This document shows positions 1 through 64,000 of a stretch of 64,000 nucleotides of DNA, piece by piece. Each line of letters starts with the position of its first letter. The stretch's first letter is position 1. The DNA is from Catenulispora sp. MAP5-51 (GTDB lineage: Bacteria; Actinomycetota; Actinomycetes; Streptomycetales; Catenulisporaceae), in assembly GCF_041261205.1 (NCBI RefSeq), contig NZ_JBGCCH010000045.1, forward strand, positions 1-64,000, read 5' to 3'. Position numbers and translations under genes: made by a program. The notes beneath the pieces were generated by a model. That model had not been told where the DNA came from. It did not search any database and saw only the letters and a list, made by a program, of their open reading frames with translations.

Positions 1-120
1 CTGCTGCACTGGTTCCGCCGCCTGCGCATCCGCTGGGAGATCCGCGACGACATCCACCAGGCCTTCCTCACGCTGGGCTGCGCCCTCATCTGCTGGCGAC
101 GACTCCGAACTCATCTTTGA
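1..120 (+). CDS. Transposase, IS5-type DDE family (C-terminal fragment)
   Basis: Frame 1 reads from the window edge to TGA at 118-120 and gives 39 residues, including LHWFRRLRIRWEIRDDIHQ and CALICWRRLR. This is the typical C-terminal end of IS5-group transposases, with the conserved W-F-R-R-L-R-I-R-W-E pattern beyond the catalytic glutamate. The protein would cut and rejoin DNA at the element ends. Only the tail is visible, so activity cannot be judged. The gene runs towards and slightly past the 3' end of the oppositely oriented TIG gene, whose stop codon at 111-113 lies inside this ORF. Confidence 0.75.
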   Translation: MLHWFRRLRIRWEIRDDIHQAFLTLGCALICWRRLRTHL

Positions 121-133
121 TAGGAGTCCTTAG
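1..133 (+). mobile_element. Right end of an IS5-type insertion sequence
   Basis: The window opens inside an insertion sequence. The last 39 codons of its transposase are visible, and the element probably ends about 10 bases after the stop. The sequence at 130-133 is TTAG, which fits the YTAR target preference of IS5-group elements (family knowledge). The junction falls within the 3' end of the neighbouring minus-strand TIG-repeat gene. The terminal inverted repeat cannot be confirmed because the left end lies outside the window. Confidence 0.7.
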
Positions 134-896
134 TGGGGGAAAGGCCGGCGACGGTCGGCGGCGGGACGTAGAAGTAGAACGCCCCGTTGCTGGTGCCTCC
201 GGTGGTGACCACCGTGACGGCGACCGGCGCCACGGGAGCCGGCGGTGCGGTGGCGGTGATCTGGGTCGAGCTGACCACTGTGAAGGACGCTGCCACCGTA
301 CCGAAGAACACGCTGGTCGCCCCTGTGAACCCGGTCCCCGTGAGCGTGACCGTGTTCCCTCCGATGCTCGGACCCTGCGTCGGACTGAGACTGCTGATCA
401 CCGGCGCCGACACGTAGGTGTAGGAGGCGCCGCTGCTCGTCCCGCCCGGCGTCGTCACCGTCACCGCTACCGCGCCGGTGCCCGCGGGGGCCGTGGCGGT
501 GATCTGGGTGGCGCTGTTCACCGTGAACGACGCCGATGCCGAACCGAACGAAACGGTGGTGGCGCCGGTGAATCCGGTCCCTGTGATGGTGACCGTGTTC
601 CCGCCCGCGGCCGGTCCGTTCGTGGGATTGATGCCGCTGATGACCGGCGCCGCGACGTAGGTGTAGGTCACTCCGTTGCTGGTCCCGCTCGGCGCCGTGA
701 CGGTCACCGACACCGCTCCGGAGCCGGCTGGTGCGGTGGCGTTGATCGTCGTCGAGCCGGCGACGACGAAGGACGCCGAGGCCGAACCGAACTTCACCGC
801 CGTCGCGCCGGTGAAGCCGGTCCCGGTGAGGGTGACGGCCGTGCCTCCGGCGGTCGGGCCTTGGACGGGGCTGATGCTGCTGATGACTGGCGCCAT
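111..896 (-). CDS. IPT/TIG repeat protein, 3' end truncated by IS
   Basis: 261 residues starting at ATG 896 (MAPVISSISPVQGP) with a GAAGGA ribosome site eight bases upstream; the longer upstream reading frame has no such site. It holds three IPT/TIG immunoglobulin-like modules of about 83 residues, each opening with ISxxxPxxGPxxGG and containing TGTGFTGAT and YTYV. A fourth module begins (PTVAGLSPT) but breaks off into KDSYQR, which is encoded by insertion-sequence DNA, so the native protein was longer. No signal peptide or membrane segment is seen, which is odd for a domain normally found outside the cell. Function unknown; the fold suggests a structural or adhesive protein. The divergent neighbour is a paralogue. 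Confidence 0.75.
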   Translation of the reverse strand: MAPVISSISPVQGPTAGGTAVTLTGTGFTGATAVKFGSASASFVVAGSTTINATAPAGSGAVSVTVTAPSGTSNGVTYTYVAAPVISGINPTNGPAAGGNTVTITGTGFTGATTVSFGSASASFTVNSATQITATAPAGTGAVAVTVTTPGGTSSGASYTYVSAPVISSLSPTQGPSIGGNTVTLTGTGFTGATSVFFGTVAASFTVVSSTQITATAPPAPVAPVAVTVVTTGGTSNGAFYFYVPPPTVAGLSPTKDSYQR

Positions 897-939
897 GGTG
901 CGATTCCTTCGTGAGAGCCCAAGGCCGGTGGATCTAGCT

Positions 940-1101
940 ACTTTCAGTAGTCCTCGCAGGTCACCGGGCTGCAAGAGGGTCCCGTCGAAATCACCCTTTC
1001 GTGGGTCGGGCACCAGCCTCCGGTGGATCGCCGGTCGCTCGATGGAGTGATTTCGGGTCCGAACTCTTGTCGCCCTGTGACCTGCGAGGACTACTGAAAG
1101 T
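940..1101. promoter_or_regulatory. Mirrored divergent promoter region with 25-bp inverted repeat
   Basis: Positions 940-964 and 1077-1101 are perfect 25-bp inverted copies (one arm contains GTGACCTGCGAGGACTACTG). Farther towards the centre, a second, looser pair matches: GTGATTTCG, then GGTCC/GGACC-like bases, then CTCTTG, in each gene's own orientation. Each divergent TIG gene therefore has the same upstream sequence in the same place. A possible -35/-10 pair in both copies is TTG(C/T)xG, 17 bases, ACTACT. The simplest reading is a duplicated promoter kept with duplicated genes, driving matched expression. Promoter activity itself is inference. Confidence 0.65.
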
Positions 1102-1204
1102 GACTGATCAGTCTCTCCATCGCGCACCACCCGGCGGCCGGCGGCAGCAGCCAGCCCGCTGCTCTCCGCGTCGTGCGTCAGCCCACTGCGAGGGAGCAAC
1201 GTCC

Positions 1205-1948
1205 ATGCCGATCTCTCCGAACCAGGGATCCACCGGTGGCGGGACCACCGTCACCATCACCGGCGTCAATCTCGCCGGTGCCACCGCCGTGAACTTCGGC
1301 ACCAAGCCGGCCACCATCACCGCGAACACGCCCACCGCGATCACCGTCGTCTCGCCGTCCGGCGCCGGAGAAGTCTCGGTGACCGTGACCACGGCGGGCG
1401 GCACCAGCAACCCGCTTCCGTTCTTCTACGTGGGAGCGCCGTTCAAGGCCGCTGTGAGCGCGACCTCCGGGCCGACGGCCGGCGGGAACACCGTCAGCAT
1501 CACCGGCATCGGGCTCGCGACGACGACCGAGGTCGCCTTCGGTGCCAACAGCGCGACGCCGACCATCGTCTCCGACGGCCAGATCGACGTGGTCGTGCCC
1601 GCGGGCACCTCGGCGGGGTCGGTCGGCATCACGGTCACCACCGCCGGCGGGAGCAGCAACGGGCTGTCGTACACGTATGTGGACGCCCCCACGGTCTCCA
1701 GCATCAGCCCGACCGAGGGTCCGACCTCCGGGGGCACGGCGGTGACGGTCACCGGCACCAACCTCGCCACCACCCAGTCGGTCACCGTCAACGGAAGCAC
1801 GGCGCCGTTCACGGTCGTCAACAGTTCCGAAGTCTCCATCGTCACCCCGCCCGGCTCCGCCGGGGCCGCCGACGTGGTGGTCACCACCACCGGCGGCGCC
1901 GCCACCGCGTTGGGCGGCTACACCTACGTGGCCGGTCCTGGAATCTGA
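1205..1948 (+). CDS. IPT/TIG repeat protein
   Basis: 247 residues from ATG 1205, preceded by GAGGGAG ten bases upstream. Three consecutive IPT/TIG modules (about residues 1-80, 81-165 and 166-247), each starting near SPxxGxxxGG and ending in a YTYV or FFYV strand. It is a paralogue of the divergent gene and shares its promoter. There is no signal peptide, lipobox or transmembrane segment. TIG modules normally mediate protein-protein or carbohydrate contacts in extracellular or DNA-binding proteins; here no other domain gives a clue. Followed by a strong hairpin at 1973-2002. Confidence 0.8.
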   Translation: MPISPNQGSTGGGTTVTITGVNLAGATAVNFGTKPATITANTPTAITVVSPSGAGEVSVTVTTAGGTSNPLPFFYVGAPFKAAVSATSGPTAGGNTVSITGIGLATTTEVAFGANSATPTIVSDGQIDVVVPAGTSAGSVGITVTTAGGSSNGLSYTYVDAPTVSSISPTEGPTSGGTAVTVTGTNLATTQSVTVNGSTAPFTVVNSSEVSIVTPPGSAGAADVVVTTTGGAATALGGYTYVAGPGI

Positions 1949-1972
1949 TCTGTCCGGAATCTGGCCGGTCTT

Positions 1973-2002
1973 GCCGGGGCGGGGGGAAATCCCCGCCCCG
2001 GC
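1973..2002. terminator. Bidirectional hairpin terminator
   Basis: A perfect 12-bp GC stem (1973-1984 with 1991-2002) encloses the loop GGAAAT and sits between the convergent TIG gene and the secreted Ig-like gene. There is no U tract, as is usual in high-GC actinobacteria. Confidence 0.7.
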
Positions 2003-2011
2003 GGGATCGTT

Positions 2012-2536
2012 CTACGACCCGTGATGCGGGCCGGAATTGTAGATGTTGTAGACGTTGTACGTGTTGTGGATATTGTAGATGTAGTGGTCTTCGACGTTCA
2101 CGTTCACCAGACCGCCGCACGCCAACAGGCACAGCCCGGGCACCCCGGACGACGGCGCCGCCGTCACATCGACCGTGGTCGTGCTGTTCGACGCGTCGCA
2201 GTTGCCGTTCCCGTTGTACGCGGCCGTGATCGTGTGCGTCCCGGTCGTGGTGAAGCTGGTCGGGTACGTCGCCGTCCCGTCCGCCGCCACGGGCACCGTG
2301 GCCAGCAGGTTCGCGCCGTCGAAGAACGTCATGCCCAGGCCGCCGCTCGGGTCCCCGGCGCAGGTCACCGTCGCGTCCAGAGCCACGGCCTGCCCGCTGG
2401 CCGCCGACGAGGGCACCGCCTGGACCGACGTCGAGGAGAGCACCTGGGCGACGGCCGGTGCGGCGAAGGCCACCCATGCCGATACGGTGAGGGCGAGGGT
2501 TGTCCCGACACCCCGTCTTTGCCGGCTTCGCAACAC
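2012..2536 (-). CDS. Secreted bacterial Ig-like protein with Asn/Tyr-rich tail
   Basis: 174 residues from GTG 2536, with AAGGAG six bases upstream. Residues 1-31 are a clear Sec signal peptide (RSRQRR, then a hydrophobic stretch ending AFAAPAVAQ). Residues 33-128 resemble a Big_3-type Ig-like domain, with GxAVxLxATV, TFFDG and GTHTITAAYNGNG motifs and two cysteines. The last 35 residues contain a cysteine pair (GLCLLACGG) and then a low-complexity stretch with repeating YN dipeptides (NTYNVYNIYN). Probably a wall or extracellular protein; function unknown. Confidence 0.75.
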   Translation of the reverse strand: MLRSRQRRGVGTTLALTVSAWVAFAAPAVAQVLSSTSVQAVPSSAASGQAVALDATVTCAGDPSGGLGMTFFDGANLLATVPVAADGTATYPTSFTTTGTHTITAAYNGNGNCDASNSTTTVDVTAAPSSGVPGLCLLACGGLVNVNVEDHYIYNIHNTYNVYNIYNSGPHHGS

Positions 2537-2741
2537 ACGAGCTCCTTGGTCCGCGGGATTCTTCGGCGCGATCAGCGCGCTTCAATGTACGACGACGCGG
2601 CGCCGATCCCGGAAAGCCGTTGATGCGCAACGCGGCCGGGTCACAGAATTCACTCGAACGGCCTTAGGGGCTCCCGCGCGGCTTCACCCGTTAGCCCTAG
2701 CTTTGGATAAGTCGGGCCGCACTCTGCCCATAACTTCAACC

Positions 2742-3698
2742 ATGAGATTCGCTTTCCCCGAGGACCGACACCCCACCGCGCGCCGCGTCGCCCGGTGGGG
2801 TGTCGCTCCGCTGCTCCTCGCGGCCGCCGTCGGCGTCAGCGCCACGGCCTTCGCCTCGGCTTCCGTGGTCGGCACCAGGGCTCCGGCCTCCGCCTCCGCC
2901 CCCGCTTCCGCCGTGCGCATCCAGTGGCCCGGTTCCGGGCAGTCCGCGGTCGCCGTCGACGGCCACGGCCTGCTCGGCATCTCCGGCGCGGTGACCCGGC
3001 CGCACCCGACCGCCAGCGTGGCCAAGGTGATGGACGCCTACCAGGTCCTGCTCGACCACCCGATCGGCGTGCGCGACGCCGGCCCGACGATCACCGTTCT
3101 GCCTTACGAGGCCGCCGCCTACCGTGCGGCGATCCACAGCGGGCAGACGCTTGTCGCGGTCGCGAGCGGCGAACGGATCAGCGAGCGCAAGGCTCTGGAG
3201 GCGATGCTCCTGCCGTCCGGGAACAACATGGCAAGGATCCTGGCCCGCTGGGATGCCGGCAGCATCAGCCGGTTCCTGGCGCGGGAGAACGCGACCGCGG
3301 CCCGGCTGGGGATGCGGCGGACGCATTTCACCGACCCGGCCGGCGTGGACTCCCGGACCGTCTCCACCGCCCCGGACCTGATCCGGCTGGACGAGGCCGC
3401 GATGGCGGTGCCCACCTTCGCGCAGGTCGTCGGCGAGACCTCGGCGCGGGTGCCGGTCGCCGGAGTCGTGCACAACCACAACCGCCTGCTCGGGCGGGAC
3501 GGCATGCTCGGTGTGAAGACCGGTTGGACCGGTGCCGCCGGCGGGTGCCTGATGTTCGCCGCCAGGGTGCAGGGCGCCAGGTCGCACACGTATCACATGG
3601 TGTACGGGGTGGTGCTGGGCCAGTCCGGTCCGCCGCCGGCCGGCCGGGCCTTCGACGCGGCGGTCCGGCTGATCGCCGGGGCGCGTGCCAACCTGTAG
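2742..3698 (+). CDS. D-alanyl-D-alanine carboxypeptidase (peptidase S11)
   Basis: 318 residues from ATG 2742. An N-terminal membrane-spanning or signal segment lies at about residues 19-42, followed by an Ala/Ser-rich linker and the penicillin-binding S11 domain. The catalytic triad motifs are complete: S92-V-A-K95, S159-G-N161 and K259-T-G261. The enzyme would trim the terminal D-Ala from peptidoglycan stem peptides outside the membrane. The upstream reading frame extends further, but ATG 2742 directly precedes a normal signal sequence. A paralogue with the same motif layout lies on the opposite strand at 4629-5528. A hairpin terminator follows. Confidence 0.88.
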   Translation: MRFAFPEDRHPTARRVARWGVAPLLLAAAVGVSATAFASASVVGTRAPASASAPASAVRIQWPGSGQSAVAVDGHGLLGISGAVTRPHPTASVAKVMDAYQVLLDHPIGVRDAGPTITVLPYEAAAYRAAIHSGQTLVAVASGERISERKALEAMLLPSGNNMARILARWDAGSISRFLARENATAARLGMRRTHFTDPAGVDSRTVSTAPDLIRLDEAAMAVPTFAQVVGETSARVPVAGVVHNHNRLLGRDGMLGVKTGWTGAAGGCLMFAARVQGARSHTYHMVYGVVLGQSGPPPAGRAFDAAVRLIAGARANL

Positions 3699-3714
3699 GG
3701 CCGAGGTCTCACGG

Positions 3715-3768
3715 GGGCGTTGAATCGCCGCGGCGATCCGGACGGATCATCGCGGCGATTCAACGCCC
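3715..3768 (+). terminator. Hairpin terminator after the carboxypeptidase gene
   Basis: A perfect 17-bp inverted repeat, GGGCGTTGAATCGCCGC at 3715-3731 and its complement at 3752-3768, with a 20-base loop, starts 16 bases after the stop codon. Confidence 0.65.
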
Positions 3769-3857
3769 GGCGCCGGCACCCGGCTTCGGGCACCCGGCTT
3801 CGGGCACCCCGGCTTCGGGCTCTGGCTCTGGCTCTGACTTTGGATCTGACTTTGGAT

Positions 3858-4274
3858 CTAGCAGTGGTGATGGTGGTGCATCGCGTGGTGGTGCACGCTG
3901 TGGTGCTTCTTGTGGTGCTCCTTCTTGACCCAGAAGGCGCCCTCGATCGCGCGACCGTTCTTGCAGTGGCCTTCGACCTCGTACCGGCCCGGGTCGGTGT
4001 CCCGCGGGACCTTGAACCAGCCGGTCTTCCCCTCGCGGGTCCACTTGGCGAGCTTGACCCAGTGGCGGGCGCCGTCGATGTTGACGTGCACCTTCACCGG
4101 TCCGCAGCTGTGGCAGGACTCCGTGCTCAGACGCACGACGTGCCCGGGCGTCACCGCGTGCGGCGAGGCCTCGATCCGGCCGGTCCTGCCCTCGCCGGCA
4201 TAAGCCGACGTCGCGGACACTCCGAGGGCTGCCGCTCCCATGATGGTGACGGCGGCGATGCGCTGTACGCGCAT
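3858..4274 (-). CDS. Small secreted protein with histidine-rich C-terminus
   Basis: 138 residues from ATG 4274, with AGGAGG eight bases upstream. A Sec signal peptide covers residues 1-26 (MRVQRIAAVTIMGAAALGVS, ending SAYA). The mature part (about residues 27-115) is a compact beta-type domain with three cysteines (CHSCG and GHCKNG) and a run PGRYEVEGHC. The C-terminus is a histidine-rich tail, HHKKHHSVHHHAMHHHHHC, with 11 His in 19 residues and a final Cys. Metal binding is plausible by composition (inference). It lies between two D,D-carboxypeptidase genes. Confidence 0.72.
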   Translation of the reverse strand: MRVQRIAAVTIMGAAALGVSATSAYAGEGRTGRIEASPHAVTPGHVVRLSTESCHSCGPVKVHVNIDGARHWVKLAKWTREGKTGWFKVPRDTDPGRYEVEGHCKNGRAIEGAFWVKKEHHKKHHSVHHHAMHHHHHC

Positions 4275-4628
4275 GCGGGTTCCTCCTGACGGTGGGGTGG
4301 CAGAGCCGGTCTCTGCGCACATACCGCCCCATTCCGCCGTCGGTGTCCGTGCGACACCCGCTCTTCATACTTAGCGCCCGTTTGGATCAGCGAATTCGCC
4401 GGTTGAGACCTTGCGGCATGACAGGACGCGGAATCTCACGTACAGGGCGTGTGTCCCCACAGCCGCCGTGCTTCCGCGACGCTCATGTCCGCTCGGTCCC
4501 ATCCACGCTCGGTCCACCAAGCTCGGTCCGTCCGTGCTCGGTCCATCCATGCTCCGTCGCGGGGCCGCTCTCGCGTCCGTCACGGCGAAGTCACTCGCTC
4601 GCCGTAGCACGATCACCCGTTTGCCTGA
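4275..4628. other. Intergenic region, no gene seen
   Basis: About 350 bases upstream of the His-tailed protein gene and downstream of the second carboxypeptidase gene. Apart from the imperfect GCTCGGTCC repeats at 4491-4544, no convincing coding sequence, RNA or terminator was recognised. Reading frames here lack ribosome sites and family likeness. Confidence 0.5.
4491..4544. repeat. Imperfect tandem repeat of GCTCGGTCC
   Basis: Four copies of GCTCGGTCC start at 4491, 4507, 4521 and 4536, spaced 14-16 bases and separated by variable CATCCA/GTCCGT-like spacers; a fifth, degraded copy starts at 4551. Noncoding. Confidence 0.7.
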
Positions 4629-5528
4629 CTACAACCTCGCGCGGGCCGCTCTCACCATCCGGGCGGCGGTGGTGAAGACCGCCCCGGATTTCGGCCCGCC
4701 GGGCTGGCCGAGCAGCACTCCGTAGACCATGTGCACGTCGCCGCGCCGGTCCGTCTCGCGGGCGGTGAACATCAGGCACTGGCCGGCCGGGGTGGTCCAG
4801 CCGGTCTTGGTGCCGATGAAGCCGCCGGTGCCGACCAGGGGGTTCGAGGTGTGGACCGTGCCGGCCGCCGGCACCGTGGCCGACCTCTCGCCGACGACGC
4901 CCGCCAGCACCGGGTTCGCCATCGCGGCCTGGTCCAGCAGTAGCTGGTCGGGGGCCGTGGAGACGGTCCCGGTGTCGACGCCGGCCGGATCGGCGTAGTG
5001 CGTCCGGCTCATGCCCAGGCCCGCCGCGGTGGCGTTCATCCGGGCCGCGAAGCCGCCGACGCTGCCCGCGTCCCAGCGGGCCAGCAGCCGGGCGATGTCG
5101 TTCGCCGAGGGCAGCAGCATCGCCTCCAGCGCCTTGTGCTCGGTGATCCGCTCGCCGGCGGCCACCGGGATCACGGACTCGCCGCCGCGCCGCGCCGCCC
5201 GGTAGGCGGCGGCCTCCGAGGCCGAGACCGTGATCGTCGGGCCCTGATCGCCGGGGCGCAGCGGATGGTCCAGCAGGACCTGGTAGGCGGTCATGATCTT
5301 GGTGACGCTGGCGATGGGCTGCGGCGTGCCCACCGGGCCGCTCGCCGCGCGGTGGCCGTCGACGGCCAGCGCGGCCTGGCCGTTCGGCGGAAAGGGGATG
5401 CCGTTGCCGTTGCCGTCGGCCCTGCCGGCGGTGGCGTGGACCGGCGCCGCGAGGACGGCGGGAAGGGCGGCCAGCAGCGCGGCGGTGCCCCAGCGTGCGG
5501 CGCGGCGCCGGAGAGTCGAGGTGTGCAT
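4629..5528 (-). CDS. D-alanyl-D-alanine carboxypeptidase (peptidase S11)
   Basis: 299 residues from ATG 5528. The N-terminus (TLRRRAARWGTAALLAALPA) is a signal peptide ending near residue 33. The S11 catalytic motifs are S74-V-T-K77, S141-A-N143 and K241-T-G243. It is clearly a paralogue of the enzyme at 2742-3698 (shared MTAYQVLLDHP, ALEAMLLPS and RWDAGS segments). Expected to act outside the membrane on peptidoglycan stem pentapeptides. It shares a divergent intergenic region with the L,D-transpeptidase gene, so the two cross-link-editing activities may be co-regulated (inference). Confidence 0.88.
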   Translation of the reverse strand: MHTSTLRRRAARWGTAALLAALPAVLAAPVHATAGRADGNGNGIPFPPNGQAALAVDGHRAASGPVGTPQPIASVTKIMTAYQVLLDHPLRPGDQGPTITVSASEAAAYRAARRGGESVIPVAAGERITEHKALEAMLLPSANDIARLLARWDAGSVGGFAARMNATAAGLGMSRTHYADPAGVDTGTVSTAPDQLLLDQAAMANPVLAGVVGERSATVPAAGTVHTSNPLVGTGGFIGTKTGWTTPAGQCLMFTARETDRRGDVHMVYGVLLGQPGGPKSGAVFTTAARMVRAARARL

Positions 5529-5701
5529 CCTCGGAAGTTATCCCGATTCGCAATAAATGGGTGCGATCCTGAGCTGCGCGCGGAATAGTGTCGCAGTACC
5601 TGAAACATCACAGTGCGACAAACAGGTGATACTCGGTGGCAAACGGGTGGTGCCCCGGGCGCCGCAGATAGATCAGGGTTCGGGCAGTCCATCAACCACA
5701 C

Positions 5702-6274
5702 ATGCTCGAAACTTCAGGTTCCGCCACTTCGGTTCCGGCGCGAGGGCTACAGCGGCTCTGTCGGTCACAGCGGCTCCGGCGCCCGGCCGGGGCGCGCCGC
5801 CTCATGGCGTGTCTGGCCGTGTGCACGGCTCTGGTCGCCAACGCGGCGCCGGCCCCCGCCCAGGCCGCCGAGGCCGCTGCGGCTGCCGGGACAAGGGTCT
5901 CTCCCCACTGCCCGCAGCTGGCCCGCAAGGTCGTGTGCGTCGACCAGGACCACCAGCAGCTGTGGGTGCAGCAGGGCAAGAAGATCATCTTCCCGGTGGT
6001 GCGGATCCGGACCGGCATGCCCGGCCGCCGGACCCCGGACGGGCTGTTCCACATCTGGCTGCGCAACCAGCACCAGTACTCGTACCTGTTCCACGAGCCC
6101 ATGCCCTTCAGCCTCTTCTTCCACCGCGACTTCGCTCTGCACGGGACCTACGCGGACGTGCGCAAGGGCGGGTCCAACGGCTGCGTGAACCTGACGGTCG
6201 CCGACTCCAAGAAGATCTTCTCGATGCTGGGCCTCGGCGACGCGGTCTACGTCTGGGGCCACAAGCCCCGGTGA
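5702..6274 (+). CDS. L,D-transpeptidase (YkuD family)
   Basis: 190 residues from ATG 5702; an internal ATG at 5804 just before the hydrophobic segment is the alternative start, but then the positive n-region (LRRPAGARR) would be lost. A signal segment lies at residues 36-55, ending PAPAQA. The YkuD catalytic motif is present: H147-G-T, then 11 residues, S158-N-G-C161-V-N, with the catalytic cysteine C161. The enzyme would form 3-3 cross-links in peptidoglycan or anchor proteins. It is short for the family and has no added Ig-like or LysM domain. The downstream RND operon starts 59 bases after the stop. Confidence 0.82.
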   Translation: MLETSGSATSVPARGLQRLCRSQRLRRPAGARRLMACLAVCTALVANAAPAPAQAAEAAAAAGTRVSPHCPQLARKVVCVDQDHQQLWVQQGKKIIFPVVRIRTGMPGRRTPDGLFHIWLRNQHQYSYLFHEPMPFSLFFHRDFALHGTYADVRKGGSNGCVNLTVADSKKIFSMLGLGDAVYVWGHKPR

Positions 6275-6305
6275 GGGGCCGAGCGGCAGAAGGAGACCGG
6301 CACCC

Positions 6306-6320
6306 ATGACCAGCTACTGA
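6306..6320 (+). CDS. Putative four-residue leader ORF (MTSY) before the RND operon
   Basis: ATG 6306, ACC AGC TAC, TGA 6318-6320. It is preceded by AGAAGGAGA at the ideal distance for a ribosome site, stronger than anything before the RND start at 6333, which lies 12 bases after this stop. It may act as a translated leader or coupling element. It is too short for any statistical support. Confidence 0.3.
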   Translation: MTSY

Positions 6321-6332
6321 TACGAGGCACCG

Positions 6333-9300
6333 ATGCGCTGGATCATCGCCTCAAGCGTCCGGCTCGCGGCGGTCCTGGCGGCCGCCGCGGCCGTCCTGCT
6401 CGTGGTCGCCGTCGTCGGGCTGCGCCATGCGCCGGTCGACGTGCTGCCGGAGTTCACGCCGCCGCGGGTCCAGGTGCAGACCGAGGCGCTGGGCCTGTCG
6501 GTCAGCGAGGTCGAGCAGCTGATCACGGTGCCGTTGGAGGACGAGTTCAACGGCCTGGCCTTCCTGGACCGCATCCAGTCGGCCTCGCTGCCCGGGCTGA
6601 GCGTCATCGACCTCTCCTTCAAACCCGGGACCGACGTCTACCGCGCGCGCCAGCTGCTCACCGAGCGCGTGTCCCAGGGCCCCGCGCTGGTCGCGGTCGG
6701 AACCCCGCCGGTGATGATCCAGCCGCTGTCGGTGCAGGCCCGGGCCACGGCGGTGTCGCTGTCCTCGGCCACGATGGCGCCCACCGATCTGTCGACGGTG
6801 GCGCGCTGGCGGATCCGGCCGCGGCTGCTGGCCGTGCCCGGGGTGGCCAACGTCGTGCTCTGGGGCCAGCGGGACCAGCAGTTGCAGGTGCTGGTCGATC
6901 CGGCGCGGATGAACGGCCGGGGCGTGACGCTGAACCAGGTGATCAACACCGCCGGCGACGCCATGTGGACCTCGCCGCTGACCTTCGTCGAGGCGGCCTC
7001 GCCGGGGGCGGACGGTTTCATCGACGCTCCCAACCAGCGGCTCACGATCCAGCATCTGCTGCCCATCAAGACCCCCGCCGACCTGGCCGCGGTCCCGATC
7101 GAGGACACCAAGGGGCAGCCGGTCATGCTGCGGGACGTGGCCACGGTGATCGCGGACCACCCGCCGCTGCGCGGTGACGCGGTCCTGAAGGACGGCCCCG
7201 GTTTCCTGCTCGTCGTGGAGAAGCTGCCGGGCGCCGATCCGGTCAAGGTCGCCAACGGCATCAAGGCCGCCCTGGCCGAGCTCGCGCCCGGGCTCCCGGG
7301 CATCACCGCGGACACCGGCGTCTTCGAACCCGCCACCTATCTGCACAGCGCGCTGGTGCACCTCGGCTGGACCGCGCTGGCCGCCGCGGTGCTGCTGGCG
7401 CTGTGGTTCGGTCTCTGCTGGCGTTCCTGGCGAGTGCTGCTCGTCGCGCTGGCCGGGACCGTGCTGCCGCTGGCCGCCGCGGTGTACGTGCTCTACCTCC
7501 TGGGCGCCACGTTCACGGTGATGACGCTCGTCGGCCTGGCGGCGGCGCTCGGCGTGGTGGTGGACGACGCGGTCCGCACCACCGAGGCCTTGCGAAGCGC
7601 CGGCCGCGAGGAGGCGGATGACGCGGGCGACGCGGCCGGTGCAACCATCGCTGCTGGTGCCGCCAGCGCGGCCGGTGCAGCCAACGCCGCCGACGCGATC
7701 GATGCCGTCGTCGCCGTGCGCCGCCCGCTGGGCTTCGCGCTCGTCGCGCTCGTCCTGGCGACGATCCCGATCCTGGCGTTGACCGACCAGGCCGGCGGGC
7801 TGGCCCGGCCGATGATCGGCGCCTACCTGTCCGCGGTGGTGGCCGCGGCGCTGGTCGCGATCACGCTGATCCCGGCGCTGGCGCATTTGGTTCTCCGGCG
7901 TGCGGTTCCGCGTCGCCGGGTGCCTCGGCTGCGGCATGCCTATGACTCGGTCCTGGCCGTGTTCACGAAGAACGCCGCCGCGCTGTTCGGCACAGCCGCG
8001 GTTCTGCTCGTGGGCTGCGTCCTGGTCATCCCGCAGTTCGGGAGCCGGCCGCTGATCCCGGCGATGCAGGAGCGCAGCCTGCTGGTGCGCTGGCAGGCGC
8101 CGGCCGGGACCTCGCTGACCGCGATGCAGCAGACCGCGGCCTCGGCCGGCCGATCGCTGCTCGCCGTGCCGGGCGTGACCGACGTGGCCAGCGACATCGG
8201 CCAGGCCCTGCTCGGCGACCGTCCCGTCGATGTGGACTCCGCACAGACCTGGATCACGGTGTCCTCGAAGGCTGATTACGGCGCGGCCAAGTCGGCGGTC
8301 GCCCGGGTCCTCGACGGCTATCCCGGTGTCGGGCACACGCTGCTCACCTTCACCGAGGCCGCGCTGGCGGACAACCGCACCCGGAACGGCCCGCCGGTGC
8401 GGGTCCGGCTGTACGGCACCGACCCGGCGGCCCTGGCCACGACGGCCGAGACGCTGCGGCAGACGGTGTCCGGCGTACGCGGGGCGGCGGACGCGGCGGT
8501 CCGGACACCGGCGACGGAACCCTCGATCCAGATCGCGACGAACGTCGACGCCGCCGCGGCACAGGGGCTCAAACCCGGCGACGTCCGGCGCGCCACGGCC
8601 GTCCTGATCGCCGGCATCCCCGTCGGCAGCTACTACCAGCAGCAGCAGATCTTCGACGTCGCCGTGTGGAGCGAGCCGGGGATGCGCGGCGATCTGTCCG
8701 CGATCGGGAACCTGCCGCTGGACACGCCCAGCGGCGGCCAGGTCCCGCTGAAGGACGTCGCGACCGTGTCGATGCAGCCCGCCCCCGCCGAGATCGACCA
8801 CGACCAGGCCTCCCGCTTCATCGACGTCACGGCGGACGTGCCCGGCGGGGACGTGCGGGGGACCGTGGACCGGGTCCGGGGCGCCGTCAAGAACCTCGCC
8901 CTGCCGGTCGGATACCACGTCGAGGTGTCCAGCGACGTGGTGCTGAACCAGAACAATGATCGCAGAACCTTGATTTACGTGGCCTTCGTCGCCGTCGGCG
9001 TCTTCCTTCTGCTCCAAGCGGCGCTGCGCGGCTGGCGGCGGGCCCTGCTGCTGTTCTGCGCGCTCCCGCTCGCCCTGGCCGGCGGTGCGGTGACCGCGCC
9101 GATCGCGGGCGGCCCGCTGACCGTCGGGTCGCTGGTCGGCTTCCTGGCGGTGTTCGGTTTCGCGGTCCGGGCGGGCCTGGTGGTGATGCGTGAGATGCAG
9201 GCAACGGGTGCTGCGCGGAAGTCTGTCTTCCCGACCGTGGTGAGCGCCGCGGGGTGGGCGCTGGTGTCCCTGCCGTTCGTGGTCGTCGGCGACATCGCCG

Positions 9301-9461
9301 GGATGGAGGTGGTGCGGCCGCTGGCCCTGGTCGTGCTGGGCGGCATGGTGACCACCCTGCTGGTGACCCTGGTTCTGCTGCCGGCGGCGTACCTCCGGTG
9401 GTTCGCCGGCGACGTCGTGGATGACGCAGCCCGGCCGGCCGGCGGGCCGGCGGTGCCGTGA
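6333..9461 (+). CDS. Heavy-metal-type RND efflux permease (CusA/CzcA-like)
   Basis: 1042 residues. The N-terminus matches RND permeases: a first membrane helix (about residues 8-30), then VDVLPEFTPPRVQVQTEALG and EVEQLITVPLE, then the first periplasmic-type loop, a helix cluster near residues 340-530 with GVVVDDAVRTTEALR, a second large loop and a final helix bundle to about 1020. CusA/CzcA relatives export divalent metals or act in cation/proton antiport. In the helix containing the usual VDDAIV motif, the sequence is VDDAVRTTEA. An Ala-rich insertion (GATIAAGAASAAGAANAADA) follows at about 433-452. First gene of an RND-lipoprotein-RND operon, with a 4-bp overlap (GTGA) into the lipoprotein gene. 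Confidence 0.85.
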   Translation: MRWIIASSVRLAAVLAAAAAVLLVVAVVGLRHAPVDVLPEFTPPRVQVQTEALGLSVSEVEQLITVPLEDEFNGLAFLDRIQSASLPGLSVIDLSFKPGTDVYRARQLLTERVSQGPALVAVGTPPVMIQPLSVQARATAVSLSSATMAPTDLSTVARWRIRPRLLAVPGVANVVLWGQRDQQLQVLVDPARMNGRGVTLNQVINTAGDAMWTSPLTFVEAASPGADGFIDAPNQRLTIQHLLPIKTPADLAAVPIEDTKGQPVMLRDVATVIADHPPLRGDAVLKDGPGFLLVVEKLPGADPVKVANGIKAALAELAPGLPGITADTGVFEPATYLHSALVHLGWTALAAAVLLALWFGLCWRSWRVLLVALAGTVLPLAAAVYVLYLLGATFTVMTLVGLAAALGVVVDDAVRTTEALRSAGREEADDAGDAAGATIAAGAASAAGAANAADAIDAVVAVRRPLGFALVALVLATIPILALTDQAGGLARPMIGAYLSAVVAAALVAITLIPALAHLVLRRAVPRRRVPRLRHAYDSVLAVFTKNAAALFGTAAVLLVGCVLVIPQFGSRPLIPAMQERSLLVRWQAPAGTSLTAMQQTAASAGRSLLAVPGVTDVASDIGQALLGDRPVDVDSAQTWITVSSKADYGAAKSAVARVLDGYPGVGHTLLTFTEAALADNRTRNGPPVRVRLYGTDPAALATTAETLRQTVSGVRGAADAAVRTPATEPSIQIATNVDAAAAQGLKPGDVRRATAVLIAGIPVGSYYQQQQIFDVAVWSEPGMRGDLSAIGNLPLDTPSGGQVPLKDVATVSMQPAPAEIDHDQASRFIDVTADVPGGDVRGTVDRVRGAVKNLALPVGYHVEVSSDVVLNQNNDRRTLIYVAFVAVGVFLLLQAALRGWRRALLLFCALPLALAGGAVTAPIAGGPLTVGSLVGFLAVFGFAVRAGLVVMREMQATGAARKSVFPTVVSAAGWALVSLPFVVVGDIAGMEVVRPLALVVLGGMVTTLLVTLVLLPAAYLRWFAGDVVDDAARPAGGPAVP

Positions 9462-9919
9462 CCACCGCCGGCACCGGGCGCCGGTCCGCCGTCGCGGCGT
9501 CGGCGGCGCGCCTGGGCGCACTCCTCGCGACCGTCGTGGCCGGCGCCGGATGCTCGCGCCAGAGCGAGGCCGCCACGCCCGCGCCCGCGGCGATCCTGGT
9601 CCCGGTGCCCGGATCCGCGCGGCCCGTTGTGAAGCTGAGCGAGGCGGCTTTCCAGGCTGTGCGGGTCCAGACCGTGACCGTCGATGCCGCCTCGGCCGGC
9701 ATGGTGATCCCGACGACGGCCGTCATCTACAGCCCGGACGGCGCGGCCTGGACCTACGTGCGCCTCACACCGCGGTCCTATGTGCGGCGCGCCATCGTCA
9801 TCGACCACATCACCGGGACCGAGGCCTTCCTCAGCTCCGGCCCGGCGGTGGGCACGCCGGTGGTGGCCATCGGCGCGCCCGAACTGCTCGGCACCGAGTA
9901 CGGCGTGGGAGAGGAGTGA
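9458..9919 (+). CDS. Miniature RND adaptor lipoprotein
   Basis: 153 residues from GTG 9458, overlapping the upstream stop by four bases. A lipobox VAGAGC marks a lipoprotein signal at residues 1-31. The mature part begins with PVVKLSEAAFQAVRVQTVTV and jumps to VIPTTAVIYSPDGAAWTYVR, then ends in LGTEYGVGEE. These segments resemble the first strand region and the C-terminal membrane-proximal domain of RND membrane-fusion proteins (CusB/HlyD type), while the lipoyl and helical-hairpin parts are absent. It would sit on the outer face of the membrane and contact the RND loops. The small size suits a cell with no outer membrane to bridge (inference). Confidence 0.65.
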   Translation: MTTAGTGRRSAVAASAARLGALLATVVAGAGCSRQSEAATPAPAAILVPVPGSARPVVKLSEAAFQAVRVQTVTVDAASAGMVIPTTAVIYSPDGAAWTYVRLTPRSYVRRAIVIDHITGTEAFLSSGPAVGTPVVAIGAPELLGTEYGVGEE

Positions 9920-9942
9920 GGACCTTGACCCGTCCCACGGTC

Positions 9943-12900
9943 ATGCGCGCGATCGTCTCATGGAGCCTGACCTACCGGTTCCTGGTCGTGGCGGCGGCGG
10001 TCGCGCTGATGGCCTTCGGGGCGAGCGCGATCCGCTCCAGCGCCGTCGATGTCTTCCCGGAGTTCGCACCCCCGCAGGTGGAGATCCAGACCGAGAGCCT
10101 GGGCCTGTCCACCTCCGACGTCGAGTCGCTGGTGACGGTCCCGCTGGAGCTGGCGATGAACGGCATGCCCGGGCTGGACCAGCTGCGCTCGACCTCGGTG
10201 CCGACGCTGTCGTCCATCGTCATGGTCTTCAAGCCCTCGACCGACCTGCTGCACGCCCGGCAGCTGGTGCAGGAGCGGCTGGCCACGGTGCGCCCGACGC
10301 TGCCCAAGTGGGCCTCGCCGCCGGTCATGCTGCCGCCGGTGTCGGCGACCGCGCGGGTCGTGCAGATCGGCATGGTCGGGCCCGGATACTCCATCCAGGA
10401 CCTGTCCCGGCTGGCGCTGTGGCGGGTCAAGACGCGGCTGATGGCCGTGGCCGGCGTGGCCGACGTGTCGATCTGGAACGAACAGCAGCCGACCTTCCAG
10501 GTCCAGGTGGACCCGGCCAAGCTGGCCGCCGCGCACGCGAGTCTGGACGAGGTCGAACGCACCACCTCCGACGCGCTGGACTCCGGGGCCCTCACGTTCT
10601 CCAACGGCAGCGTCGTCGGCGCCGGCGGCTTCCTGGACGCCGGGGCCCAGCGGTTGCAGATCGGCCACCAGCTGTCGGTGTCCAGTCCGGCCGAACTGGC
10701 CAAGGTCCCGCTGGAAGACCACGCCGCAGCCGGCTCCCTGGTGCCGCTGAGCACGGTCGGTCCGGTCTTGCGCGACAGCCTGCCGCCGATCGGCGACGCC
10801 GTCATCAACGGCAAACCGGGGCTGCTGCTGGTGGTCGAGAAGCTGCCGTGGGGCGACACCCTGAAGATCACCTCGGGCGTGCAGGCGGCGCTGGACCAGT
10901 TGCGGCCGGGCCTGCCGGGCATCGGCTTCGACAGCACCATCTTCCGGCCGGCGACGTTCATCGACTCCTCGATCGACGGCCTGCGCACCTCGCTGCTGAT
11001 CGGCTTCGCGCTGGTCACCGTGATCCTGGTGCTGTTCCTGTTCGAGTGGCGGGTGGCCCTGATCAGCCTGCTGACGATCCCGATGTCGCTGGTGGCGGCC
11101 CTGGTGGTGCTGCACCTCGCCGGCGCCACCATCAACACCATGATCCTGGCCGGGCTGATCATCGCCCTCGGCGCGGTCGTCGACGACGCGATCATCGACG
11201 TCGAGAACATCCTGCGCCGGCTGCGCGAGGCCCGGGCGGCCGGCAGCCCGACGCCGGCCGCCCGGATCATCCTGGAGGCCTCGCTGGAGGTCCGCTCGCC
11301 GATCGTCTACGCGACGCTGATCATCGTGGCGGCCGCCGTCCCGGTGTTCCTGCTGCACGGACTGACCGCGGCGTTCTTCCGGCCGCTGGCGCTGGCCTAC
11401 ACCCTGGCGATCGTGGCGTCGCTGTGCGTCGCGCTGACCCTGACCCCGGCCCTGACCCTGATCATGCTGCGCCGCGCCCCGCTGCGGCGCGGACCCTCGC
11501 CACTGGTCCGGTGGCTCCAGCGCGGCTACACGGGCCTGCTGGCCCGCATCGTGCACCGCCCGGCCGCCGCCTACTCGATGTTCGCCCTCGCCGTCGTCGC
11601 CGGCGCCCTGATCGTCCCGCAGCTGGGCCAGTCGCTGTTCCCCACCTTCAAACAGCGGGACCTGCTCATCCACTTCGACGCCATCCCCGGCACCTCGGAC
11701 ACCGAGATGGTCCGCGCCACCACGATGCTGTCCCAGCGGCTCCAGGCCATCCCCGGCGTGCGCAGTTTCGGCGCGCACATCGGCCGGGCCCGCGGCGGTG
11801 AGGAGGTGGTCGGCATCGACGCCGCAGAGGCCTGGATCAGCACCGATCCCAAGGCGGACTACGACAAGGTGGTCGGGCAGGTGCGCGACGTCGTGAACAC
11901 CTATCCCGGGATGTACCGGGACGTGGAGACGTATCTCAACGAACGCATCGAGGAGGTCTTGTCCGGGTCCCGGCAGGCGGTGACCGTCCGTGTCTACGGA
12001 CAGGATCTCGACCGGATGCGCACCACGGCGACCGACGTCCTGAACCAGGTGACGCAGGTGCGCGGCGTGCAGGACCCGCACATGGACATCTCCGTGGACA
12101 CCCCGCAGATCCAGATCGAGGTGGACCTGGCCAAGGCCGCCGCGGTGGGACTGAAACCGGGCGACGTGCGGCGGCAGGCCGCGGCGGTGGTGGCCGGCCA
12201 GGAGATGGGCAACATCTTCATGAACAGCGAGGTCTACGGCGTCTACGTCTGGAGCGTCCCGGCGGCCCGCGGCAGCACGAGCGCGATCGCGGACATGCCC
12301 CTGAGTACCCCCGCCGGCAACCAGGTCCGGCTCGGCGACATCGCCGCGGTCAGCATGCGCAGCGACCCCTACCGCGTGACGCGCGACGGGAACTCCCGCT
12401 ATCTGGACGTGAGCACCGACGTGAAGGGACGCGACCTCGGAGCCGTCGCCAACGACATCCGCAAACGGCTGGGCACCGTCGCGATGCCGGCCGGAATGCA
12501 CTACGCGCTCCTCGGCGAGTACAAGGAGCGGCAGAGCGCCCAACGCACACTGCTCACCGCGGCGATCGCGGCCGGCATCGCGATCCTGCTGCTGCTCCAG
12601 CTCTCTTTCAACTCCTGGCGCCTGGCCGCGCTGCTGTTCGTGACCCTCCCGATGGCCCTGGTGGGCGGCATCATCGCGATCGCCATGGGCGGCGCCGTCA
12701 TCACCATCGGCGCCCTGGTCGGCTTCTTCACGGTGTTCGGCATCGCCGCCCGCAACGGCATCCTGCTGATCAACCACTGCCAGCACCTCGAACACCGCGA
12801 GGGCATGGACTTCGGCCCGGAGCTGGTGGTCCGCGGCGCGCGCGAGCGGCTCTCACCCATCTTGATGACCTCGCTGGCCACCGGCCTGGCCCTGGTCCCG

Positions 12901-13065
12901 CTGGTGGTGCGCGGCAACCTGCCGGGCCACGAGATCGAGTACCCGCTGGCGGTGGTGATCCTGGGCGGGCTGGCCACCTCGACGCTGCTGACGTTGTTCG
13001 TCGTGCCCTCGCTGTATCTGCGGTTCGGGCACGGGCACGGGCACCGGCGGCGTGAGCGGTCGTGA
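9943..13065 (+). CDS. Heavy-metal-type RND efflux permease (CusA/CzcA-like)
   Basis: 1040 residues from ATG 9943, chosen because MRAIVSWSLTYRFLVV aligns with the RND N-terminus; TTG 9925 and GTG 9916 have better ribosome sites (GAGGAG), so the true start may be slightly upstream. Motifs include VDVFPEFAPPQVEIQTES, LVTVPLE, GAVVDDAIIDVENILRRLRE (the canonical RND helix-4 signature) and a GFFTVFGIAARNGILL segment near the C-terminus. It is closer to the family consensus than the permease at 6333-9461. The last residues are GHGHGHRRRERS, His-rich. It probably forms a mixed or alternative pump with the first permease and the small lipoprotein. Confidence 0.87.
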   Translation: MRAIVSWSLTYRFLVVAAAVALMAFGASAIRSSAVDVFPEFAPPQVEIQTESLGLSTSDVESLVTVPLELAMNGMPGLDQLRSTSVPTLSSIVMVFKPSTDLLHARQLVQERLATVRPTLPKWASPPVMLPPVSATARVVQIGMVGPGYSIQDLSRLALWRVKTRLMAVAGVADVSIWNEQQPTFQVQVDPAKLAAAHASLDEVERTTSDALDSGALTFSNGSVVGAGGFLDAGAQRLQIGHQLSVSSPAELAKVPLEDHAAAGSLVPLSTVGPVLRDSLPPIGDAVINGKPGLLLVVEKLPWGDTLKITSGVQAALDQLRPGLPGIGFDSTIFRPATFIDSSIDGLRTSLLIGFALVTVILVLFLFEWRVALISLLTIPMSLVAALVVLHLAGATINTMILAGLIIALGAVVDDAIIDVENILRRLREARAAGSPTPAARIILEASLEVRSPIVYATLIIVAAAVPVFLLHGLTAAFFRPLALAYTLAIVASLCVALTLTPALTLIMLRRAPLRRGPSPLVRWLQRGYTGLLARIVHRPAAAYSMFALAVVAGALIVPQLGQSLFPTFKQRDLLIHFDAIPGTSDTEMVRATTMLSQRLQAIPGVRSFGAHIGRARGGEEVVGIDAAEAWISTDPKADYDKVVGQVRDVVNTYPGMYRDVETYLNERIEEVLSGSRQAVTVRVYGQDLDRMRTTATDVLNQVTQVRGVQDPHMDISVDTPQIQIEVDLAKAAAVGLKPGDVRRQAAAVVAGQEMGNIFMNSEVYGVYVWSVPAARGSTSAIADMPLSTPAGNQVRLGDIAAVSMRSDPYRVTRDGNSRYLDVSTDVKGRDLGAVANDIRKRLGTVAMPAGMHYALLGEYKERQSAQRTLLTAAIAAGIAILLLLQLSFNSWRLAALLFVTLPMALVGGIIAIAMGGAVITIGALVGFFTVFGIAARNGILLINHCQHLEHREGMDFGPELVVRGARERLSPILMTSLATGLALVPLVVRGNLPGHEIEYPLAVVILGGLATSTLLTLFVVPSLYLRFGHGHGHRRRERS

Positions 13066-13199
13066 GGCGCCGGCTTGACAGAGAAGGCACCTGAATGGCG
13101 GACATCGTGGGCCCACCTGTGTCTGTGGCCTCCGAAAAGGCCTACATTCTTCTATGTCAAGTCATGATCGAACATCTATGCGTAGAGATGGAGCAGGCC

Positions 13200-13595
13200 A
13201 TGACCGAACACCCGCACATCGCTCTCGTCCGCCGCGGCTACGAGGCCTTCAACAAGGGTGACGTGGACACCCTGAGACAGATCATCGCCAATGACTGCGT
13301 CCAGCACGTCGGCGGGGACAGCCAGGTCTCCGGCGAGTTCAAGGGCGTCGACGCCATGCTCGCCTACTACGGGCAGCTGGCCGAACTCACCGGCGGCACC
13401 TTCCGCGCCGAGCCGGAGCTGTACTCCACGGACGGAAACGGACACGTCATCGTCGTCCACCACCTCACCGCCACCCGCGGCGACAAGTCGCTCGACCAGC
13501 GGGGCGCGCTGCTCTTCCAGATCACCGGCGACAAGGCCGTCGACCTGCTGCAGTGTGACGTGGACCTCGAGGAGTCCGACCGGTTCTGGAGCTGA
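13200..13595 (+). CDS. SnoaL-like (NTF2-fold) protein
   Basis: 131 residues from ATG 13200, preceded by GGAG six bases upstream. An upstream in-frame ATG at 13095 has its own GAAGG, but the added 35 residues do not look like a protein of this family. MTEHPHIALVRRGYEAFNKG and the DxxxLRQIIANDCVQHVGG and FKGVDAMLAYYGQLAELTGG segments are typical of SnoaL-like NTF2-fold proteins. Family members are polyketide cyclases, isomerases or stress-associated proteins of unknown substrate; no catalytic pair can be assigned here. Ends in a hairpin terminator facing the convergent small secreted gene. Confidence 0.75.
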   Translation: MTEHPHIALVRRGYEAFNKGDVDTLRQIIANDCVQHVGGDSQVSGEFKGVDAMLAYYGQLAELTGGTFRAEPELYSTDGNGHVIVVHHLTATRGDKSLDQRGALLFQITGDKAVDLLQCDVDLEESDRFWS

Positions 13596-13616
13596 GCGCC
13601 GCACCGGTCGCCAAGC

Positions 13617-13651
13617 GGCCGGCGTCCAGGGGCGGGACCCGGACGCCGGCC
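13617..13651. terminator. Bidirectional hairpin terminator
   Basis: A perfect 11-bp stem, GGCCGGCGTCC at 13617-13627 and its complement at 13641-13651, with a 13-base loop between two convergent genes. Confidence 0.7.
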
Positions 13652-13656
13652 GGCGA

Positions 13657-13938
13657 TCACCGGACTTCCACGCAGTCGGCGGCGATCTGCTCCCACCACG
13701 AGCCGTCGGGGAACTGGCCGTAGGTGTAGACCCACTGGCCCACGGTCACGTTGCCGACCATGTCCTCGCGCGCCGCGATGTAGGCGTCGTTGTGCGTGGC
13801 GCCGGTGCCGTAGCCGTAGCAGGCCCAGCCGTGCGTGTAGGCGGGCGCCGCCGCGTCCGCCGTCGACGCCGCCAGCACCGGGGTGACGGCCACGGCCGCG
13901 AGCACGGCCGCGCCGACCAGCGCCTTCTTGATGCGCAT
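13657..13938 (-). CDS. Small secreted protein, function unknown
   Basis: 93 residues from ATG 13938, with GGAGGA seven bases upstream. A signal peptide covers residues 1-30 (MRIKKALVGAAVLAAVAVTP, ending ADAA). The mature 60 residues contain two cysteines (WACYGYG and ADCVEV) that could form one disulfide, and several aromatic residues (GQWVYTYG, GSWWEQ). No family recognised. It is divergent from the ATPase regulator gene, sharing the region with AGTCTC repeats. Confidence 0.65.
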   Translation of the reverse strand: MRIKKALVGAAVLAAVAVTPVLAASTADAAAPAYTHGWACYGYGTGATHNDAYIAAREDMVGNVTVGQWVYTYGQFPDGSWWEQIAADCVEVR

Positions 13939-14013
13939 GGGGATCCTCCATTCCGGGCCCGCCGCGCGGTCGCGGGGGCCTGCCTCCATTACGGCACCGG
14001 AGGGCGGCTGCGA

Positions 14014-14071
14014 AGTCTCACAGGAGTCTCAAAAGCCGGGAGTCTCCAAAGTCAGGAGTCTCAAAAGCCGG
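14014..14071. repeat. AGTCTC direct repeats, including a 19-bp duplicated unit
   Basis: CAGGAGTCTCAAAAGCCGG occurs at 14021-14039 and exactly again at 14053-14071. The core AGTCTC occurs at 14014, 14025, 14041 and 14057, with spacings of 11, 16 and 16 bases. They lie about 60-120 bases before the ATPase/HTH regulator start and could be iterated protein-binding sites (inference). Confidence 0.65.
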
Positions 14072-14133
14072 TGATTCATAGCCCTGACTTGTCCCGCTAT
14101 CCGGCCGCACCTTCCTCTGCTACGGTCCGGATT

Positions 14134-16089
14134 GTGTCGGCCACCTACGATGACGTGCGGCGGAGCCTCGCCGACGCGCTCCGGGCCGCCGCGTCCACGA
14201 CCGGCCGTTCGGCGCGGGTGGTGAACCTGTACGGGCCGCTCGGTGTCGGCAAGACCCGGCTGGCGCGAGCCGTCTGTCGCGACGTCGCCGACCTCGCGAT
14301 CCGGATCGTGGACGGCGTCGACAGCGATGCCGCCGCGCGTTCGGTTGCTCAGACGCTCGGTGCTCTGCTGCCGGACACTGTGGTCCTCGTGGTCGGCCGC
14401 CGACCGTTGGCGTCCTGGCCGAGCTGGCCGAGCTGGCCGGCTGTCGAGCTGGTCGAGATCCGGCTCGGCCTGTGGCTGGACGCGGATCTGCGGACCCTGG
14501 TCCTGGATGCCGGCGCCGACGCAGATGCCGATGCCACGGCTTTCGCCGGCGGCCTACCCCTGGTCGCCGACCTGTTGTCCCGACGCCGCCGCTCAGGCAT
14601 AGGGCGCGAGGGCTGGGGCGGTGTTGCGGACGAGGCGGCGCAGCAGGTTGTCAGACGCCTGCGATCCGAAATTGGCGACGCACCGCCGACTGGGCCGCAG
14701 GAACGCACTGCGCTCGACAACGCCGACCCCGCCCTGCGAGATGCCGACCCCGCCCTGCGAGACGTGGCCACGCTCGGCAGCGCCGACGCAGACCTGCTCG
14801 CCGACCTCACTGCCGCCGCCTGCACCTGTGACCGGCACGGTGCGCCCGCGCCCACATCTGCATTTGCGCCCGCACCCGCAACCTCCACCGCCCCAGCCGC
14901 CCACATCTTCAACTTCCTCAGCACCCTGAGCATCGTCGAACCGGGCCTCCTCGGCCTCACCGTCCTCGAGCCCTACCGCACCCTCCTCGACGTCGCGCAC
15001 CGCTGGCGCGCCCCCCGCACTGCGGCGCGCACCGTCGCCCTCGGCACCGCCTACCGCCGCCGCCAGATCGCCGCCACCGAGGACCCCGCGCTGCGCGGCC
15101 TGCTCGCCACCGAGACCCTGCGCCTGTCGGCCAATCCCCACGTCCGCGACATCCTCCACCCGCCCGGTGCCGCGGCGTTCCGGGTGCGTCCGGCGATGCC
15201 CGACGACGAGGACGTCATCGTCCGCCTCGTCGCCGAATGGGCCCGGGTCGAAGGGCTCGACCGCCGGCGCGCGCAGCGGGTTCTCGAGCTCTGGATGACG
15301 GCCTCGGCCGGCTCGTTCCACCTTCTCCTCGACGCCGACGAGCGTCCGCTGAGCCTGGCCAACCTCGCCCCCATCACCCCGGAGGCCGCTCCGCTGACCG
15401 ACCGGCTGCTTCAGCAGTACGCCGATCCGGTTGCCGTCCCGGCAGCGGGTTCCTCGGCGGGCAAGGCCCCGGGCCTGCTCGTCGGCATGCTCGTGACGGT
15501 CGATCCGCGCCCGGCCGCCGAGGCGGCGATGTTCCGCCACATCCTGGCCGCCGGAGTGGCCCGCCGCCGCATCATCGTCTCCACCGCCTGGCCTCCCTAC
15601 CAGCACCTCAGCGCCACCCTCGGGCTTCCGCGCCTCGGCGAGACCCGCGACGACCTGCTCGGCTGCGGCCGCCGCAACGCCGTGTTCGACCTCGATCTCA
15701 CCGGCGCGCGCCTGGACCGCTGGCTGCGCACCATGCAACGCGGCGCCGCCGCCCGCACCGACGACCCGTTCACCACAGCGGTCCGGCGCGCCCTGGCCTC
15801 GGTCCGCTCACCGGCCGCACTGGCCGGCAGCGCGCTGCTCGCCCTGCCCGGCCTGGACACCCCGCAGGCGCTGTCCGCCTTCCTGCGCACCACGATCGAG
15901 CAGCTGGCCGCCGCCGAGTCGACGCCCGACGCCGAGGCCGGCCGCGTCCTGGCCGCGTACTACCTGCGCCGGAACAACGGCCACGACGCGATCGCGCGCC
16001 AAGTGCACCTCAGCCGGGCGACGTACTTCCGGCGGCTCGAGCACGGAATCAGGATCCTGACAGGCCTGCTGAGCGAGCTGGTCCGCTGA
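14134..16089 (+). CDS. ATP-binding regulator with GNAT-like region and C-terminal HTH
   Basis: 651 residues from GTG 14134. Residues 34-41 (GPLGVGKT) form a Walker A motif in an AAA/STAND-like NTPase domain (about 20-170), with VVLVVGRRPL as a likely strand-4/sensor segment. A helical, Ala/Pro-rich part follows. From about residue 348 (FRVRPAMPDDEDVIVRLVAEW) to about 515 the sequence resembles a GNAT acyltransferase fold, although its acyl-CoA loop is not clear. The C-terminal 45 residues (HDAIARQVHLSRATYFRRLE) form a helix-turn-helix. The arrangement suggests a transcription factor gated by ATP and perhaps by an acyl-CoA-type ligand. Two ends support the coding call: a start after an intergenic region and a stop just before the convergent desaturase gene. 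Confidence 0.6.
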   Translation: MSATYDDVRRSLADALRAAASTTGRSARVVNLYGPLGVGKTRLARAVCRDVADLAIRIVDGVDSDAAARSVAQTLGALLPDTVVLVVGRRPLASWPSWPSWPAVELVEIRLGLWLDADLRTLVLDAGADADADATAFAGGLPLVADLLSRRRRSGIGREGWGGVADEAAQQVVRRLRSEIGDAPPTGPQERTALDNADPALRDADPALRDVATLGSADADLLADLTAAACTCDRHGAPAPTSAFAPAPATSTAPAAHIFNFLSTLSIVEPGLLGLTVLEPYRTLLDVAHRWRAPRTAARTVALGTAYRRRQIAATEDPALRGLLATETLRLSANPHVRDILHPPGAAAFRVRPAMPDDEDVIVRLVAEWARVEGLDRRRAQRVLELWMTASAGSFHLLLDADERPLSLANLAPITPEAAPLTDRLLQQYADPVAVPAAGSSAGKAPGLLVGMLVTVDPRPAAEAAMFRHILAAGVARRRIIVSTAWPPYQHLSATLGLPRLGETRDDLLGCGRRNAVFDLDLTGARLDRWLRTMQRGAAARTDDPFTTAVRRALASVRSPAALAGSALLALPGLDTPQALSAFLRTTIEQLAAAESTPDAEAGRVLAAYYLRRNNGHDAIARQVHLSRATYFRRLEHGIRILTGLLSELVR

Positions 16090-16115
16090 GCGCGCGTGGT
16101 GTGCGGTCCCCGCCG

Positions 16116-16793
16116 CTAAGCGCTCACACCCAACGTCTTGGCCGTCTTCGACGCGGGCACCTCGTCCTTGTCCGGATAGGTGTTCAGCACCTTGTCCGAG
16201 ACCGGGGTGATGATCCCGAACCAGTACTTCTCGTTCCGGAAGTGGTGCAGCTGGTGAGTCCTGCGGATCGTCCGGTACAGCGCGGTCTTCGGGCGGTACG
16301 CGGAGTGGATCAGGAAATGGGTCCACTCGTAGGCGCCGAGCGAGGCCACGGCGGTCGCGAACCCGGTGAGCGCGGGCCGGACGGCACGCGCCCCGGCGAG
16401 GTTGGCGGCGGCCAGTGCGGCGATCGCCGGGATCAGCGTCTGCCGGGGGATGAACACCAGCTCCGGGTCGCGGGGGTCGCGGTGGTGCTCGCGGTGGGAG
16501 CGTGCCAGAAGGCTGTCGACGGTGCGTCCGGCGACCTCTCGCGGGCGCTGGTGCAGGACATGGACGTGGACCATCCACTCGACGAACGGTTCGACGCCGA
16601 TGATCACCGCCGCCGCGGTGGCGTCGCGCCGGGTCCAGCGGCCCAGCGCCAGCCGTGAGGCCAGGGCCGCGGCGGTCCCGGCGCCCAGCACGCGCGCGTT
16701 GCGGTGCCGGGCGAACTGGCCGGCGGCCTGGCGCAGGGTCAGGCCGGCGCCGGTGAACTCGGTCCGGGTGGGCGTCGTCGAGTCGAACATCAT
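16116..16793 (-). CDS. Sterol desaturase/fatty acid hydroxylase family protein
   Basis: 225 residues from ATG 16793, overlapping the upstream regulator's stop (ATGA). Histidine clusters typical of the di-iron membrane hydroxylase superfamily are present: HVHVLHQRP (about residue 76), HREHH (about 98), HFLIHSAYRP and HQLHHFRNEKYWFGI. Two or three hydrophobic stretches (about 40-70 and 115-155) would anchor it in the membrane. The family inserts oxygen into lipid, carotenoid or sterol substrates; the substrate here is unknown. Co-transcribed with the FadR-type regulator, so fatty-acid-like ligands may control it. Confidence 0.78.
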   Translation of the reverse strand: MMFDSTTPTRTEFTGAGLTLRQAAGQFARHRNARVLGAGTAAALASRLALGRWTRRDATAAAVIIGVEPFVEWMVHVHVLHQRPREVAGRTVDSLLARSHREHHRDPRDPELVFIPRQTLIPAIAALAAANLAGARAVRPALTGFATAVASLGAYEWTHFLIHSAYRPKTALYRTIRRTHQLHHFRNEKYWFGIITPVSDKVLNTYPDKDEVPASKTAKTLGVSA

Positions 16794-17488
16794 GCCTCCA
16801 GGAACAGGGATATCGCGGTGGTTCCGACCGCCAGCAGCTCCGAGGCGGCCGCGCGGGCGCGCTCCGGGTCGCGGTCGTCGATCGCGGCGATCACCGCCAG
16901 GTAGCGGGGGACCGCGGCCAGTTCGTCGGCCAGGAGGCGGGCCACCACCGCCGCGGCGGGTTGGTAGGCCTGACGCAGGGCGTTGAGAGAGAGCCGGTAA
17001 CAGATGTTGCCCGACCCGTCGACGACCAGGTCCCAGAACCGGGTGTCCAGAGCCCGGCCCCCGTCGGTGGCGCCGAGCTCGGCGACGGCCTGACGCAGCT
17101 CGGACGTGTCGTCCAGCCGCGTCGCGCACAGGGCCGCGGCATCGGCGCCCACGGCTTGCCGCATCTCCATCACCGAGCGGACGACCTCCGGGTCCAGCGC
17201 GCCGTCGGGACGCTGGAACAGCCGGGGCAGCAGGTCCAGGCCCGAGTGGGACCGGTAGTCCCGGACCCGGGTGCTGCCGCCGTGCCGGATCTCCACCAGC
17301 CCGAGCTGGTCCAGCCGCTGCAGGGCCTCACGGACCACTTGGCGGGTGACCCCCAGCTGCGAGGTCAGTACGCGCTCGGACGGCAGGGGCGAGCCCGGGT
17401 CCAGCGTGCCGTCCAGGATCTGGCCGATGATCTGCTCGAAGACGGCGGAGGAGAAGGACCGGCGATCCACCGGGGCGAAGGAGCTCAC
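16790..17488 (-). CDS. FadR/GntR-family transcriptional regulator (FCD domain)
   Basis: 232 residues from GTG 17488 (MSSFAPVDRRSFSSAVFEQI); a TTG at 17524 would add 12 residues but lies against the operator. The N-terminal winged helix (about 10-75) has PSERVLTSQLGVTRQVVREA and LDQLGLVEIRHG, classic for GntR proteins. The C-terminal all-helical FCD region (about 90-230) contains MEMRQAVGADAA, typical of FadR-subfamily ligand sensors that bind carboxylates or acyl-CoA, often with a metal. It precedes and overlaps the desaturase-type gene. A perfect TGGTC-A-GACCA palindrome 38-48 bases upstream suggests autoregulation. Confidence 0.85.
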   Translation of the reverse strand: MSSFAPVDRRSFSSAVFEQIIGQILDGTLDPGSPLPSERVLTSQLGVTRQVVREALQRLDQLGLVEIRHGGSTRVRDYRSHSGLDLLPRLFQRPDGALDPEVVRSVMEMRQAVGADAAALCATRLDDTSELRQAVAELGATDGGRALDTRFWDLVVDGSGNICYRLSLNALRQAYQPAAAVVARLLADELAAVPRYLAVIAAIDDRDPERARAAASELLAVGTTAISLFLEA

Positions 17489-17525
17489 TCCGCGAGCGTC
17501 GCAGACTTCTGGTGTAGTGGTCAAG

Positions 17526-17536
17526 TGGTCAGACCA
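17526..17536. promoter_or_regulatory. FadR/GntR-type operator
   Basis: TGGTCAGACCA is a perfect 11-base palindrome matching the TGGTNNNACCA pattern of FadR-subfamily sites. It lies just upstream of the regulator gene; extra TGGTCA half sites adjoin it at 17517 and on the other side. Confidence 0.65.
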
Positions 17537-17576
17537 GTTGAGTTTCGCGGGACTGCCTGACCGGATCAGACCCCTC

Positions 17577-17592
17577 TGTGATGAATGTCACC
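17577..17592. promoter_or_regulatory. CRP-like binding site
   Basis: TGTGA-TGAATG-TCACC matches the CRP consensus TGTGA-N6-TCACA at nine of ten positions. It lies about 250 bases upstream of the c-di-AMP riboswitch that precedes the M23 peptidase gene. In streptomycetes and mycobacteria, CRP controls some muralytic genes with similar leaders (established). Binding here is inference. Confidence 0.45.
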
Positions 17593-17840
17593 GACTTCGA
17601 CACGTTTGGTCGCTCATTGCCACGGCGCCCGCACGACCCGCGAGAAGGTCGCCGCCCGGTGAGTGGCCGTGCGTGCCCTGTTGTCGAACCGGGTGTGCTG
17701 CGTGTTCCTCTGATCGCGCACGGTGTTCGACCTGGTGGTGCGCCGAGGCGATACCGCGGGTTCGGCTCCGGTCACGCTTGCCAGTCAGGCAATTCCGGGC
17801 TTTGCTTCAGCAACCGCTCGGCCCATCGCCCGGCGGCCGT

Positions 17841-18021
17841 CTCGGACGCCAACGCCGAATCCTGCCGGGCTCCGAGGTCACCTTCGAGTTCACGGAACGG
17901 CAGGAGCGGGGGACCCAGGTAAGGCGCCGTTCCGCTCCGCCGGAACGGCTCGGGGTGAAGCCGCCGCGGGCGGCCGGGCTCTCTCGCCCGAACCCGACAG
18001 CTCACCTCGCAGGCGTCAGAG
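17841..18021 (+). ncRNA. ydaO: ydaO-type cyclic di-AMP riboswitch
   Basis: Conserved blocks of the ydaO/yuaA family appear in order: GGCAGGAGCGGGGGACCC (17899-17916), CGGGGTGAAGCC (17951-17962) and CCCGAACCCGACAGCTCACC with CTCGCAGGCG. The closing P1 stem pairs CTCGGACGCC (17841-17850) with GGCGTCAGAG (18012-18021) with one mismatch. An AATCCTGCCG/CGGCAGGA pair supports an internal helix. The 3' arm of P1 runs into AGAGAGGA, the ribosome site of the M23 peptidase gene, so translational control is possible. Such riboswitches often control cell-wall hydrolases in actinobacteria, turning them down at high c-di-AMP (established). Confidence 0.9.
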
Positions 18022-18032
18022 AGGAACAACCC

Positions 18033-18617
18033 ATGTCTGCCCTCGGACACACTCCGCGGCGACGCCTTTCTCGCCGTGCCACGTTCGGTCTGGTCGCCGG
18101 GGTCGCCGCCATCGCTGTGCCGGTGGTCGGGGCGAGCGGCGCACACGCCGCGGCGTACCCGGCCGCCACGCCCGCCATGGCGGCCGCCGCCACGACCACG
18201 GCACCGGTCTCCTCCGGCGACGTCGCCCCGCTGGCCGTTCTGCGGATCACCGAGCCGTACGGAGTCCCCGGCCCCTGGGCCGCCGGACACCACACCGGCG
18301 TCGATCTGGCCGCGGCCGTCGGCACGGGCGTCCGCTCGGTCGGCGCCGGCACCGTCGTGCGCAGCGGCTGGGACGGGGCGTACGGCATCGACGTCCTGGT
18401 CAAGCTCGACGACGGCAAGTACGCACTCTACGGCCACCTGTCACAGGCCTCTGTCTTCGCGGGCGCCGGTGTGCGGGCCGGCCAGCAGATCGGGCTGTCC
18501 GGGGCGACCGGTCACGTCACCGGCCCGCACCTGCACTTCGAGGTGCGGACGACGCCGTATTACGGCTCTGACATCAACCCGGTCACCTACCTGCGGGAGC
18601 ACGGCGTCACCCTCTGA
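18033..18617 (+). CDS. M23 family metallopeptidase (LytM domain), riboswitch-controlled
   Basis: 194 residues from ATG 18033, with GAGAGGA eight bases upstream. The N-terminus (RRRLSRRATFGLVAGVAAIA) is a secretion signal ending near ANAA at residue 40. The LytM domain shows the zinc ligands H87 and D91 (HHTGVD) and H168 in HLHFEV (166-171), plus YGHLS. No LysM, CHAP or SH3 binding domain is present. It probably cuts peptide cross-bridges in peptidoglycan outside the cell. Expression is predicted to respond to c-di-AMP through the leader riboswitch and perhaps to cAMP through a CRP-like site. Confidence 0.88.
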   Translation: MSALGHTPRRRLSRRATFGLVAGVAAIAVPVVGASGAHAAAYPAATPAMAAAATTTAPVSSGDVAPLAVLRITEPYGVPGPWAAGHHTGVDLAAAVGTGVRSVGAGTVVRSGWDGAYGIDVLVKLDDGKYALYGHLSQASVFAGAGVRAGQQIGLSGATGHVTGPHLHFEVRTTPYYGSDINPVTYLREHGVTL

Positions 18618-18625
18618 TCGCACCG

Positions 18626-18670
18626 GCTCGGCCGCTCGCGGCGCGCGCCTCCTCCCGTCAGCGGCCGAGC
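18626..18670. terminator. Bidirectional hairpin terminator
   Basis: GCTCGGCCGCT at 18626-18636 pairs perfectly with 18660-18670 across a 23-base loop, between the convergent M23 and ACT-domain genes. It includes the stop codon of the ACT gene. Confidence 0.55.
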
Positions 18671-19158
18671 GCCGCCAGGGCGCCGGCGCGCGCGGCCTCG
18701 GTCATGGTGAACGGCAGGCCCTGCCGGACCACCGCGACCCGGCGGCCGTCGGGGACCGGGACGATGAGCACCGTCGCGTCCGCGACGCCTTCGGTGCCCT
18801 CGTCCCACCAGGCGTCATCGGCGCCGAGGAGGTCGGCCATGATGTCGGGGAGGGTGTCCGGGGCGGCCAGTAGGGCAGCGGCCAGCTGAAGCGCCTTGGT
18901 CGGGGCGTCGACCAGGTCGTGCGGATCGGCCGGGACGGCGGTGACCTGCGTGCCGCCGGCCCTGCTGACCGTCTCGATCAGCCGGAAGCGGCTGATCTCC
19001 TCGGGGGTGCTGACGAAGAACTCGTCGACCGGCCCGCCCTCATGCGTCTGGACGCTGAAGCCGAACACGTTGCAGCCACAGGCCGCGATCGCCGCGGTGA
19101 TCGCGGCCAGGCGGCCTGGCTCGTCCTCCAGTGCCGCGCGAATCCGCCATAGAGCCAT
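18658..19158 (-). CDS. ACT-domain regulatory protein
   Basis: 166 residues from ATG 19158 (MALWRIRAALEDEPGRLAAI); an in-frame ATG at 19182 is possible but adds only a non-conserved stretch. Residues 1-75 form an ACT domain with the typical LEDEPGRLAAITAAIAACGC helix and FGFSVQT strand. The remaining 90 residues (ALQLAAALLAAPDTLPDIMA, DDAWWDEG) look like a second, degenerate ligand-binding module. ACT domains bind amino acids and control enzymes or transcription; no catalytic partner is adjacent. Cytoplasmic, function unknown. Confidence 0.72.
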   Translation of the reverse strand: MALWRIRAALEDEPGRLAAITAAIAACGCNVFGFSVQTHEGGPVDEFFVSTPEEISRFRLIETVSRAGGTQVTAVPADPHDLVDAPTKALQLAAALLAAPDTLPDIMADLLGADDAWWDEGTEGVADATVLIVPVPDGRRVAVVRQGLPFTMTEAARAGALAALGR

Positions 19159-19341
19159 ACCGCGAATGATCCCACTCACCATCTGTACTGCGCACGTGTC
19201 GCTCCCGCCAAAGCTTCCCGACGTACTGCACAGTGAGCGGACCGGATCAACGCAGTGCAACCTGGGAAACGGCGCCCGTGAACTTGATCAACCCATCTCG
19301 ATCGGCAGCCCCGGCCGAAGGCCACCGCCCGGCGGACGGCA

Positions 19342-20643
19342 GTGAGTAGCGGCACCTGGACAGCCGCCGCCGTGTCCGGGATCGCCGCCGCCTACGCCCT
19401 CACCTCCCGGCGGCTGTCCACGACACCGGTGTCCGCGGCCATGGTCTTCGTCGGCTCCGGCATCGCGATCGGTCCCGTCGGCCTGAACCTGGTCAGCGTG
19501 CAGACCGACACCGAGCCCCTGCGCACCCTGGTGGAAGCGGCCCTGACCCTGGTGCTGTTCACCGACGCCACGACCGTGCGCCCGGCGGATCTGCGCAGCG
19601 GCGGTGCCCTCTCCGGGCGGCTGCTTTCGGTCGGCCTGGTGCTCACCATCGGCGCCGGATGGCTGCTGGCCTGGCCGCTGCTACCGGGCCTGACCGTTTG
19701 GGAGCTGGCCCTGGTCGCCGCGATCCTGGCCCCCACCGACGCGGCACTGGGCAAGAGCGCCATCTCCGATCCGCGGGTACCGAGCCTGATCCGTCAGACG
19801 CTCAACGTGGAGAGCGGACTGAACGACGGCCTGGTACTGCCCTTCTTCGTGCTCTTCCTCGCCGCCATCCCCGGCACCTCCTACGCGCATCAGGGCGTCG
19901 CCGACACCTTCTGGCGCGCCCTGCTGCTCAGCCCGGCGATCGGCCTGGCCGTCGGCGGGATCACCGGCCGACTCCTGCACGTCTCGCTCGACCACGGCTG
20001 GGTGGCATCGGACTGGCGGCCCGTCTGCGTGCTCGCCGCGGCCGCCGGCGCCTACACCCTGGCCACGCTCACCCACGGAAGCGGCTTCATCGGCGCGTGG
20101 GTGGCCGGGTTCGCCTTCGCCCGCCCCCTGCGCCGCGGCAAGCGGCCGGAAGCCGAGGTGGCCCGCACCACCGAACTGGCCGAAGACCTCGGCGGGCTGC
20201 TGACCATGCTCAGCCTGCTGCTGTTCGGCGCGGTCCTGCTCGGTCCCGCCCTGGAGCACCTCAGCTGGCGCATCGCCGGATACGCCGTCCTGAGCCTGAC
20301 CGTGATCCGCATGCTCCCCGTCGCGCTCGCCCTGACCGCGAGCAGACTGAAGGCACCCACCGTGGCCTACATCGGCTGGTTCGGCCCGCGCGGACTGGCC
20401 TCTGTCGTGTTCGGGCTCCTGGTCGCCGAGGAGAACCTCCACGGCGCCGACCTCATCGGCCACGTCGTCGCCATCACCGTCGGACTCAGTGTGCTGCTCC
20501 ACGGGGCATCCGCCGCGGCGCTCGCCGCCCGCTACGGGCGCTGGTACCGGCGAACATCCGCGGCCACGCCGAACCTGCGCGAGAGCGCCACCACGCCCGT
20601 CACACCGCGACGCGGCAGACTGGGCGCGGGCGAAGCCGGCTGA
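19342..20643 (+). CDS. Cation:proton antiporter (CPA1/NhaP type)
   Basis: 433 residues from GTG 19342. Twelve or so membrane helices can be traced. The helix-5 motif LAPTDAALG (about residues 128-136) and the ND pair in ESGLNDGLVLPFF (about 154-166) are the ion-binding signature of CPA1 Na+/H+ exchangers, and YIGWFGPRGLASVVFGLL near residue 345 is the conserved arginine helix. The C-terminal tail is short, with no regulatory RCK or CBS domain. The protein would exchange Na+ or K+ for protons at the membrane. Confidence 0.87.
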   Translation: MSSGTWTAAAVSGIAAAYALTSRRLSTTPVSAAMVFVGSGIAIGPVGLNLVSVQTDTEPLRTLVEAALTLVLFTDATTVRPADLRSGGALSGRLLSVGLVLTIGAGWLLAWPLLPGLTVWELALVAAILAPTDAALGKSAISDPRVPSLIRQTLNVESGLNDGLVLPFFVLFLAAIPGTSYAHQGVADTFWRALLLSPAIGLAVGGITGRLLHVSLDHGWVASDWRPVCVLAAAAGAYTLATLTHGSGFIGAWVAGFAFARPLRRGKRPEAEVARTTELAEDLGGLLTMLSLLLFGAVLLGPALEHLSWRIAGYAVLSLTVIRMLPVALALTASRLKAPTVAYIGWFGPRGLASVVFGLLVAEENLHGADLIGHVVAITVGLSVLLHGASAAALAARYGRWYRRTSAATPNLRESATTPVTPRRGRLGAGEAG

Positions 20644-20721
20644 CACGCCTCGCGGACCGGGAGCCGGCGATCCGGCGTCCGGCGAGCTGGCGATCCGGCG
20701 TGTATGCGCGGGGTCGTGGGG

Positions 20722-21300
20722 TTACGGGTGGTACTTCTCCTCGACCGTCTGCACGTTGCCGGTCTTGCGATCCATGGTGACCCGGATCTTCACGGCGTCG
20801 GTCTTCGAGGCGGTCTCCAGTTGGGCCTCGGTGCACTTCGTGCTGCCGTAGCCGTCCCCGCCGATGGTCACGCTGCCGTCGGGGCCCCCGCAGATCGCGG
20901 CCGCGCCAAGGATCTTGGTGTCGTCCGCGACGTAGAACGCCTGGTCCGCGCTGCCGTCGTCGGGATGCACGATGAATTTTCCGGGGGCGAGGTACTGCAG
21001 CGTGCCGACGATCGCGACAAGGGTCCCGGCGTTGGCGACGCCTCCTCCGGCGGAGCCGGTCGAGCTGCTCCCGCCGGCCGGCCGAGAGCTCGACGGGGCG
21101 GAAGAGGCGGTCGTGGAGCTCGCAGCCGTCGTGGTGGAACCGCCGCCCGCCGCCGTGGTGGCCGGCGAAGTCGGCGCGGCCTCTTCTGTCGATGTCACCG
21201 TGACAGGTGCCGTCGCCGACTTGCTGCTGCTGCCGCATGCGGCAAGGCTGCCGGCCATTGCGGCGACCACGACGATCTCGGCGAAACGCACTCGTGCCAT
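20722..21300 (-). CDS. Lipoprotein, function unknown
   Basis: 192 residues from ATG 21300, with AAAGGGA seven bases upstream. A lipobox AGSLAAC ends the signal peptide at about residue 22. A Ser/Thr/Ala/Gly-rich linker follows (residues 23-90, with repeated TTAA and SST groups), then a folded domain (about 90-192) with LVAIVGTLQYLAPGKFIV, VADDTKILGAAAICGG and TEAQLETASKTDAVKIRV. Two cysteines in this part may pair. It resembles DUF5666-like OB/beta-barrel domains loosely. Divergent from the membrane-bound XRE regulator gene. Confidence 0.6.
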   Translation of the reverse strand: MARVRFAEIVVVAAMAGSLAACGSSSKSATAPVTVTSTEEAAPTSPATTAAGGGSTTTAASSTTASSAPSSSRPAGGSSSTGSAGGGVANAGTLVAIVGTLQYLAPGKFIVHPDDGSADQAFYVADDTKILGAAAICGGPDGSVTIGGDGYGSTKCTEAQLETASKTDAVKIRVTMDRKTGNVQTVEEKYHP

Positions 21301-21413
21301 GACATTCCCTTTCTGGTGGAACATGCTTACACCGACATGACGGGTCACACGGCGACCGGTTGTCACGGCCCTGATAACAGTTCGGTCACGACACCCGCTG
21401 CCGGACCACCCCT

Positions 21414-21442
21414 TTGCCCCATGGCGACGTCGTTCATAATGG
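21414..21442 (+). promoter_or_regulatory. Possible sigma-70-type promoter for the XRE operon
   Basis: TTGCCC at 21414-21419 and TAATGG at 21437-21442, spaced 17 bases, lie 45 bases upstream of the ATG at 21487. This is a reasonable housekeeping promoter match for a high-GC actinobacterium; no experimental support. Confidence 0.35.
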
Positions 21443-21486
21443 CTTCGCACAGGCCTCATCTGTGCTGCGGCGATGAAAGGGACGCT

Positions 21487-22215
21487 ATGGCGCGATGGAG
21501 GCCGCTCCCCGCGGGCCTGGATCCGGCGGTGGTCAGGTTCGTCGTGCAGTTGCGCAAGCTCAAGGACGACAGCGGGCTGAGTCTGCCGCGCCTGGCCGCC
21601 AAAACCGGCTACAGCGCCTCGTCCTGGGAACGGTACTTCGTGGGCAAGACGCTGCCTCCCGCGGCGGCGGTCGAAGCCCTGGCCGCGCTCGTCGGCGCCG
21701 ATCCGGTGCGCATCGAGGTGCTCCGCGAAGCCGCGTCCCGGGCGCCGGTGGATCAGCAGCCTGATGAGCAGGCCGCCGATGAACCGGCGGGGCCTCGCCC
21801 TGCCGCTTCGTCCCGGACCCGGCGTCTCGGCCGGACGGCCCTGACCGCCGGCGCGGGTGCCGTCGTCGGCGCGGCGATCACGCTGCTGGTGCTGAGCCCG
21901 GAGCCCGCCAACGCCAAGCCGCAAGCCTTGGTGGTCAAGCCGCGAACCGTCTACACCTGCACGTACACCCAACGCGACGGCCGGTGGTACGCCGGCAACA
22001 GCACGACGACCAGCGACATCCTCGAGGTCGACATGTGGGGCCCGGAGGTCGCCGAGCTCCAGTGCCTGTTGCAGCACGCCGGATTCTCGCCGGGAGCCGC
22101 CGACGGCAACTTCGGCCCGCTGACCGAGACCGCCGTGATCGACGCGCAGAAGGCACACCATCTGGACGTCGACGGCCAGGTCGGACCGCAGACCTGGGCG
22201 GCCCTGCGCGGATGA
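21487..22215 (+). CDS. Transmembrane XRE regulator with peptidoglycan-binding domain
   Basis: 242 residues from ATG 21487, with GAAAGGGA upstream. Residues 14-75 form an XRE-type helix-turn-helix (LRKLKDDSGLSLPRLAAKTG, SASSWERYFVGKTLPP). A basic linker (SRTRRLGR) leads into a single membrane helix at about 117-137 (TAGAGAVVGAAITLLVL). The exported C-terminal part has two cysteines and a peptidoglycan-binding-1 domain at about 178-242 (GPEVAELQCLLQHAGF, DGNFGPLTETAVIDAQKAH, VGPQTWAAL). A DNA-binding domain inside is thus tied to a wall-binding domain outside. Overlaps the next gene by four bases (ATGA). Confidence 0.82.
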   Translation: MARWRPLPAGLDPAVVRFVVQLRKLKDDSGLSLPRLAAKTGYSASSWERYFVGKTLPPAAAVEALAALVGADPVRIEVLREAASRAPVDQQPDEQAADEPAGPRPAASSRTRRLGRTALTAGAGAVVGAAITLLVLSPEPANAKPQALVVKPRTVYTCTYTQRDGRWYAGNSTTTSDILEVDMWGPEVAELQCLLQHAGFSPGAADGNFGPLTETAVIDAQKAHHLDVDGQVGPQTWAALRG

Positions 22216-23147
22216 GTGCTCCCCGGACCGACACCCGCGCCGAGGTCACGACACTGGCCGCCGAACTGCGCCGCCTGCGCGAACGGGCCGGCCTGAGCTT
22301 CGCGGCGCTCGGCGAGCAGACGCCGTACAGCAGATCGGCATGGCAGCGCTACCTGACGGCGAAGGTCCTGCCGCCGTGGCCGGCGGTGCGCGATCTGTGC
22401 CGCCTGTCCGGGGAGCCGGAGCCGAGGCTGCGAGCCCTGTGGGAACTCGCGGAATCGGCCGACCGGGGACGCGGCGCGGTCATGGCCGAGCCGCCGAAGG
22501 CCGAGTCCGAGTCCGACTCCGACTCCAGGCCCGGGCCCCAGTTCCAGCCCAAGGCCGAGCCCAAGTCCCAGGCCAAGCTCCAGCCCAAGGCCGAGCCCGA
22601 GCCCGATCGCGAGCCGGTCGCCCCGCCATGGCGCAGACGCCGCGTCCGTGTCGGCCTGGCCGTGGCGCTGATCGCGGCAGTCGCCATCGCCGCCGCGGGC
22701 GTGTCCGTGCTGCGCGGCACCGGCACCGGCAGCACACCGAGCCGCACCGTCGCCGGTGCCTTCACCGTGACCTGCACGAGCGGATCATGCACGCCCACCT
22801 GCCACGGCGCTGCCTGCGTCGGCCGGGACCCGGGGCTGACCCTGTGCGGAATCCAAGCGCAACCCCTGCAACAACAGGAGACCCCGACCGGCATCGGCCT
22901 GGACATCCGCTACAACCCTGTGTGTCAGACCGCTTGGGCCCGCTTCTGGAACACCCACGTCGGCGATTCCCTGACCATCACAGCATCCGGCGGACCCGCG
23001 CAGTCTGTCCGCATCGCCGATCCGAAGGAAGCCGACGACTTCTCCTACACACCGATGCTCTTCGTGGCCGGCCCCGGCGTCACGTTGCGAGCGTGCATCA
23101 CCCCTGCCGGAGGAGCGCCTGTCTGCTACACCGACACAGTGTCCTGA
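22212..23147 (+). CDS. Transmembrane XRE regulator with DUF2690 domain
   Basis: 311 residues from ATG 22212, translationally coupled to the upstream regulator. Residues 14-75 form an XRE helix-turn-helix (AELRRLRERAGLSFAALGEQ, YSRSAWQRYL). A Ser/Asp then Lys/Pro/Glu-rich linker with repeated PKAEP units spans about 95-135. One membrane helix lies at about 146-168. The exported part (184-311) matches DUF2690: CTSGSCTPTCHGAACVGRDP, then C, and IRYNPVCQTAWARFWN. DUF2690 is found almost only in actinobacterial membrane-anchored HTH proteins; its ligand is unknown. With its partner it may form a wall-sensing pair. Confidence 0.8.
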   Translation: MSAPRTDTRAEVTTLAAELRRLRERAGLSFAALGEQTPYSRSAWQRYLTAKVLPPWPAVRDLCRLSGEPEPRLRALWELAESADRGRGAVMAEPPKAESESDSDSRPGPQFQPKAEPKSQAKLQPKAEPEPDREPVAPPWRRRRVRVGLAVALIAAVAIAAAGVSVLRGTGTGSTPSRTVAGAFTVTCTSGSCTPTCHGAACVGRDPGLTLCGIQAQPLQQQETPTGIGLDIRYNPVCQTAWARFWNTHVGDSLTITASGGPAQSVRIADPKEADDFSYTPMLFVAGPGVTLRACITPAGGAPVCYTDTVS

Positions 23148-23151
23148 TAGA

Positions 23152-23769
23152 TCAATCCTCATTCAGCGCCTGGCGCCGGTATCGGCCTGGTGCTGAACCA
23201 TAGGCAGCGCGGAAGGCCCGGCTGAACTCGGCAGCGCCGGTGAATCCCCAGCGCGCGCCGATCGCGTGGACCGGCCACAGGCGAAGGCTCGGATCCGCCA
23301 AGTCGGCGCGACAGCATTCCAACCGCCGATGCCGGATCCACGCCGCGATCGTCAGCTCCCTGCTGTGGAACAACCGGTGCAGATGGCCCAGAGAGATGTG
23401 GCAGTGCCCGGCGATCGCGGACGGCGTCAGGTCGGGGTCGCCGAGATTGCCCTCGATGAACGCTTCGATCTTCGCCACCAGCGCTCGGCGGCGGGCTTCG
23501 GGCGCTGCGAGCTCGTCGCCACCGGCCACCTCACTCTTCTCCAGAGCCGAGGCGACGCTCGTGAGATACCGCGCGAGGATGGCGCCCAGTTCGGCATCCG
23601 TCGGCAGCTGGCGCGCGAACAGGGGTTCCAGTCCCGGCGCCCTCAGCGGCAGTGCGGCCTTCGGAAAATGCAGCATGATGACTTTCCCGAGGCCGACGCT
23701 CAAGCTGAGCTGGTAACGCTCGGGGCCGGAGGGCGCCGTCGAGACCGTCATGCTCATGGTCATGCTCAT
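23152..23769 (-). CDS. AraC-family regulator, N-terminally short
   Basis: 205 residues from ATG 23769. Residues 100-205 form a complete AraC/XylS double helix-turn-helix (IEGNLGDPDLTPSAIAGHCH, FHSRELTIAAWIRHRRLECC, ARWGFTGAAEFSRAFRAAYG, APGRYRRQAL). The first 80 residues (VIMLHFPKAALPLRAPGLEP, PTDAELGAILARYLTSVASA) correspond only to the last third of the sensor domain seen in AraC_binding_2 proteins, which usually total about 310-330 residues. Upstream DNA does not encode the missing part in any frame seen. It may be a decayed gene or a short DNA-binding form. Tandem SMTM codons at the start leave the exact start uncertain. Confidence 0.6.
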   Translation of the reverse strand: MSMTMSMTVSTAPSGPERYQLSLSVGLGKVIMLHFPKAALPLRAPGLEPLFARQLPTDAELGAILARYLTSVASALEKSEVAGGDELAAPEARRRALVAKIEAFIEGNLGDPDLTPSAIAGHCHISLGHLHRLFHSRELTIAAWIRHRRLECCRADLADPSLRLWPVHAIGARWGFTGAAEFSRAFRAAYGSAPGRYRRQALNED

Positions 23770-24079
23770 GGCGCCATCTTTCGAAGGCCGACCCGGCGGC
23801 GTCGACACCCCGGCCCGCAATGACTCTGATGCGGGATGCGGGATGTGCTGACCTGCTGGGACGCACGTTCGCGAGACGGCGCGGCGGGACGGCCGCCGCT
23901 CCGCGCCGCCTGTCGGTCGCGAGACCACCTCGCAGTGATCCCGCGACCTACAACCCCCGTTGCCTCGCTGGTGCTGATGATCAGGGTTTCAGGGCGCGCC
24001 GGTGGTGTCGTTGGCGCAGCGTCACCTGTTCATTGGCGACGCGTCGCCGCCCTCGGCTGTCTGAGCGGCCTCAGCTGCC
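23770..24079. other. Intergenic region, no gene seen
   Basis: About 310 bases between the short AraC gene and the end of a pseudogene. It might be expected to hold the missing AraC sensor domain, but none of the six frames shows it. Contains short direct repeats such as GATGCGGGATGCGGGATG near 23829 and CTCAGCTGCCTCAGCTGCC near 24071, with no further feature. Confidence 0.5.
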
Positions 24080-25257
24080 TCAGCTGCCCGGCGTGAAGGA
24101 CACGCCGCGCAGGACGTCGCAGGCCGCCGCGCTCTGCAGCGTCCGGAACTGCGCGCCGGCCGGGGCGGTGGTGGCCGAGGCCTGGTCGGTGACGGTCACC
24201 AGCTTGTTCGGGTCGGCGCCGTAGTCGGACACGCCGCCGACGGAGGTCGTGGTGGCGTACAGGGTGACCGAGCCGTCGGGGTTGGTCTTGCCGGTGAAGT
24301 CGCGGATGCCGTCGACCGCCGGGGTCCAGGGGCGGTTGGTCACGGTGTTGGTCCCGGTCGGCAGGCCCGCGACCGTGTACGGCTGGCCCAGGCCGAGGCC
24401 GGCGTTGAGCGTATAGTCGTACGTCCACGCGCCGTCGACCAGGGGACCACTTCTGGATGCCGACGAGGTTCTGGGCCGCGGCGGCGGTGTAGGTGCCGTT
24501 GCTGTAGGCGTCGTTGCCGTTGCCGTTGCCGTTGCCGGAGTCGGCGACGTAGAGCGTGGTCGGGTTGGCGAACCACAGCGAGCCGAAGTCGGCGGTGTTG
24601 GCCGGCGCGCCGGTGTCCGGGGTCTTGACGGACTTCGCCAGGCCGGTCGGGAAGCCGGTCAGGACGCACATGTCGCCGGCCGGCTGCCCGGTGGCGGGGT
24701 CGTAGGCGTCGGCCTGCGTCGGCAGGGGCGCGCCGGGAACGGGCAGTCCGACGCCGGCCGGGCAGGCCTTCCCGGTGGTGTCGACGAAGTAGACGGTGTC
24801 GATGCCGTTGCTGCCGCTGCCCTTGGTGTAGTACAGCACGTTGTCGTACAGGCCGACTTCGGCGAAGTTGGTGTCCTTGCCGAGCTTGTCAGCCTTCGTG
24901 TACTGCGGCAGCTGCGTGACGCTGAACCCGCCGACCGGCGTCGGGCCCCCGGGACTCTGCGCCTGCTCCGGGACATACGCGGGCTGGATCAGCTGCGCGC
25001 CGGTCCCGAAGATGACGCCGGGGACCGAGGTGCCCTCACCGTTGTTGGAGTTGCCGGCGGTGTAGTACCGGCCGGTGGCTGTAGTGCACCCGACTCACCA
25101 GCAGGTCGCCGGGCACGACCGGGGTCTTGCCGGGCGCGGCCTGCGCGGCCCCGCCGCTCATGGTCACCGCGGCGCAGCTGCCCGCCGCGACGAAGGCGGT
25201 GACCGCGAACGCGACGCGCCGACCGCGGCTCACCGGGCGAGTGGAACGCTCGGACAT
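24080..25257 (-). pseudogene. Secreted propeller-like protein, two frameshifts
   Basis: ATG 25257, with GAGGGAG upstream, starts MSERSTRPVSRGRRVAFAVT, a signal peptide. After PGDLLVSRVHY, near 25085, the frame breaks; the neighbouring frame continues with ATGRYYTAGNSNNGEGTSVP. It breaks again near 24445 inside a CCCC run (after VGIQKWS), and the next frame resumes with LVDGAWTYDYTLNAGLGLGQ and runs to the stop at 24080. Joined, the protein would be about 390 residues with repeated blade-like segments (SLWFANPTTLYVADSG, GSVTLYATTTSVGG), like secreted actinobacterial proteins of unknown function. Two separate shifts argue for a real pseudogene, although sequencing errors in homopolymers are possible. 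Confidence 0.65.
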
Positions 25258-25427
25258 GAGGATCTCCCTCTCACAGCACGAGTGGTCTCGAAGCCGAATG
25301 GCTCCCGAGATCAGACCACCGGCCGAGGCGCGTGACCGGAGCCGCCGGGTGAACCGCCGAGGAAGGGTGGGTGACGTGTTCATGGAAGACAGGAGGCTGA
25401 TATGTGGCGCCCCCCTCGGCCCGGCGG

Positions 25428-25574
25428 CTAACCGATGACCGCGATTCGGGCGCCGATCGCGGCGGTTTGGTCTTCCGCGACGTCGATGCTGATCAGCACG
25501 CCGGCGGCGGGGTAGGGGATCTCGGTGTCGACTTTGTCGGTGGAGACCTCCACCAGCGGCTCGTTGACTGCGTC
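25428..25574 (-). pseudogene. Lipoyl-domain remnant
   Basis: Read on the minus strand from about 25574 to TAG at 25428-25430, the frame gives [20 protein letters not shown], then [20 protein letters not shown] and RIAVIG. This is the second half of a lipoyl domain from a 2-oxoacid dehydrogenase E2 subunit or a free-standing lipoyl carrier, including the lipoylated lysine in STDKVDTE. The first half (the PxLGExVxEGxVxxWL part) is missing; upstream in-frame sequence is unrelated, and no start or ribosome site serves it. Treat as a decayed fragment. Confidence 0.65.
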
Positions 25575-25697
25575 GAAGAATACGTACTCCCTCCATGGCG
25601 CTGCTACCGAGTCTGATCGGGTTTAGGACTAAAGTCCTGGATATACCGGGTCTCCAGACCGAAGCAGCGCCACACCAGGACACAGACACTGAGGGTC

Positions 25698-26538
<841 letters not shown>

Positions 26539-26560
26539 CGAACTGGTGATCGGTGCTCCT

Positions 26561-27334
26561 TCAGCGACCCACGCTCGCGGTCGCGAGAATCCGGCGCGTC
26601 AGGTCGAACACCGGCAACACGCGGACGGCCTCGTCGTGCAGGGATCGCAGGGCGGGACTGTCGCCCGGATCGAGTTCCGCCGCCTCCTCCCACAGCGCGC
26701 GCTCGGGCGGACGCCAGTGCGGCCGATCACTGACCTCGACATCGACGAATCCGGCCCGCTCCAAGGCGGTCCCGGGATCGACCACGCGGATCAGCGCCGG
26801 AACGCGTTCGTCGGAGCGATCGAGCGCTTCCCACATCGTGAGGGCAACGCGTCCGCCCGGCGCGAGGAGCCGGTGCATCTCACGGAACGACGCGTCGTCC
26901 GACTTGAACTGGATCGAGTCGACGCAGACCACGGCGTCGGCCGACGCGGCCGGCAGTCCGGTGTCGGCCAGGTCGCCGACCCGGAACTCGGCGCCGTTGC
27001 CGGTGCTGGTGCCCAGCCGCCGGGCCAGCGCCGTGGCCTGGTCGATCGCCTCGCTGGAGAAGTCGACGCCGGTCAGCCGCGCTCCGGTCCGCCCGGCGAT
27101 CTCCAGCCCGTACCCGCCACGCCCGCACGCCAGATCCACCAGCCGGTCGCCCGGCCGCAAACGCAGGGCCTCGGCCACCTCGCCGATGCCCTCCCAAGGC
27201 AGCAAACTCGACGACAGGAAGTACGCCGGCAACCCCAGATGCCGCCGCTTGACCGCGTCTCCCGGACTCTCCCCGGCCATGTTCGAGTACCACTGATCGA
27301 AGTACTCCGCCGACAGGCGCCGTGGCTCGTTCAT
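26561..27334 (-). CDS. SAM-dependent methyltransferase (class I)
   Basis: 257 residues from ATG 27334, preceded by GGAGGGA. A Rossmann-type SAM domain begins at about residue 63 with VDLACGRGGYGLEIAG (motif I), GVDFSSEAIDQA (motif II, acidic residue binding the ribose) and ADAVVCVDSIQFKSDD (motif IV/post-II). LLAPGGRVALTMWE is the usual strand-5 region. The C-terminal 80 residues resemble ubiE/small-molecule methyltransferases. The acceptor is unknown. The long upstream extension in the same frame has no ribosome site. Confidence 0.8.
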   Translation of the reverse strand: MNEPRRLSAEYFDQWYSNMAGESPGDAVKRRHLGLPAYFLSSSLLPWEGIGEVAEALRLRPGDRLVDLACGRGGYGLEIAGRTGARLTGVDFSSEAIDQATALARRLGTSTGNGAEFRVGDLADTGLPAASADAVVCVDSIQFKSDDASFREMHRLLAPGGRVALTMWEALDRSDERVPALIRVVDPGTALERAGFVDVEVSDRPHWRPPERALWEEAAELDPGDSPALRSLHDEAVRVLPVFDLTRRILATASVGR

Positions 27335-27513
27335 GGCAACGTCCCTCCGTGTCTCGGGCAGGCGAGAAGGCTGCGGCCCTGCTCTCTGTAGCCCTGCTCT
27401 CTCCCTAGCATCTCCACCGGGCCGGAGCCGGCACATCCGTTGCTCGACGACAATGTCGCTACTCCGGCGGTAGTACGGCAGCTCGACGTCGCGTGGCATT
27501 ACCCTGTCTCCTC

Positions 27514-28041
27514 GTGACATCAGCTGATCGTCGGACGACCGGGGTCGTCGAATACCAGATACCGCTCCGGACCGTCGCGTTGTCCGCGGCCTTCTTCGCG
27601 GTGATGACGGCCCTCTTCGCCTACTTCGCCATCGCGGGTCACGGCCCGGCCATCGCCGGCGCGGCGGTGGGGGCGGTGCTCTTCGGCCGTCTCTTCGTCC
27701 GAATCATCGTCCGGGCCGCACTCCGGCGTCCGGCCGTCGTCCTCTCCGGCGAGGGCATGAGGTTCCAATCCGGCAGCCACGTGTCCTGGGACGAGGTCGC
27801 TTCCGTCGCGGTCTTCCCCGGAACATCGGGGGTGGCGTGGAAAGGCTTCATCGGCGTCGAGCTCCGCGACCCGGAGGCCTATCTCGGGCGGATCAGCTAC
27901 AACCACCGCCGCCACGCACGGGCTGGGATCGCCCGCGGCTTCGGACCGATCCGAATGCAGGCCGAGGCGTTCCCGGTGCCGATGGACGAGGTCGTCGCCA
28001 CGATGAGCCGGTTCCATCCCGGCCTGGTCGTCCACGCATAG
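27514..28041 (+). CDS. Membrane protein with PH-like domain, function unknown
   Basis: 175 residues from GTG 27514; a further in-frame GTG at 27493 is possible. TACCCT lies 9 bases upstream, so the message may be leaderless. Two membrane helices span about residues 18-40 and 45-65 (VALSAAFFAVMTALFAYFAI, HGPAIAGAAVGAVLFGRLFV). The C-terminal part (about 75-175) has VVLSGEGMRFQSGSHVSWDE and a WKGFIGVELRDPEAYLGRIS stretch, as in STM3941-type membrane proteins with a PH-like fold. Cytoplasmic side likely for this domain. No neighbour suggests a role. Confidence 0.6.
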   Translation: MTSADRRTTGVVEYQIPLRTVALSAAFFAVMTALFAYFAIAGHGPAIAGAAVGAVLFGRLFVRIIVRAALRRPAVVLSGEGMRFQSGSHVSWDEVASVAVFPGTSGVAWKGFIGVELRDPEAYLGRISYNHRRHARAGIARGFGPIRMQAEAFPVPMDEVVATMSRFHPGLVVHA

Positions 28042-28299
28042 AGCAAGCGCGAAGAGACTCAGTCGTGCAATGCGCTGTTCAACCCCGCGAAGGTCGACGA
28101 CTGCCACGGCAATCGCTTTCACGACTTGTCCGTCGGGCAGGGTCACCAGTGTTCCGCGCGTGATGTACAGCCCGGCTTCGACCGCGCTGTCATCGCCGAG
28201 GGACCCGATGACGCCGGGCGTCAGGGTCGTGGAGCCTGTGATGGTCGCGTCGTAGTGGTCGCCGCCGTTGTCCTGGATCGCGCCGCCGGTCTGGCTGCC

Positions 28300-30738
28300 T
28301 CAGGAACCTGCGAGCACGCCGGTCGCGGAGATCTCCGCCGCGCTCGTCCAGGGGCCGCGGCTGCCGGCTTCGGTGAGGGCTCGCAGGCGCAGGTAGCGGC
28401 CGGTCGCGGAGCCCAGGAACACGGTCTTCGGCGCTGCGGTGTCCGGGAAGGTTCCGGTGGCCACGGCGCTGCCCCAGGCGGTCGGGGAGTCCGAGACGTA
28501 GATCTCGTAGGCGCCGATGCGGCCGTCGGCGTTGCCGTCCTGGCGGGGGAGGTAGCCGACGCCGTCGAGCTGGTGGCGGGCGCCGAGGTCGATCTGGATC
28601 TCGTGGGGGAGGGGGTCCCCCGGCGCCGGAGACCACCGCGAGTGCCAGATCGTGGCGGCGTTGCCGTCGAAGGCGTTGGTGGCCGCTCCGTTCTCGGCGA
28701 CGAGTTCCTGGCTGTCGACGTGGACGAGCTTCCAGCCGGAGACCGGGATGGCCGCGCTGGTGAGCATCGCGTGCAGGGTGATCGGCGCGGGGGTGGTCTG
28801 GTGCAGGTCGAAGACGAGGATCTCGTTGGTCCCGGCCGTGAGCCACTCCGCCGGGCAGTAGAGCCGCTGCTGGGGGCCGATCTCCCAGTACCTGCCGAGG
28901 TTGTGGCCGTTGACCCAGACCACGCCTTTGGTCCATGCGGACAGGTCCAGGTAGGTGTCGCCGGGCGCGGTCAGGGTGAGGGCGGCCTTGAAGAAGATCC
29001 CGGGGCGGTGGGCGTCGGTCACCGTGTTCTTCAGGGTACTGATGAACGTGTCGTCCATCGGCAGCGAGTAGACCTGCCAGCCGGTGAGGGTGCCGGTCAG
29101 CGAGCCGGCGTTCTGGAGGGCGACGGTTTGCAGGATCCCCTTGCGATCGACGATCGCGTGTCCGTAGTTGGTGCGTCCGAGCCCCTCGACCAGGATGTCC
29201 ATCCGGGGACTGCCGCCGATCGCGGTGCCGGTGGGCAATGTCAACGGAGCGTTGGCGGTCGCGATGTTCAAAGCGCTGGTGACGGCGGCCGGGAGGGTCT
29301 GCCGGTACAGGCCTCCGGCGTAGGCGCCGTTGAGGCAGACCGTCGCGTAGTCGTGCACCCACTGGATGGCCAGCTGCCCGCCGGAGTAGCCGGACAGCTG
29401 CTTGCTGTACAGGATGAAGCCGGAGTTCTGCCCGTAGGTCTCCATCGGCTGCGGGTTCACCGTCTGCGCCGCCGGAAGGGGCGCCGGCAGGTTGTCCCAG
29501 ATCGAGGCGTACGCGACCGGGGTGATCTGACCGGTCCCGGAAGCGATCGTCGGGACCGGCGCCGGGACGGCCGGCGGCGGGCTGCTCAGGTACCCCGATA
29601 TCAGGGTGCGGTATTCGCTGTACCGGGGTGTGGCGGCGCCCTGTTCGGTGATCGGGGCGGCATAGTCGTAGCTGGTGATGTCCGGCTGGTAGTCGCCGGA
29701 CTGGTCGTCGGCGTTGGCGCCCGCGAAGAAGCCGAAGCTCGTGCCGCCGTGGACCATGTAGAGGTTGAAGGACAGGCCGGCCGCCATCAGGGCCTTGAGG
29801 GTGCCGGAGATGTCGTTGCCGGTGCCCTGGAACGTGCTGTCGCCCCAGTGCGTCAACCAGCCCGGATAGACCTCTCCGGCCATCGCCGGTACCGCGGGGA
29901 ACGCCTGACGGGCCGACGCGATCTGCGCGGCGTCGCCGCCGGACAGGGCTATCGCACCGCCGGTCACATTCGTCTTGTTGCCCTCCACCTGCGACAGGCC
30001 GTCCTCGGTGTAGAAGGGCCCGGTGATGCCGTTCGCGATCCAGGCCTGCCGGATCTCCTCCAGATAGGCGGCGTCGCTGCCGAAGGACCCGTATTCGTTC
30101 TCGATCTGCACCATCAGGATCGGGCCGCCGGCCGCCGTCATCAGAGGTTTGACGATCGGCGCGAGATGGGCGATGTACCGGTTCACGGCGGCCATGTAGT
30201 GCGGATCGGTGGCGGAGTTCACCCGCAGCTGGACGTCCGGATAAGCCAGCAGGTACGGAGGCAGACCACCGAGATCCCACTCGCCGCAGACATACGGCCC
30301 GCCGCGCAGCAGAACCCACATTCCCTCCTGCTGGCACAGTTGTACGAACGCTGCGATGTCCCGGCGGTCGGTGGTGAAATCGAAGACTCCGGGGGACTCC
30401 TCGATGTAGTTCCACATGACGTAGATCGACACCGCGTTCAGCCCCATGGCCTTCGCCATCTGGATCCGATGACGCCAGTGCTGGACGGGGATGCGCGCCG
30501 GGTGCATCTCGCCGGAGCGGATCTGGAACGGCTTGCCGTTCATCAGGAACGCGCTGCCATCGGGGGCGAACCCGAAGGTCGTGCCGGAGGTCGTACCGGA
30601 CGTGGTAGCGGACGTGGTAGCGGACGTGGTACCGGACGTGGTACCGGAGGCCGTCGCGCCGAGAGCCGGGGTGGCCGACATCGCGGCGGCGGCGCTGAGC
30701 ATGCTGACGGACAGGAAGGAGCGGCGGTTCACGGGCAT
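28300..30738 (-). CDS. Beta-galactosidase, GH35, with C-terminal discoidin-type module
   Basis: 812 residues from ATG 30738. The N-terminus VNRRSFLSVSMLSAAAAMSA is a Tat-type signal (RRxFL), followed by an SGTTSATT repeat linker at residues 31-54. The GH35 domain (about 55-370) has RSGEMHPARIP, GGPYVCGEWDLGGLP and MVQIENEYGSFG, with acid/base E215 and nucleophile E289 (MAGEVYPGW). Jelly-roll domains follow, and residues 690-810 look like an F5/8 type C (CBM32-like) module (NAATIWHSRWS, GRYLRLRAL). The enzyme would release terminal beta-galactose from glycans outside the cell. Last gene of the GH95-GH29-GH35 run, four bases after the GH29 remnant. Confidence 0.87.
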   Translation of the reverse strand: MPVNRRSFLSVSMLSAAAAMSATPALGATASGTTSGTTSATTSATTSGTTSGTTFGFAPDGSAFLMNGKPFQIRSGEMHPARIPVQHWRHRIQMAKAMGLNAVSIYVMWNYIEESPGVFDFTTDRRDIAAFVQLCQQEGMWVLLRGGPYVCGEWDLGGLPPYLLAYPDVQLRVNSATDPHYMAAVNRYIAHLAPIVKPLMTAAGGPILMVQIENEYGSFGSDAAYLEEIRQAWIANGITGPFYTEDGLSQVEGNKTNVTGGAIALSGGDAAQIASARQAFPAVPAMAGEVYPGWLTHWGDSTFQGTGNDISGTLKALMAAGLSFNLYMVHGGTSFGFFAGANADDQSGDYQPDITSYDYAAPITEQGAATPRYSEYRTLISGYLSSPPPAVPAPVPTIASGTGQITPVAYASIWDNLPAPLPAAQTVNPQPMETYGQNSGFILYSKQLSGYSGGQLAIQWVHDYATVCLNGAYAGGLYRQTLPAAVTSALNIATANAPLTLPTGTAIGGSPRMDILVEGLGRTNYGHAIVDRKGILQTVALQNAGSLTGTLTGWQVYSLPMDDTFISTLKNTVTDAHRPGIFFKAALTLTAPGDTYLDLSAWTKGVVWVNGHNLGRYWEIGPQQRLYCPAEWLTAGTNEILVFDLHQTTPAPITLHAMLTSAAIPVSGWKLVHVDSQELVAENGAATNAFDGNAATIWHSRWSPAPGDPLPHEIQIDLGARHQLDGVGYLPRQDGNADGRIGAYEIYVSDSPTAWGSAVATGTFPDTAAPKTVFLGSATGRYLRLRALTEAGSRGPWTSAAEISATGVLAGS
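30581..30652. repeat. 12-bp tandem repeat inside the GH35 gene
   Basis: Six imperfect 12-base units related to GTAGCGGACGTG run from 30581 to 30652. They encode the SGTT/SATT linker between the Tat signal and the GH35 domain, so copy changes would alter linker length in frame. Confidence 0.7.
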
Positions 30739-30742
30739 CTCC

Positions 30743-32245
30743 TCATCGGCTGAGCCATATTGGTGGCCATGGGGTTGTCAGCCGACCTTGGCGAAGGTCC
30801 AGGCCGGGGGAGTGCTCTGCTGGACCAGACCGGTGAGGCCGTTGACGGTGGCGCCGGGTGCTCGCGGTGTGGATGGTCAGCGTCGAGGCGCCGCCGGCGG
30901 TGACGGTGGCCGGGGTGAGGGACGCCGTCGCGCCGGCCGGCAGACCCGAGACGGACAGGGCCACGTTGCCGGCGGTGCCGAGGGTGTTCGCGGTGGTGAT
31001 GGTCGAGGTGGTTCCGGTGCCGGCCGGGACGGAGGCCATCGGCTGGCCGGCCGAGATCGAGAAGTCGTCGGCGGGGGAGAAGACCTGCACTTCGGCCAGC
31101 GACAGGTAGTTGGTCCCGGACAGCTGCACCATCACGTACCGGCCGGTGGTGCCGACGTTCAGCGCGGTCGGTGTCCCGGCCTGGCCGGTCTGGTGGTTCG
31201 ACCAGACGCCGGACTGTGCCGCTTGCTGTCGCGGGGTCAGCGCGGTGGTGAACGGGTTGTCGGAAACGAAGACCCAGTAGTCGCTCAGGCGGTTCGAACA
31301 GCAGTCGGTGCGGTTCCAGAGCGCGATGCTGCCGATCGCCTGCGAGGATCCGAGGTCGGTCTGCCACCAGGCGTCGGCGTCGTCCCCGGTGTGGGAGACC
31401 GAGCCGTCGAAGAAGTCGCCGTCGGTGTTGCCGTCGACGGCGTGGGCCGCGTCGCCGCCGGGCTGGGTGTTCGAGGACTGAGTCGCGGTCGTCCCCGCGG
31501 CCAGGTCCGCGACCCGGCCGTCGTAGTACAGCCCGACCGTCGCGATGGCCGCAGGCAGGGAGCGGGATCCGGTGATCCGCAGCCGTATCTTGGACGTGGT
31601 CACTGGACTGGGCAGCTGCACCAGACGCTGGTAGCCGATGGTGGTGGCGGTGGCTGCCTGCTGCCAGGCGGTGGAGTCGTCGCCGTCGACCACGTTCGCC
31701 GGGTCGTTGCCTGCCGTGCCGGCGGTCCCGGCGTCGTTGCTCGCGGTCGCGCCCCGGGCCAGGTCGGTGGCGAAGGTCGAGGAGATCTTCTGCCCGAACC
31801 CGGCCAGCGCCGCCTCGTCGGCGGCGTCGAAGCGGCCGGACTGGTCCGGCGGCACGTCCAGCAGCAGCTGGTCATGGTGCTTGGCGACCAGGATGACCTT
31901 CTTGAAGCCGGCGTTCTTGAAGTCGTTCGCCCACTGGTCGGTGTCCAGGCTGGTGGGCTGGATCAGGTTCGGCGATTCGGTGCCGTTGCCGACCTCGCTG
32001 CCGGTGTAGGTGTTCGGTCCGAAGTGAACGAAGCCGGTCAGCTCCTCGCGTTGCCAGGCCAGCTGCCTCGCGGTCGGCGTGACCTGCGCCGCCTTGGCCA
32101 GGATCTGCGCCTGGGTGTCGGAGGGGTTGATCGTGACGATCGGGTTCGGCGGCGGGTTGGTGGTGGCGCCGGCGGGACCGGAGCCGATGAGGGAGCCGAG
32201 CAGCGCCGCGGCTGTGGCGGCGGCGAGGAGCAAGCGGTTGCGCAT
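30743..32245 (-). pseudogene. GH29 alpha-L-fucosidase with internal deletion and C-terminal frameshift
   Basis: ATG 32245, with GGAGGT upstream, opens a signal peptide and a GH29 start (ARQLAWQREELTGFVHFGPN, LDTDQWANDFKNAGFKKVIL, VAKHHD at residues 120-125). The next residues are QLLLDVPPDQSGRFDAADEA, which in intact relatives come about 200 residues later, after the catalytic aspartate. The catalytic core is therefore gone, with an in-frame junction near 31870. A discoidin-type F5/8 C region follows (about 165-410) and an Ig-like stretch. Near 30865 the frame shifts; the other frame would end at 30778 with QQSTPPAWTFAKVG. The product can be exported but cannot be an active fucosidase. Confidence 0.7.
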
Positions 32246-32282
32246 GAGTACCTCCACGGTCGGCGAGGTTGCCTTGCGACGG

Positions 32283-35159
32283 TCAGACGAGAACCACTTG
32301 CCACTGCTGACCGGCCGCGGCCGAGACGGTCTCCTGCTCCAGGCGTGCCGAATCAGCGGTCGACGATCCGACGACGCCGACCGCCTTGCCGCTGCGCACG
32401 CTGATCACCCGCACGTAGCCGTTCCCGGCGTCCTGCAGCGTCCACTGCTGATTGGTCGCACCGCTCGGGGTGTACTCGCAGATCAGCGCGCCGTCGGCGG
32501 TGCCGCCGCCGAAGACGTCCATCGCCAGGGCGGAGGATGCGTTGATGAGGCTGAACACGCCTGTGCCTGCCTGGCCCGCTTGCTGGACGCGCCAGGACTG
32601 GTTCGTGCCCTGATGGCGGCTGTACTGGATGAGCGAGGTGCCCGGGGCGGTGGAGGCCGCGGGATCGTCGATGACCTTGCCGCTGTTGCGGTTGATCAGC
32701 ACGAGGGTGTCGAAGGCGGCACTCTGGCCGGCGGCCACGCTCACCTGCTTGCTCCAGGCGCCGGAGGTCACCGTGGTGGTCGCCGTCGTCGGACCGACGT
32801 TGTGCAGGGTGAACGAGATCACCTGTCCGCCGCTCCAAGTGAAGTCGACGGTGAATCCGCCGCGCACCCCGATACCGGTGACGGCCCCTGCCGCCGACCA
32901 CGCCGACGGCATCGCGGGCAGCAGCTGGAGCAGTCCCGGCCGGGAGTAGACCATCATCTCCACGGCCGCCGAGGGCAGGCCGAAGTTCGCGTCGATCTGG
33001 AAGATTCCGGAGCCGTAGATGTCCAGCATGTTCCCGGCGGTGCCGGTGGAGCCGTTGCTCGACGGAGTCAGGCCGTTGACGAAGCACTGGTAGGCGTTGG
33101 CGGCGTTCTTCAGCCGGGCCCAGCAGGCGGCGCGCCAGGCCAGGCCCCATCCGTAGCTGGCCGTGCCGCGCGCGGTGAGCAGGTTGGTCACCCCGGTCAG
33201 CAGCGCGGGCGGGCTGGCGTCGGCGGTGATGCGATCGCCGGGGAACAAGCCGATCAGCGGCGACAGGTGGCGGTGCGTGATGTCGGAGGTGTCCAGGTTG
33301 TTCGGGGTCATCCATTCTTCCAGCCAGCCGGTCACGGTGCTGACCTGGGGAAGGTAGAGCCGGCTCTGCAACGAGGCGATGACGCCGGCGTAGCTCGAGT
33401 CCTGGCCGAGGATCCGGGCGGCGTTCTGGTAGTTCGCGAACAGCTGCCAGATGAGTTCCTGGGCGTAGGTGATGCCGACCGCGTTGGTCGGCCCGTGCTC
33501 GGGAGACCAGTCGGCATCGTCGACCAGCACCGCATGGGAGACCCCGGCCGGATCGGTGTAGGTGGTGGTGATGAGCCGGGCCTCCCAGAACTGGCAGGCG
33601 CCCTTGAGCAGCGGGTAGACCGTCGCCAGGTAAGCGGAGTCCTGGGTGTAGAGGTAGTGGTTGAACAATTCGTTGCACAGCCAGGCGTTTCCAGCCGGGT
33701 GCCACCACCAGCCCAGACCGCCGTAAGGGTTCGTTGATATCGCCACGGTCCAACCGGCGACGCGGCCCGTCGAGTTGCGGAAGCCGTTGCTCGGATCGTT
33801 GAACAGAGCCTGCGTGTGCTGCGTCCACGACGGGAGCTGGCTGACGCAGTAGTTCGCGAGTGCCGGGAAGCAGGCGGACAACCCGGTGCGGTCCGGCAGC
33901 CAGTAGTTCATCTGGATATTGATATCGGTGTGGTAGTCGCTCATCCACGCCGGCGAGTTCGAGTCCTGCCACGGCCCTTGCAGGTTGATCGGCAGGCTGC
34001 TGCGCGAGCCGCAGATCGCCAGGTAGCGGCCGAACTGCAGGTAGGCGGCGTGCAGCTCGGGGTCCGGTGCCGAGCCGGAGGCCGCCGCCGCGACCAGGCG
34101 CTGGTCGGTGGGCAGCGCACGCTGGGCGGGAGTGGACGCGCCGAGGTTGACGGACATCGACCCGGCGAGAGCCTGGTAGTCGCCCAGGTGGTTGGCGAGC
34201 AGCGCCGAGGCCCCGAGCGTTGTGGCCCGCGACGCCTGGCTGCTGGCGATGGCACTCGGAACGATCGAGGTATCCATGAACCCTGATGCGCCCGCCGAGT
34301 AGTTCGTGCCGCCGCTGAGCACCAGCAGCACCTCGGAGCAGCCGGTGAAGGTCACCGTCGCACCGGACGTGCCAGCTCCGGATACGCCGAGCGTCCCGCC
34401 GGTGCTGGAGCCCTGGGCCAGCGCCGCGTAGCGCAGACCGTTGGCCAGCGTCCCGGTGAACGACGCGGTGACGGCCGAGGCATCGGTCGCCGCGCTCTCC
34501 GAACGGGTGCCGTTGAGCGCCAGGCTGCCGGTGAACGTGCCGCCGCCGCTCTGGCTGAGGTGGACGACGATGACGTCGTCGGGATGGCTGGCGTACACGT
34601 CGCGGCGGTAGGTCACGCCGTTGTACTGGTACGACGCCGACACCAGGCCGTTGCTCAGATCGAGCTGCCGTTGATAGCCGCTGATCGCCGAGGCCGTGTG
34701 CGCGGGGATGCTCAGGTAGGCCTTGGCCAGCATCTGCTGTGTGCCGAAATCGCCGGTGCCGTAAGGGAACTGGCCGGTCAGGCCGCTTTCGGTGTCCAGG
34801 GACGCGTTCGCGCCGCCGGCCCAGCACGTCACGTCGGTGACGTAATAGGCCTCATGGCTCGGATCGCCAGTGAGCAGGGCGCCAATCCTTCCGTTGCCGA
34901 TCGGCAGGCCGGTGGCGGTCATCGTTGATTCGGTGCCCGGCGAGGTGTACCAAACGGTGATCGCCTGGCCGGCGGGCACCGGCACCGCCGGGGTGGCGGG
35001 GGTGGCTGCGGCGTCCAGCGGACTCGCCGCCGCACGGGGCGTGAAGACCGGAGCTTGTACGGCGAGCAGTGTCCCGAACATCGCAGCACCCTGTATCAGG
35101 GTTCTGCGGGACGGGCCCGGCTCAGGGCGCTGTGGATCCGACGAGTGCGGTTGCGTCAT
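32283..35159 (-). CDS. Alpha-L-fucosidase-type glycoside hydrolase, GH95, with ricin-type lectin domain
   Basis: 958 residues from ATG 35159, with AGGAGA upstream. A Tat-type signal (PSRRTLIQGAAMFGTLLA) lies within residues 15-45. The GH95 fold follows: an N-terminal beta domain starting near ITVWYTSPGTESTMTATGLP, a helical catalytic domain with SSLPINLQGPWQDSNSPAW and SDYHTDINIQMNYW, and a C-terminal cap. From about residue 820 a ricin B-type beta-trefoil is seen (VLINRNSGKVIDDPAAS, SWRVQQAGQ, NQQWTLQDAGNGYVRVI). GH95 enzymes remove alpha-1,2-linked fucose (or galactose) from plant or host glycans. First gene of the run that also contains GH29 and GH35 genes. Confidence 0.87.
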   Translation of the reverse strand: MTQPHSSDPQRPEPGPSRRTLIQGAAMFGTLLAVQAPVFTPRAAASPLDAAATPATPAVPVPAGQAITVWYTSPGTESTMTATGLPIGNGRIGALLTGDPSHEAYYVTDVTCWAGGANASLDTESGLTGQFPYGTGDFGTQQMLAKAYLSIPAHTASAISGYQRQLDLSNGLVSASYQYNGVTYRRDVYASHPDDVIVVHLSQSGGGTFTGSLALNGTRSESAATDASAVTASFTGTLANGLRYAALAQGSSTGGTLGVSGAGTSGATVTFTGCSEVLLVLSGGTNYSAGASGFMDTSIVPSAIASSQASRATTLGASALLANHLGDYQALAGSMSVNLGASTPAQRALPTDQRLVAAAASGSAPDPELHAAYLQFGRYLAICGSRSSLPINLQGPWQDSNSPAWMSDYHTDINIQMNYWLPDRTGLSACFPALANYCVSQLPSWTQHTQALFNDPSNGFRNSTGRVAGWTVAISTNPYGGLGWWWHPAGNAWLCNELFNHYLYTQDSAYLATVYPLLKGACQFWEARLITTTYTDPAGVSHAVLVDDADWSPEHGPTNAVGITYAQELIWQLFANYQNAARILGQDSSYAGVIASLQSRLYLPQVSTVTGWLEEWMTPNNLDTSDITHRHLSPLIGLFPGDRITADASPPALLTGVTNLLTARGTASYGWGLAWRAACWARLKNAANAYQCFVNGLTPSSNGSTGTAGNMLDIYGSGIFQIDANFGLPSAAVEMMVYSRPGLLQLLPAMPSAWSAAGAVTGIGVRGGFTVDFTWSGGQVISFTLHNVGPTTATTTVTSGAWSKQVSVAAGQSAAFDTLVLINRNSGKVIDDPAASTAPGTSLIQYSRHQGTNQSWRVQQAGQAGTGVFSLINASSALAMDVFGGGTADGALICEYTPSGATNQQWTLQDAGNGYVRVISVRSGKAVGVVGSSTADSARLEQETVSAAAGQQWQVVLV

Positions 35160-35241
35160 GAGGTCTCCTGGCATGGGAGAGAACCGTTGGAGGAGAGGGG
35201 CTCGCTCGGCATCGAGGGAAATGGGCGAGCGCCGCAGCGGA

Positions 35242-35298
35242 CGTTAACCTCCGATGTCTTAACCGTCAACCCGCATGATTTAGTACTGAGGGTTAACG
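35242..35298 (-). promoter_or_regulatory. TTAACC repeats upstream of the glycosidase operon
   Basis: CGTTAACC at 35242-35249 and its exact complement GGTTAACG at 35291-35298 flank a third TTAACC at 35259-35264. They lie 83-139 bases upstream of the GH95 start, in a locally AT-rich stretch (GATTTAGTACTGAGG), where the promoter should be. Likely regulator sites; the regulator is not in the window. Confidence 0.45.
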
Positions 35299-35689
35299 AA
35301 TGTCAGCCGTCTACCTGGAATTTGGCTGGCATGGCCACCCCGGGAACATCCCGCCGATACGCAAAGCTCCGATCTTTTGCGCGGCGGGCAGGGTGCTGGT
35401 GCGAGTCGGCGTGCTGGTGGCCGTGCCCGCGAACTGAAGGCCGTGAGCCGCCGCCAAAGGCTTCCGCGTGTGCGAAGCGTCGCGCCGCCGCGAGCCTGGT
35501 GTTTGCGTTTCGTCCGAGCGCTGACCCGTTCAGCCCTATCAAATGCTGTGACCTGCGCAGACGGTGGATCTGAGCGGGCCGGACATCCGCCGTCCGGCCG
35601 TTGCGGCATGAGAGTGTGTGCGCGGTCGTGGGTGATCGCTATGTCGAGTGCGTCGGGTGCGTCGAGTGCGTCGGGTGCGGAGGTGTTGG
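35299..35689. other. Intergenic region upstream of the ABC transporter
   Basis: About 390 bases. No credible gene was seen. A hairpin, GGCCGGAC/GTCCGGCC, sits at 35577-35599, and an exact tandem 18-mer at 35643-35678. The translated frames here are low-complexity (VRRVRRVRR) and lack ribosome sites. Confidence 0.5.
35643..35678. repeat. Exact tandem duplication of an 18-mer
   Basis: GTCGAGTGCGTCGGGTGC occurs twice in direct succession (35643-35660, 35661-35678) and ends 11 bases before the ABC permease start, next to its GGAGG ribosome site. Confidence 0.75.
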
Positions 35690-37420
35690 ATGGCGTCGGT
35701 CTTCCCGTCGCGTGGTGTGTGGCGCCGGCCGGCCCCGCGTCCGGTGGACGTGGTCGTGCTGGCTGGGCTGGTCGTCCTGCTGTTCGGGCTGGTCCGCCTG
35801 GCCCCGGCGCTCGATGCGCCGTTCCTGCCGGGCCGGGCTCCCTCCACCGTGTCGACGGCGCCGTCGCATTTGCCGTACTACGCGGTGCGGTCGTTGCTGC
35901 GGATGTTCGTCGGGCTCGTGCTGTCGGTGGTGTTCGCCTTCGCCTACGCCGAGGCCGCTGCTCGGCTGCGCCGGGCCGAGAAGGTCCTGGTGCCGGTGCT
36001 GGACGTCCTGCAGTCGGTGCCGGTGCTGGGCTTCCTGACCGTGGTGGTCACGTTCTTCATCAGCCTGTTCCCCGGCTCCTCGCTCGGGCTGGAGGCCGCG
36101 GCGGTCTTCGCGATCTTCACCGCGATGGCGTGGAACATGACGTTCGCGTTCTACCACTCGCTCATGGCCCAGCCGCGGGATCTGGACGAGGCCGCCCGGG
36201 TCATGCGGCTGACCAAGTGGCAGCGGTTCTGGAAGCTCGACGTGCCCGGCGGGATGATCCCGCTGGTGTGGAACGGGATGATGAGCTTCGGCGGGGCCTG
36301 GTTCTTCCTGGCCGCCTCGGAGTCGATCTCCGTGCTCGGACACACCTACGCGCTGCCGGGCATCGGCTCCTACGTCGCCGCGGCGATGCAGCGGGGCGAC
36401 CTGTCCGAGGTCGGGATCGCGATCGTCGTGATGGTCGTCATGGTCATCGCGGTCAACGTGCTGTTCTGGCGGCCGATGGTCGCCTGGGCCGAACGGTTCC
36501 GGGTGGAGGACTCCTCCTCCGGCGACAAGTCCCGCAGCGCCGTCCTGGACCTGCTGCGGCGCTCGGCGCTGCCGGGCCTGGCGGCGCGCCCCGCGCGTCC
36601 GGTGGGCCGGTTCCTGGACCGGGCGACGCGCCCGTTCGGCCTGGCGGAGCATCCGCTGCTCGTGCCCGAGTCCCGCCGGCGCACCGGCGACCTCGTCTTC
36701 GCCGGTGCCCTCACCGCGGCGGTCGCGTTCGGGACGTGGCGGGCGCTGTCCTACGTGGACGCCCGGACCGGCCTGAGCGAGTTCGGTCACGCGTTCGTCC
36801 TGGGGGCGATCACGTTCAGCCGGGTCGTGGTGCTCGTGGCTGTCGCGAGCGTCGTCTGGGTGCCGATCGGGGTGTGGATCGGGATGAACCCCGGCGTCTC
36901 GCGCATCGCCCAGCCGGTGGTTCAGGTGCTGGCCAGTTTCCCGGCCAATTTCCTGTTCCCGTTCGCCGCGGCGTTCTTCGTCGCCGCCGGGCTGTCGTTG
37001 AACATCGGCGGGATCCTTCTGATGGCCCTGGGTGCGCAGTGGTACATCCTGTTCAACGTCATCGCCGGGGCCTCGGCGATCCCGTCGGACCTGCGCGAGG
37101 CGACCCGCAGCATGGGGCTGCGCGGTTCGCTGCGCTGGCGCCGGTTCATCCTGCCGGCGGTGTTCCCGGCGTACGTGACAGGCGGCATCACCGCCGCGGG
37201 CGGGGCGTGGAACGCCTCGATCGTCGCCGAGGTCGTCGACTACGGCCCGCACCACCTGACCGCGACCGGCCTCGGCGCCTACATCGCGAAGGCCGCCGGT
37301 TCGGGCGACCTGGCCGAGGTGCTGGTCGGGGTGTCCGTGATGAGCGTGTACGTCGTGGGCCTGAACCGCCTGGTGTGGCGGCGCCTGTACGCCCTGGCAG
37401 AGACGAGGTATTCCCTGTGA
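35690..37420 (+). CDS. ABC transporter permease with duplicated membrane domain (anion/NitT-TauT-like)
   Basis: 576 residues from ATG 35690, with GGAGG eight bases upstream. Two permease domains are fused: about 20-270 and 340-570, each with six or so helices. The first has an EAA-like loop DLDEAARVMRLTKWQRFWKL, the second SDLREATRSMGLRGSLRWRR; both resemble nitrate/sulfonate/taurine permeases. The arrangement matches the duplicated-permease anion transporters known in archaea and actinobacteria. The ATPase gene overlaps the stop by four bases. No substrate-binding protein is nearby, so substrate capture is unclear. Confidence 0.85.
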   Translation: MASVFPSRGVWRRPAPRPVDVVVLAGLVVLLFGLVRLAPALDAPFLPGRAPSTVSTAPSHLPYYAVRSLLRMFVGLVLSVVFAFAYAEAAARLRRAEKVLVPVLDVLQSVPVLGFLTVVVTFFISLFPGSSLGLEAAAVFAIFTAMAWNMTFAFYHSLMAQPRDLDEAARVMRLTKWQRFWKLDVPGGMIPLVWNGMMSFGGAWFFLAASESISVLGHTYALPGIGSYVAAAMQRGDLSEVGIAIVVMVVMVIAVNVLFWRPMVAWAERFRVEDSSSGDKSRSAVLDLLRRSALPGLAARPARPVGRFLDRATRPFGLAEHPLLVPESRRRTGDLVFAGALTAAVAFGTWRALSYVDARTGLSEFGHAFVLGAITFSRVVVLVAVASVVWVPIGVWIGMNPGVSRIAQPVVQVLASFPANFLFPFAAAFFVAAGLSLNIGGILLMALGAQWYILFNVIAGASAIPSDLREATRSMGLRGSLRWRRFILPAVFPAYVTGGITAAGGAWNASIVAEVVDYGPHHLTATGLGAYIAKAAGSGDLAEVLVGVSVMSVYVVGLNRLVWRRLYALAETRYSL

Positions 37421-38757
37421 CCGCCGATCGCACGATCATCAGCGTTGACAACGTGACCAAGTCTTTCCCGGCCCCGGACGGCAGGGAGCTGACCGTGCTG
37501 GACGACATCTCGCTGCAGGTGTGTGAGGGTGAGATCGTCGCGCTGCTCGGCAAATCCGGCTCCGGCAAGTCCACCTTGCTGCGGTGCATCGCCGGGCTGA
37601 TCGCGCCGACGTCCGGGACGGTCAGCTACCGCGGTACACCGTTGAACGGCGCCAACCCGGGCGTGGCCATGGTGTTCCAGTCCTTCGCGCTGATGCCGTG
37701 GCTGACCGTGCAGCAGAACGTCGAGCTGGCGATGCAGGCCCGGGGCGTGCCGCAGGACGAGCGCACCGCGCGGGCGCTGGCCGCCATCGACCTGATCGGC
37801 CTGGACGGCTTCGAGTCCGCCTACCCCAAGGAGCTGTCCGGCGGCATGCGCCAGCGCGTCGGATTCGCCCGGGGCCTGGCCGTCCGCCCGGACGCGCTGC
37901 TGATGGACGAGCCGTTCTCGGCATTGGACGTCCTGACGGCCGGCAACCTGCGCGGCGAGCTGACCCGCCTGTGGGCCGGCGGGGAGTTCCCCACCAACGC
38001 CGTGCTGATCGTCACGCACAACATCGAGGAAGCCGTCCAGCTGGCCGACCGGATCCTGGTGCTGTCCTCGAACCCCGGCCGCATCCGTGCCGAGCTGGAC
38101 GTCCCGATGGCCCGGCCCCGGGACCGCCGCGACCCTAGGTTCGAAGCTCTGGTCGACACGGTGTACGGGATCCTCACCGGGCGCGAGGACGAGCTGGAGG
38201 CCGTCCTGTCCACGGGCCACCCCGTCGTGCACGCTCCGACTCCGGCGGATCTGCCGCTGCCGGAGGTCTCGGCCGGCGGGCTGTCCGGCCTGCTGGAGAT
38301 CCTCACCGCCCGCGGCGGCACCGCCGGCCTGGCCGAGCTGGCCGAGGACTTCACCTTCGAGATCGACGACCTGCTGCCGCTGGTCGACGCCGCGGAGATG
38401 CTCGGCATGGCCACGGTCGGCGGAGCCCAGATCACGATCGCCGACTCCGGCCTGGCCTTCGCCGCGGCCGACATCGACACCGGCAAGCGGCTGTTCGCCG
38501 AGGCCGCCGCGGCCCACGCGCCGCTGGTCGGGGCGATCGAGAAGGCACTGCACGCCACCGCCGACGGCTCCCTGCGCGAGGGGTTCTTCCTGGACCTGCT
38601 GCGCCGCGGGTTCTCCGCCGAGGAGGCGCGGCGGCAGCTGGACATCGCCATCGACTGGGGCCGCTACGCCGAGCTGTTCGAGTACGACGCCGAACGCGGC
38701 GAGTTGTTGCTGGAAGAAGGCGTCGAGCCGGTCGGGGCGATCGGGGCCGTGGTGTGA
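37417..38757 (+). CDS. ABC transporter ATP-binding protein with C-terminal AAA-associated domain
   Basis: 446 residues from GTG 37417. The ATPase domain (about 1-235) has Walker A LGKSGSGKS, Q-loop VFQSFALMPW, signature LSGGMRQRV, Walker B ALLMDEPFSALD and the H-loop IVTHNIEEA, as in NitT/TauT ATPases. A second domain (about 265-446, LSGLLEILTARGGTAGLAEL, FEIDDLLPLVDAAEMLGMAT, REGFFLDLLRRGFSAEEARR) is the AAA-associated winged-helix-like C-terminal extension seen with duplicated-permease systems; it may sense substrate or regulate the pump. Translationally coupled to the permease gene. Confidence 0.87.
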   Translation: MTADRTIISVDNVTKSFPAPDGRELTVLDDISLQVCEGEIVALLGKSGSGKSTLLRCIAGLIAPTSGTVSYRGTPLNGANPGVAMVFQSFALMPWLTVQQNVELAMQARGVPQDERTARALAAIDLIGLDGFESAYPKELSGGMRQRVGFARGLAVRPDALLMDEPFSALDVLTAGNLRGELTRLWAGGEFPTNAVLIVTHNIEEAVQLADRILVLSSNPGRIRAELDVPMARPRDRRDPRFEALVDTVYGILTGREDELEAVLSTGHPVVHAPTPADLPLPEVSAGGLSGLLEILTARGGTAGLAELAEDFTFEIDDLLPLVDAAEMLGMATVGGAQITIADSGLAFAAADIDTGKRLFAEAAAAHAPLVGAIEKALHATADGSLREGFFLDLLRRGFSAEEARRQLDIAIDWGRYAELFEYDAERGELLLEEGVEPVGAIGAVV

Positions 38758-38788
38758 CGGACGGCGTGACGGACGGGCGAGGAAGACC

Positions 38789-39544
38789 TCAGACGGCGAG
38801 CCGCGAGTGCTGCCGGGTGAACGCCACGCCGACGTATGCCGCGAGCATTGACGCGACCTGACGTGCCTGGAGCGAGGGCACGGTTCCGGGTGTCGGCGTC
38901 AGCATGTAGCGGCCGGCCGTCGTGCCCGCCGACCGTGCGCGAAGTTCGATGTCCTCGGCAGGCAGGCCGTATTCCTCGACCTTCCAGACCGCGCCGCCCC
39001 AGCGCAGGTTGCCGTCTTCGGCGAGCTGGGGCGGGTGCCCCAGCAGCTGTCCGCGCTCGAAACGCGCCTCGCGCAGCCCGAGCAGCGCCACAAGCAGTCC
39101 CCGTACGTGCTCGGCGACCGCCAGGGGGTCGCCGCCTTCGGCGACGAGATCGGAGACCGAGCGCAGCTCCCTGAGATAAGCCGTGTCGAAGGCGACGGTG
39201 CGGCGGGCACGGCGGCCCCGGAAGGCCAGCTCGCTCACCGCGGCGCCGACGGCCAGCAGCAGGACCGTCGTCCTCACGTCGGCGCCGTGGGTGATCGTGA
39301 ACCGTTCATAGGGCTGGGTCCAGAAGAAGTCGAACCAGACCGCGGCCGACAGGGCGGTCAGCACTCCGGCCAGCCGGTGGCCGTTCGCGGCGACCGCCAC
39401 GATCACCACCACGAGCAGCAGCGCGACATCGGTGTTGGCCAGCGACGAACGCCACGGCACCAGCACCGCCGCCACTGCGGGCGGCACCACGACGGCGCCG
39501 AACAGTGCCCACCGGTCGCGGTACGCACGACCGAAATACCTCAT
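38789..39544 (-). CDS. DUF4118 membrane sensor protein lacking a kinase domain (KdpD-like N-part)
   Basis: 251 residues from ATG 39544, with AGGAGGT directly upstream. Residues 10-115 form the DUF4118 four-helix membrane domain of KdpD-type sensors (WALFGAVVVPPAVAAVLVPW, ALLLVVVIVAVAANGHRLAG, WFDFFWTQPYERFTIT). A cytoplasmic region with AYLRELRSVSDLVAEGGDPL follows, and residues 160-245 look GAF-like. No histidine kinase dimerisation or HATPase domain is present, and the gene ends normally. It is divergent from a KdpE-like response regulator gene. Its signalling route is unclear. Confidence 0.75.
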   Translation of the reverse strand: MRYFGRAYRDRWALFGAVVVPPAVAAVLVPWRSSLANTDVALLLVVVIVAVAANGHRLAGVLTALSAAVWFDFFWTQPYERFTITHGADVRTTVLLLAVGAAVSELAFRGRRARRTVAFDTAYLRELRSVSDLVAEGGDPLAVAEHVRGLLVALLGLREARFERGQLLGHPPQLAEDGNLRWGGAVWKVEEYGLPAEDIELRARSAGTTAGRYMLTPTPGTVPSLQARQVASMLAAYVGVAFTRQHSRLAV

Positions 39545-39767
39545 ACCTCCTGTGTACCTCCGCCGGGGCCGGCCGGCTGTTTGCGTCGCGTGTGCGTTTC
39601 CCCGCGTCCACTGATGGCCGGCGGCCTGACCCCTGGGACGTTCGCCGCGCGGGCAGGGCGAGTGCATCCCCGCGGACTCCGTTTGCATTGTGCGAGCAGG
39701 ACGGTCGCGACCAGTGACAACAGGTTCACTGAAAGGGAAAAGCCCGCAACCGGAAGGCAACGGCGCC

Positions 39768-40499
39768 GTGACGCACATCCTTGTCGTGGACGACGAGCCG
39801 CAGATCCTGCGGGGCCTGCGGATCAATCTGAAAGCCCGCTCCTACCAGGTGGAGACCGTCGAGCGCGGGGTCGACGCGCTGGCGGCCGTCGCGCGGCGGC
39901 CGCCGGACCTGCTGCTGCTGGACCTCGGCCTGCCGGACATGGACGGCCTGGACGTCATCCTCGGCGTGCGGGGCTGGACCGACCTGCCGATCGTCGTGCT
40001 CTCCGGGCGCGCCGACCAGTCCGACAAGGTCCGGGTCCTGGACGCCGGCGCGGACGACTACGTCACCAAGCCGTTCGCGATGGGGGAGCTGCTGGCCCGG
40101 CTGCGGGCGGTGCTGCGCCGTCGTGAGTTCGGCGCCGAGGCCGCGGTGCCGGCCGTCGCGCACTACGTCATCGGCACCAGCGAGGTGGACCTGGCGCGGC
40201 GCACCGTGACCCGCGACGGTGAGAACGTGCGGCTCACCCGGACCGAATGGGCGGTGCTGGAGCTGCTGATGCGGCGTCCGAACCAGCTGGTCACCGTAGG
40301 CCGGATCCTGGCGGAGGTGTGGGGCCACAGCGCCTCCATGGACGGCGGTCACCTGCGCTTCCACATGGCCCGGCTGCGTCGCAAGCTCGAAGCCGACCCG
40401 CAGCACCCGGTGCACCTGCTCACCGAGTTCGGGACCGGCTACCGCTTCGTTCCGGGGGCGCCGGTTGTGGCCGCCTCTGACGCGGCAGCCTGTGACTGA
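39768..40499 (+). CDS. KdpE-like response regulator (OmpR/PhoB family)
   Basis: 243 residues from GTG 39768. The receiver domain (1-120) starts THILVVDDEPQILRGLRINL with acidic pocket DD, phospho-acceptor D52 in LLLLDLGLPDMDG, the switch T/S and lysine in DDYVTKPFAMGELLARLRA. The C-terminal winged helix (about 140-230) has RLTRTEWAVLELLMRRPNQL and FHMARLRRKLEADPQHPVHL, closest to KdpE. No kdpFABC genes or complete KdpD kinase lie in the window, so the target may be elsewhere or may differ from potassium uptake. Divergent from the DUF4118 protein gene. Confidence 0.85.
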   Translation: MTHILVVDDEPQILRGLRINLKARSYQVETVERGVDALAAVARRPPDLLLLDLGLPDMDGLDVILGVRGWTDLPIVVLSGRADQSDKVRVLDAGADDYVTKPFAMGELLARLRAVLRRREFGAEAAVPAVAHYVIGTSEVDLARRTVTRDGENVRLTRTEWAVLELLMRRPNQLVTVGRILAEVWGHSASMDGGHLRFHMARLRRKLEADPQHPVHLLTEFGTGYRFVPGAPVVAASDAAACD

Positions 40500-40572
40500 T
40501 CGCCCGGTGCGCCCGTGAACTGTCCAGTTATTTGGAGTCGATGTCGGCAATTTGCAGCGTGCAGCTCATCTA

Positions 40573-40601
40573 TTGCGCGATTGTATCGACTGCATTAGCG
40601 T
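40573..40601 (+). promoter_or_regulatory. Possible promoter for the small secreted protein gene
   Basis: TTGCGC at 40573-40578 and TAGCGT at 40596-40601, spaced 17 bases, lie about 73 bases before ATG 40674 in an AT-richer stretch. A short palindrome AACTGTCCAGTT sits at 40518-40529 upstream. Low-confidence motif match. Confidence 0.3.
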
Positions 40602-40673
40602 CCTCATCGCAGAGGGCTGCAACCCGCCCTCCCGCGCCTCCCGCACCTCCCATCGCCACGAAGGTCGGTACTC

Positions 40674-41057
40674 ATGAGACGCACAGCCCCCGTCCTGTTC
40701 GCCGTCGCGCTCGGCGCCTCGGCCCTCACTTCTGCCGCCGGCGCGCACGCCGCCGTGCGGGCGCAGTCGGCGTCGTGCTACGACTGGTCGTACAACTACT
40801 CGATCAACAGCACCCAGATCCAGGTCACCGCGACGTGGGAGTGCGGGGGCACCGCGCCGCAGCCGTGGATGATCCTTCAGCGGCAGACGGCCGGCGGCGG
40901 CTGGCAGTACGTGACCGACAGCAACTCGCCCTACCCGCACAACGGGGTCACGTACAACTGCGTGGGGACGACGCCGAACACCTACCAGGTCGGGCCGATC
41001 TTCTCGCCGGACGGGTCGAGCAACTCGTTCCACCAGTTCACCGACAACTGCGGCTGA
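40674..41057 (+). CDS. Small secreted protein with four cysteines, function unknown
   Basis: 127 residues from ATG 40674, with GAAGG nine bases upstream. A signal peptide covers about residues 1-27 (MRRTAPVLFAVALGASALTS, ending AHA). The mature 100 residues have four cysteines (SASCYDW, TWECGG, TYNCVG, TDNCG), fit for two disulfides, and many aromatic and Asn/Ser residues (YNYSINSTQIQVTATWEC). No family recognised; the fold looks like a small beta-sandwich. Followed by a strong hairpin. Confidence 0.65.
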   Translation: MRRTAPVLFAVALGASALTSAAGAHAAVRAQSASCYDWSYNYSINSTQIQVTATWECGGTAPQPWMILQRQTAGGGWQYVTDSNSPYPHNGVTYNCVGTTPNTYQVGPIFSPDGSSNSFHQFTDNCG

Positions 41058-41078
41058 GCCGGGGCCGGGTGTGGCCGG

Positions 41079-41115
41079 AGCCCGCCGGGGTGACGTGGTC
41101 ACCCTTCGGCGGGCT
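41079..41115. terminator. Bidirectional hairpin terminator
   Basis: AGCCCGCCG at 41079-41087 pairs with 41107-41115, and inside it GGTGAC at 41089-41094 pairs with GTCACC at 41098-41103. It lies between the convergent secreted-protein and MFS genes. Confidence 0.7.
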
Positions 41116-41148
41116 TCGGCGTGCTGAGCCGAGCAGAGCTGAACTGAG

Positions 41149-42636
41149 CTACCGCCCCGCCGCCGACCGCCGCGGCAGCGCCAGCGAACCCGCCGCGGCG
41201 ACCACCATGACCGCGGCGCTCGTCAGCAGCGCGACGCGCAGGCCGTGCACGGAAGCGTCCAGCGGACCGGCCGCGTGGTCGTGGGCGGCGGCGGTCAGGG
41301 CGATGGTGCTGAGGGCGGCCAGGCCGATCGCGCCGCCGAGTTGGCGTGCGGTGTTCAGCAGGCCCGCGGCCGAGCCGGCGTACTGCGGGGCGATGCCCGC
41401 GGTGCAGGCGACGGTCACGCCCAGCAGGGTGCAGCTCACGCCCAGGCCGATGACCACGGTCGGGCCGAGGACGTGCGAGGCGTACGCCGAGTGGTCCGGC
41501 AGGAAGGCGGTCCACGCCTGGCCGGCCGCCGTGACCAGGCTCCCGACCGGCACCAGCACGCGCGGGCCGACCGTGGCGACCAGGCGGCGTGCCAGCAGTC
41601 CGCCGGCGACCAGCGCGGCCGTCATCGGCAGCAGGCACATGCCGGTGCGCAGGGCGCTGAAGCCCAGGGTCTGCTGGAGGTAGATCGAGATGAAGACCAT
41701 GCCCGAGGTCATACTCGCGCCCAGGCACAGGGCCACGAAGTTGCCGAAGACCAGGCCGCGCAGGCGGATGAAGGCCGGCGGAACCAGCGGGCGCGGGCTG
41801 CGGACCTCGAAGAGCGCGAACGCCGCGTACAGGACTGCCGCACCGATGAGCGCCGTGAGCACCGTGGCCGAGCCCCAGCCGTCGGCGGAGGCCTGCGAGG
41901 CTCCGTAGGCCAGCGCGGCGCTCGCGACGGTGACGGTCAGCGCGCCGGGCAGATCGAGGCCGGAGCGGCGGGTGCCCCGCGGGGCCGAAGGCAGCCCCCT
42001 GAAGCAGAGTGCGTACAAGCCGACGCCTATCGGGACGTTGACGAACAGGACCCACCGCCAGTCCAGGTACTCGGTGAGCACGCCGCCGAGCACCACGCCG
42101 GCCGCGCCGGCGAAGCCGCCGATCATCGACCACAGGCCGACCGCCTTGGCGCGGCGCGGCGGATCGTCGTGCAGCGCGGTGTTGATCAGGCTCAAGCCGG
42201 TCGGCGCCTGGATCGCCGCCCCGACGCCCTGCACGACGCGCGCCGCGATCAGGCACGCGCCGTTCGGGGCGAAGCCGCCGACCAGGCTGGCGAGGGTGAA
42301 CAGGGCGACGCCGACGCGGAGCATCCGGGCGTGGCCGAACAGGTCGCCGAGCCGGGCGGCGAGCAGGAGCAGGCCGCCGAGGGCGATGAGGTAGCCGTTC
42401 ACCACCCACTGCTCGGAGGTGGCGGACAGGTTCAGGGCCGAGCGCATGGCCGGCAGCGCCACGGTCACGATCGTCGAGTCCAGAACGATCATGAACTGGG
42501 CGATGCAGCCGACCGCCGTGACCACGGCCGGTGAGACGGGGCGGGCCGCGGGACGGGCCGTCGGTGGTGGAGGTGCGGACGTGGTCGACGAGGGGTCTTG
42601 GGTGCGGCCGGACAAGGGCGCGGGCTGGACGGACAT
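41149..42636 (-). CDS. MFS drug exporter (DHA2, 14-helix type)
   Basis: 495 residues from ATG 42636, with GGGAGG upstream. After a Pro/Thr-rich start, about 14 helices can be counted. Motif A occurs as ARLGDLFGHARMLRVG (about residue 95), motif B region SLINTALHDDPPRRAKAVGL, and motif C-like GGFAGAAGVVLGGVLTEYLD, as in EmrB/QacA-type drug-proton antiporters. FMIVLDSTIVTVALPAM is the signature of helix 1 in DHA2 proteins. It would export a toxic compound or an antibiotic. The divergent TetR gene and two operators between them indicate direct control. Confidence 0.88.
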   Translation of the reverse strand: MSVQPAPLSGRTQDPSSTTSAPPPPTARPAARPVSPAVVTAVGCIAQFMIVLDSTIVTVALPAMRSALNLSATSEQWVVNGYLIALGGLLLLAARLGDLFGHARMLRVGVALFTLASLVGGFAPNGACLIAARVVQGVGAAIQAPTGLSLINTALHDDPPRRAKAVGLWSMIGGFAGAAGVVLGGVLTEYLDWRWVLFVNVPIGVGLYALCFRGLPSAPRGTRRSGLDLPGALTVTVASAALAYGASQASADGWGSATVLTALIGAAVLYAAFALFEVRSPRPLVPPAFIRLRGLVFGNFVALCLGASMTSGMVFISIYLQQTLGFSALRTGMCLLPMTAALVAGGLLARRLVATVGPRVLVPVGSLVTAAGQAWTAFLPDHSAYASHVLGPTVVIGLGVSCTLLGVTVACTAGIAPQYAGSAAGLLNTARQLGGAIGLAALSTIALTAAAHDHAAGPLDASVHGLRVALLTSAAVMVVAAAGSLALPRRSAAGR

Positions 42637-42650
42637 GGGGACCTCCCAAC

Positions 42651-42681
42651 GTGAACAGCGTTCACCGTGAACGCCGTTCAC
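42651..42681. promoter_or_regulatory. Two tandem TetR operators
   Basis: GTGAAC-AGC-GTTCAC at 42651-42665 and GTGAAC-GCC-GTTCAC at 42667-42681 are two perfect-arm 15-base palindromes, 16 bases apart centre to centre, on about 1.5 helical turns. They lie between the divergent MFS and TetR genes and fit a TetR dimer pair (inference). Confidence 0.75.
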
Positions 42682-42731
42682 GTTAGGCCTATACTGGGAG
42701 CCGGTCAACTCGCACACCGAGGAGAAGGTGG

Positions 42732-43355
42732 ATGCTGCTGCACCAGCCGGACGTGCTCCAGGGCGCCCTGGAGCTGCTGGACGAGGACGGACTCGACGGG
42801 CTCACGATGCGGCGCCTCGGCGCCCGGCTGAACGTGCGGGGCGGCGCGCTCTACCGGCACTTCCCAAGCAAGGAGGCGCTGCTGGACGCGATGGCCGAGC
42901 AGCTGCTCGAAGGGGTGGCCGACGCCGACCGGCCGCACGACCCGTGGCCCGAGCGGCTCCGGTTCCTGGGCCGCCACCTGCGCCAGAAGCTGCTGACGCG
43001 GCGCGACGCCGCGCGCGTCGTGGCCGGGACGTACACCTCGGGGCCCAACACCCAGGCCGTCGGCCGGCTGGCGTTCCAGATCCTGTCCGACGCGGGCTTC
43101 AAGCCGAGCCAGGCCGGCGCGCTGCATTTCGCGATGTTCCACTTCGTCCTCGGCCACGTGATCGAGGAACAGGCGGCGGCCGCCCTGGGGCCCGAGCACG
43201 ACTGGGCCGCGCGCATCACGAAGGATCCGGGGTATCGCGGCGACCTGTATCAGGAGACGCTGCTGGAGCTGGCGAAGGCGAGCCAGGAGGAGCGGTTCGA
43301 GTACGGGATGAAGGTCTTCATCGACGGGGCTCGAGCGCAGGTGGGCGACCTGTGA
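42732..43355 (+). CDS. TetR-family regulator (TetR class C-terminal domain)
   Basis: 207 residues from ATG 42732, with GAGGAGAAGG upstream. The N-terminal helix-turn-helix (about 10-50) has LGARLNVRGGALYRHFPSKE, the TetR recognition-helix pattern. The C-terminal helices with GTYTSGPNTQAVGRLAFQIL and HFAMFHFVLGHVIEEQ resemble TetR_C of classical tetracycline repressors, so the ligand may be a polyketide-like drug. Likely binds the tandem operators 50-80 bases upstream and controls both the MFS exporter and its own operon. The PLP-enzyme gene overlaps its stop (GTGA). Confidence 0.86.
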   Translation: MLLHQPDVLQGALELLDEDGLDGLTMRRLGARLNVRGGALYRHFPSKEALLDAMAEQLLEGVADADRPHDPWPERLRFLGRHLRQKLLTRRDAARVVAGTYTSGPNTQAVGRLAFQILSDAGFKPSQAGALHFAMFHFVLGHVIEEQAAAALGPEHDWAARITKDPGYRGDLYQETLLELAKASQEERFEYGMKVFIDGARAQVGDL

Positions 43356-44527
43356 CGCAGCGATCCCTGGCATCGGGCCAGAAATCGCTCGGGGATCCGG
43401 CCGTCCGGTTTCCGTTGTGGCCGGCCCTCGTGGAGGGCTGTCCGGTGACCAGTACGGCAGAGGTCTCCTTTCCGGTGGAGGTCGACTATGACTACGACCG
43501 GGTGGACTCTTCTCTTTTCGATGCCAGAGGGCACTCAGGGCAGGGCCTCGACCGCTGGGCGCCGCTGCTTCCGCCGTTGCTCGCGCCCGGGCTCGGGGAG
43601 GGCGGCACGCCGCTGGTCGAGATCGGCGACGGTGTCTGGATCAAGGACGAGTCCAGGAATCCGACGTGGAGCCACAAGGACAGGCTGAATCGCTGTGCTG
43701 TCAGCGCTGCCGTGGGTGCGGGATCCGGGGGCGTGGTCGTGGCCTCCTCGGGGAACCATGGGGCCTCGGCGGCGGCATACGCGGCGCGGGCCGGGCTGCG
43801 GTGCGTGGTCGTCGTCTCGGACGGGGCACCGCCGGCGGTGATGGACTTCGTCGGCGCGTACGGCGCGGAGGTGTTGATGGCGCCGGCGGAGGAGCGTGTC
43901 GGGGTGGTGCGGCGTATCGTCGCAGAGCTCGGATATCACCCGGTCAGCAACCTGACTTCGACGCACACCGGGCACGGATTCGGCCCCGAGGGTTACAAGA
44001 CCATCGCGTACGAGATCTTTCAGGACATCGGTGTCCCGGCCGCGGTGTTCGTACCGACCGGATACGGCGAGCTGCTCTTCGGTGTGTGGAAGGGTTTCGC
44101 GGAGTTGAAGCGCCTGGGACTCGCCGTGGCCACGCCGCGCATGGTCGCCTGCGAGCCGGCCACTGCCGGGGCGCTGCATCGGGCTCTGGCCGAGGGCGTC
44201 CCGGCGGCGGCTGTCTCCCGCACGCCTTCGGATGCGTATGCGATCAACTGCCGGGTCGGGGGATACCGGTCGGTCGTCGCGGTCCGGGACAGCGGCGGGA
44301 GATCGCTGCTGGTGAACGACGGCGAGATGCGGGCGGCGCAGGCTGAGTTGGGGCGAGTCGGTTTGTGGGTCGAGGTGTCCAGTGCCGCGGGTCTGGCAGG
44401 GCTCAGGCAGGTTGGTGACATCGGTGTGGCCGGCGAGGCCGGTGAGGCCGGTGATATCGAGGGTCCGGTGGTGTGCATCAGCACGTCCAGCGGGTTCAAG
44501 GACATCGGTGTCGGGACGCGTGGCTGA
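43352..44527 (+). CDS. PLP-dependent enzyme, threonine synthase/diaminopropionate lyase-like
   Basis: 391 residues from GTG 43352, overlapping the TetR stop; GTG 43445 is an alternative start. The fold-II PLP domain has the PLP lysine K109 in NPTWSHKDRL, the phosphate-binding VVASSGNHGASAAAYAARAG loop, and VFVPTGYGELLFGVWKGFAE. In relatives, the N-terminal stretch FPLWPALVEGCPVTS leads into a zinc ribbon; here most cysteines are missing. The C-terminus ends VVCISTSSGFKDIG, as in threonine synthase-like proteins. The substrate is probably an amino acid or phosphorylated amino acid; unknown. Being co-transcribed with TetR and next to an exporter, it may act on a small-molecule pathway. Confidence 0.75.
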   Translation: MTQRSLASGQKSLGDPAVRFPLWPALVEGCPVTSTAEVSFPVEVDYDYDRVDSSLFDARGHSGQGLDRWAPLLPPLLAPGLGEGGTPLVEIGDGVWIKDESRNPTWSHKDRLNRCAVSAAVGAGSGGVVVASSGNHGASAAAYAARAGLRCVVVVSDGAPPAVMDFVGAYGAEVLMAPAEERVGVVRRIVAELGYHPVSNLTSTHTGHGFGPEGYKTIAYEIFQDIGVPAAVFVPTGYGELLFGVWKGFAELKRLGLAVATPRMVACEPATAGALHRALAEGVPAAAVSRTPSDAYAINCRVGGYRSVVAVRDSGGRSLLVNDGEMRAAQAELGRVGLWVEVSSAAGLAGLRQVGDIGVAGEAGEAGDIEGPVVCISTSSGFKDIGVGTRG

Positions 44528-44565
44528 AGAAGCTCGGACCTTCTCCGCTAAATCAGTGCTCTTGT

Positions 44566-45749
44566 CTACCAGGCCAGGTGCAGTATCGCGACGTCGTCGG
44601 CGTGCCGGTCGGCGTTCAGCGTCTGCGCGGCGGCGATGAGGTGGTCCAGGAGATCGCCCGGTTCCAGGGGCGGCGCCTGGGTGATGAGGTCCTCCAGCCC
44701 TGTCGTGCCCAGACGTTCGCCGTCCTGGCCGACGTGGCCTTCGATGAGGCCGTCGGTGTACAGCAGCAGGGCGCCGGTGGCGGGCATGGCGAACTCGGTG
44801 CGGTGCCAGTAGCCGTGGCCGGGGGCTATGCCCAGGGCCATGCCGTACTTGGCGGGGACCTTCTCGGCCTTGGTGGGACTGATCAGGAGTGGCTCGTGGT
44901 GGCCGGCCAGGATCGCCGAGGCGGTGCCCGAGTGCGGGTCGACGCTCAGGATCGTGCAGGTGGCGAACATGGCCGGGTGGGTGCGCTCGGCGACCAGGAC
45001 CTGCTCCAGCAGCGCGAGCAGTTCCAGGTCGCGGTGGCCGGCCAGGGTGAGCGCGCGCCAGGTGATGCGCAGGCAGACGCCGAGGGCCGCCTCGTCCGGG
45101 CCGTGGCCGCTGACGTCGCCGATGACGGCGTGCACCGCGCCGTCGGCGTCCTGGACGATGTCCAGGAAGTCGCCGCCCAGCAATGCCGCCTCGCGGCTGG
45201 GCAGGTAGCGCGTGGTGGCCCGCACCCGCGGGGAGTCCAGCAGAGGTGCCGGCAGCAGGCCGCGCTCCAGGCGGACGTTCTCCTCGGCGCGCAGTTGGTT
45301 GCGCATCAGCTCGGAGGTGGCGCGCTCGGCCAGTTTGCGGCTCACCGCGTAGCGCAGTGCGCGCCGCATGATCTGCGCGTCCACCTGGCCCTTGGACAGG
45401 TAGTCCTGGGCGCCGGCGGCGACCGCGGCCTCGCCGCTGTGCGGGTCGGCCAAGCCGGTCAGGACGATGACCGCGGCGTCCGGGACGGTCTGCTGCACCG
45501 CGCGCAGCAGCGGCAGGCCGCTGGCGTCGGGCAGGTGCAGGTCCAGCAGGACGCAGTCGCAGGACTCGCGCCCGAGCCGGTCCAGGGCCTCGGCCAGGCT
45601 GCGGGCCACCGTCAGGGTGTGGCGCAGTCCGGTGTCGGCGAGCATCTCCTCCACCAGGACGATGTCGCCGAGGTCGTCCTCGACCAGCAGGACGTGGAAG
45701 CCGTCGTCGGCGGGCGGGCCGGTGTCCGGCCGGTTCGCGCTCTCGAGGT

Positions 45750-45753
<4 letters not shown>
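44566..45753 (-). CDS. Receiver-domain SpoIIE-type PP2C phosphatase
   Basis: 395 residues from GTG 45753, overlapping the upstream kinase stop (GTGA). The receiver domain (about 18-140) has VLLVEDD, phospho-acceptor D71 in CVLLDLHLPDASG, and AAGAQDYLSKGQVDAQ. After a coiled linker (AERATSELMRNQLRAEENVR), a SpoIIE/PP2C domain (about 180-395) shows LLGGDFLDIV, VHAVIGDVSGHGPDEAALG and LLLYTDGLIEGH, with metal-binding aspartates. Phosphorylation by the adjacent kinase likely controls dephosphorylation of an anti-sigma-factor antagonist or other phosphoprotein. Confidence 0.87.
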
Positions 45754-47378
<1,625 letters not shown>

Positions 47379-47655
47379 CCTCACTCCATCGCTCACAGGG
47401 CCGGACCGCGCGGCCCACACGGGCACGACGGCGTCGGAAACGATACCGATGTTCGAGAGCGCGGGTACCCCGGGCCTGCGGACGTCCGTTGTCGCCGGTG
47501 CCGCGGCGGCGCTACCCTGAGCGCGGGCCGACCTCCTTGTTCGTGAACTTGCTCGCCGACCGGGAGGACGGGCCGACCACCGTTCCACGGACTCCCGGCG
47601 AATTCGCAGGCGTCACCCGATCCGACCATGGCGAATGCCGCCGAGGGAGCCAGAC

Positions 47656-48105
47656 ATGACTTTCGCCGCCACCCGGTCCTACGGGATCCTGCTGGTCGAG
47701 GACGACGCCGCCGACGCGATGCTGATCCAGGACGCCCTGCTGGAGCGCCCGACCGAGCACGTGGTGACCCAGGTCGAGGACGGCGTCGCGGCCCTGGCGC
47801 ACCTGAACGACCCGGGCCTGGCGCACCCGGACCTGATCGTGATGGACCTGAACATGCCGCGCATGAACGGCCGCGAGCTCCTCGCGGTCCTCAAGGCGGA
47901 CCAGGCCCTGAAGTCGATCCCCGTGGTGGTCCTGACCACCTCGGCCGCGCCGGACGACGTCAGCGCGGCGTACGAGGGATATGCGAACGCGTACATCACC
48001 AAGCCGGTGAACCTGGACGACTTCGTCTCGGCGGTGCAGAGCATCGACACCTTCTTCCTGGACACCGCGACGCGGGTGCCGCGTGCGGGCAAGGAGACTT
48101 TCTGA
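47656..48105 (+). CDS. Rcp1-like single-domain response regulator
   Basis: 149 residues from ATG 47656, with GAGGGAG upstream. A stand-alone receiver: ILLVEDDAADAMLIQDALLE (acidic pocket), D64 in DLIVMDLNMPRMNGRELLAV, VVVLTTSAAPDDVSAAYEGY with a Thr switch, and AYITKPVNLDDFVSAVQSID. The AYEGYANAYITKP pattern is characteristic of Rcp1-type regulators that serve phytochrome-like kinases. It has no output domain, so it probably passes phosphate on or acts by protein contact. It is divergent from the kinase gene and its phosphatase. Confidence 0.87.
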   Translation: MTFAATRSYGILLVEDDAADAMLIQDALLERPTEHVVTQVEDGVAALAHLNDPGLAHPDLIVMDLNMPRMNGRELLAVLKADQALKSIPVVVLTTSAAPDDVSAAYEGYANAYITKPVNLDDFVSAVQSIDTFFLDTATRVPRAGKETF

Positions 48106-48260
48106 CGGCGCGCATCCCGGTGCGGTGGCGCTTTTAAGCAGAGTCCTTATATCGGCGCTTAGTTTTAATTGACGGGGTTCCCCGGCGTCTTTACGGTGAC
48201 TACCGAGTGAGATCTTCCGATCACTCACAGCGGTCACGAGCATCGGCGGCGGGGGTTGTG
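48106..48260. other. AT-rich promoter-like spacer
   Basis: Contains the most AT-rich run nearby (TTTAAGCAGAGTCCTTATAT, TTAGTTTTAATTGAC) and a dyad near 48205-48226, GAGTGAGATC/GATCACTC. Probably the promoter region for the next genes. No RNA or coding feature recognised. Confidence 0.4.
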
Positions 48261-48890
48261 ATGGCGCGCCCGACGGACGTCACCGGGTGGCTCGGGCAGT
48301 CGGGGCAGGCGTTCTTCGACGCCCTGACTCCGTACCCTGCGATGCTCGGTACCGCGACCGAGGCCTACCGGGAGATCGGCGACGCCTGGGAGGTCTTCAG
48401 CGGCCGGGTCCGGAACCCGCAGCCGCAGTTCGACGGCTTGTGCACCCGGTGTCTCGGCCCACTCCAGGGGATCGAGAACGACGGCGGGTTGCCCGCGGCC
48501 GACGCCAGGCGGCTGATCATGAATCCCGATCAGCTGTCTGGCACCCTCATGGCGGTCGCGCCGCACAGCTCGCTGGGGGCCGACCGGTTCCTCAGCGGCG
48601 CGGCCGACAAGGTCCGGACCCATGTCATCGACGCGGCCGGCCTCAGGCGCGGGCAGTTGGAGACGCTGATCGCCCAGACGGCCACGGCGCGCAAAGCGTG
48701 CCTGGACGCCATCCACGATGCGACGGCGATGGCGTCCCGGATCACGAAGCAGGCCGTCGGCAAGGGCGTACGGCCTGGCGAGGCCTCGCAGATCCCGGCC
48801 GTGCAATCATGGGAGACCCGGGCGAGTACGACTGGTCCTCGGCCGACGGCCTGCCCCGGCTGCCACCGGCTCCGCCGGCGAATGCGGTGA
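48261..48890 (+). CDS. Protein of unknown function
   Basis: 209 residues from ATG 48261; GTG 48258 is adjacent. No domain recognised. The sequence is helical in look, with WLGQSGQAFFDALTPYPAML, WEVFSGRVRNPQPQFDGLCT, a CTRC-like pair and LMAVAPHSSLGADRFLSGAA. The C-terminal 35 residues (SWETRASTTGPRPTACPGCH) look random and overlap a second small reading frame, so the true end may be earlier or a frameshift may be present. No signal peptide. Confidence 0.5.
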   Translation: MARPTDVTGWLGQSGQAFFDALTPYPAMLGTATEAYREIGDAWEVFSGRVRNPQPQFDGLCTRCLGPLQGIENDGGLPAADARRLIMNPDQLSGTLMAVAPHSSLGADRFLSGAADKVRTHVIDAAGLRRGQLETLIAQTATARKACLDAIHDATAMASRITKQAVGKGVRPGEASQIPAVQSWETRASTTGPRPTACPGCHRLRRRMR

Positions 48891-48967
48891 ACGAAGGCGG
48901 CGACGGTGGGGATATCGACCCTGGTGGCGAACTGCCGGAGATCCCAGAAATCGACCCCGTAGCGTGA
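48809..48967 (+). CDS. Small acidic proline-rich ORF, uncertain
   Basis: 52 residues from ATG 48809 in the frame +2 relative to the preceding gene: MGDPGEYDWSSADGLPRLPP, then ANAVNEGGDGGDIDPGGELP, ending EIPEIDPVA. The composition (Asp/Glu/Pro/Gly) looks protein-like and unlike the C-terminus of the overlapping gene. It could be a small protein or the true tail of the upstream gene after a frameshift. There is no strong ribosome site. Confidence 0.35.
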   Translation: MGDPGEYDWSSADGLPRLPPAPPANAVNEGGDGGDIDPGGELPEIPEIDPVA

Positions 48968-48984
48968 CCGGCCCTGGAGCACAC

Positions 48985-49392
48985 GTGATCACGGACGCCA
49001 ACGTGGGCGAGTTCCTCTCGCAGCGCCATCCCGATTTCGCGCCGGTTTACGAGGCGCACGTCAGACGGTGGGGGACCGAGGTCCCGATGCGCTACGTCCT
49101 GTTCCAGCGCTTCGCCCGGGAGTTCATGGTCCCGCGGCTGCGGACCGGCCCTGCGCCGGCGGCGGCTCCATCGCCCAGCGGATCAGGCCCGTCAGCGCCC
49201 GGCCCGCCGGCTGCACCCCGGCGCGTTCGGCGACCGGCAGGTATGGCAGACGCAGCGGTTTGCGTGCCCAGCGGGGCAGCAGCGCGACAGCGTTGGCGGC
49301 CAAGACGGCGTACGGCGGCCTGGCCACCCAGGGCAGTGGCGGGTCCGCCAGGAGGAACCGCGCGGCGTCACGGGCTTGCGGAGTCGCCCTGA
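48985..49392 (+). CDS. DUF7674-like protein, apparently truncated
   Basis: GTG 48985. Residues 1-50 (NVGEFLSQRHPDFAPVYEAH, RRWGTEVPMRYVLFQRFARE) resemble the start of DUF7674-type proteins (helical, with FxP.WE.H...WG). From about residue 55 the frame runs antisense to the MpaB-type oxygenase C-terminus and becomes Pro/Ala/Arg-rich with no family likeness, up to a stop at 49390-49392. In relatives the domain is over 100 residues, so only the N-terminal half seems real. Probably a broken gene. Confidence 0.4.
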   Translation: MITDANVGEFLSQRHPDFAPVYEAHVRRWGTEVPMRYVLFQRFAREFMVPRLRTGPAPAAAPSPSGSGPSAPGPPAAPRRVRRPAGMADAAVCVPSGAAARQRWRPRRRTAAWPPRAVAGPPGGTARRHGLAESP

Positions 49393-50023
49393 GCTCGGGC
49401 CGGTAGGCGTGGATCTGTTCAACGAGCTGCGCCCTGTTCGTCGGCGGGTCGAGCACGCCGAGTGCCCTGGCGACGAAGGCGGCGTCGGCGATGTAGCCGT
49501 CTGCCTGCGCGGGGCTCAGGGGGCGATGACGGCCGTAGCGCTGGTAGGCGCGCAGGAAGCTGTCGACTTCGGCGACGTGGACCCAGCCGAGCAGGTGCGG
49601 GTCCGAGGCGCGGTAGGGCTGGCCGTCGACCGTGCCCCGGACACGCTCGTGGACCGCGCGGACCTTGTCCACGGCCAGTTGTGCGTCCTCGGCGGTGCCG
49701 AACGTGGTGAAGGCCAGGAAGGTGCTCGTCCGTTGCAGGCGGCCCCACGGGTCGCTGCGGTAGCCGGAGTGCCCCGCGACGGCGGCCATGGCCAGCGGGT
49801 GCAGGGACTGCAACAGCAGTGCGCGCAGGCCGCCGATGAACATGGACGCGTCGCCGTGGACGGTGCGGATCGGGCTGTCGGGGGCGAACCAGCGGGGCCC
49901 GGGCGTGTCGTGGATGCGCGTCCGGGCCGCCGGGCCCTCGGGGCCGGCTACCCGGCCGAACAGTTCGGCCCGCAGCCGGTGCCGGACGGCTTGAGCGCCC
50001 GGCAGGTTCGACACCAGCAGCAT
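49124..50023 (-). CDS. MpaB/DUF2236-family oxygenase-like protein
   Basis: 299 residues from ATG 50023. Typical elements of the MpaB (rubber oxygenase Lcp-related) family are present: WFAPDSPIRTVHGDASMFIG, LRALLLQSLHPLAMAAVAGH with the HP motif, YRSDPWGRLQRTSTFLAFTT, FGTAEDAQLAVDKVRAVHER, and DPHLLGWVHVAEVDSFLRAY with H and E residues that may bind heme or another cofactor. The protein is mostly helical without a signal peptide. Reaction unknown. The 3' end overlaps the antisense DUF7674-like frame. Confidence 0.8.
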   Translation of the reverse strand: MLLVSNLPGAQAVRHRLRAELFGRVAGPEGPAARTRIHDTPGPRWFAPDSPIRTVHGDASMFIGGLRALLLQSLHPLAMAAVAGHSGYRSDPWGRLQRTSTFLAFTTFGTAEDAQLAVDKVRAVHERVRGTVDGQPYRASDPHLLGWVHVAEVDSFLRAYQRYGRHRPLSPAQADGYIADAAFVARALGVLDPPTNRAQLVEQIHAYRPELRATPQARDAARFLLADPPLPWVARPPYAVLAANAVALLPRWARKPLRLPYLPVAERAGVQPAGRALTGLIRWAMEPPPAQGRSAAAGP

Positions 50024-50084
50024 TCACCCATGCTAACTTCGCGGGCTCGCGAACGCCGGTGCCGGAGGCGGCACGCACAGCCGG

Positions 50085-50681
50085 TCAGTGCTCGCCGGTG
50101 AAGATCTCCCTGACCTCGCGGAGCGCGTAGTAGACCAGGACGTATCCGGCGAGTGGATCGGCCCACCACCAGCCGGCGGAGGCGTTGAGGGCCAGCCCGA
50201 GCAGGACCGCCGTCGCCAGCAGGCCGTCGACGAGTGTGACCCGGCCCTCCGTCTGCAGCACGGGATTTTGCAGAGCCTTTCCGGTGGTGGCCTTGCCGAA
50301 TGCCAGGGCGAACATCGTGACGGCGGTGATCGTGGTCCACACGATGCCCGATGGCGAATGGCGCGGGTGGAATCCGGCCGCCAGGACCCAGGTGGACTGG
50401 ATGAGAAGGTAGGCGGCCAGGGCGGCGAACCCGGTCCCGATCAGCCGTAGCGCCCGCCGTTGCCGGTCCTCGCCGGTTCCCGACAGCTCCCAGATCACGA
50501 CGGTGGAGGCGCCGATCTCGATCAGGGAGTCCAGGCCGAACCCGGCCAGCGCCACGGACCTGGCGCTGATCGCCGCGACGGCCAGGATCCAGATGCCGAC
50601 GAGGTTCCAGGCCAGGGTCGCGTACTCCAGCCTGAAGCCGCGGCGCAGCAGGGCTGAGTGTTCGGTGTCCGTGGTCCTCAC
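50085..50681 (-). CDS. Cation diffusion facilitator-type membrane protein
   Basis: 198 residues from GTG 50681; GTG 50708 would add nine. Five to six membrane helices. The segment RLEYATLAWNLVGIWILAVA, then GFGLDSLIEIGASTVVIWEL, corresponds to helices 1-2 of CDF metal transporters (D in LDSLIE), and GRVTLVDGLLATAVLLGLAL, then WWADPLAGYVLVYYALREVR, to helices 5-6. The cytoplasmic metal-binding C-terminal domain is absent and the protein ends right after the membrane part. Probable metal ion/proton exchanger or a related transporter. Confidence 0.75.
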   Translation of the reverse strand: MRTTDTEHSALLRRGFRLEYATLAWNLVGIWILAVAAISARSVALAGFGLDSLIEIGASTVVIWELSGTGEDRQRRALRLIGTGFAALAAYLLIQSTWVLAAGFHPRHSPSGIVWTTITAVTMFALAFGKATTGKALQNPVLQTEGRVTLVDGLLATAVLLGLALNASAGWWWADPLAGYVLVYYALREVREIFTGEH

Positions 50682-50753
50682 GGGTGGATCATCCCAGGCC
50701 TGGGCCACGGCGTGGTCACGTCCGCTGACACTGCTGACACTGCGTCGGAGCGC

Positions 50754-51137
50754 TCAGCCGGTGAAGTGTCCGGGGCCGAAGCGGCCCCAGGCGATGAACG
50801 CGGCGAGGGCGAGGTAGGCCAGGTTCAGGGCGACGAACTTGGCCTGGCCCAGGCGGCCGTGGGTGATCATCGCGCCGACCATCAGGGCCACCCAGCAGGT
50901 GGCCGTCACCGCGACCATCACCGGGGCGATGTGGAGCGCGGCGGGCAGGATCAGGCCGATGGCGGCCAGCAGTTCCAGGACTCCGAGCGTCTTGACGAAT
51001 CCGGCGCCGGCCCCGGCGGTCCACTCGCCGCCGGGCATCGTGGCCAGCTTCTCCTTGGGCACGAACGTCTTGCTCATGCCGCCGACGAACGCGACGACGG
51101 CGAGCAGCGCGGCGCCGATCCACAGTGCGAGGTTCAC
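50754..51137 (-). CDS. DoxX-family membrane protein
   Basis: 127 residues from GTG 51137, with AAGGGAAG upstream; the longer frame (to 51242) runs through the promoter palindrome and is unlikely. Four helices: NLALWIGAALLAVVAFVGGM, FVKTLGVLELLAAIGLILPA, APVMVAVTATCWVALMVGAM and FVALNLAYLALAAFIAWGRF. This is the DoxX-like fold (VKTLGVLELLAAIGL). Such proteins serve as membrane subunits of oxidoreductases or small membrane proteins in redox stress. Divergent from a TetR regulator across a long palindrome. Confidence 0.8.
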   Translation of the reverse strand: MNLALWIGAALLAVVAFVGGMSKTFVPKEKLATMPGGEWTAGAGAGFVKTLGVLELLAAIGLILPAALHIAPVMVAVTATCWVALMVGAMITHGRLGQAKFVALNLAYLALAAFIAWGRFGPGHFTG

Positions 51138-51176
51138 GGGTCTTCCCTTCAACGGTGTGCTTTGGTAGCAGTCCTG

Positions 51177-51208
51177 TGCATTCACTGCACTGCTGTGCAC
51201 TGAATGCA
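51177..51208. promoter_or_regulatory. 32-bp palindrome, probable TetR operator
   Basis: The left arm TGCATTCACTGCACT (51177-51191) and right arm TGTGCACTGAATGCA (51194-51208) match in 13 of 15 positions. It lies between the divergent DoxX and TetR genes. A good -10 element, TATACT, follows at 51215-51220, so binding would block the TetR promoter. Confidence 0.7.
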
Positions 51209-51280
51209 TGAAGGTATACTCTTCTCCCGGGCCACCGGTCAAGCAGCCGCCGGTGCGGCCCGCCCAGTGAGAGGAACGCG

Positions 51281-51937
51281 ATGACCACCACCGACCCGGC
51301 CCGTCCCGGCGGTCGCGAGGCCCAGCGCCGGCGCACCCGCAAGGCGATCGTGGACGCCGCGGTCCGGCTCAGCGCCGGCGGCGGCGCCCCGTCCATCGAC
51401 GAGATCGCCGCCGCCGCCGACGTCTCCCGCCGCACGGTCTACCTGCACTTCCCGAGCCTCGACCAGCTGCTGATCGAGGCGACCCTGGGCGCACTGAACG
51501 AGCCCGCGGTGGAGACCGCCCTGGCCGACCCCGCCGTGGCGACCGACGCCGCGGCCCGGGTCGAGACGCTCATCAGAACCCTGCTGCCGGCCGAACCGGA
51601 CTCGCTGCCCCTCGGCCGCCGCCTGATCCGCCTGACCGTCGACCCGCCCCCGGACGCCGCCCGCGCCCAGACCGCCCCGCGCCGCAGCCCGCGGCGCATC
51701 GGCTGGCTGGAGCAGGCCTGCGAACCGCTGCGCGAACCGCTCGGCCCCGAGGCCTTCGAGCGCCTGATCTCGGCACTGTGCACGGTGGTCGGCTGGGAGG
51801 CGCAGGTCGCCCTGCGCGACGTGCGCGGCCTGGACCCGCAGGCGGAGCTGGAGGCGGTGATCTGGGGGGCGCGGGCGCTGGTGGCGGCGGCGATCGCCGA
51901 GAGTGGGACGGACGCGGCGCGCGATGCCGAGGGCTGA
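51281..51937 (+). CDS. TetR-family transcriptional regulator
   Basis: 218 residues from ATG 51281, with GAGAGGA upstream. The helix-turn-helix (about 12-60) has AQRRRTRKAIVDAAVRLSAG and IAAAADVSRRTVYLHFPSLD, the standard TetR form. The C-terminal helical ligand domain (about 70-200) is not assignable to a subclass. It most likely represses the divergent DoxX gene and itself through the 32-bp palindrome. Ends close to the convergent TetR gene at 51985. Confidence 0.85.
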   Translation: MTTTDPARPGGREAQRRRTRKAIVDAAVRLSAGGGAPSIDEIAAAADVSRRTVYLHFPSLDQLLIEATLGALNEPAVETALADPAVATDAAARVETLIRTLLPAEPDSLPLGRRLIRLTVDPPPDAARAQTAPRRSPRRIGWLEQACEPLREPLGPEAFERLISALCTVVGWEAQVALRDVRGLDPQAELEAVIWGARALVAAAIAESGTDAARDAEG

Positions 51938-51984
51938 GTGGGTGAGCGGGCTGGCGAGCGGCCAGGGGAGCAGCCGGCCCGGAG

Positions 51985-52581
51985 CTACCCGCGCAGTGCG
52001 GGTGCCAGCCAGCGCTCGAGGAAGGCGCGCAGCTGGGCTTCGTCCCGGGGCGGGGTGCCGGGGTGCTGGAGCAGCGAGGTGAGCAGGCGCATGATGATCT
52101 CGGCGAGGCCGGGCAGGTCCGCGTCGGACAGGCCCGCGGTGGTCCAGTCGACGGGGAAGCGCCGCAGCATGCGTGCGCCGTAGCCGATGGTGGTGGCCGT
52201 GGTGGCGCCGCGGCCGAAGGCGTCGGGGTCGCCGAGGTGGAGCAGGAGGCTCACGCGGGGTTCGGCCGGGATGGTCTGGACGCAGAAGACCATGCCCTCG
52301 ACCACGGCCTCGGCCGGATCGGTGATGTTGCGCAGGTGCTCCAGCATCCGCTCCACGAACGCGTCCGCACCCTGGGCCGCGACCTCGCCGACGATGTCGC
52401 CGATGCCGGTGAAGTGCCGGTAGACGGTCTGCCGGGTGACGCCCAGCTCGGTCGCGACGTCGGACAGGGTGGTCTTGGCGACGCCGTGGCGGTCGACGCA
52501 GCGGGCGGTCGCATCGATGATGCGTTGCCGGGCCTCGGCCTCCGTCGCCGGAGGGCGGCCGCCCCAACCGTGGTGCGCCAT
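51985..52581 (-). CDS. TetR-family regulator, third gene of the monooxygenase operon
   Basis: 198 residues from ATG 52581. The helix-turn-helix (about 15-60) includes ARQRIIDATARCVDRHGVAK and LGVTRQTVYRHFTGIGDIVG. The C-terminal domain contains LRNITDPAEAVVEGMVFCVQ and HLGDPDAFGRGATTATTIGY, of the TetR type that binds hydrophobic ligands. It starts 12 bases after the membrane protein gene and is probably co-transcribed with it and with the FAD monooxygenase, whose promoter has an inverted repeat suitable as its operator (55323-55357). Confidence 0.84.
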   Translation of the reverse strand: MAHHGWGGRPPATEAEARQRIIDATARCVDRHGVAKTTLSDVATELGVTRQTVYRHFTGIGDIVGEVAAQGADAFVERMLEHLRNITDPAEAVVEGMVFCVQTIPAEPRVSLLLHLGDPDAFGRGATTATTIGYGARMLRRFPVDWTTAGLSDADLPGLAEIIMRLLTSLLQHPGTPPRDEAQLRAFLERWLAPALRG

Positions 52582-52593
52582 GGAATCAGGATA

Positions 52594-53829
52594 TTAGCTG
52601 CTTGAGGCGGGAGGGCTTGAGGCGGCGGGGCTTGAGGTGGCAGGGCTTGAGGCGGTGGCACGGCGTGCGGCGAGGATGACGCCCGCCGCCGCGGCCGCGC
52701 ACAGCGTGGAGTACCACAGGCTGCCGATCGGGGCTCCCTGCTTGGTCAGGCCGCCGGATGAGGCCAGGTAGTCGGGCAATGCGATGAGCCACAAGGCCAT
52801 CAGCACACCGAGGTAGAACGGGGGATAGGTCCGGGCGAACGTCGGCGAGGGCATAAGGGGCATGGGAACCATGGGTCCGGTGCGCGATGCCCGCCAGGCG
52901 TCCGTCAGCAGACACAGCCCGATGACCCAGACGACGCCCAGCTCGACGCCGATGATCGCCCGCTGGACGCCGAGGTGCCCGCCGCCCTGGAACAGGCCCG
53001 CGGGTGCACCCGCGACGACCATCGCCAGCGGCGCCAGAGGCCCCGCGGCCACGGACCGCCAGGCGATCCCCGCGCCGGTTCTAGCTCCGGTTCTAGCTCC
53101 GGTTCTAGCTCCGGTTCTAGCTCCGGTTCTAGCTTCGGTCGTAGCTCCGGTCGCAGCTCCGGTCCCACCTCCGGATCCGCACAACCGGACGACCAGATAA
53201 GCCAGCGCGCCGAAGGACACGGAAGCGAACAGGAACATGCTGTTCATCGGCACCGAAGCCAGCGCGGGCTGGTTCACCTTGGTGTCGCCGGGGTTCCAGG
53301 CCCACCACCGCAGCTGCGGGCCGAGCTGGTCGAAGACCTCGTAGAAGACCTGGCACACGAACGCCACGGCCAGCGCGCCGGCCACGGCGCCGCGCCGTAC
53401 GAACACGTCCAGCGCCCGCACCAGTTCGTACGCGAGCTGGGACAGCGCCGGATAGAAGGCCACGATGTAGAGCGGCAGCCGGTCGTACATCAACTGCACG
53501 GTGAAGACGTTGTGCGAGAAGATGAAGCCGACCTGCTTGTCCAGGCCGAACCAGCCCGGGAAGTACAACGGCGGCTCGATGACCGCCAGGTAGGCGACCG
53601 AGGCGAACCACAGCGTGAGGTTGACCGGGTCGCCGTCGTGCCGCCACCGCCGCCGGGCGTGGACCAGGGCGAACACCGCGCCGCCGATGATGAGCAGTTC
53701 CAGGACCGGCATGGTGCCGTTGGCCAAGCTGAACGGGTCCCGGAAGGTCACGACCGGATCGGCGTGACGGCAGGAGAATCCGAGGCCCTCGGCGATGCGC
53801 TCGGCCGTCTGATCGCAGCTCTGGTCCAC
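52594..53829 (-). CDS. Polytopic membrane protein with minisatellite loop
   Basis: 411 residues from GTG 53829, with GAGGAG upstream. About eight helices (PVLELLIIGGAVFALVHARR, LPLYIVAFYPALSQLAYELV, AVAGALAVAFVCQVFYEVFD, and others after 240). Between helices, at about residues 220-252, lies an ATGATTEARTGARTG loop encoded by a 12-bp tandem array. The C-terminus is Ser/Pro/Ala-rich (TASSPATSSPAASSPPASSS) from a second 15-bp array. No known family was recognised with certainty. It lies between the FAD monooxygenase and TetR genes in one operon. Confidence 0.65.
   Translation of the reverse strand: MDQSCDQTAERIAEGLGFSCRHADPVVTFRDPFSLANGTMPVLELLIIGGAVFALVHARRRWRHDGDPVNLTLWFASVAYLAVIEPPLYFPGWFGLDKQVGFIFSHNVFTVQLMYDRLPLYIVAFYPALSQLAYELVRALDVFVRRGAVAGALAVAFVCQVFYEVFDQLGPQLRWWAWNPGDTKVNQPALASVPMNSMFLFASVSFGALAYLVVRLCGSGGGTGAATGATTEARTGARTGARTGARTGARTGAGIAWRSVAAGPLAPLAMVVAGAPAGLFQGGGHLGVQRAIIGVELGVVWVIGLCLLTDAWRASRTGPMVPMPLMPSPTFARTYPPFYLGVLMALWLIALPDYLASSGGLTKQGAPIGSLWYSTLCAAAAAGVILAARRATASSPATSSPAASSPPASSS
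52600..52659. repeat. Four 15-bp tandem units at a gene's 3' end
   Basis: GCTTGAGGCGGGAGG and three variants run from 52600 to 52659, encoding the SSPA-type tail of the membrane protein. The first unit touches the stop region, close to the TetR start. Confidence 0.7.
53075..53170. repeat. 12-bp minisatellite within the membrane protein gene
   Basis: CCGGTTCTAGCT is repeated perfectly five times (53075-53134), followed by three diverged units to 53170. It encodes the ARTG loop. Each unit is four codons, so copy-number change would lengthen or shorten the loop in frame. CTAG makes the array unusual in this GC-rich DNA. Confidence 0.85.
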
Positions 53830-53839
53830 CGCGGGCTCC

Positions 53840-55315
53840 TCAGCGGGTGTAGTCGGTGCCGGGCGGATCCTGCCGGGGGTCGAACCCGCTGGGCACGACC
53901 GTGCGGCCGAGCCGCTGCCGGAGCTTGTACCGGAGCACGCCGAACCAGAAGCGCGGGTCGGCGGCCAACTGCCGCAGGGACTTGTCGATGTTGAACACCT
54001 GCGCGAACGTGCGCTCGACGTAGGCGTCCTCGCGGCTGGCGGCGTTGATGGCGTTGAACACAGGCCAGCTCAGGCGGGCCGTCAGCCGCCGGCGCCAGCG
54101 CGGGGCGGTCTCCGTTCCGGTGGCGAACTCGTACGCCTGGTCGCGGGCCATCGCGAGCATCCAGGGCACGGCCAGCGACTTGCGCTGCCGGGCCAGGAAC
54201 TCCCGGAAGAACGCCGCATCGCAGACCCCATATTCGCCCAGTATGTCGCCGAGGATCAGCGCCGACCGGGCCGCCGAGCTCATGCCCTGCGCGTAGAAGG
54301 GATTGAACGCGCAGATCGAGTCCCCGACGCAGACCAGTCCGATCGGCGGCGTGTCGAGCAGGTCGAAGCGGCGCCACTTGTTGCCGGTCGAACGTGTCAG
54401 GTGCACCGGGGACACCGGGGTGCAGGCGCGCGCCGCCCGGCCGAAGGCCGTGGCCCGCACCCGGTCCGCGGCGGTCTCGAAGGTGTCCACGTCACGCGGC
54501 ATGGGGATGCCCCACGACCCCATGCAGACGATGGCGCGCCCGCCCTCGATCGGGAAGAAGTTGCTGAGGAACTCGTGTTCCGCCGGGTGGCTGCCCGCGT
54601 TCTGGGTCGGCGCGATGACCAGGTGCTTCCACCACCACGCCGCGGGCCGCTCGCCGGCCGGCGGCAGGTCGTACCAGCGCGAGCTGTAGGTGACCCGGGC
54701 GTCCAGGGTCTTCTCCGGGGGTGCGGTCCAGCCCGCCGCGGCGAGCCAGTCGGCGGTCGAGGACCCGCGGCCCAGCGCGTCGACGAAGAGGTCGGCGGCC
54801 AGGTGGGCGTCATGGTGGGCGTCATGGTGAGAGGCGGCCGTCCGGTATTCGACGCCTGTGACACGCCCGCTCGCGGTGCCGCCGCCGGCGGATCGCAGTC
54901 CGGTGACCGTCACGCCCTCGCGCAGCTCGACGCCGGGCAGCTCGCGGAGCATGGCGCGCAGCACTCGTTCGATCAGCACCCGGGAGCTGTAGACCATGGT
55001 CATCGAACCGCTCTTGCGCGGTGCCCAGCCGGCGTCCTCGCAGTAGGCCGCGTCCATCGAGGGCATCAGCAGCATCCCGCCCGCGGCGATCAGGGCGTCC
55101 TGGAAGCCCGGGAAGATCTCCCCGATGGCCCGCCGTCCCGAGTTCAGCAGGAAATGCGGGTGCTTGCTCTGCGGCACGCCCCGCCGGTGCTCGCCATCGG
55201 GTGGCAGCAGGTCCCGCTCGAGGACGATCACCTTCTCGAAGTGCCGGGCGAGTACTCCGGCCGCACACAGCCCCGCGACGCTGCCGCCCAGCACGACCGC
55301 CGTTTCCCGGCTCAT
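53840..55315 (-). CDS. FAD-dependent monooxygenase/halogenase-like oxidoreductase
   Basis: 491 residues from ATG 55315, with GGAGTGGAG upstream; ATG 55330 is possible. The N-terminus has the FAD dinucleotide motif VVLGGSVAGLCAAGVLARHF and an arginine/glutamate pair in VIVLERDLLP. GVPQSKHPHFLLNSGRRAIG and the GD motif in IGLVCVGDSICAFNPFYAQG are typical of group A FAD monooxygenases and squalene-epoxidase/halogenase-like proteins. The C-terminus is long and basic. The substrate is probably hydrophobic; unknown. First gene of an operon with a membrane protein and TetR, preceded by an 11-bp inverted repeat. Confidence 0.83.
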   Translation of the reverse strand: MSRETAVVLGGSVAGLCAAGVLARHFEKVIVLERDLLPPDGEHRRGVPQSKHPHFLLNSGRRAIGEIFPGFQDALIAAGGMLLMPSMDAAYCEDAGWAPRKSGSMTMVYSSRVLIERVLRAMLRELPGVELREGVTVTGLRSAGGGTASGRVTGVEYRTAASHHDAHHDAHLAADLFVDALGRGSSTADWLAAAGWTAPPEKTLDARVTYSSRWYDLPPAGERPAAWWWKHLVIAPTQNAGSHPAEHEFLSNFFPIEGGRAIVCMGSWGIPMPRDVDTFETAADRVRATAFGRAARACTPVSPVHLTRSTGNKWRRFDLLDTPPIGLVCVGDSICAFNPFYAQGMSSAARSALILGDILGEYGVCDAAFFREFLARQRKSLAVPWMLAMARDQAYEFATGTETAPRWRRRLTARLSWPVFNAINAASREDAYVERTFAQVFNIDKSLRQLAADPRFWFGVLRYKLRQRLGRTVVPSGFDPRQDPPGTDYTR

Positions 55316-55322
55316 CTCCACT

Positions 55323-55357
55323 CCAATCATACAACCAGTGAGTGAATGTATGATTGG
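55323..55357. promoter_or_regulatory. Inverted repeat, probable TetR operator of the monooxygenase operon
   Basis: CCAATCATACA at 55323-55333 and its perfect complement TGTATGATTGG at 55347-55357, with a 13-base spacer containing GTGAGTGA. It overlaps the likely start region of the monooxygenase operon. The TetR encoded at the end of that operon is the obvious candidate binder (inference). Confidence 0.7.
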
Positions 55358-55475
55358 CGGCGGGAGAGGTCAAGAGCCATGGCCGAAGCGGCATTCGGAC
55401 TGCGGGAACGCTGAAAGAGCGATAGACAGTGAAGCTAGACCCGCAGGTTCGGCCGTCGACCGTGGAGCCCCAACC

Positions 55476-57608
<2,133 letters not shown>

Positions 57609-57626
57609 GGGACTATCGTCGGGCGG

Positions 57627-58742
57627 GTGGATGTGAGTGCGCCGGGTCTGCTCAACGAGGATGTGCCCGAAGATCCGGTGGCGGGGGCCCTGCCCGATCA
57701 GGCCGATCCGGTGGCAGGGACCCTGCCCGATGACGCCGATCCGGTGGCCGCCGTCCTGCCCGATGACGTCGCACCGCTGATCCCGTACCGCGGTCGCCGG
57801 CGACGCTGGCTGCGGCGGTTGGCCAAGACGGTCGCGGTGCTGTTCGTCGCCGGCACCTTCCTGTCGACCGTGTACAACGCCGCCACCGACGCGCGTGCCT
57901 CGGTCCCGGCCGGGCTGACGTACGTGCAGGCAGGCGACGTGCTGACCCGGTACCGCGAATGGGGCGGCAGCGGCACGCCGATCGTCCTGGTCCACGGCTT
58001 CATCGAGGACGCGGACACCTGGCAGTACCTCGCTCCGATCCTGGCCGCGCAGGGGCATCGGGTCTACGCCCTGGACATCGACGGCTGGGGCTACACCCAG
58101 CGCGTGGGGCCGTTCGACGTCGGCCATCAGGCACGCCAGCTCGATGCCTTCATTGAGGCGCTGCACCTGGATCATCCGGTTCTCGTGGGCCACTCCAGCG
58201 GCGCCGCTGTGGCGGCCCTGGCCGTCCTGGACAAGCCCGCCGACGCTTCCGGCCTGATGTTCCTCGACGGCGACGGCCTGGCGACCGGCGCGGGCCAGAA
58301 GACGCCGATGACACACCTGTTCCTCAACCCCTATCGCACGACCCTGATGCGGCTGGCGATCCGTTCGGACTCGGTCATCCGCGCCATCTACGGCGCCACG
58401 TGCGGCCCGACGTGTCCCAAGCTGGACGCCGCCGGGCTGGACCAGTGGCGTCGGCCGTTGCAGGTCCCGGGCGCCGAGGAATCGTTGTGGAGCATGGTGG
58501 ATCTCGGGGTCGCGGGACTGCCGTCGGGGCGTCTGGCCGAGCTCGCCACGATGCCGCTTCCGAAGGCGGTCGTGTTCGGCGGCGCCGACTCCGCCTACGA
58601 TCCGAACTCGCCCGAGAGCACCGCCGCGCGCATCGGAGCGCCCGCCCCGACGATCATCCCCGGGGCTGCGCACCTCACCTCGGTGAACAGTCCGCAAGCC
58701 GTCGCCGAGGCGGTCGCGGCGCTGGAGACGCGCGCCGGTTGA
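57627..58742 (+). CDS. Membrane-anchored alpha/beta hydrolase
   Basis: 371 residues from GTG 57627, 18 bases after the phosphatase stop. The N-terminus contains three copies of an ADPVAGxLPDD unit (residues 16-47) from a 33-bp repeat, then a basic stretch RGRRRRWLRRLAKTVA and a membrane helix (67-83). The exported catalytic domain has VLVHGFIEDADTWQYLAPIL (oxyanion loop), the nucleophile elbow GHS190SG, VFGGADSAYDPNS and a final PGAAHLTSVNSP with the catalytic histidine. It resembles epoxide hydrolase/haloperoxidase-like esterases. Substrate unknown. Confidence 0.8.
   Translation: MDVSAPGLLNEDVPEDPVAGALPDQADPVAGTLPDDADPVAAVLPDDVAPLIPYRGRRRRWLRRLAKTVAVLFVAGTFLSTVYNAATDARASVPAGLTYVQAGDVLTRYREWGGSGTPIVLVHGFIEDADTWQYLAPILAAQGHRVYALDIDGWGYTQRVGPFDVGHQARQLDAFIEALHLDHPVLVGHSSGAAVAALAVLDKPADASGLMFLDGDGLATGAGQKTPMTHLFLNPYRTTLMRLAIRSDSVIRAIYGATCGPTCPKLDAAGLDQWRRPLQVPGAEESLWSMVDLGVAGLPSGRLAELATMPLPKAVVFGGADSAYDPNSPESTAARIGAPAPTIIPGAAHLTSVNSPQAVAEAVAALETRAG
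57672..57770. repeat. 33-bp tandem repeat within the hydrolase gene
   Basis: GATCCGGTGG starts three 33-bp units at 57672, 57705 and 57738. They encode the repeated ADPVAGxLPDD stretch at the N-terminus ahead of the membrane anchor. Confidence 0.7.
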
Positions 58743-58760
58743 CGGCGGGACCCGTGGCGA

Positions 58761-59333
58761 TCAGGCCGAGATGATGAAGCTGTCGCGGTGGTGGAAATCA
58801 GGGTTCGGTGCGGGGTGGTTCAGTGCCCAGTAATCGAGTTCGCCGTCGGCGTCCTCGACAACCGCCGCCAGTGCCAGAGCGCCGGTCTGTGTTGGTGTTG
58901 GTGTTGGTGTTGGTGTTGGGCCGGGGCTGAGAATATCCAGATCCACTTCGAGTTCCAGCCGGTGAGCGTCGCGGGTGACGCTTATCCGAGGAGCCCGGTC
59001 CGGAGTTATCGGTGTCATGTTCAGGTGGTAGTCGTCGAACTTGTATAGCGCCCACTCCGTCGACGGCGAGACGTTGAGCTCGTAGTAGGCGGGGGAGTCC
59101 GCTGTTGTGCGGATGAACGCCTCGAAGCAGGTGTGTTCCCATAATTCGTCCGCCTGGCGCGGTGTGCGTGTAGCCGGTATCCGTATCTGGGAAAGGTCCG
59201 CGTCGAGAACGTAGCGCAGAGAAAGGGAACCGTGACTAGTCTCCTGAAGGTGAACATTAAGCGCTCTAGCGGCATTGGCGGTCGAAGGCGCGAAAGGCGC
59301 CAACGGGGCGTTGCGCGGGAGGCGTGAAGGCAT
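58761..59333 (-). CDS. DOMON-like domain protein
   Basis: 190 residues from ATG 59333. Probably cytoplasmic, since no signal peptide is present. LSLRYVLDADLSQIRIPATR, DELWEHTCFEAFIRTTADSP and YYELNVSPSTEWALYKFDDY are typical of small bacterial DOMON-like proteins, a beta-sandwich that may bind heme or sugar. A TPTPTPTPTQT loop encoded by (GTGTTG)5 interrupts the domain at about residues 137-147. The start codon overlaps that of the divergent kinase-fold gene at 59332, so the two share a promoter region inside each other's leader. Confidence 0.7.
   Translation of the reverse strand: MPSRLPRNAPLAPFAPSTANAARALNVHLQETSHGSLSLRYVLDADLSQIRIPATRTPRQADELWEHTCFEAFIRTTADSPAYYELNVSPSTEWALYKFDDYHLNMTPITPDRAPRISVTRDAHRLELEVDLDILSPGPTPTPTPTPTQTGALALAAVVEDADGELDYWALNHPAPNPDFHHRDSFIISA
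58889..58918. repeat. Hexamer microsatellite (GTGTTG)5
   Basis: Five copies of GTGTTG at 58889-58918, encoding Thr-Pro repeats inside the DOMON-like protein. Confidence 0.8.
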
Positions 59334-60381
59334 GATCCATATTATCGATTCCGTGCCCGATGCCTCGTCCCGCGCCTCGCGTCTGGCCGCCTACCGTGGC
59401 GTCTCGACATCCCTGGCGCTGCTCAGCGATCGCGACGTGCAGCGGATGCTGGACGCGGCGGACCCGATCGGATCGGGCATCGGCGGGAAGTCGGCGCTGC
59501 TGGACGTCGCCGGGACGCCCGTCTTCGTCAAGCGGGTCCCGCTGACCGATCTGGAACGGCGGCCGGAGAACGTTCGCTCCACAGCGAATCTGTTCGAGCT
59601 GCCGGCCTTCTGCCACTACGGCATCGGCGGGCCCGGATTCGGGGCGTGGCGGGAGCTGGCCGTGCAGACGATGACGACCGACTGGGTGCTCGCCGGGGAC
59701 TGCGAAGGGTTTCCGTTGATGTACCACTGGCGGGTGGTGCCGGATTCGACGCCGCTTCCCGAGGAGCTGTCCGACGTCGAGGCCGTGGTCGACTTCTGGG
59801 GTGGCGGGGCGCAGGTGCGCCGTCGCCTTGAGGAACTGCGTGACTCCTCGGCGAGCATCGCGCTGTTCCTGGAGTACGTCCCGCAGAACGTGTTCCGGTG
59901 GCTCGGCGAGCAGCTGGGCATCGGCGGTGAGGCCGCCGAGCGGGCCTGCGCCTTGGTGGACCGCGATCTGGCGGCGGGGATCTCGTTCATGAACGCGCAG
60001 GGCCTGCTGCATTTCGACGCCCATTTCGAGAACCTGCTGACCGATGGCAGGCGCCTGTATTTCGCGGACTACGGGCTGGTGATCTCCTCCCGGTTCGCGC
60101 TGTCGCGGGACGAGACCGCGTTCTTCGAGCAGCACCACGACTACGACCGGCGCTTCGCGGCGATGTATCGCGCGCAATGGCTGGTCACCGAACTGTTCGG
60201 GTCCGGGGCGCAGGACCGTGAAGCGCGGCTGCGTGCCTACGCCGAAGGGGAGGTGCCGACGGGGATTCCCGAGACGGCCGCGGCGATGGTCGTCCGCGAC
60301 GCGCCTACCGCCGTGGTGATGACGGACTTCCTGCGTCGGTTGATGAAGGAGAGCAGGCAGGCGCCCTACCCGGCGGCATAA
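59332..60381 (+). CDS. Protein kinase-fold protein (small-molecule or Ser/Thr kinase-like)
   Basis: 349 residues from ATG 59332, with GGAGG ten bases upstream. The fold is recognisable from an N-lobe lysine (VFVKRVPL, K67), a catalytic loop HFDAHFENLL (H227-x-D229-x-H231-x-x-N234, as in choline/aminoglycoside and some Ser/Thr kinases) and a metal motif FADYGL (DYG instead of DFG). VVPDSTPLPEELSDVEAVVD may be an insert. The substrate is not known. It is divergent from, and overlaps at the start with, the DOMON-like gene; its end lies three bases from a convergent small gene. Confidence 0.75.
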   Translation: MIHIIDSVPDASSRASRLAAYRGVSTSLALLSDRDVQRMLDAADPIGSGIGGKSALLDVAGTPVFVKRVPLTDLERRPENVRSTANLFELPAFCHYGIGGPGFGAWRELAVQTMTTDWVLAGDCEGFPLMYHWRVVPDSTPLPEELSDVEAVVDFWGGGAQVRRRLEELRDSSASIALFLEYVPQNVFRWLGEQLGIGGEAAERACALVDRDLAAGISFMNAQGLLHFDAHFENLLTDGRRLYFADYGLVISSRFALSRDETAFFEQHHDYDRRFAAMYRAQWLVTELFGSGAQDREARLRAYAEGEVPTGIPETAAAMVVRDAPTAVVMTDFLRRLMKESRQAPYPAA

Positions 60382-60384
60382 GGC

Positions 60385-60708
60385 TCACCGCTGGTCGGCG
60401 AAGACCCATCGGCCGCAGCGTGCGGTGGGGACCGAGACGACGGCGCGCCCTGATTCGGTCACCGCGCTCTGGCCGACTTCGCTCGCGCGGCAGAAGGAGC
60501 CGGCGCGGACCACACGGCGTTCTTGCGCGCGGGGGACCGGTACCGGTGCGGGGGCCGGAACGAGAGCGGGTGCGGGGGCGGGAACGGGTGCGGCGACGTC
60601 GGTCACGGGTCGAGGCTGTGCACGGTCGGTGAGACTGCCGTCGGTCCGAACCTCGTCGGCTCGGACGGGCTCGGTCCGCTGCCGCCCGATGCGGAGCTTC
60701 AACTTCAT
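60385..60708 (-). CDS. Small Pro-Ala-repeat protein, function unknown
   Basis: 107 residues from ATG 60708, with AGGGG eight bases upstream. After a basic start (MKLKLRIGRQRTEPVRADEV), a PA/PV repeat (APVPAPAPALVPAPAPVPVP) spans residues 38-58, and a C-terminal 45-residue part has FCRASEVGQSAVTESGRAVV and ARCGRWVFADQR. Two cysteines could pair. No family recognised. Convergent with and three bases from the kinase-fold gene. Confidence 0.5.
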   Translation of the reverse strand: MKLKLRIGRQRTEPVRADEVRTDGSLTDRAQPRPVTDVAAPVPAPAPALVPAPAPVPVPRAQERRVVRAGSFCRASEVGQSAVTESGRAVVSVPTARCGRWVFADQR

Positions 60709-60856
60709 ATGTTTACCCCTGATCCTGTGGTCGCGCCGCGTTCGGTTCCGCACTGCGGGTATGCGCCATTGGATCAACACTCCGTATGGGTGAGGACGAA
60801 GCACCGTGGATGGCGGGGTGTGTTCACTCTATTGGCGCCATAAGTAGGCTGCCCCG

Positions 60857-61711
60857 GTGGACTACGAGCGTGTCATCGCCCGCGCCGCCGCGTTCGACGC
60901 GGGTCCGGACGCCGCCGAAGACGACCTTGAGGCGCGCTGGCAGCTGATCGGCGAGCTGCATCGCAGTACCGGCCGGGACGCGTTCGACGCGGTGGTGGCG
61001 GCCGCGGGGTCCGATGAGCGGGCGCGGCGGCTGGTGGCGCTGGACGCGCTCGGGCAGATCGGCTACGCGGCGAACCGTCCCTTCGCCGAGGAGACGGTGC
61101 CGGTCCTGCTCGGCGCGGTCGGCGACGCGGACGCCGAAGTCGTGGCCTCGGCGGTCACCGCCCTCGGCCACGTCGGCGACCCGCGCGGCCTGGCGGCGGT
61201 GCTCCAGCGGGTCGGGCACGCCAGCGACGCGGTCCGCTTCGCCGTGGCCGTCGCGGTGCCGGCGCTGACCGACCCCGACGAGCCGCTCGCGGAGGCCGTG
61301 GACGCCCTGATCACGCTGACCCGCGACGAGGACCCGCAGGTGCGCGACTGGGCCACGTTCGGGCTCGGCACCCAACTGGACGCCGACGGCCCCGAGATCC
61401 GCGAAGCCCTCGCCGCCCGGCTGGACGACAGCTGCGACGACGCCGGCGAGGAGGCCCTGATGGGCCTGGCCCGACGCGGCGACCCGCGCGCGACGGCCCC
61501 GCTGCTCGACCAGCTGCACCAGCTCGCCGACGGCGACACCATCGCCCCCGGAACGCTGCTGTTCGAGGCCGCCGCCATCGCACAGACGAACGACGCGCTG
61601 CCGCCGCTGCGCCGTCTGTGGCAGCGCCGGGACGACTTCAAGCCCTCGGCCCGGCGGATGCTCGCCGAGGCTCTGGAGTCGCTCGGGGAGCCGGTGGAGG
61701 CAGAGTCCTGA
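60857..61711 (+). CDS. HEAT-repeat protein
   Basis: 284 residues from GTG 60857. Five or more HEAT/PBS-lyase-type helical repeats are visible: ARRLVALDALGQIGYAANRP, AEVVASAVTALGHVGDPRGL, VRFAVAVAVPALTDPDEPLA, QVRDWATFGLGTQLDADGPE and AGEEALMGLARRGDPRATAP. The repeat helix pattern indicates a scaffold for protein contacts; no enzymatic motif is seen. Such proteins are widespread in streptomycetes with no known role. No signal peptide; cytoplasmic. Confidence 0.75.
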   Translation: MDYERVIARAAAFDAGPDAAEDDLEARWQLIGELHRSTGRDAFDAVVAAAGSDERARRLVALDALGQIGYAANRPFAEETVPVLLGAVGDADAEVVASAVTALGHVGDPRGLAAVLQRVGHASDAVRFAVAVAVPALTDPDEPLAEAVDALITLTRDEDPQVRDWATFGLGTQLDADGPEIREALAARLDDSCDDAGEEALMGLARRGDPRATAPLLDQLHQLADGDTIAPGTLLFEAAAIAQTNDALPPLRRLWQRRDDFKPSARRMLAEALESLGEPVEAES

Positions 61712-61740
61712 GCCACCGGTCGCCCGACGGTCGGCTGCCA

Positions 61741-61782
61741 GCAGCCAGCAGCCAGCAGCCAGCAGCCAGCAGCCAGCAGCCT
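61741..61782. repeat. Heptamer tandem repeat GCAGCCA
   Basis: Five perfect copies of GCAGCCA (61741-61775) plus a variant GCAGCCT to 61782, just after the HEAT-repeat gene. Noncoding. Confidence 0.8.
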
Positions 61783-61871
61783 GCCGGCCGCCTTGCCGGT
61801 CGCTGTAAGGGATTCGTGAAAGCAGAACCCGCAGGTAAGGCCGCCCCCTGGAGCGTGATCATCCTGGGGGT

Positions 61872-62711
61872 GTGACGACTCTTGCGAAAACAGATGACGG
61901 CGAACGTGTCATACCGCGGCCGCTGTCGATCCTGGCGGGCATCAGCATCGCGGTGCACATCGTGCTGCTGTGCCTCTCCTACGCCGGGGCGAAGACATCC
62001 GGTCACGCCCCCATTTCGGGGGCAGACCATGGCTGGGACTGGTACCTGGTGGTCGGGGCCGTGTGGAGTGTCGGCATCGGGATCTTCGGCCTGTATTGGG
62101 GTGCTCGGGCGACGACGCGCTTCGGCGGGACCGGATCGTCGGCGCGGGTGGGGTGGTGTCTGGCGGGGGTGTGGCTCGGCTACGTCTGGCCCGTGCCGGT
62201 GACGGCAGCGGCGGTGGCCTTCGCGGTCTGGCCTCGGCGCCTCGCACGCAAGGATCAGATCTGGCCGAAGCCGGCGGACCCGAACGCGCGCCGTCGCCTG
62301 ATCGCGGCGCGGATCGTCGCCGCGGTGCTTGCGGTGCCCGTCGCCGTCGCCGGATCGGCGTGGGGACTGAGGGCGCACGCCGCCAAACTGCACCCGGTGT
62401 CGGGGGCGTCGGGCTCTGCGGTCGTCGGCGACTGGCGCGCCGGCGGCATGACGATCACCCTCCGCTCCGACGGCACCTACAGCGCCTCGGACCTGACGGC
62501 GGCGAACTTCGACGACAACACGCTTTTCCCTCCTGGGACCGGGCAATGGGATCTGACCGACTCCGGAACTGATCGTCTGGACTCGGTCGAGCTCCGGCCA
62601 TCCCAGGACCGCTTCCTGGAACTGTCCCTGTATCAGGCCTCATCGATCGACTACCTGTGTGCGCAAGCCGACCTCGACAGCCCTTGCGACATCGTGTTCC
62701 GTCGCGAATAG
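61872..62711 (+). CDS. Membrane protein, function unknown
   Basis: 279 residues from GTG 61872; no ribosome site, so the message may be leaderless. Membrane helices at about 19-40, 55-75, 90-118 and 143-165 (RPLSILAGISIAVHIVLLCL, WYLVVGAVWSVGIGIFGLYW, ARIVAAVLAVPVAVAGSAWG). The C-terminal part outside the membrane (about 175-279) has VVGDWRAGGMTITLRSDGTY and GTGQWDLTDSGTDRLDSVEL, as in small lipocalin-like domains, and two cysteines (YLCAQAD and PCDIVF). No neighbour gives a function. Confidence 0.65.
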   Translation: MTTLAKTDDGERVIPRPLSILAGISIAVHIVLLCLSYAGAKTSGHAPISGADHGWDWYLVVGAVWSVGIGIFGLYWGARATTRFGGTGSSARVGWCLAGVWLGYVWPVPVTAAAVAFAVWPRRLARKDQIWPKPADPNARRRLIAARIVAAVLAVPVAVAGSAWGLRAHAAKLHPVSGASGSAVVGDWRAGGMTITLRSDGTYSASDLTAANFDDNTLFPPGTGQWDLTDSGTDRLDSVELRPSQDRFLELSLYQASSIDYLCAQADLDSPCDIVFRRE

Positions 62712-63007
62712 GGCCCAGCCCGCTTCCTCAAGGCTGAAAAGTCTCCGTCGGGAGGGCTGGACCAGCGCGACCCGGCTGTTCGGGCCTGGGTGTGACGGAC
62801 TCGTCCTGGCCGCGCTCAGTGGCCGACCGGACCCGGGTGTATCTTGAGGTGCCGGTCGAGCCCTCGGGGCGCGCCGGGTTGGAGGGAATCCGTCTTCGCC
62901 TGTTTGTCGCGGGCTGTTTCCTTCCCATCCGCAATGTTCGGAGACCATGCAGGCGCGACAAGAAACACGTGCAGAGCGAGTGCACTATGGCAGGACGTTG
63001 AACTGGC

Positions 63008-64000
63008 ATGGAGGACGGGCGCCTCAGGGTTGAGGCTCTTGGGCCGCTGCGTGCGTTCGTCGGCGAGCGGGAAGTGGTGCTCGGGCCGCCGAAGCAGCGG
63101 GCGGTCTTCGCTGTGCTCGCGGTGAGCCGGAGCAACGTCGTCTCGCGCGACGATCTGATCGACTACGTCTGGGGCGAGTCGCCGCCCGCGACGGCCGCCG
63201 GGAATCTGCACACGTACATGTCCGGTCTTCGCAGGGCCCTGGGTCCGTGGGGCGAGGCGGTCGGCAGCTCCGGGTCGGGCTACTCGTTGCGGCTCGGTGC
63301 CGACGGGCTCGACGTCGTGGTGGCCGAGCGGGTCGCGGCGCGGGCGCGCGCCGCGCGGGCCGAGCGGGATCTGCCCGGTGCGGTCGCGGCGTTCGACGAG
63401 GCGCTGGCGTGCTGGCGTCCGGGGTCGGCGCTCGGCGGGCTGCCCGGTCCGTTCGCCGGCGAGCACCGGGCGCGGGTGGCCGATCTGCGGCTGCGGCTCC
63501 TGGTGGAGCGCGCCGAGGTGTCGATGGAGCTCGGGCGGCCCGCCGCGGTGGCCGAGCAGCTTCAGGACCATGTCCGTGCCAACCCGTACCACGAGCGGCT
63601 GCGCGGACTCCTGATGAGCGCGCTGCATCGCAGCGGGCAGACCGCTGACGCGCTCGCGCACTACCGCGAGCTCCGCAAACTGCTCGCCGACGACCTCGGG
63701 ATCGATCCGTCCGCGGAGTCGCAGGCGCTGCACGCCGCGATCCTCGCCGACAACGCCGGTAGCTCGGGGAACGTCGGTAACACCGGTAACGCTTCCGCCG
63801 CGCCGAAGCCGGCCGCCGTCGTCACACCGTCTTCCCCGCAGCCTTCCCAGCAACAGCGCCAGCCACAGCAACAGCCACAGCCACAGGCTCCGCCGGTCCG
63901 GCCGGCGCAGCTGCCGCGCGTCGACGCGAACTTCGTCGGCCGGGTCGCGGCGATCCATCAGGTGCTGGAGGCGGCCCGCACCGCCGCGGCAGGGGACGGC
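63008..64000 (+). CDS. SARP/AfsR-family regulator, partial (runs off the window)
   Basis: 331 codons visible from ATG 63008 to the window edge, open at the end. An OmpR-like winged helix (about 1-95) has LRVEALGPLRAFVGEREVVL, PPKQRAVFAVLAVSRSNVVS and ATAAGNLHTYMSGLRRALG. The bacterial transcriptional activation domain (about 100-250) shows LRLRLLVERAEVSMELGRPA and LAHYRELRKLLADDLGIDPS. A Gln/Pro-rich linker follows, and the chain reaches DANFVGRVAAIHQV, the usual entry to an NB-ARC/P-loop domain as in AfsR. Such regulators control secondary metabolism in actinobacteria. Confidence 0.87.
   Translation, partial: MEDGRLRVEALGPLRAFVGEREVVLGPPKQRAVFAVLAVSRSNVVSRDDLIDYVWGESPPATAAGNLHTYMSGLRRALGPWGEAVGSSGSGYSLRLGADGLDVVVAERVAARARAARAERDLPGAVAAFDEALACWRPGSALGGLPGPFAGEHRARVADLRLRLLVERAEVSMELGRPAAVAEQLQDHVRANPYHERLRGLLMSALHRSGQTADALAHYRELRKLLADDLGIDPSAESQALHAAILADNAGSSGNVGNTGNASAAPKPAAVVTPSSPQPSQQQRQPQQQPQPQAPPVRPAQLPRVDANFVGRVAAIHQVLEAARTAAAGDG

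Follow-up and report, generated by a model that had tools for sequence, protein, structure and literature searches.

A candidate channel-less RND exporter with two permeases and an adaptor reduced to its membrane-proximal domain

How could an RND pump work with an adaptor cut to a small remnant and no outer-membrane channel? The question is raised by three adjoining genes in the window, the 64,000-nucleotide stretch of Catenulispora sp. MAP5-51 DNA analyzed here (contig NZ_JBGCCH010000045.1, positions 1 to 64,000). Permease A (6333..9461, + strand, 1042 aa), which appears to be a relaxed and partly degenerate subunit, and permease B (9925..13065, + strand), the conserved and presumed motor subunit, match PF00873 with 462 and 694 bits, respectively, against a cut-off of 28 bits, and are RND family members. 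The gene between them (9458..9919, + strand) has a GTG start and encodes a putative lipoprotein of 153 aa, the stub adaptor. The Pfam matches and gene coordinates confirm the arrangement given in a preliminary description of this DNA, two RND permeases flanking a small putative lipoprotein. The permease A stop and the adaptor GTG overlap by 4 bp, and five bases separate the adaptor stop from an in-frame TTG at 9925 in permease B that lines up with an ATG in two of the three relatives from its genus. The permease B open frame extends upstream to 9421. The long ATG start at that position was discarded, since PF00873 matches only from 12 residues past 9922 and the relatives start at about 9925; GTG 9916 and ATG 9943 are other possible starts.

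A survey of the gene trio, proposed in the preliminary description, found permease A, the adaptor and permease B in this order in 74 of the 79 locus records, mostly from Actinomycetota and Chloroflexota. Of the five exceptions, L074, L075, L085 and L109 are truncated by contig ends, and the fifth (L131) has an intact stub without adjoining permeases in a strain that carries the trio elsewhere (L140). Records that repeat another (L106, L120, L136, L156 and L159) were dropped from the trees, the residue counts and the adaptor alignment A3. The stub was detected in 15 of 396 Actinomycetota genomes, with two candidates scored per genome, and all 15 also have two RND matches. Within the genus, dN/dS values from six pairs were 0.25-0.35 for permease A, 0.12-0.24 for permease B and 0.22-0.63 for the stub adaptor, which indicates purifying selection on each of the three genes. 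This selection and the recurrent gene order rule out chance or an annotation artefact as the source of the trio. A secreted 'IDNPWFPL' protein that recurs in 33 of the 79 locus records (29 of 74 distinct) was considered as a fourth operon member and rejected; it had no match in the strain's own genome in one query, a search run without a positive control. The stub is also found in records labelled Rokubacteria, Gemmatimonadetes, Pirellulales, Trueperaceae and Rhodoferax, mostly MAGs taken at their label, and the reduced form is retained across many families and several phyla. Because records labelled as diderms carry the stub, the proposed adaptation to a single-membrane envelope is too narrow a reading.

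The mature stub adaptor (9551..9916, + strand) has 122 residues counted from the putative lipidated Cys32, in agreement with the previous estimate of about 120. Cys32 follows a hydrophobic signal. The lipobox of the window's stub is weak or atypical, with Gly at position -3 by direct reading, and a loose lipobox pattern is matched by 72 of 77 homologous adaptor stretches. Pfam and NCBIfam searches with the stub gave no match up to E 1, and a Pfam scan of the stub and five relatives gave none close to the cut-off. When six longer adaptors and L107 were scanned against Pfam, with L149 left out, sub-cut-off matches appeared in only two of the seven, to HlyD_3 both times. A PDB profile search with the stub returned ten matches, and the first eight are pump adaptors, one of which bears only the name 'putative efflux transporter'. 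The A3 alignment and profile contain the window's stub and 64 of the 77 adaptors, with five repeats and eight longer forms (L107 and seven intermediates) left out. Alignment of the stub profile by hhalign gave a probability of 99% over 75 columns with the Hymenobacter adaptor, and an E-value of 0.0016, yet a probability of 16%, with the single CusB sequence. Over 72 residues, the window stub shares 39% identity with the Hymenobacter adaptor at its C-terminus, and three diderm adaptors used as queries recover the window stub at E 3e-14 to 3e-10.

The AlphaFold model of the mature stub is confident (pLDDT 90.3, pTM 0.82) and matches adaptor membrane-proximal (MP) domains across residues 12-119. 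Comparison with ZneB gave Z 13.4 and an rmsd of 1.8 over 95 residues drawn from both ends of the ZneB chain; the values for CusB were Z 13.4 and 2.2 over 96 residues. Among the best 36 rows of the fold list, every row from rank 1 to rank 21 is an adaptor or the adaptor chain of a pump complex and the first unrelated row has Z 3.7, in a list that re-examines Foldseek's own matches and does not thereby exclude other families. The best Foldseek E-value for the model was 3.4e-3, with none ≤0.001. Profile matches, model and fold comparison identify the stub as the predicted MP domain of an RND adaptor from which the barrel, lipoyl and alpha-hairpin domains are missing, and the earlier view of an adaptor cut to its membrane-proximal parts is borne out by the model. 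Adaptors of MP size account for 69 of the 77 in the trio set, and seven of the 77 resemble intermediates, with MP and barrel domains by alignment, one of which was modelled. A plasmid search with a stub found 15 records at 42-50% query coverage. The three regions examined, on Methylomonas, Hymenobacter and Sphingobium plasmids, all carry a longer adaptor in an operon with TolC and one permease. Placed in a row, these plasmid adaptors, the MP-plus-barrel forms and the MP-sized stubs make up a reduction series.

A PF02321 (TolC family) search of the strain's own genome, which is 99.97% complete, returned 0 matches, and the same search found matches in 7 of 14 control genomes. The reported lack of a channel gene at the locus therefore holds for the whole genome in this search. 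A TolC profile built from four sequences had no match in the 79 locus records. The trio thus departs from a tripartite pump in having no detected outer-membrane channel. The genome also contains no RND protein above the cut-off besides A and B. Three HlyD_3 matches in it were considered as a full-length adaptor for the pair. Two adjoin MacB/FtsX permeases by Pfam and were rejected; the third, near a glycosyltransferase, has no evident partner and leaves the rejection incomplete.

TIGR00914 (CusA/CzcA) is the best NCBIfam match of both permeases, although at 543 bits for B and 356 bits for A they fall below its cut-off of 701 bits. Their best solved relatives are ZneA, then CusA, and window permease B shares 47-50% identity with the permeases of the three TolC plasmids. 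The methionine triad of CusA (M573, M623, M672) was sought in A and B and is absent. At the triad positions permease B has His (67/67), Phe or Ala (50 and 17) and Glu (67/67), and for permease A the residues listed, from 64, 66 and 60 of 66 sequences, include no Met. The 'heavy-metal' label in the preliminary description is sound as to the nearest solved structures and fails as to the CusA methionine site and the CusA/CzcA cut-off, and expresses family resemblance only. In a 48-row tree of 20 loci hand-picked for spread, A and B each occupy one side of a branch (100 and 99, both starred) and the TolC-linked permeases lie outside. In a 150-row FastTree, B is one clade and A is paraphyletic around B, with long branches flagged. 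The best explanation of these sequence relationships is that A and B are two clades of one old duplication in a CusA/CzcA-like lineage. Two tandem permeases of one duplication found together are one mark of a heteromeric RND pump, and the trio bears it, with the reservation that FastTree leaves A paraphyletic.

The two permeases differ in their proton relays. Residues were counted in open frames of at least 850 aa (66 A, 67 B), with 13 single actinobacterial permeases for comparison; short and broken copies, L109, L110 and L112 among them, are therefore absent from the sample. The relay pattern DDRRT is complete in 67 of 67 B sequences and in all three TolC-linked plasmid permeases; in permease A it is complete in 13 of 66 and altered in 53. 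Window permease A retains the Asp pair at residues 411-412 and TM10 Arg946, and Ser964 and Ser971 replace the equivalents of AcrB R971 and T978. Many permease A copies may still move protons because 13 have the full pattern, 65 of 66 keep the second Asp of the pair and 62 of 66 keep the TM10 Arg. ZneA has a single Asp of the relay pair (VDG in the alignment), and therefore the loss of one Asp alone is no proof of a dead motor.

Conservation was also compared by region. Mean identity in the membrane domain is 0.43 for A versus 0.68 for B, and the A membrane domain is the less conserved in all pairs from 64 loci. The N-terminal periplasmic half has 0.65 for A versus 0.64 for B and the thumb loop 0.69 versus 0.55. 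The C-terminal periplasmic half is relaxed in A too (0.48 versus 0.59). The TM2-6 region of window permease A spans 181 residues versus a median of 166, and sequence reading places an Ala-rich insertion (7605..7710, + strand) at residue 425 to about 460, just after TM4. By these alignments, the membrane domain and relay of A are relaxed, while the N-terminal periplasmic half of A equals that of B in conservation. Permease A appears to be losing its motor, and the suggested division of labour is supported, within what sequence evolution can tell, as a divergence of roles.

With moderate confidence, we read the trio as coding for a channel-less RND exporter from the CusA/CzcA-like lineage, with B as motor and A as pore or scaffold, probably in an A-B heterotrimer, and with an adaptor that could contact and stimulate the permeases but not bridge. 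B, with its complete relay, would drive the mixed trimer, presumably in the direction of export. A is most likely the pore or scaffold subunit because its N-terminal periplasmic half is kept and its membrane domain and relay are relaxed; it would be driven by B, somewhat like the arrangement proposed for E. coli MdtB2C, and the conserved half would supply the pore, docking and trimer-contact regions. The presumably lipid-anchored stub would sit on the periplasmic face of the permeases and, with nothing to bridge to, would stimulate or gate them. A bolder version is offered tentatively, at somewhat less than an even chance: the A-B trimer may be obligate, with B alone translocating protons, A becoming a motor-less 'pseudo-permease', and an adaptor of one MP domain stimulating without bridging, in a class that is widespread.

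Separate homotrimers of A and B could instead share the stub and export different substrates, which we consider unlikely. Both permeases have full-length periplasmic domains with thumb loops of equal length, the 13 complete A relays would suit two working pumps, and L071, which has a second stub upstream of permease A and so a stub ahead of each permease, fits this arrangement or one stub per permease. The near-constant pairing, broken mainly at contig ends, and the altered relay in most A sequences argue against two homotrimers. Nor would an independent pump readily account for conservation that falls below B in the membrane domain of A but not in the N-terminal periplasmic half. An improbable alternative makes the stub a periplasmic carrier that hands a substrate, such as a metal ion, to the permeases, in the manner described for parts of ZneB and CusB, and is not a structural subunit. 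Its gene lies between two HME-like permeases, substrate-presenting roles are among those reported for HME adaptors (PMC4446572), and a laboratory-made SilB construct of 180 residues joins, by its title, an N-terminal metal site to the MP domain. The adaptor alignments were searched for a conserved Met, His or Cys cluster and none was seen; Cys1 of the mature protein is the sole nearly invariant Cys and the conserved feature is the MP fold, which speaks against a carrier.

The genes upstream suggest a mover of lipids or wall precursors tied to the cell wall, a very improbable reading. An L,D-transpeptidase of the YkuD type (5702..6274, + strand; PF03734, 57 bits) lies directly upstream of permease A, as first described, at a distance of 58 bases, and a D-Ala-D-Ala carboxypeptidase is also upstream in the window. 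Homologues of the transpeptidase adjoin the trio in all three same-genus loci, and Pfam places both families near the trio in each of them. Across the remaining 75 of 79 records, the flanks contain no homologue of either enzyme, within the length they cover. The L,D-transpeptidase is thus a neighbour of the trio at genus level and does not belong to the general module, and the link drawn from its position does not extend further. Both permeases are ACR_tran by Pfam with no MMPL match and resemble ZneA and CusA, and nothing found points to the lipid mover first suggested. Decay of an acquired diderm efflux operon would fit the missing channel, truncated adaptor, partly degenerate A and presence of the trio in only three of nine same-genus relatives, but is scarcely credible given purifying selection on all three genes, the same reduced form across many families and several phyla, and an N-terminal half of A as conserved as that of B.

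The heterotrimeric exporter is best judged against known systems. ZneCAB and CusCFBA are closest, since the stub has the fold of the ZneB and CusB MP domains and the permeases are nearest ZneA, then CusA. These systems and the TolC plasmid operons are tripartite pumps of HME type with one permease, whereas the trio has two and is without TolC, barrel, lipoyl domain or hairpin; its permeases also lack the methionine triad of CusA. BesA of Borrelia is another naturally shortened RND adaptor, and its MP domains match the stub with Z 9.4. BesA is hairpin-less but retains its MP, barrel and lipoyl domains (PMC3807786), and its partner channel is BesC (PMC4338810), whereas the stub keeps MP alone. 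The SilB construct (PDB 5a4g) is an adaptor MP domain without the middle (Z 7.9 over 74 residues), but it is artificial, with an added N-terminal metal site, and was used for NMR; the stub is natural. The C-terminal domains of AcrA and MacA are described as critical for stimulating the transporter (PMC4338810). Adaptor roles beyond bridging two membranes are hard to test, and in the AcrA and MacA pumps stimulation and bridging go together. In the trio, evolution appears to have kept the transporter-proximal domain alone, with bridge and channel lost, and the trio is open to experiment because it occurs in named isolates of the soil genera Arthrobacter, Lentzea and Cryobacterium, which are generally considered harmless.

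MdtABC and MuxABC share two tandem permeases with a proposed split of roles, in MdtB2C between one subunit driven by protons and another that binds substrate (PMC4338810). They differ in that the A/B duplication of the trio belongs to a different RND branch, MdtABC includes TolC and a full adaptor where the trio has a stub and no channel, and the relay residues are intact in both MdtB and MdtC of E. coli but not in most trio A sequences. One survey reports tandem permeases only in HAE-1 Clade B and omits Actinobacteria and Chloroflexi (PMC10872679). No earlier description of such an RND exporter class was found in searches of the open-licence PMC literature. If the bolder version is correct, the trio would be a second, independent invention of a heterotrimeric RND pump, carried further than MdtB2C. 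The locus also provides a pair of permeases, distinct from MdtBC, whose subunit degeneration can be traced residue by residue.

Permease A (6333-9461, + strand) and permease B (most likely 9925-13065, +), both PF00873 members of the RND superfamily, flank the stub, a 153-residue putative lipoprotein (9458-9919, +). The GTG start of the stub and the stop codon of A share four bases, and five bases separate the stub stop from the likely TTG start of B, which pairs with an ATG in an alignment with two same-genus relatives. The window has a G+C content of 70.8%, and the genome around it is 10.9 Mb with 99.97% completeness. A and B are the only PF00873 proteins above the cut-off genome-wide. The genes neighbouring the trio give no clear hint of a substrate. 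A SnoaL-like protein directly 3' of B (13095-13595, +) has no homologue in the other 78 locus records, and a cation-efflux family protein is encoded further along the window (50085-50708, -).

The stub matches no family in Pfam or NCBIfam. A profile of its relatives returned ten matches to PDB sequences, and the top eight are pump adaptors (E = 0.0012 to 0.47), one bearing only the name 'putative efflux transporter'. The AlphaFold model of the stub, built from 65 sequences, has a pLDDT of 90.3 and a pTM of 0.82. Foldseek ranked ZneB best (E = 3.4e-3), with no match at 0.001 or below. Realignment gave Z = 13.4 for both ZneB (95 residues) and CusB (96 residues), and the model pairs with both chain ends of each. 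Adaptors, alone or as chains within pump complexes, fill ranks 1-21 of the 36 realigned rows; the highest-ranked row with a different fold has Z = 3.7. A passage in PMC4338810 describes the membrane-proximal domain of adaptors as assembled from two halves of the chain. The predicted fold identifies the stub as this domain, with its two parts directly joined and the adaptor middle absent. The preliminary description had proposed an adaptor cut to its membrane-proximal parts and the absence of a channel gene. The model bears out the first claim, and the second held for the whole genome, where a search for TolC-family channels (PF02321) was empty and the same search was positive in 7 of 14 control genomes.

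The preliminary description also called for a survey of the trio across actinobacteria. Among 396 genomes sampled from the phylum, 31 had a match to A and 15 had the stub; with two candidates scored per genome, all 15 stub genomes had two RND matches and the other 16 had one. Three of nine same-genus genomes carry the trio. The named collection of 58 loci includes many Arthrobacter, together with Cryobacterium, Lentzea, Rhizohabitans, Acidimicrobiia, Rubrobacteraceae, Nitriliruptorales and Chloroflexota; further records are labelled Rokubacteria, Gemmatimonadetes, Pirellulales, Trueperaceae, Phaeodactylibacter and Rhodoferax, taking MAG labels as given. Of the 79 records, 74 have A, adaptor and B in this order on one strand, as do 69 of the 74 distinct records and 56 of the 58 in the named collection. 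The trio is a conserved module. An L,D-transpeptidase does lie upstream of A in the window, as first described, but among the 79 records, as far as their flanks reach, its homologues and those of the neighbouring D-Ala-D-Ala carboxypeptidase adjoin the trio only in the three same-genus loci. A further carboxypeptidase-like frame of this type (2175-3698, +) scores 307 bits against the one at 4629-5528 (-).

A TolC profile found no match in the 79 locus records, whose flanks reach at most about 8 kb per side in the named loci. In four records, the neighbourhood of the trio includes a long protein that resembles an adaptor and has a peptidoglycan-binding domain (L104:13897-15630, L147:14611-16371, L111:5796-7433 and L128:12535-14169; domain Pfam-confirmed in two), so a helper adaptor may operate there. 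An intact stub without adjoining permeases occurs at L131:7974-8426 in an Arthrobacter strain with a trio elsewhere (L140), and L071 has two stubs (11946-12314 and 8244-8624): besides the one between A and B, another precedes A. Of the 79 records, 33 (29 of the 74 distinct ones) encode, close to the trio, a member of a secreted-looking family of ~300 residues with an IDNPWFPL-like motif. It often lies directly 3' of B (L124:11691-12599, L119:11576-12421, L154:11581-12483 and others) and is possibly a fourth partner. Five members scanned had no Pfam match, and one query, run without a positive control, had no match in the window's genome. ABC-2 exporter genes adjoin the trio at L107:12818-15273 (Pfam-confirmed) and, identified by eye, lie between A and the adaptor at L148:4983-7375. 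Elsewhere in the window, divergent, partly overlapping frames (111-1199, - and 1001-1948, +) encode IPT/TIG-repeat proteins, with three Pfam-confirmed TIG stretches in the latter and repeats seen by eye in the former. A run of three carbohydrate-active proteins (28300-35174, -) comprises a GH35 beta-galactosidase, a protein with F5/8 C domains and a fucosidase match barely above cut-off, and a GH95 protein with a ricin-type lectin domain.

Single-permease relatives for the question of origin were taken from plasmids. B matched 3,351 plasmid records, with Methylomonas, Hymenobacter and Sphingobium among the best listed (47-50% identity). All three regions opened, one from each genus, have adjacent genes for a TolC, an adaptor longer than the stub (314, 409 and 325 residues, respectively) and a single permease. 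These adaptors match stubs by sequence (E = 3e-14 to 3e-10 for the window's stub). Seven of 77 trio adaptors, in records labelled Rokubacteria and Chloroflexi, have 218-262 residues. One was modelled (pLDDT 79.8, pTM 0.55), and its match to CusB (191 residues, Z = 13.4, rmsd 5.1) is what a membrane-proximal domain plus barrel would be expected to give. A tree of 48 rows recovers A and B each as one side of a branch (support 100 and 99) and groups them together (99), to the exclusion of the TolC-linked permeases; within each half, the Rokubacteria rows are the earliest to diverge. A 150-row FastTree recovers B as one clade (100) with A paraphyletic around it and long branches flagged. The simplest history is one duplication, channel loss and stepwise loss of adaptor domains. 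Trimming may have occurred more than once because long forms are nested in Chloroflexota.

A and B differ in their constraints. Proton-relay residues were scored at AcrB positions D407, D408, K940, R971 and T978. The relay is D-D-R-R-T in 67 of 67 B sequences and in 13 of 66 A sequences; the window's A has D-D-R-S-S. Mean identities among A versus B are 0.43 versus 0.68 in the membrane domain, 0.65 versus 0.64 in the N-terminal periplasmic half, 0.48 versus 0.59 in the C-terminal half and 0.69 versus 0.55 in the thumb loop. The corresponding membrane and N-terminal values are 0.67 and 0.46 for 13 single actinobacterial permeases and 0.60 and 0.65 for the three TolC-linked permeases. Across 27 dereplicated loci, conservation of A falls below that of B in every pair for the membrane domain and in 5% of pairs for the thumb. 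The N-terminal docking domain of A and B has a median of 97 residues, 11 more than the 86 of the TolC-linked permeases. A, stub and B are under purifying selection within the genus. Over 64 loci, the between-locus distances of A and of B have a correlation of 0.94, which joint inheritance of the two genes would predict.

These sequence patterns make B the best candidate for a proton-driven motor. For a structural or conducting role the best candidate is A, with its N-terminal, pore-side half fully constrained and its membrane half relaxed. Most A sequences keep the Asp and Arg of the relay, which leaves room for residual proton transport. A mixed trimer of A and B would account for both roles. 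The stub would provide a stimulating contact of the kind that AcrA and MacA are held to make through their C-terminal domains, and substrates would be released on the outer side of the membrane. PMC4338810 includes a proposed split of MdtB2C into proton-driven and substrate-binding subunits; MdtB2C is thus a precedent for the mixed trimer that we propose here for A and B.
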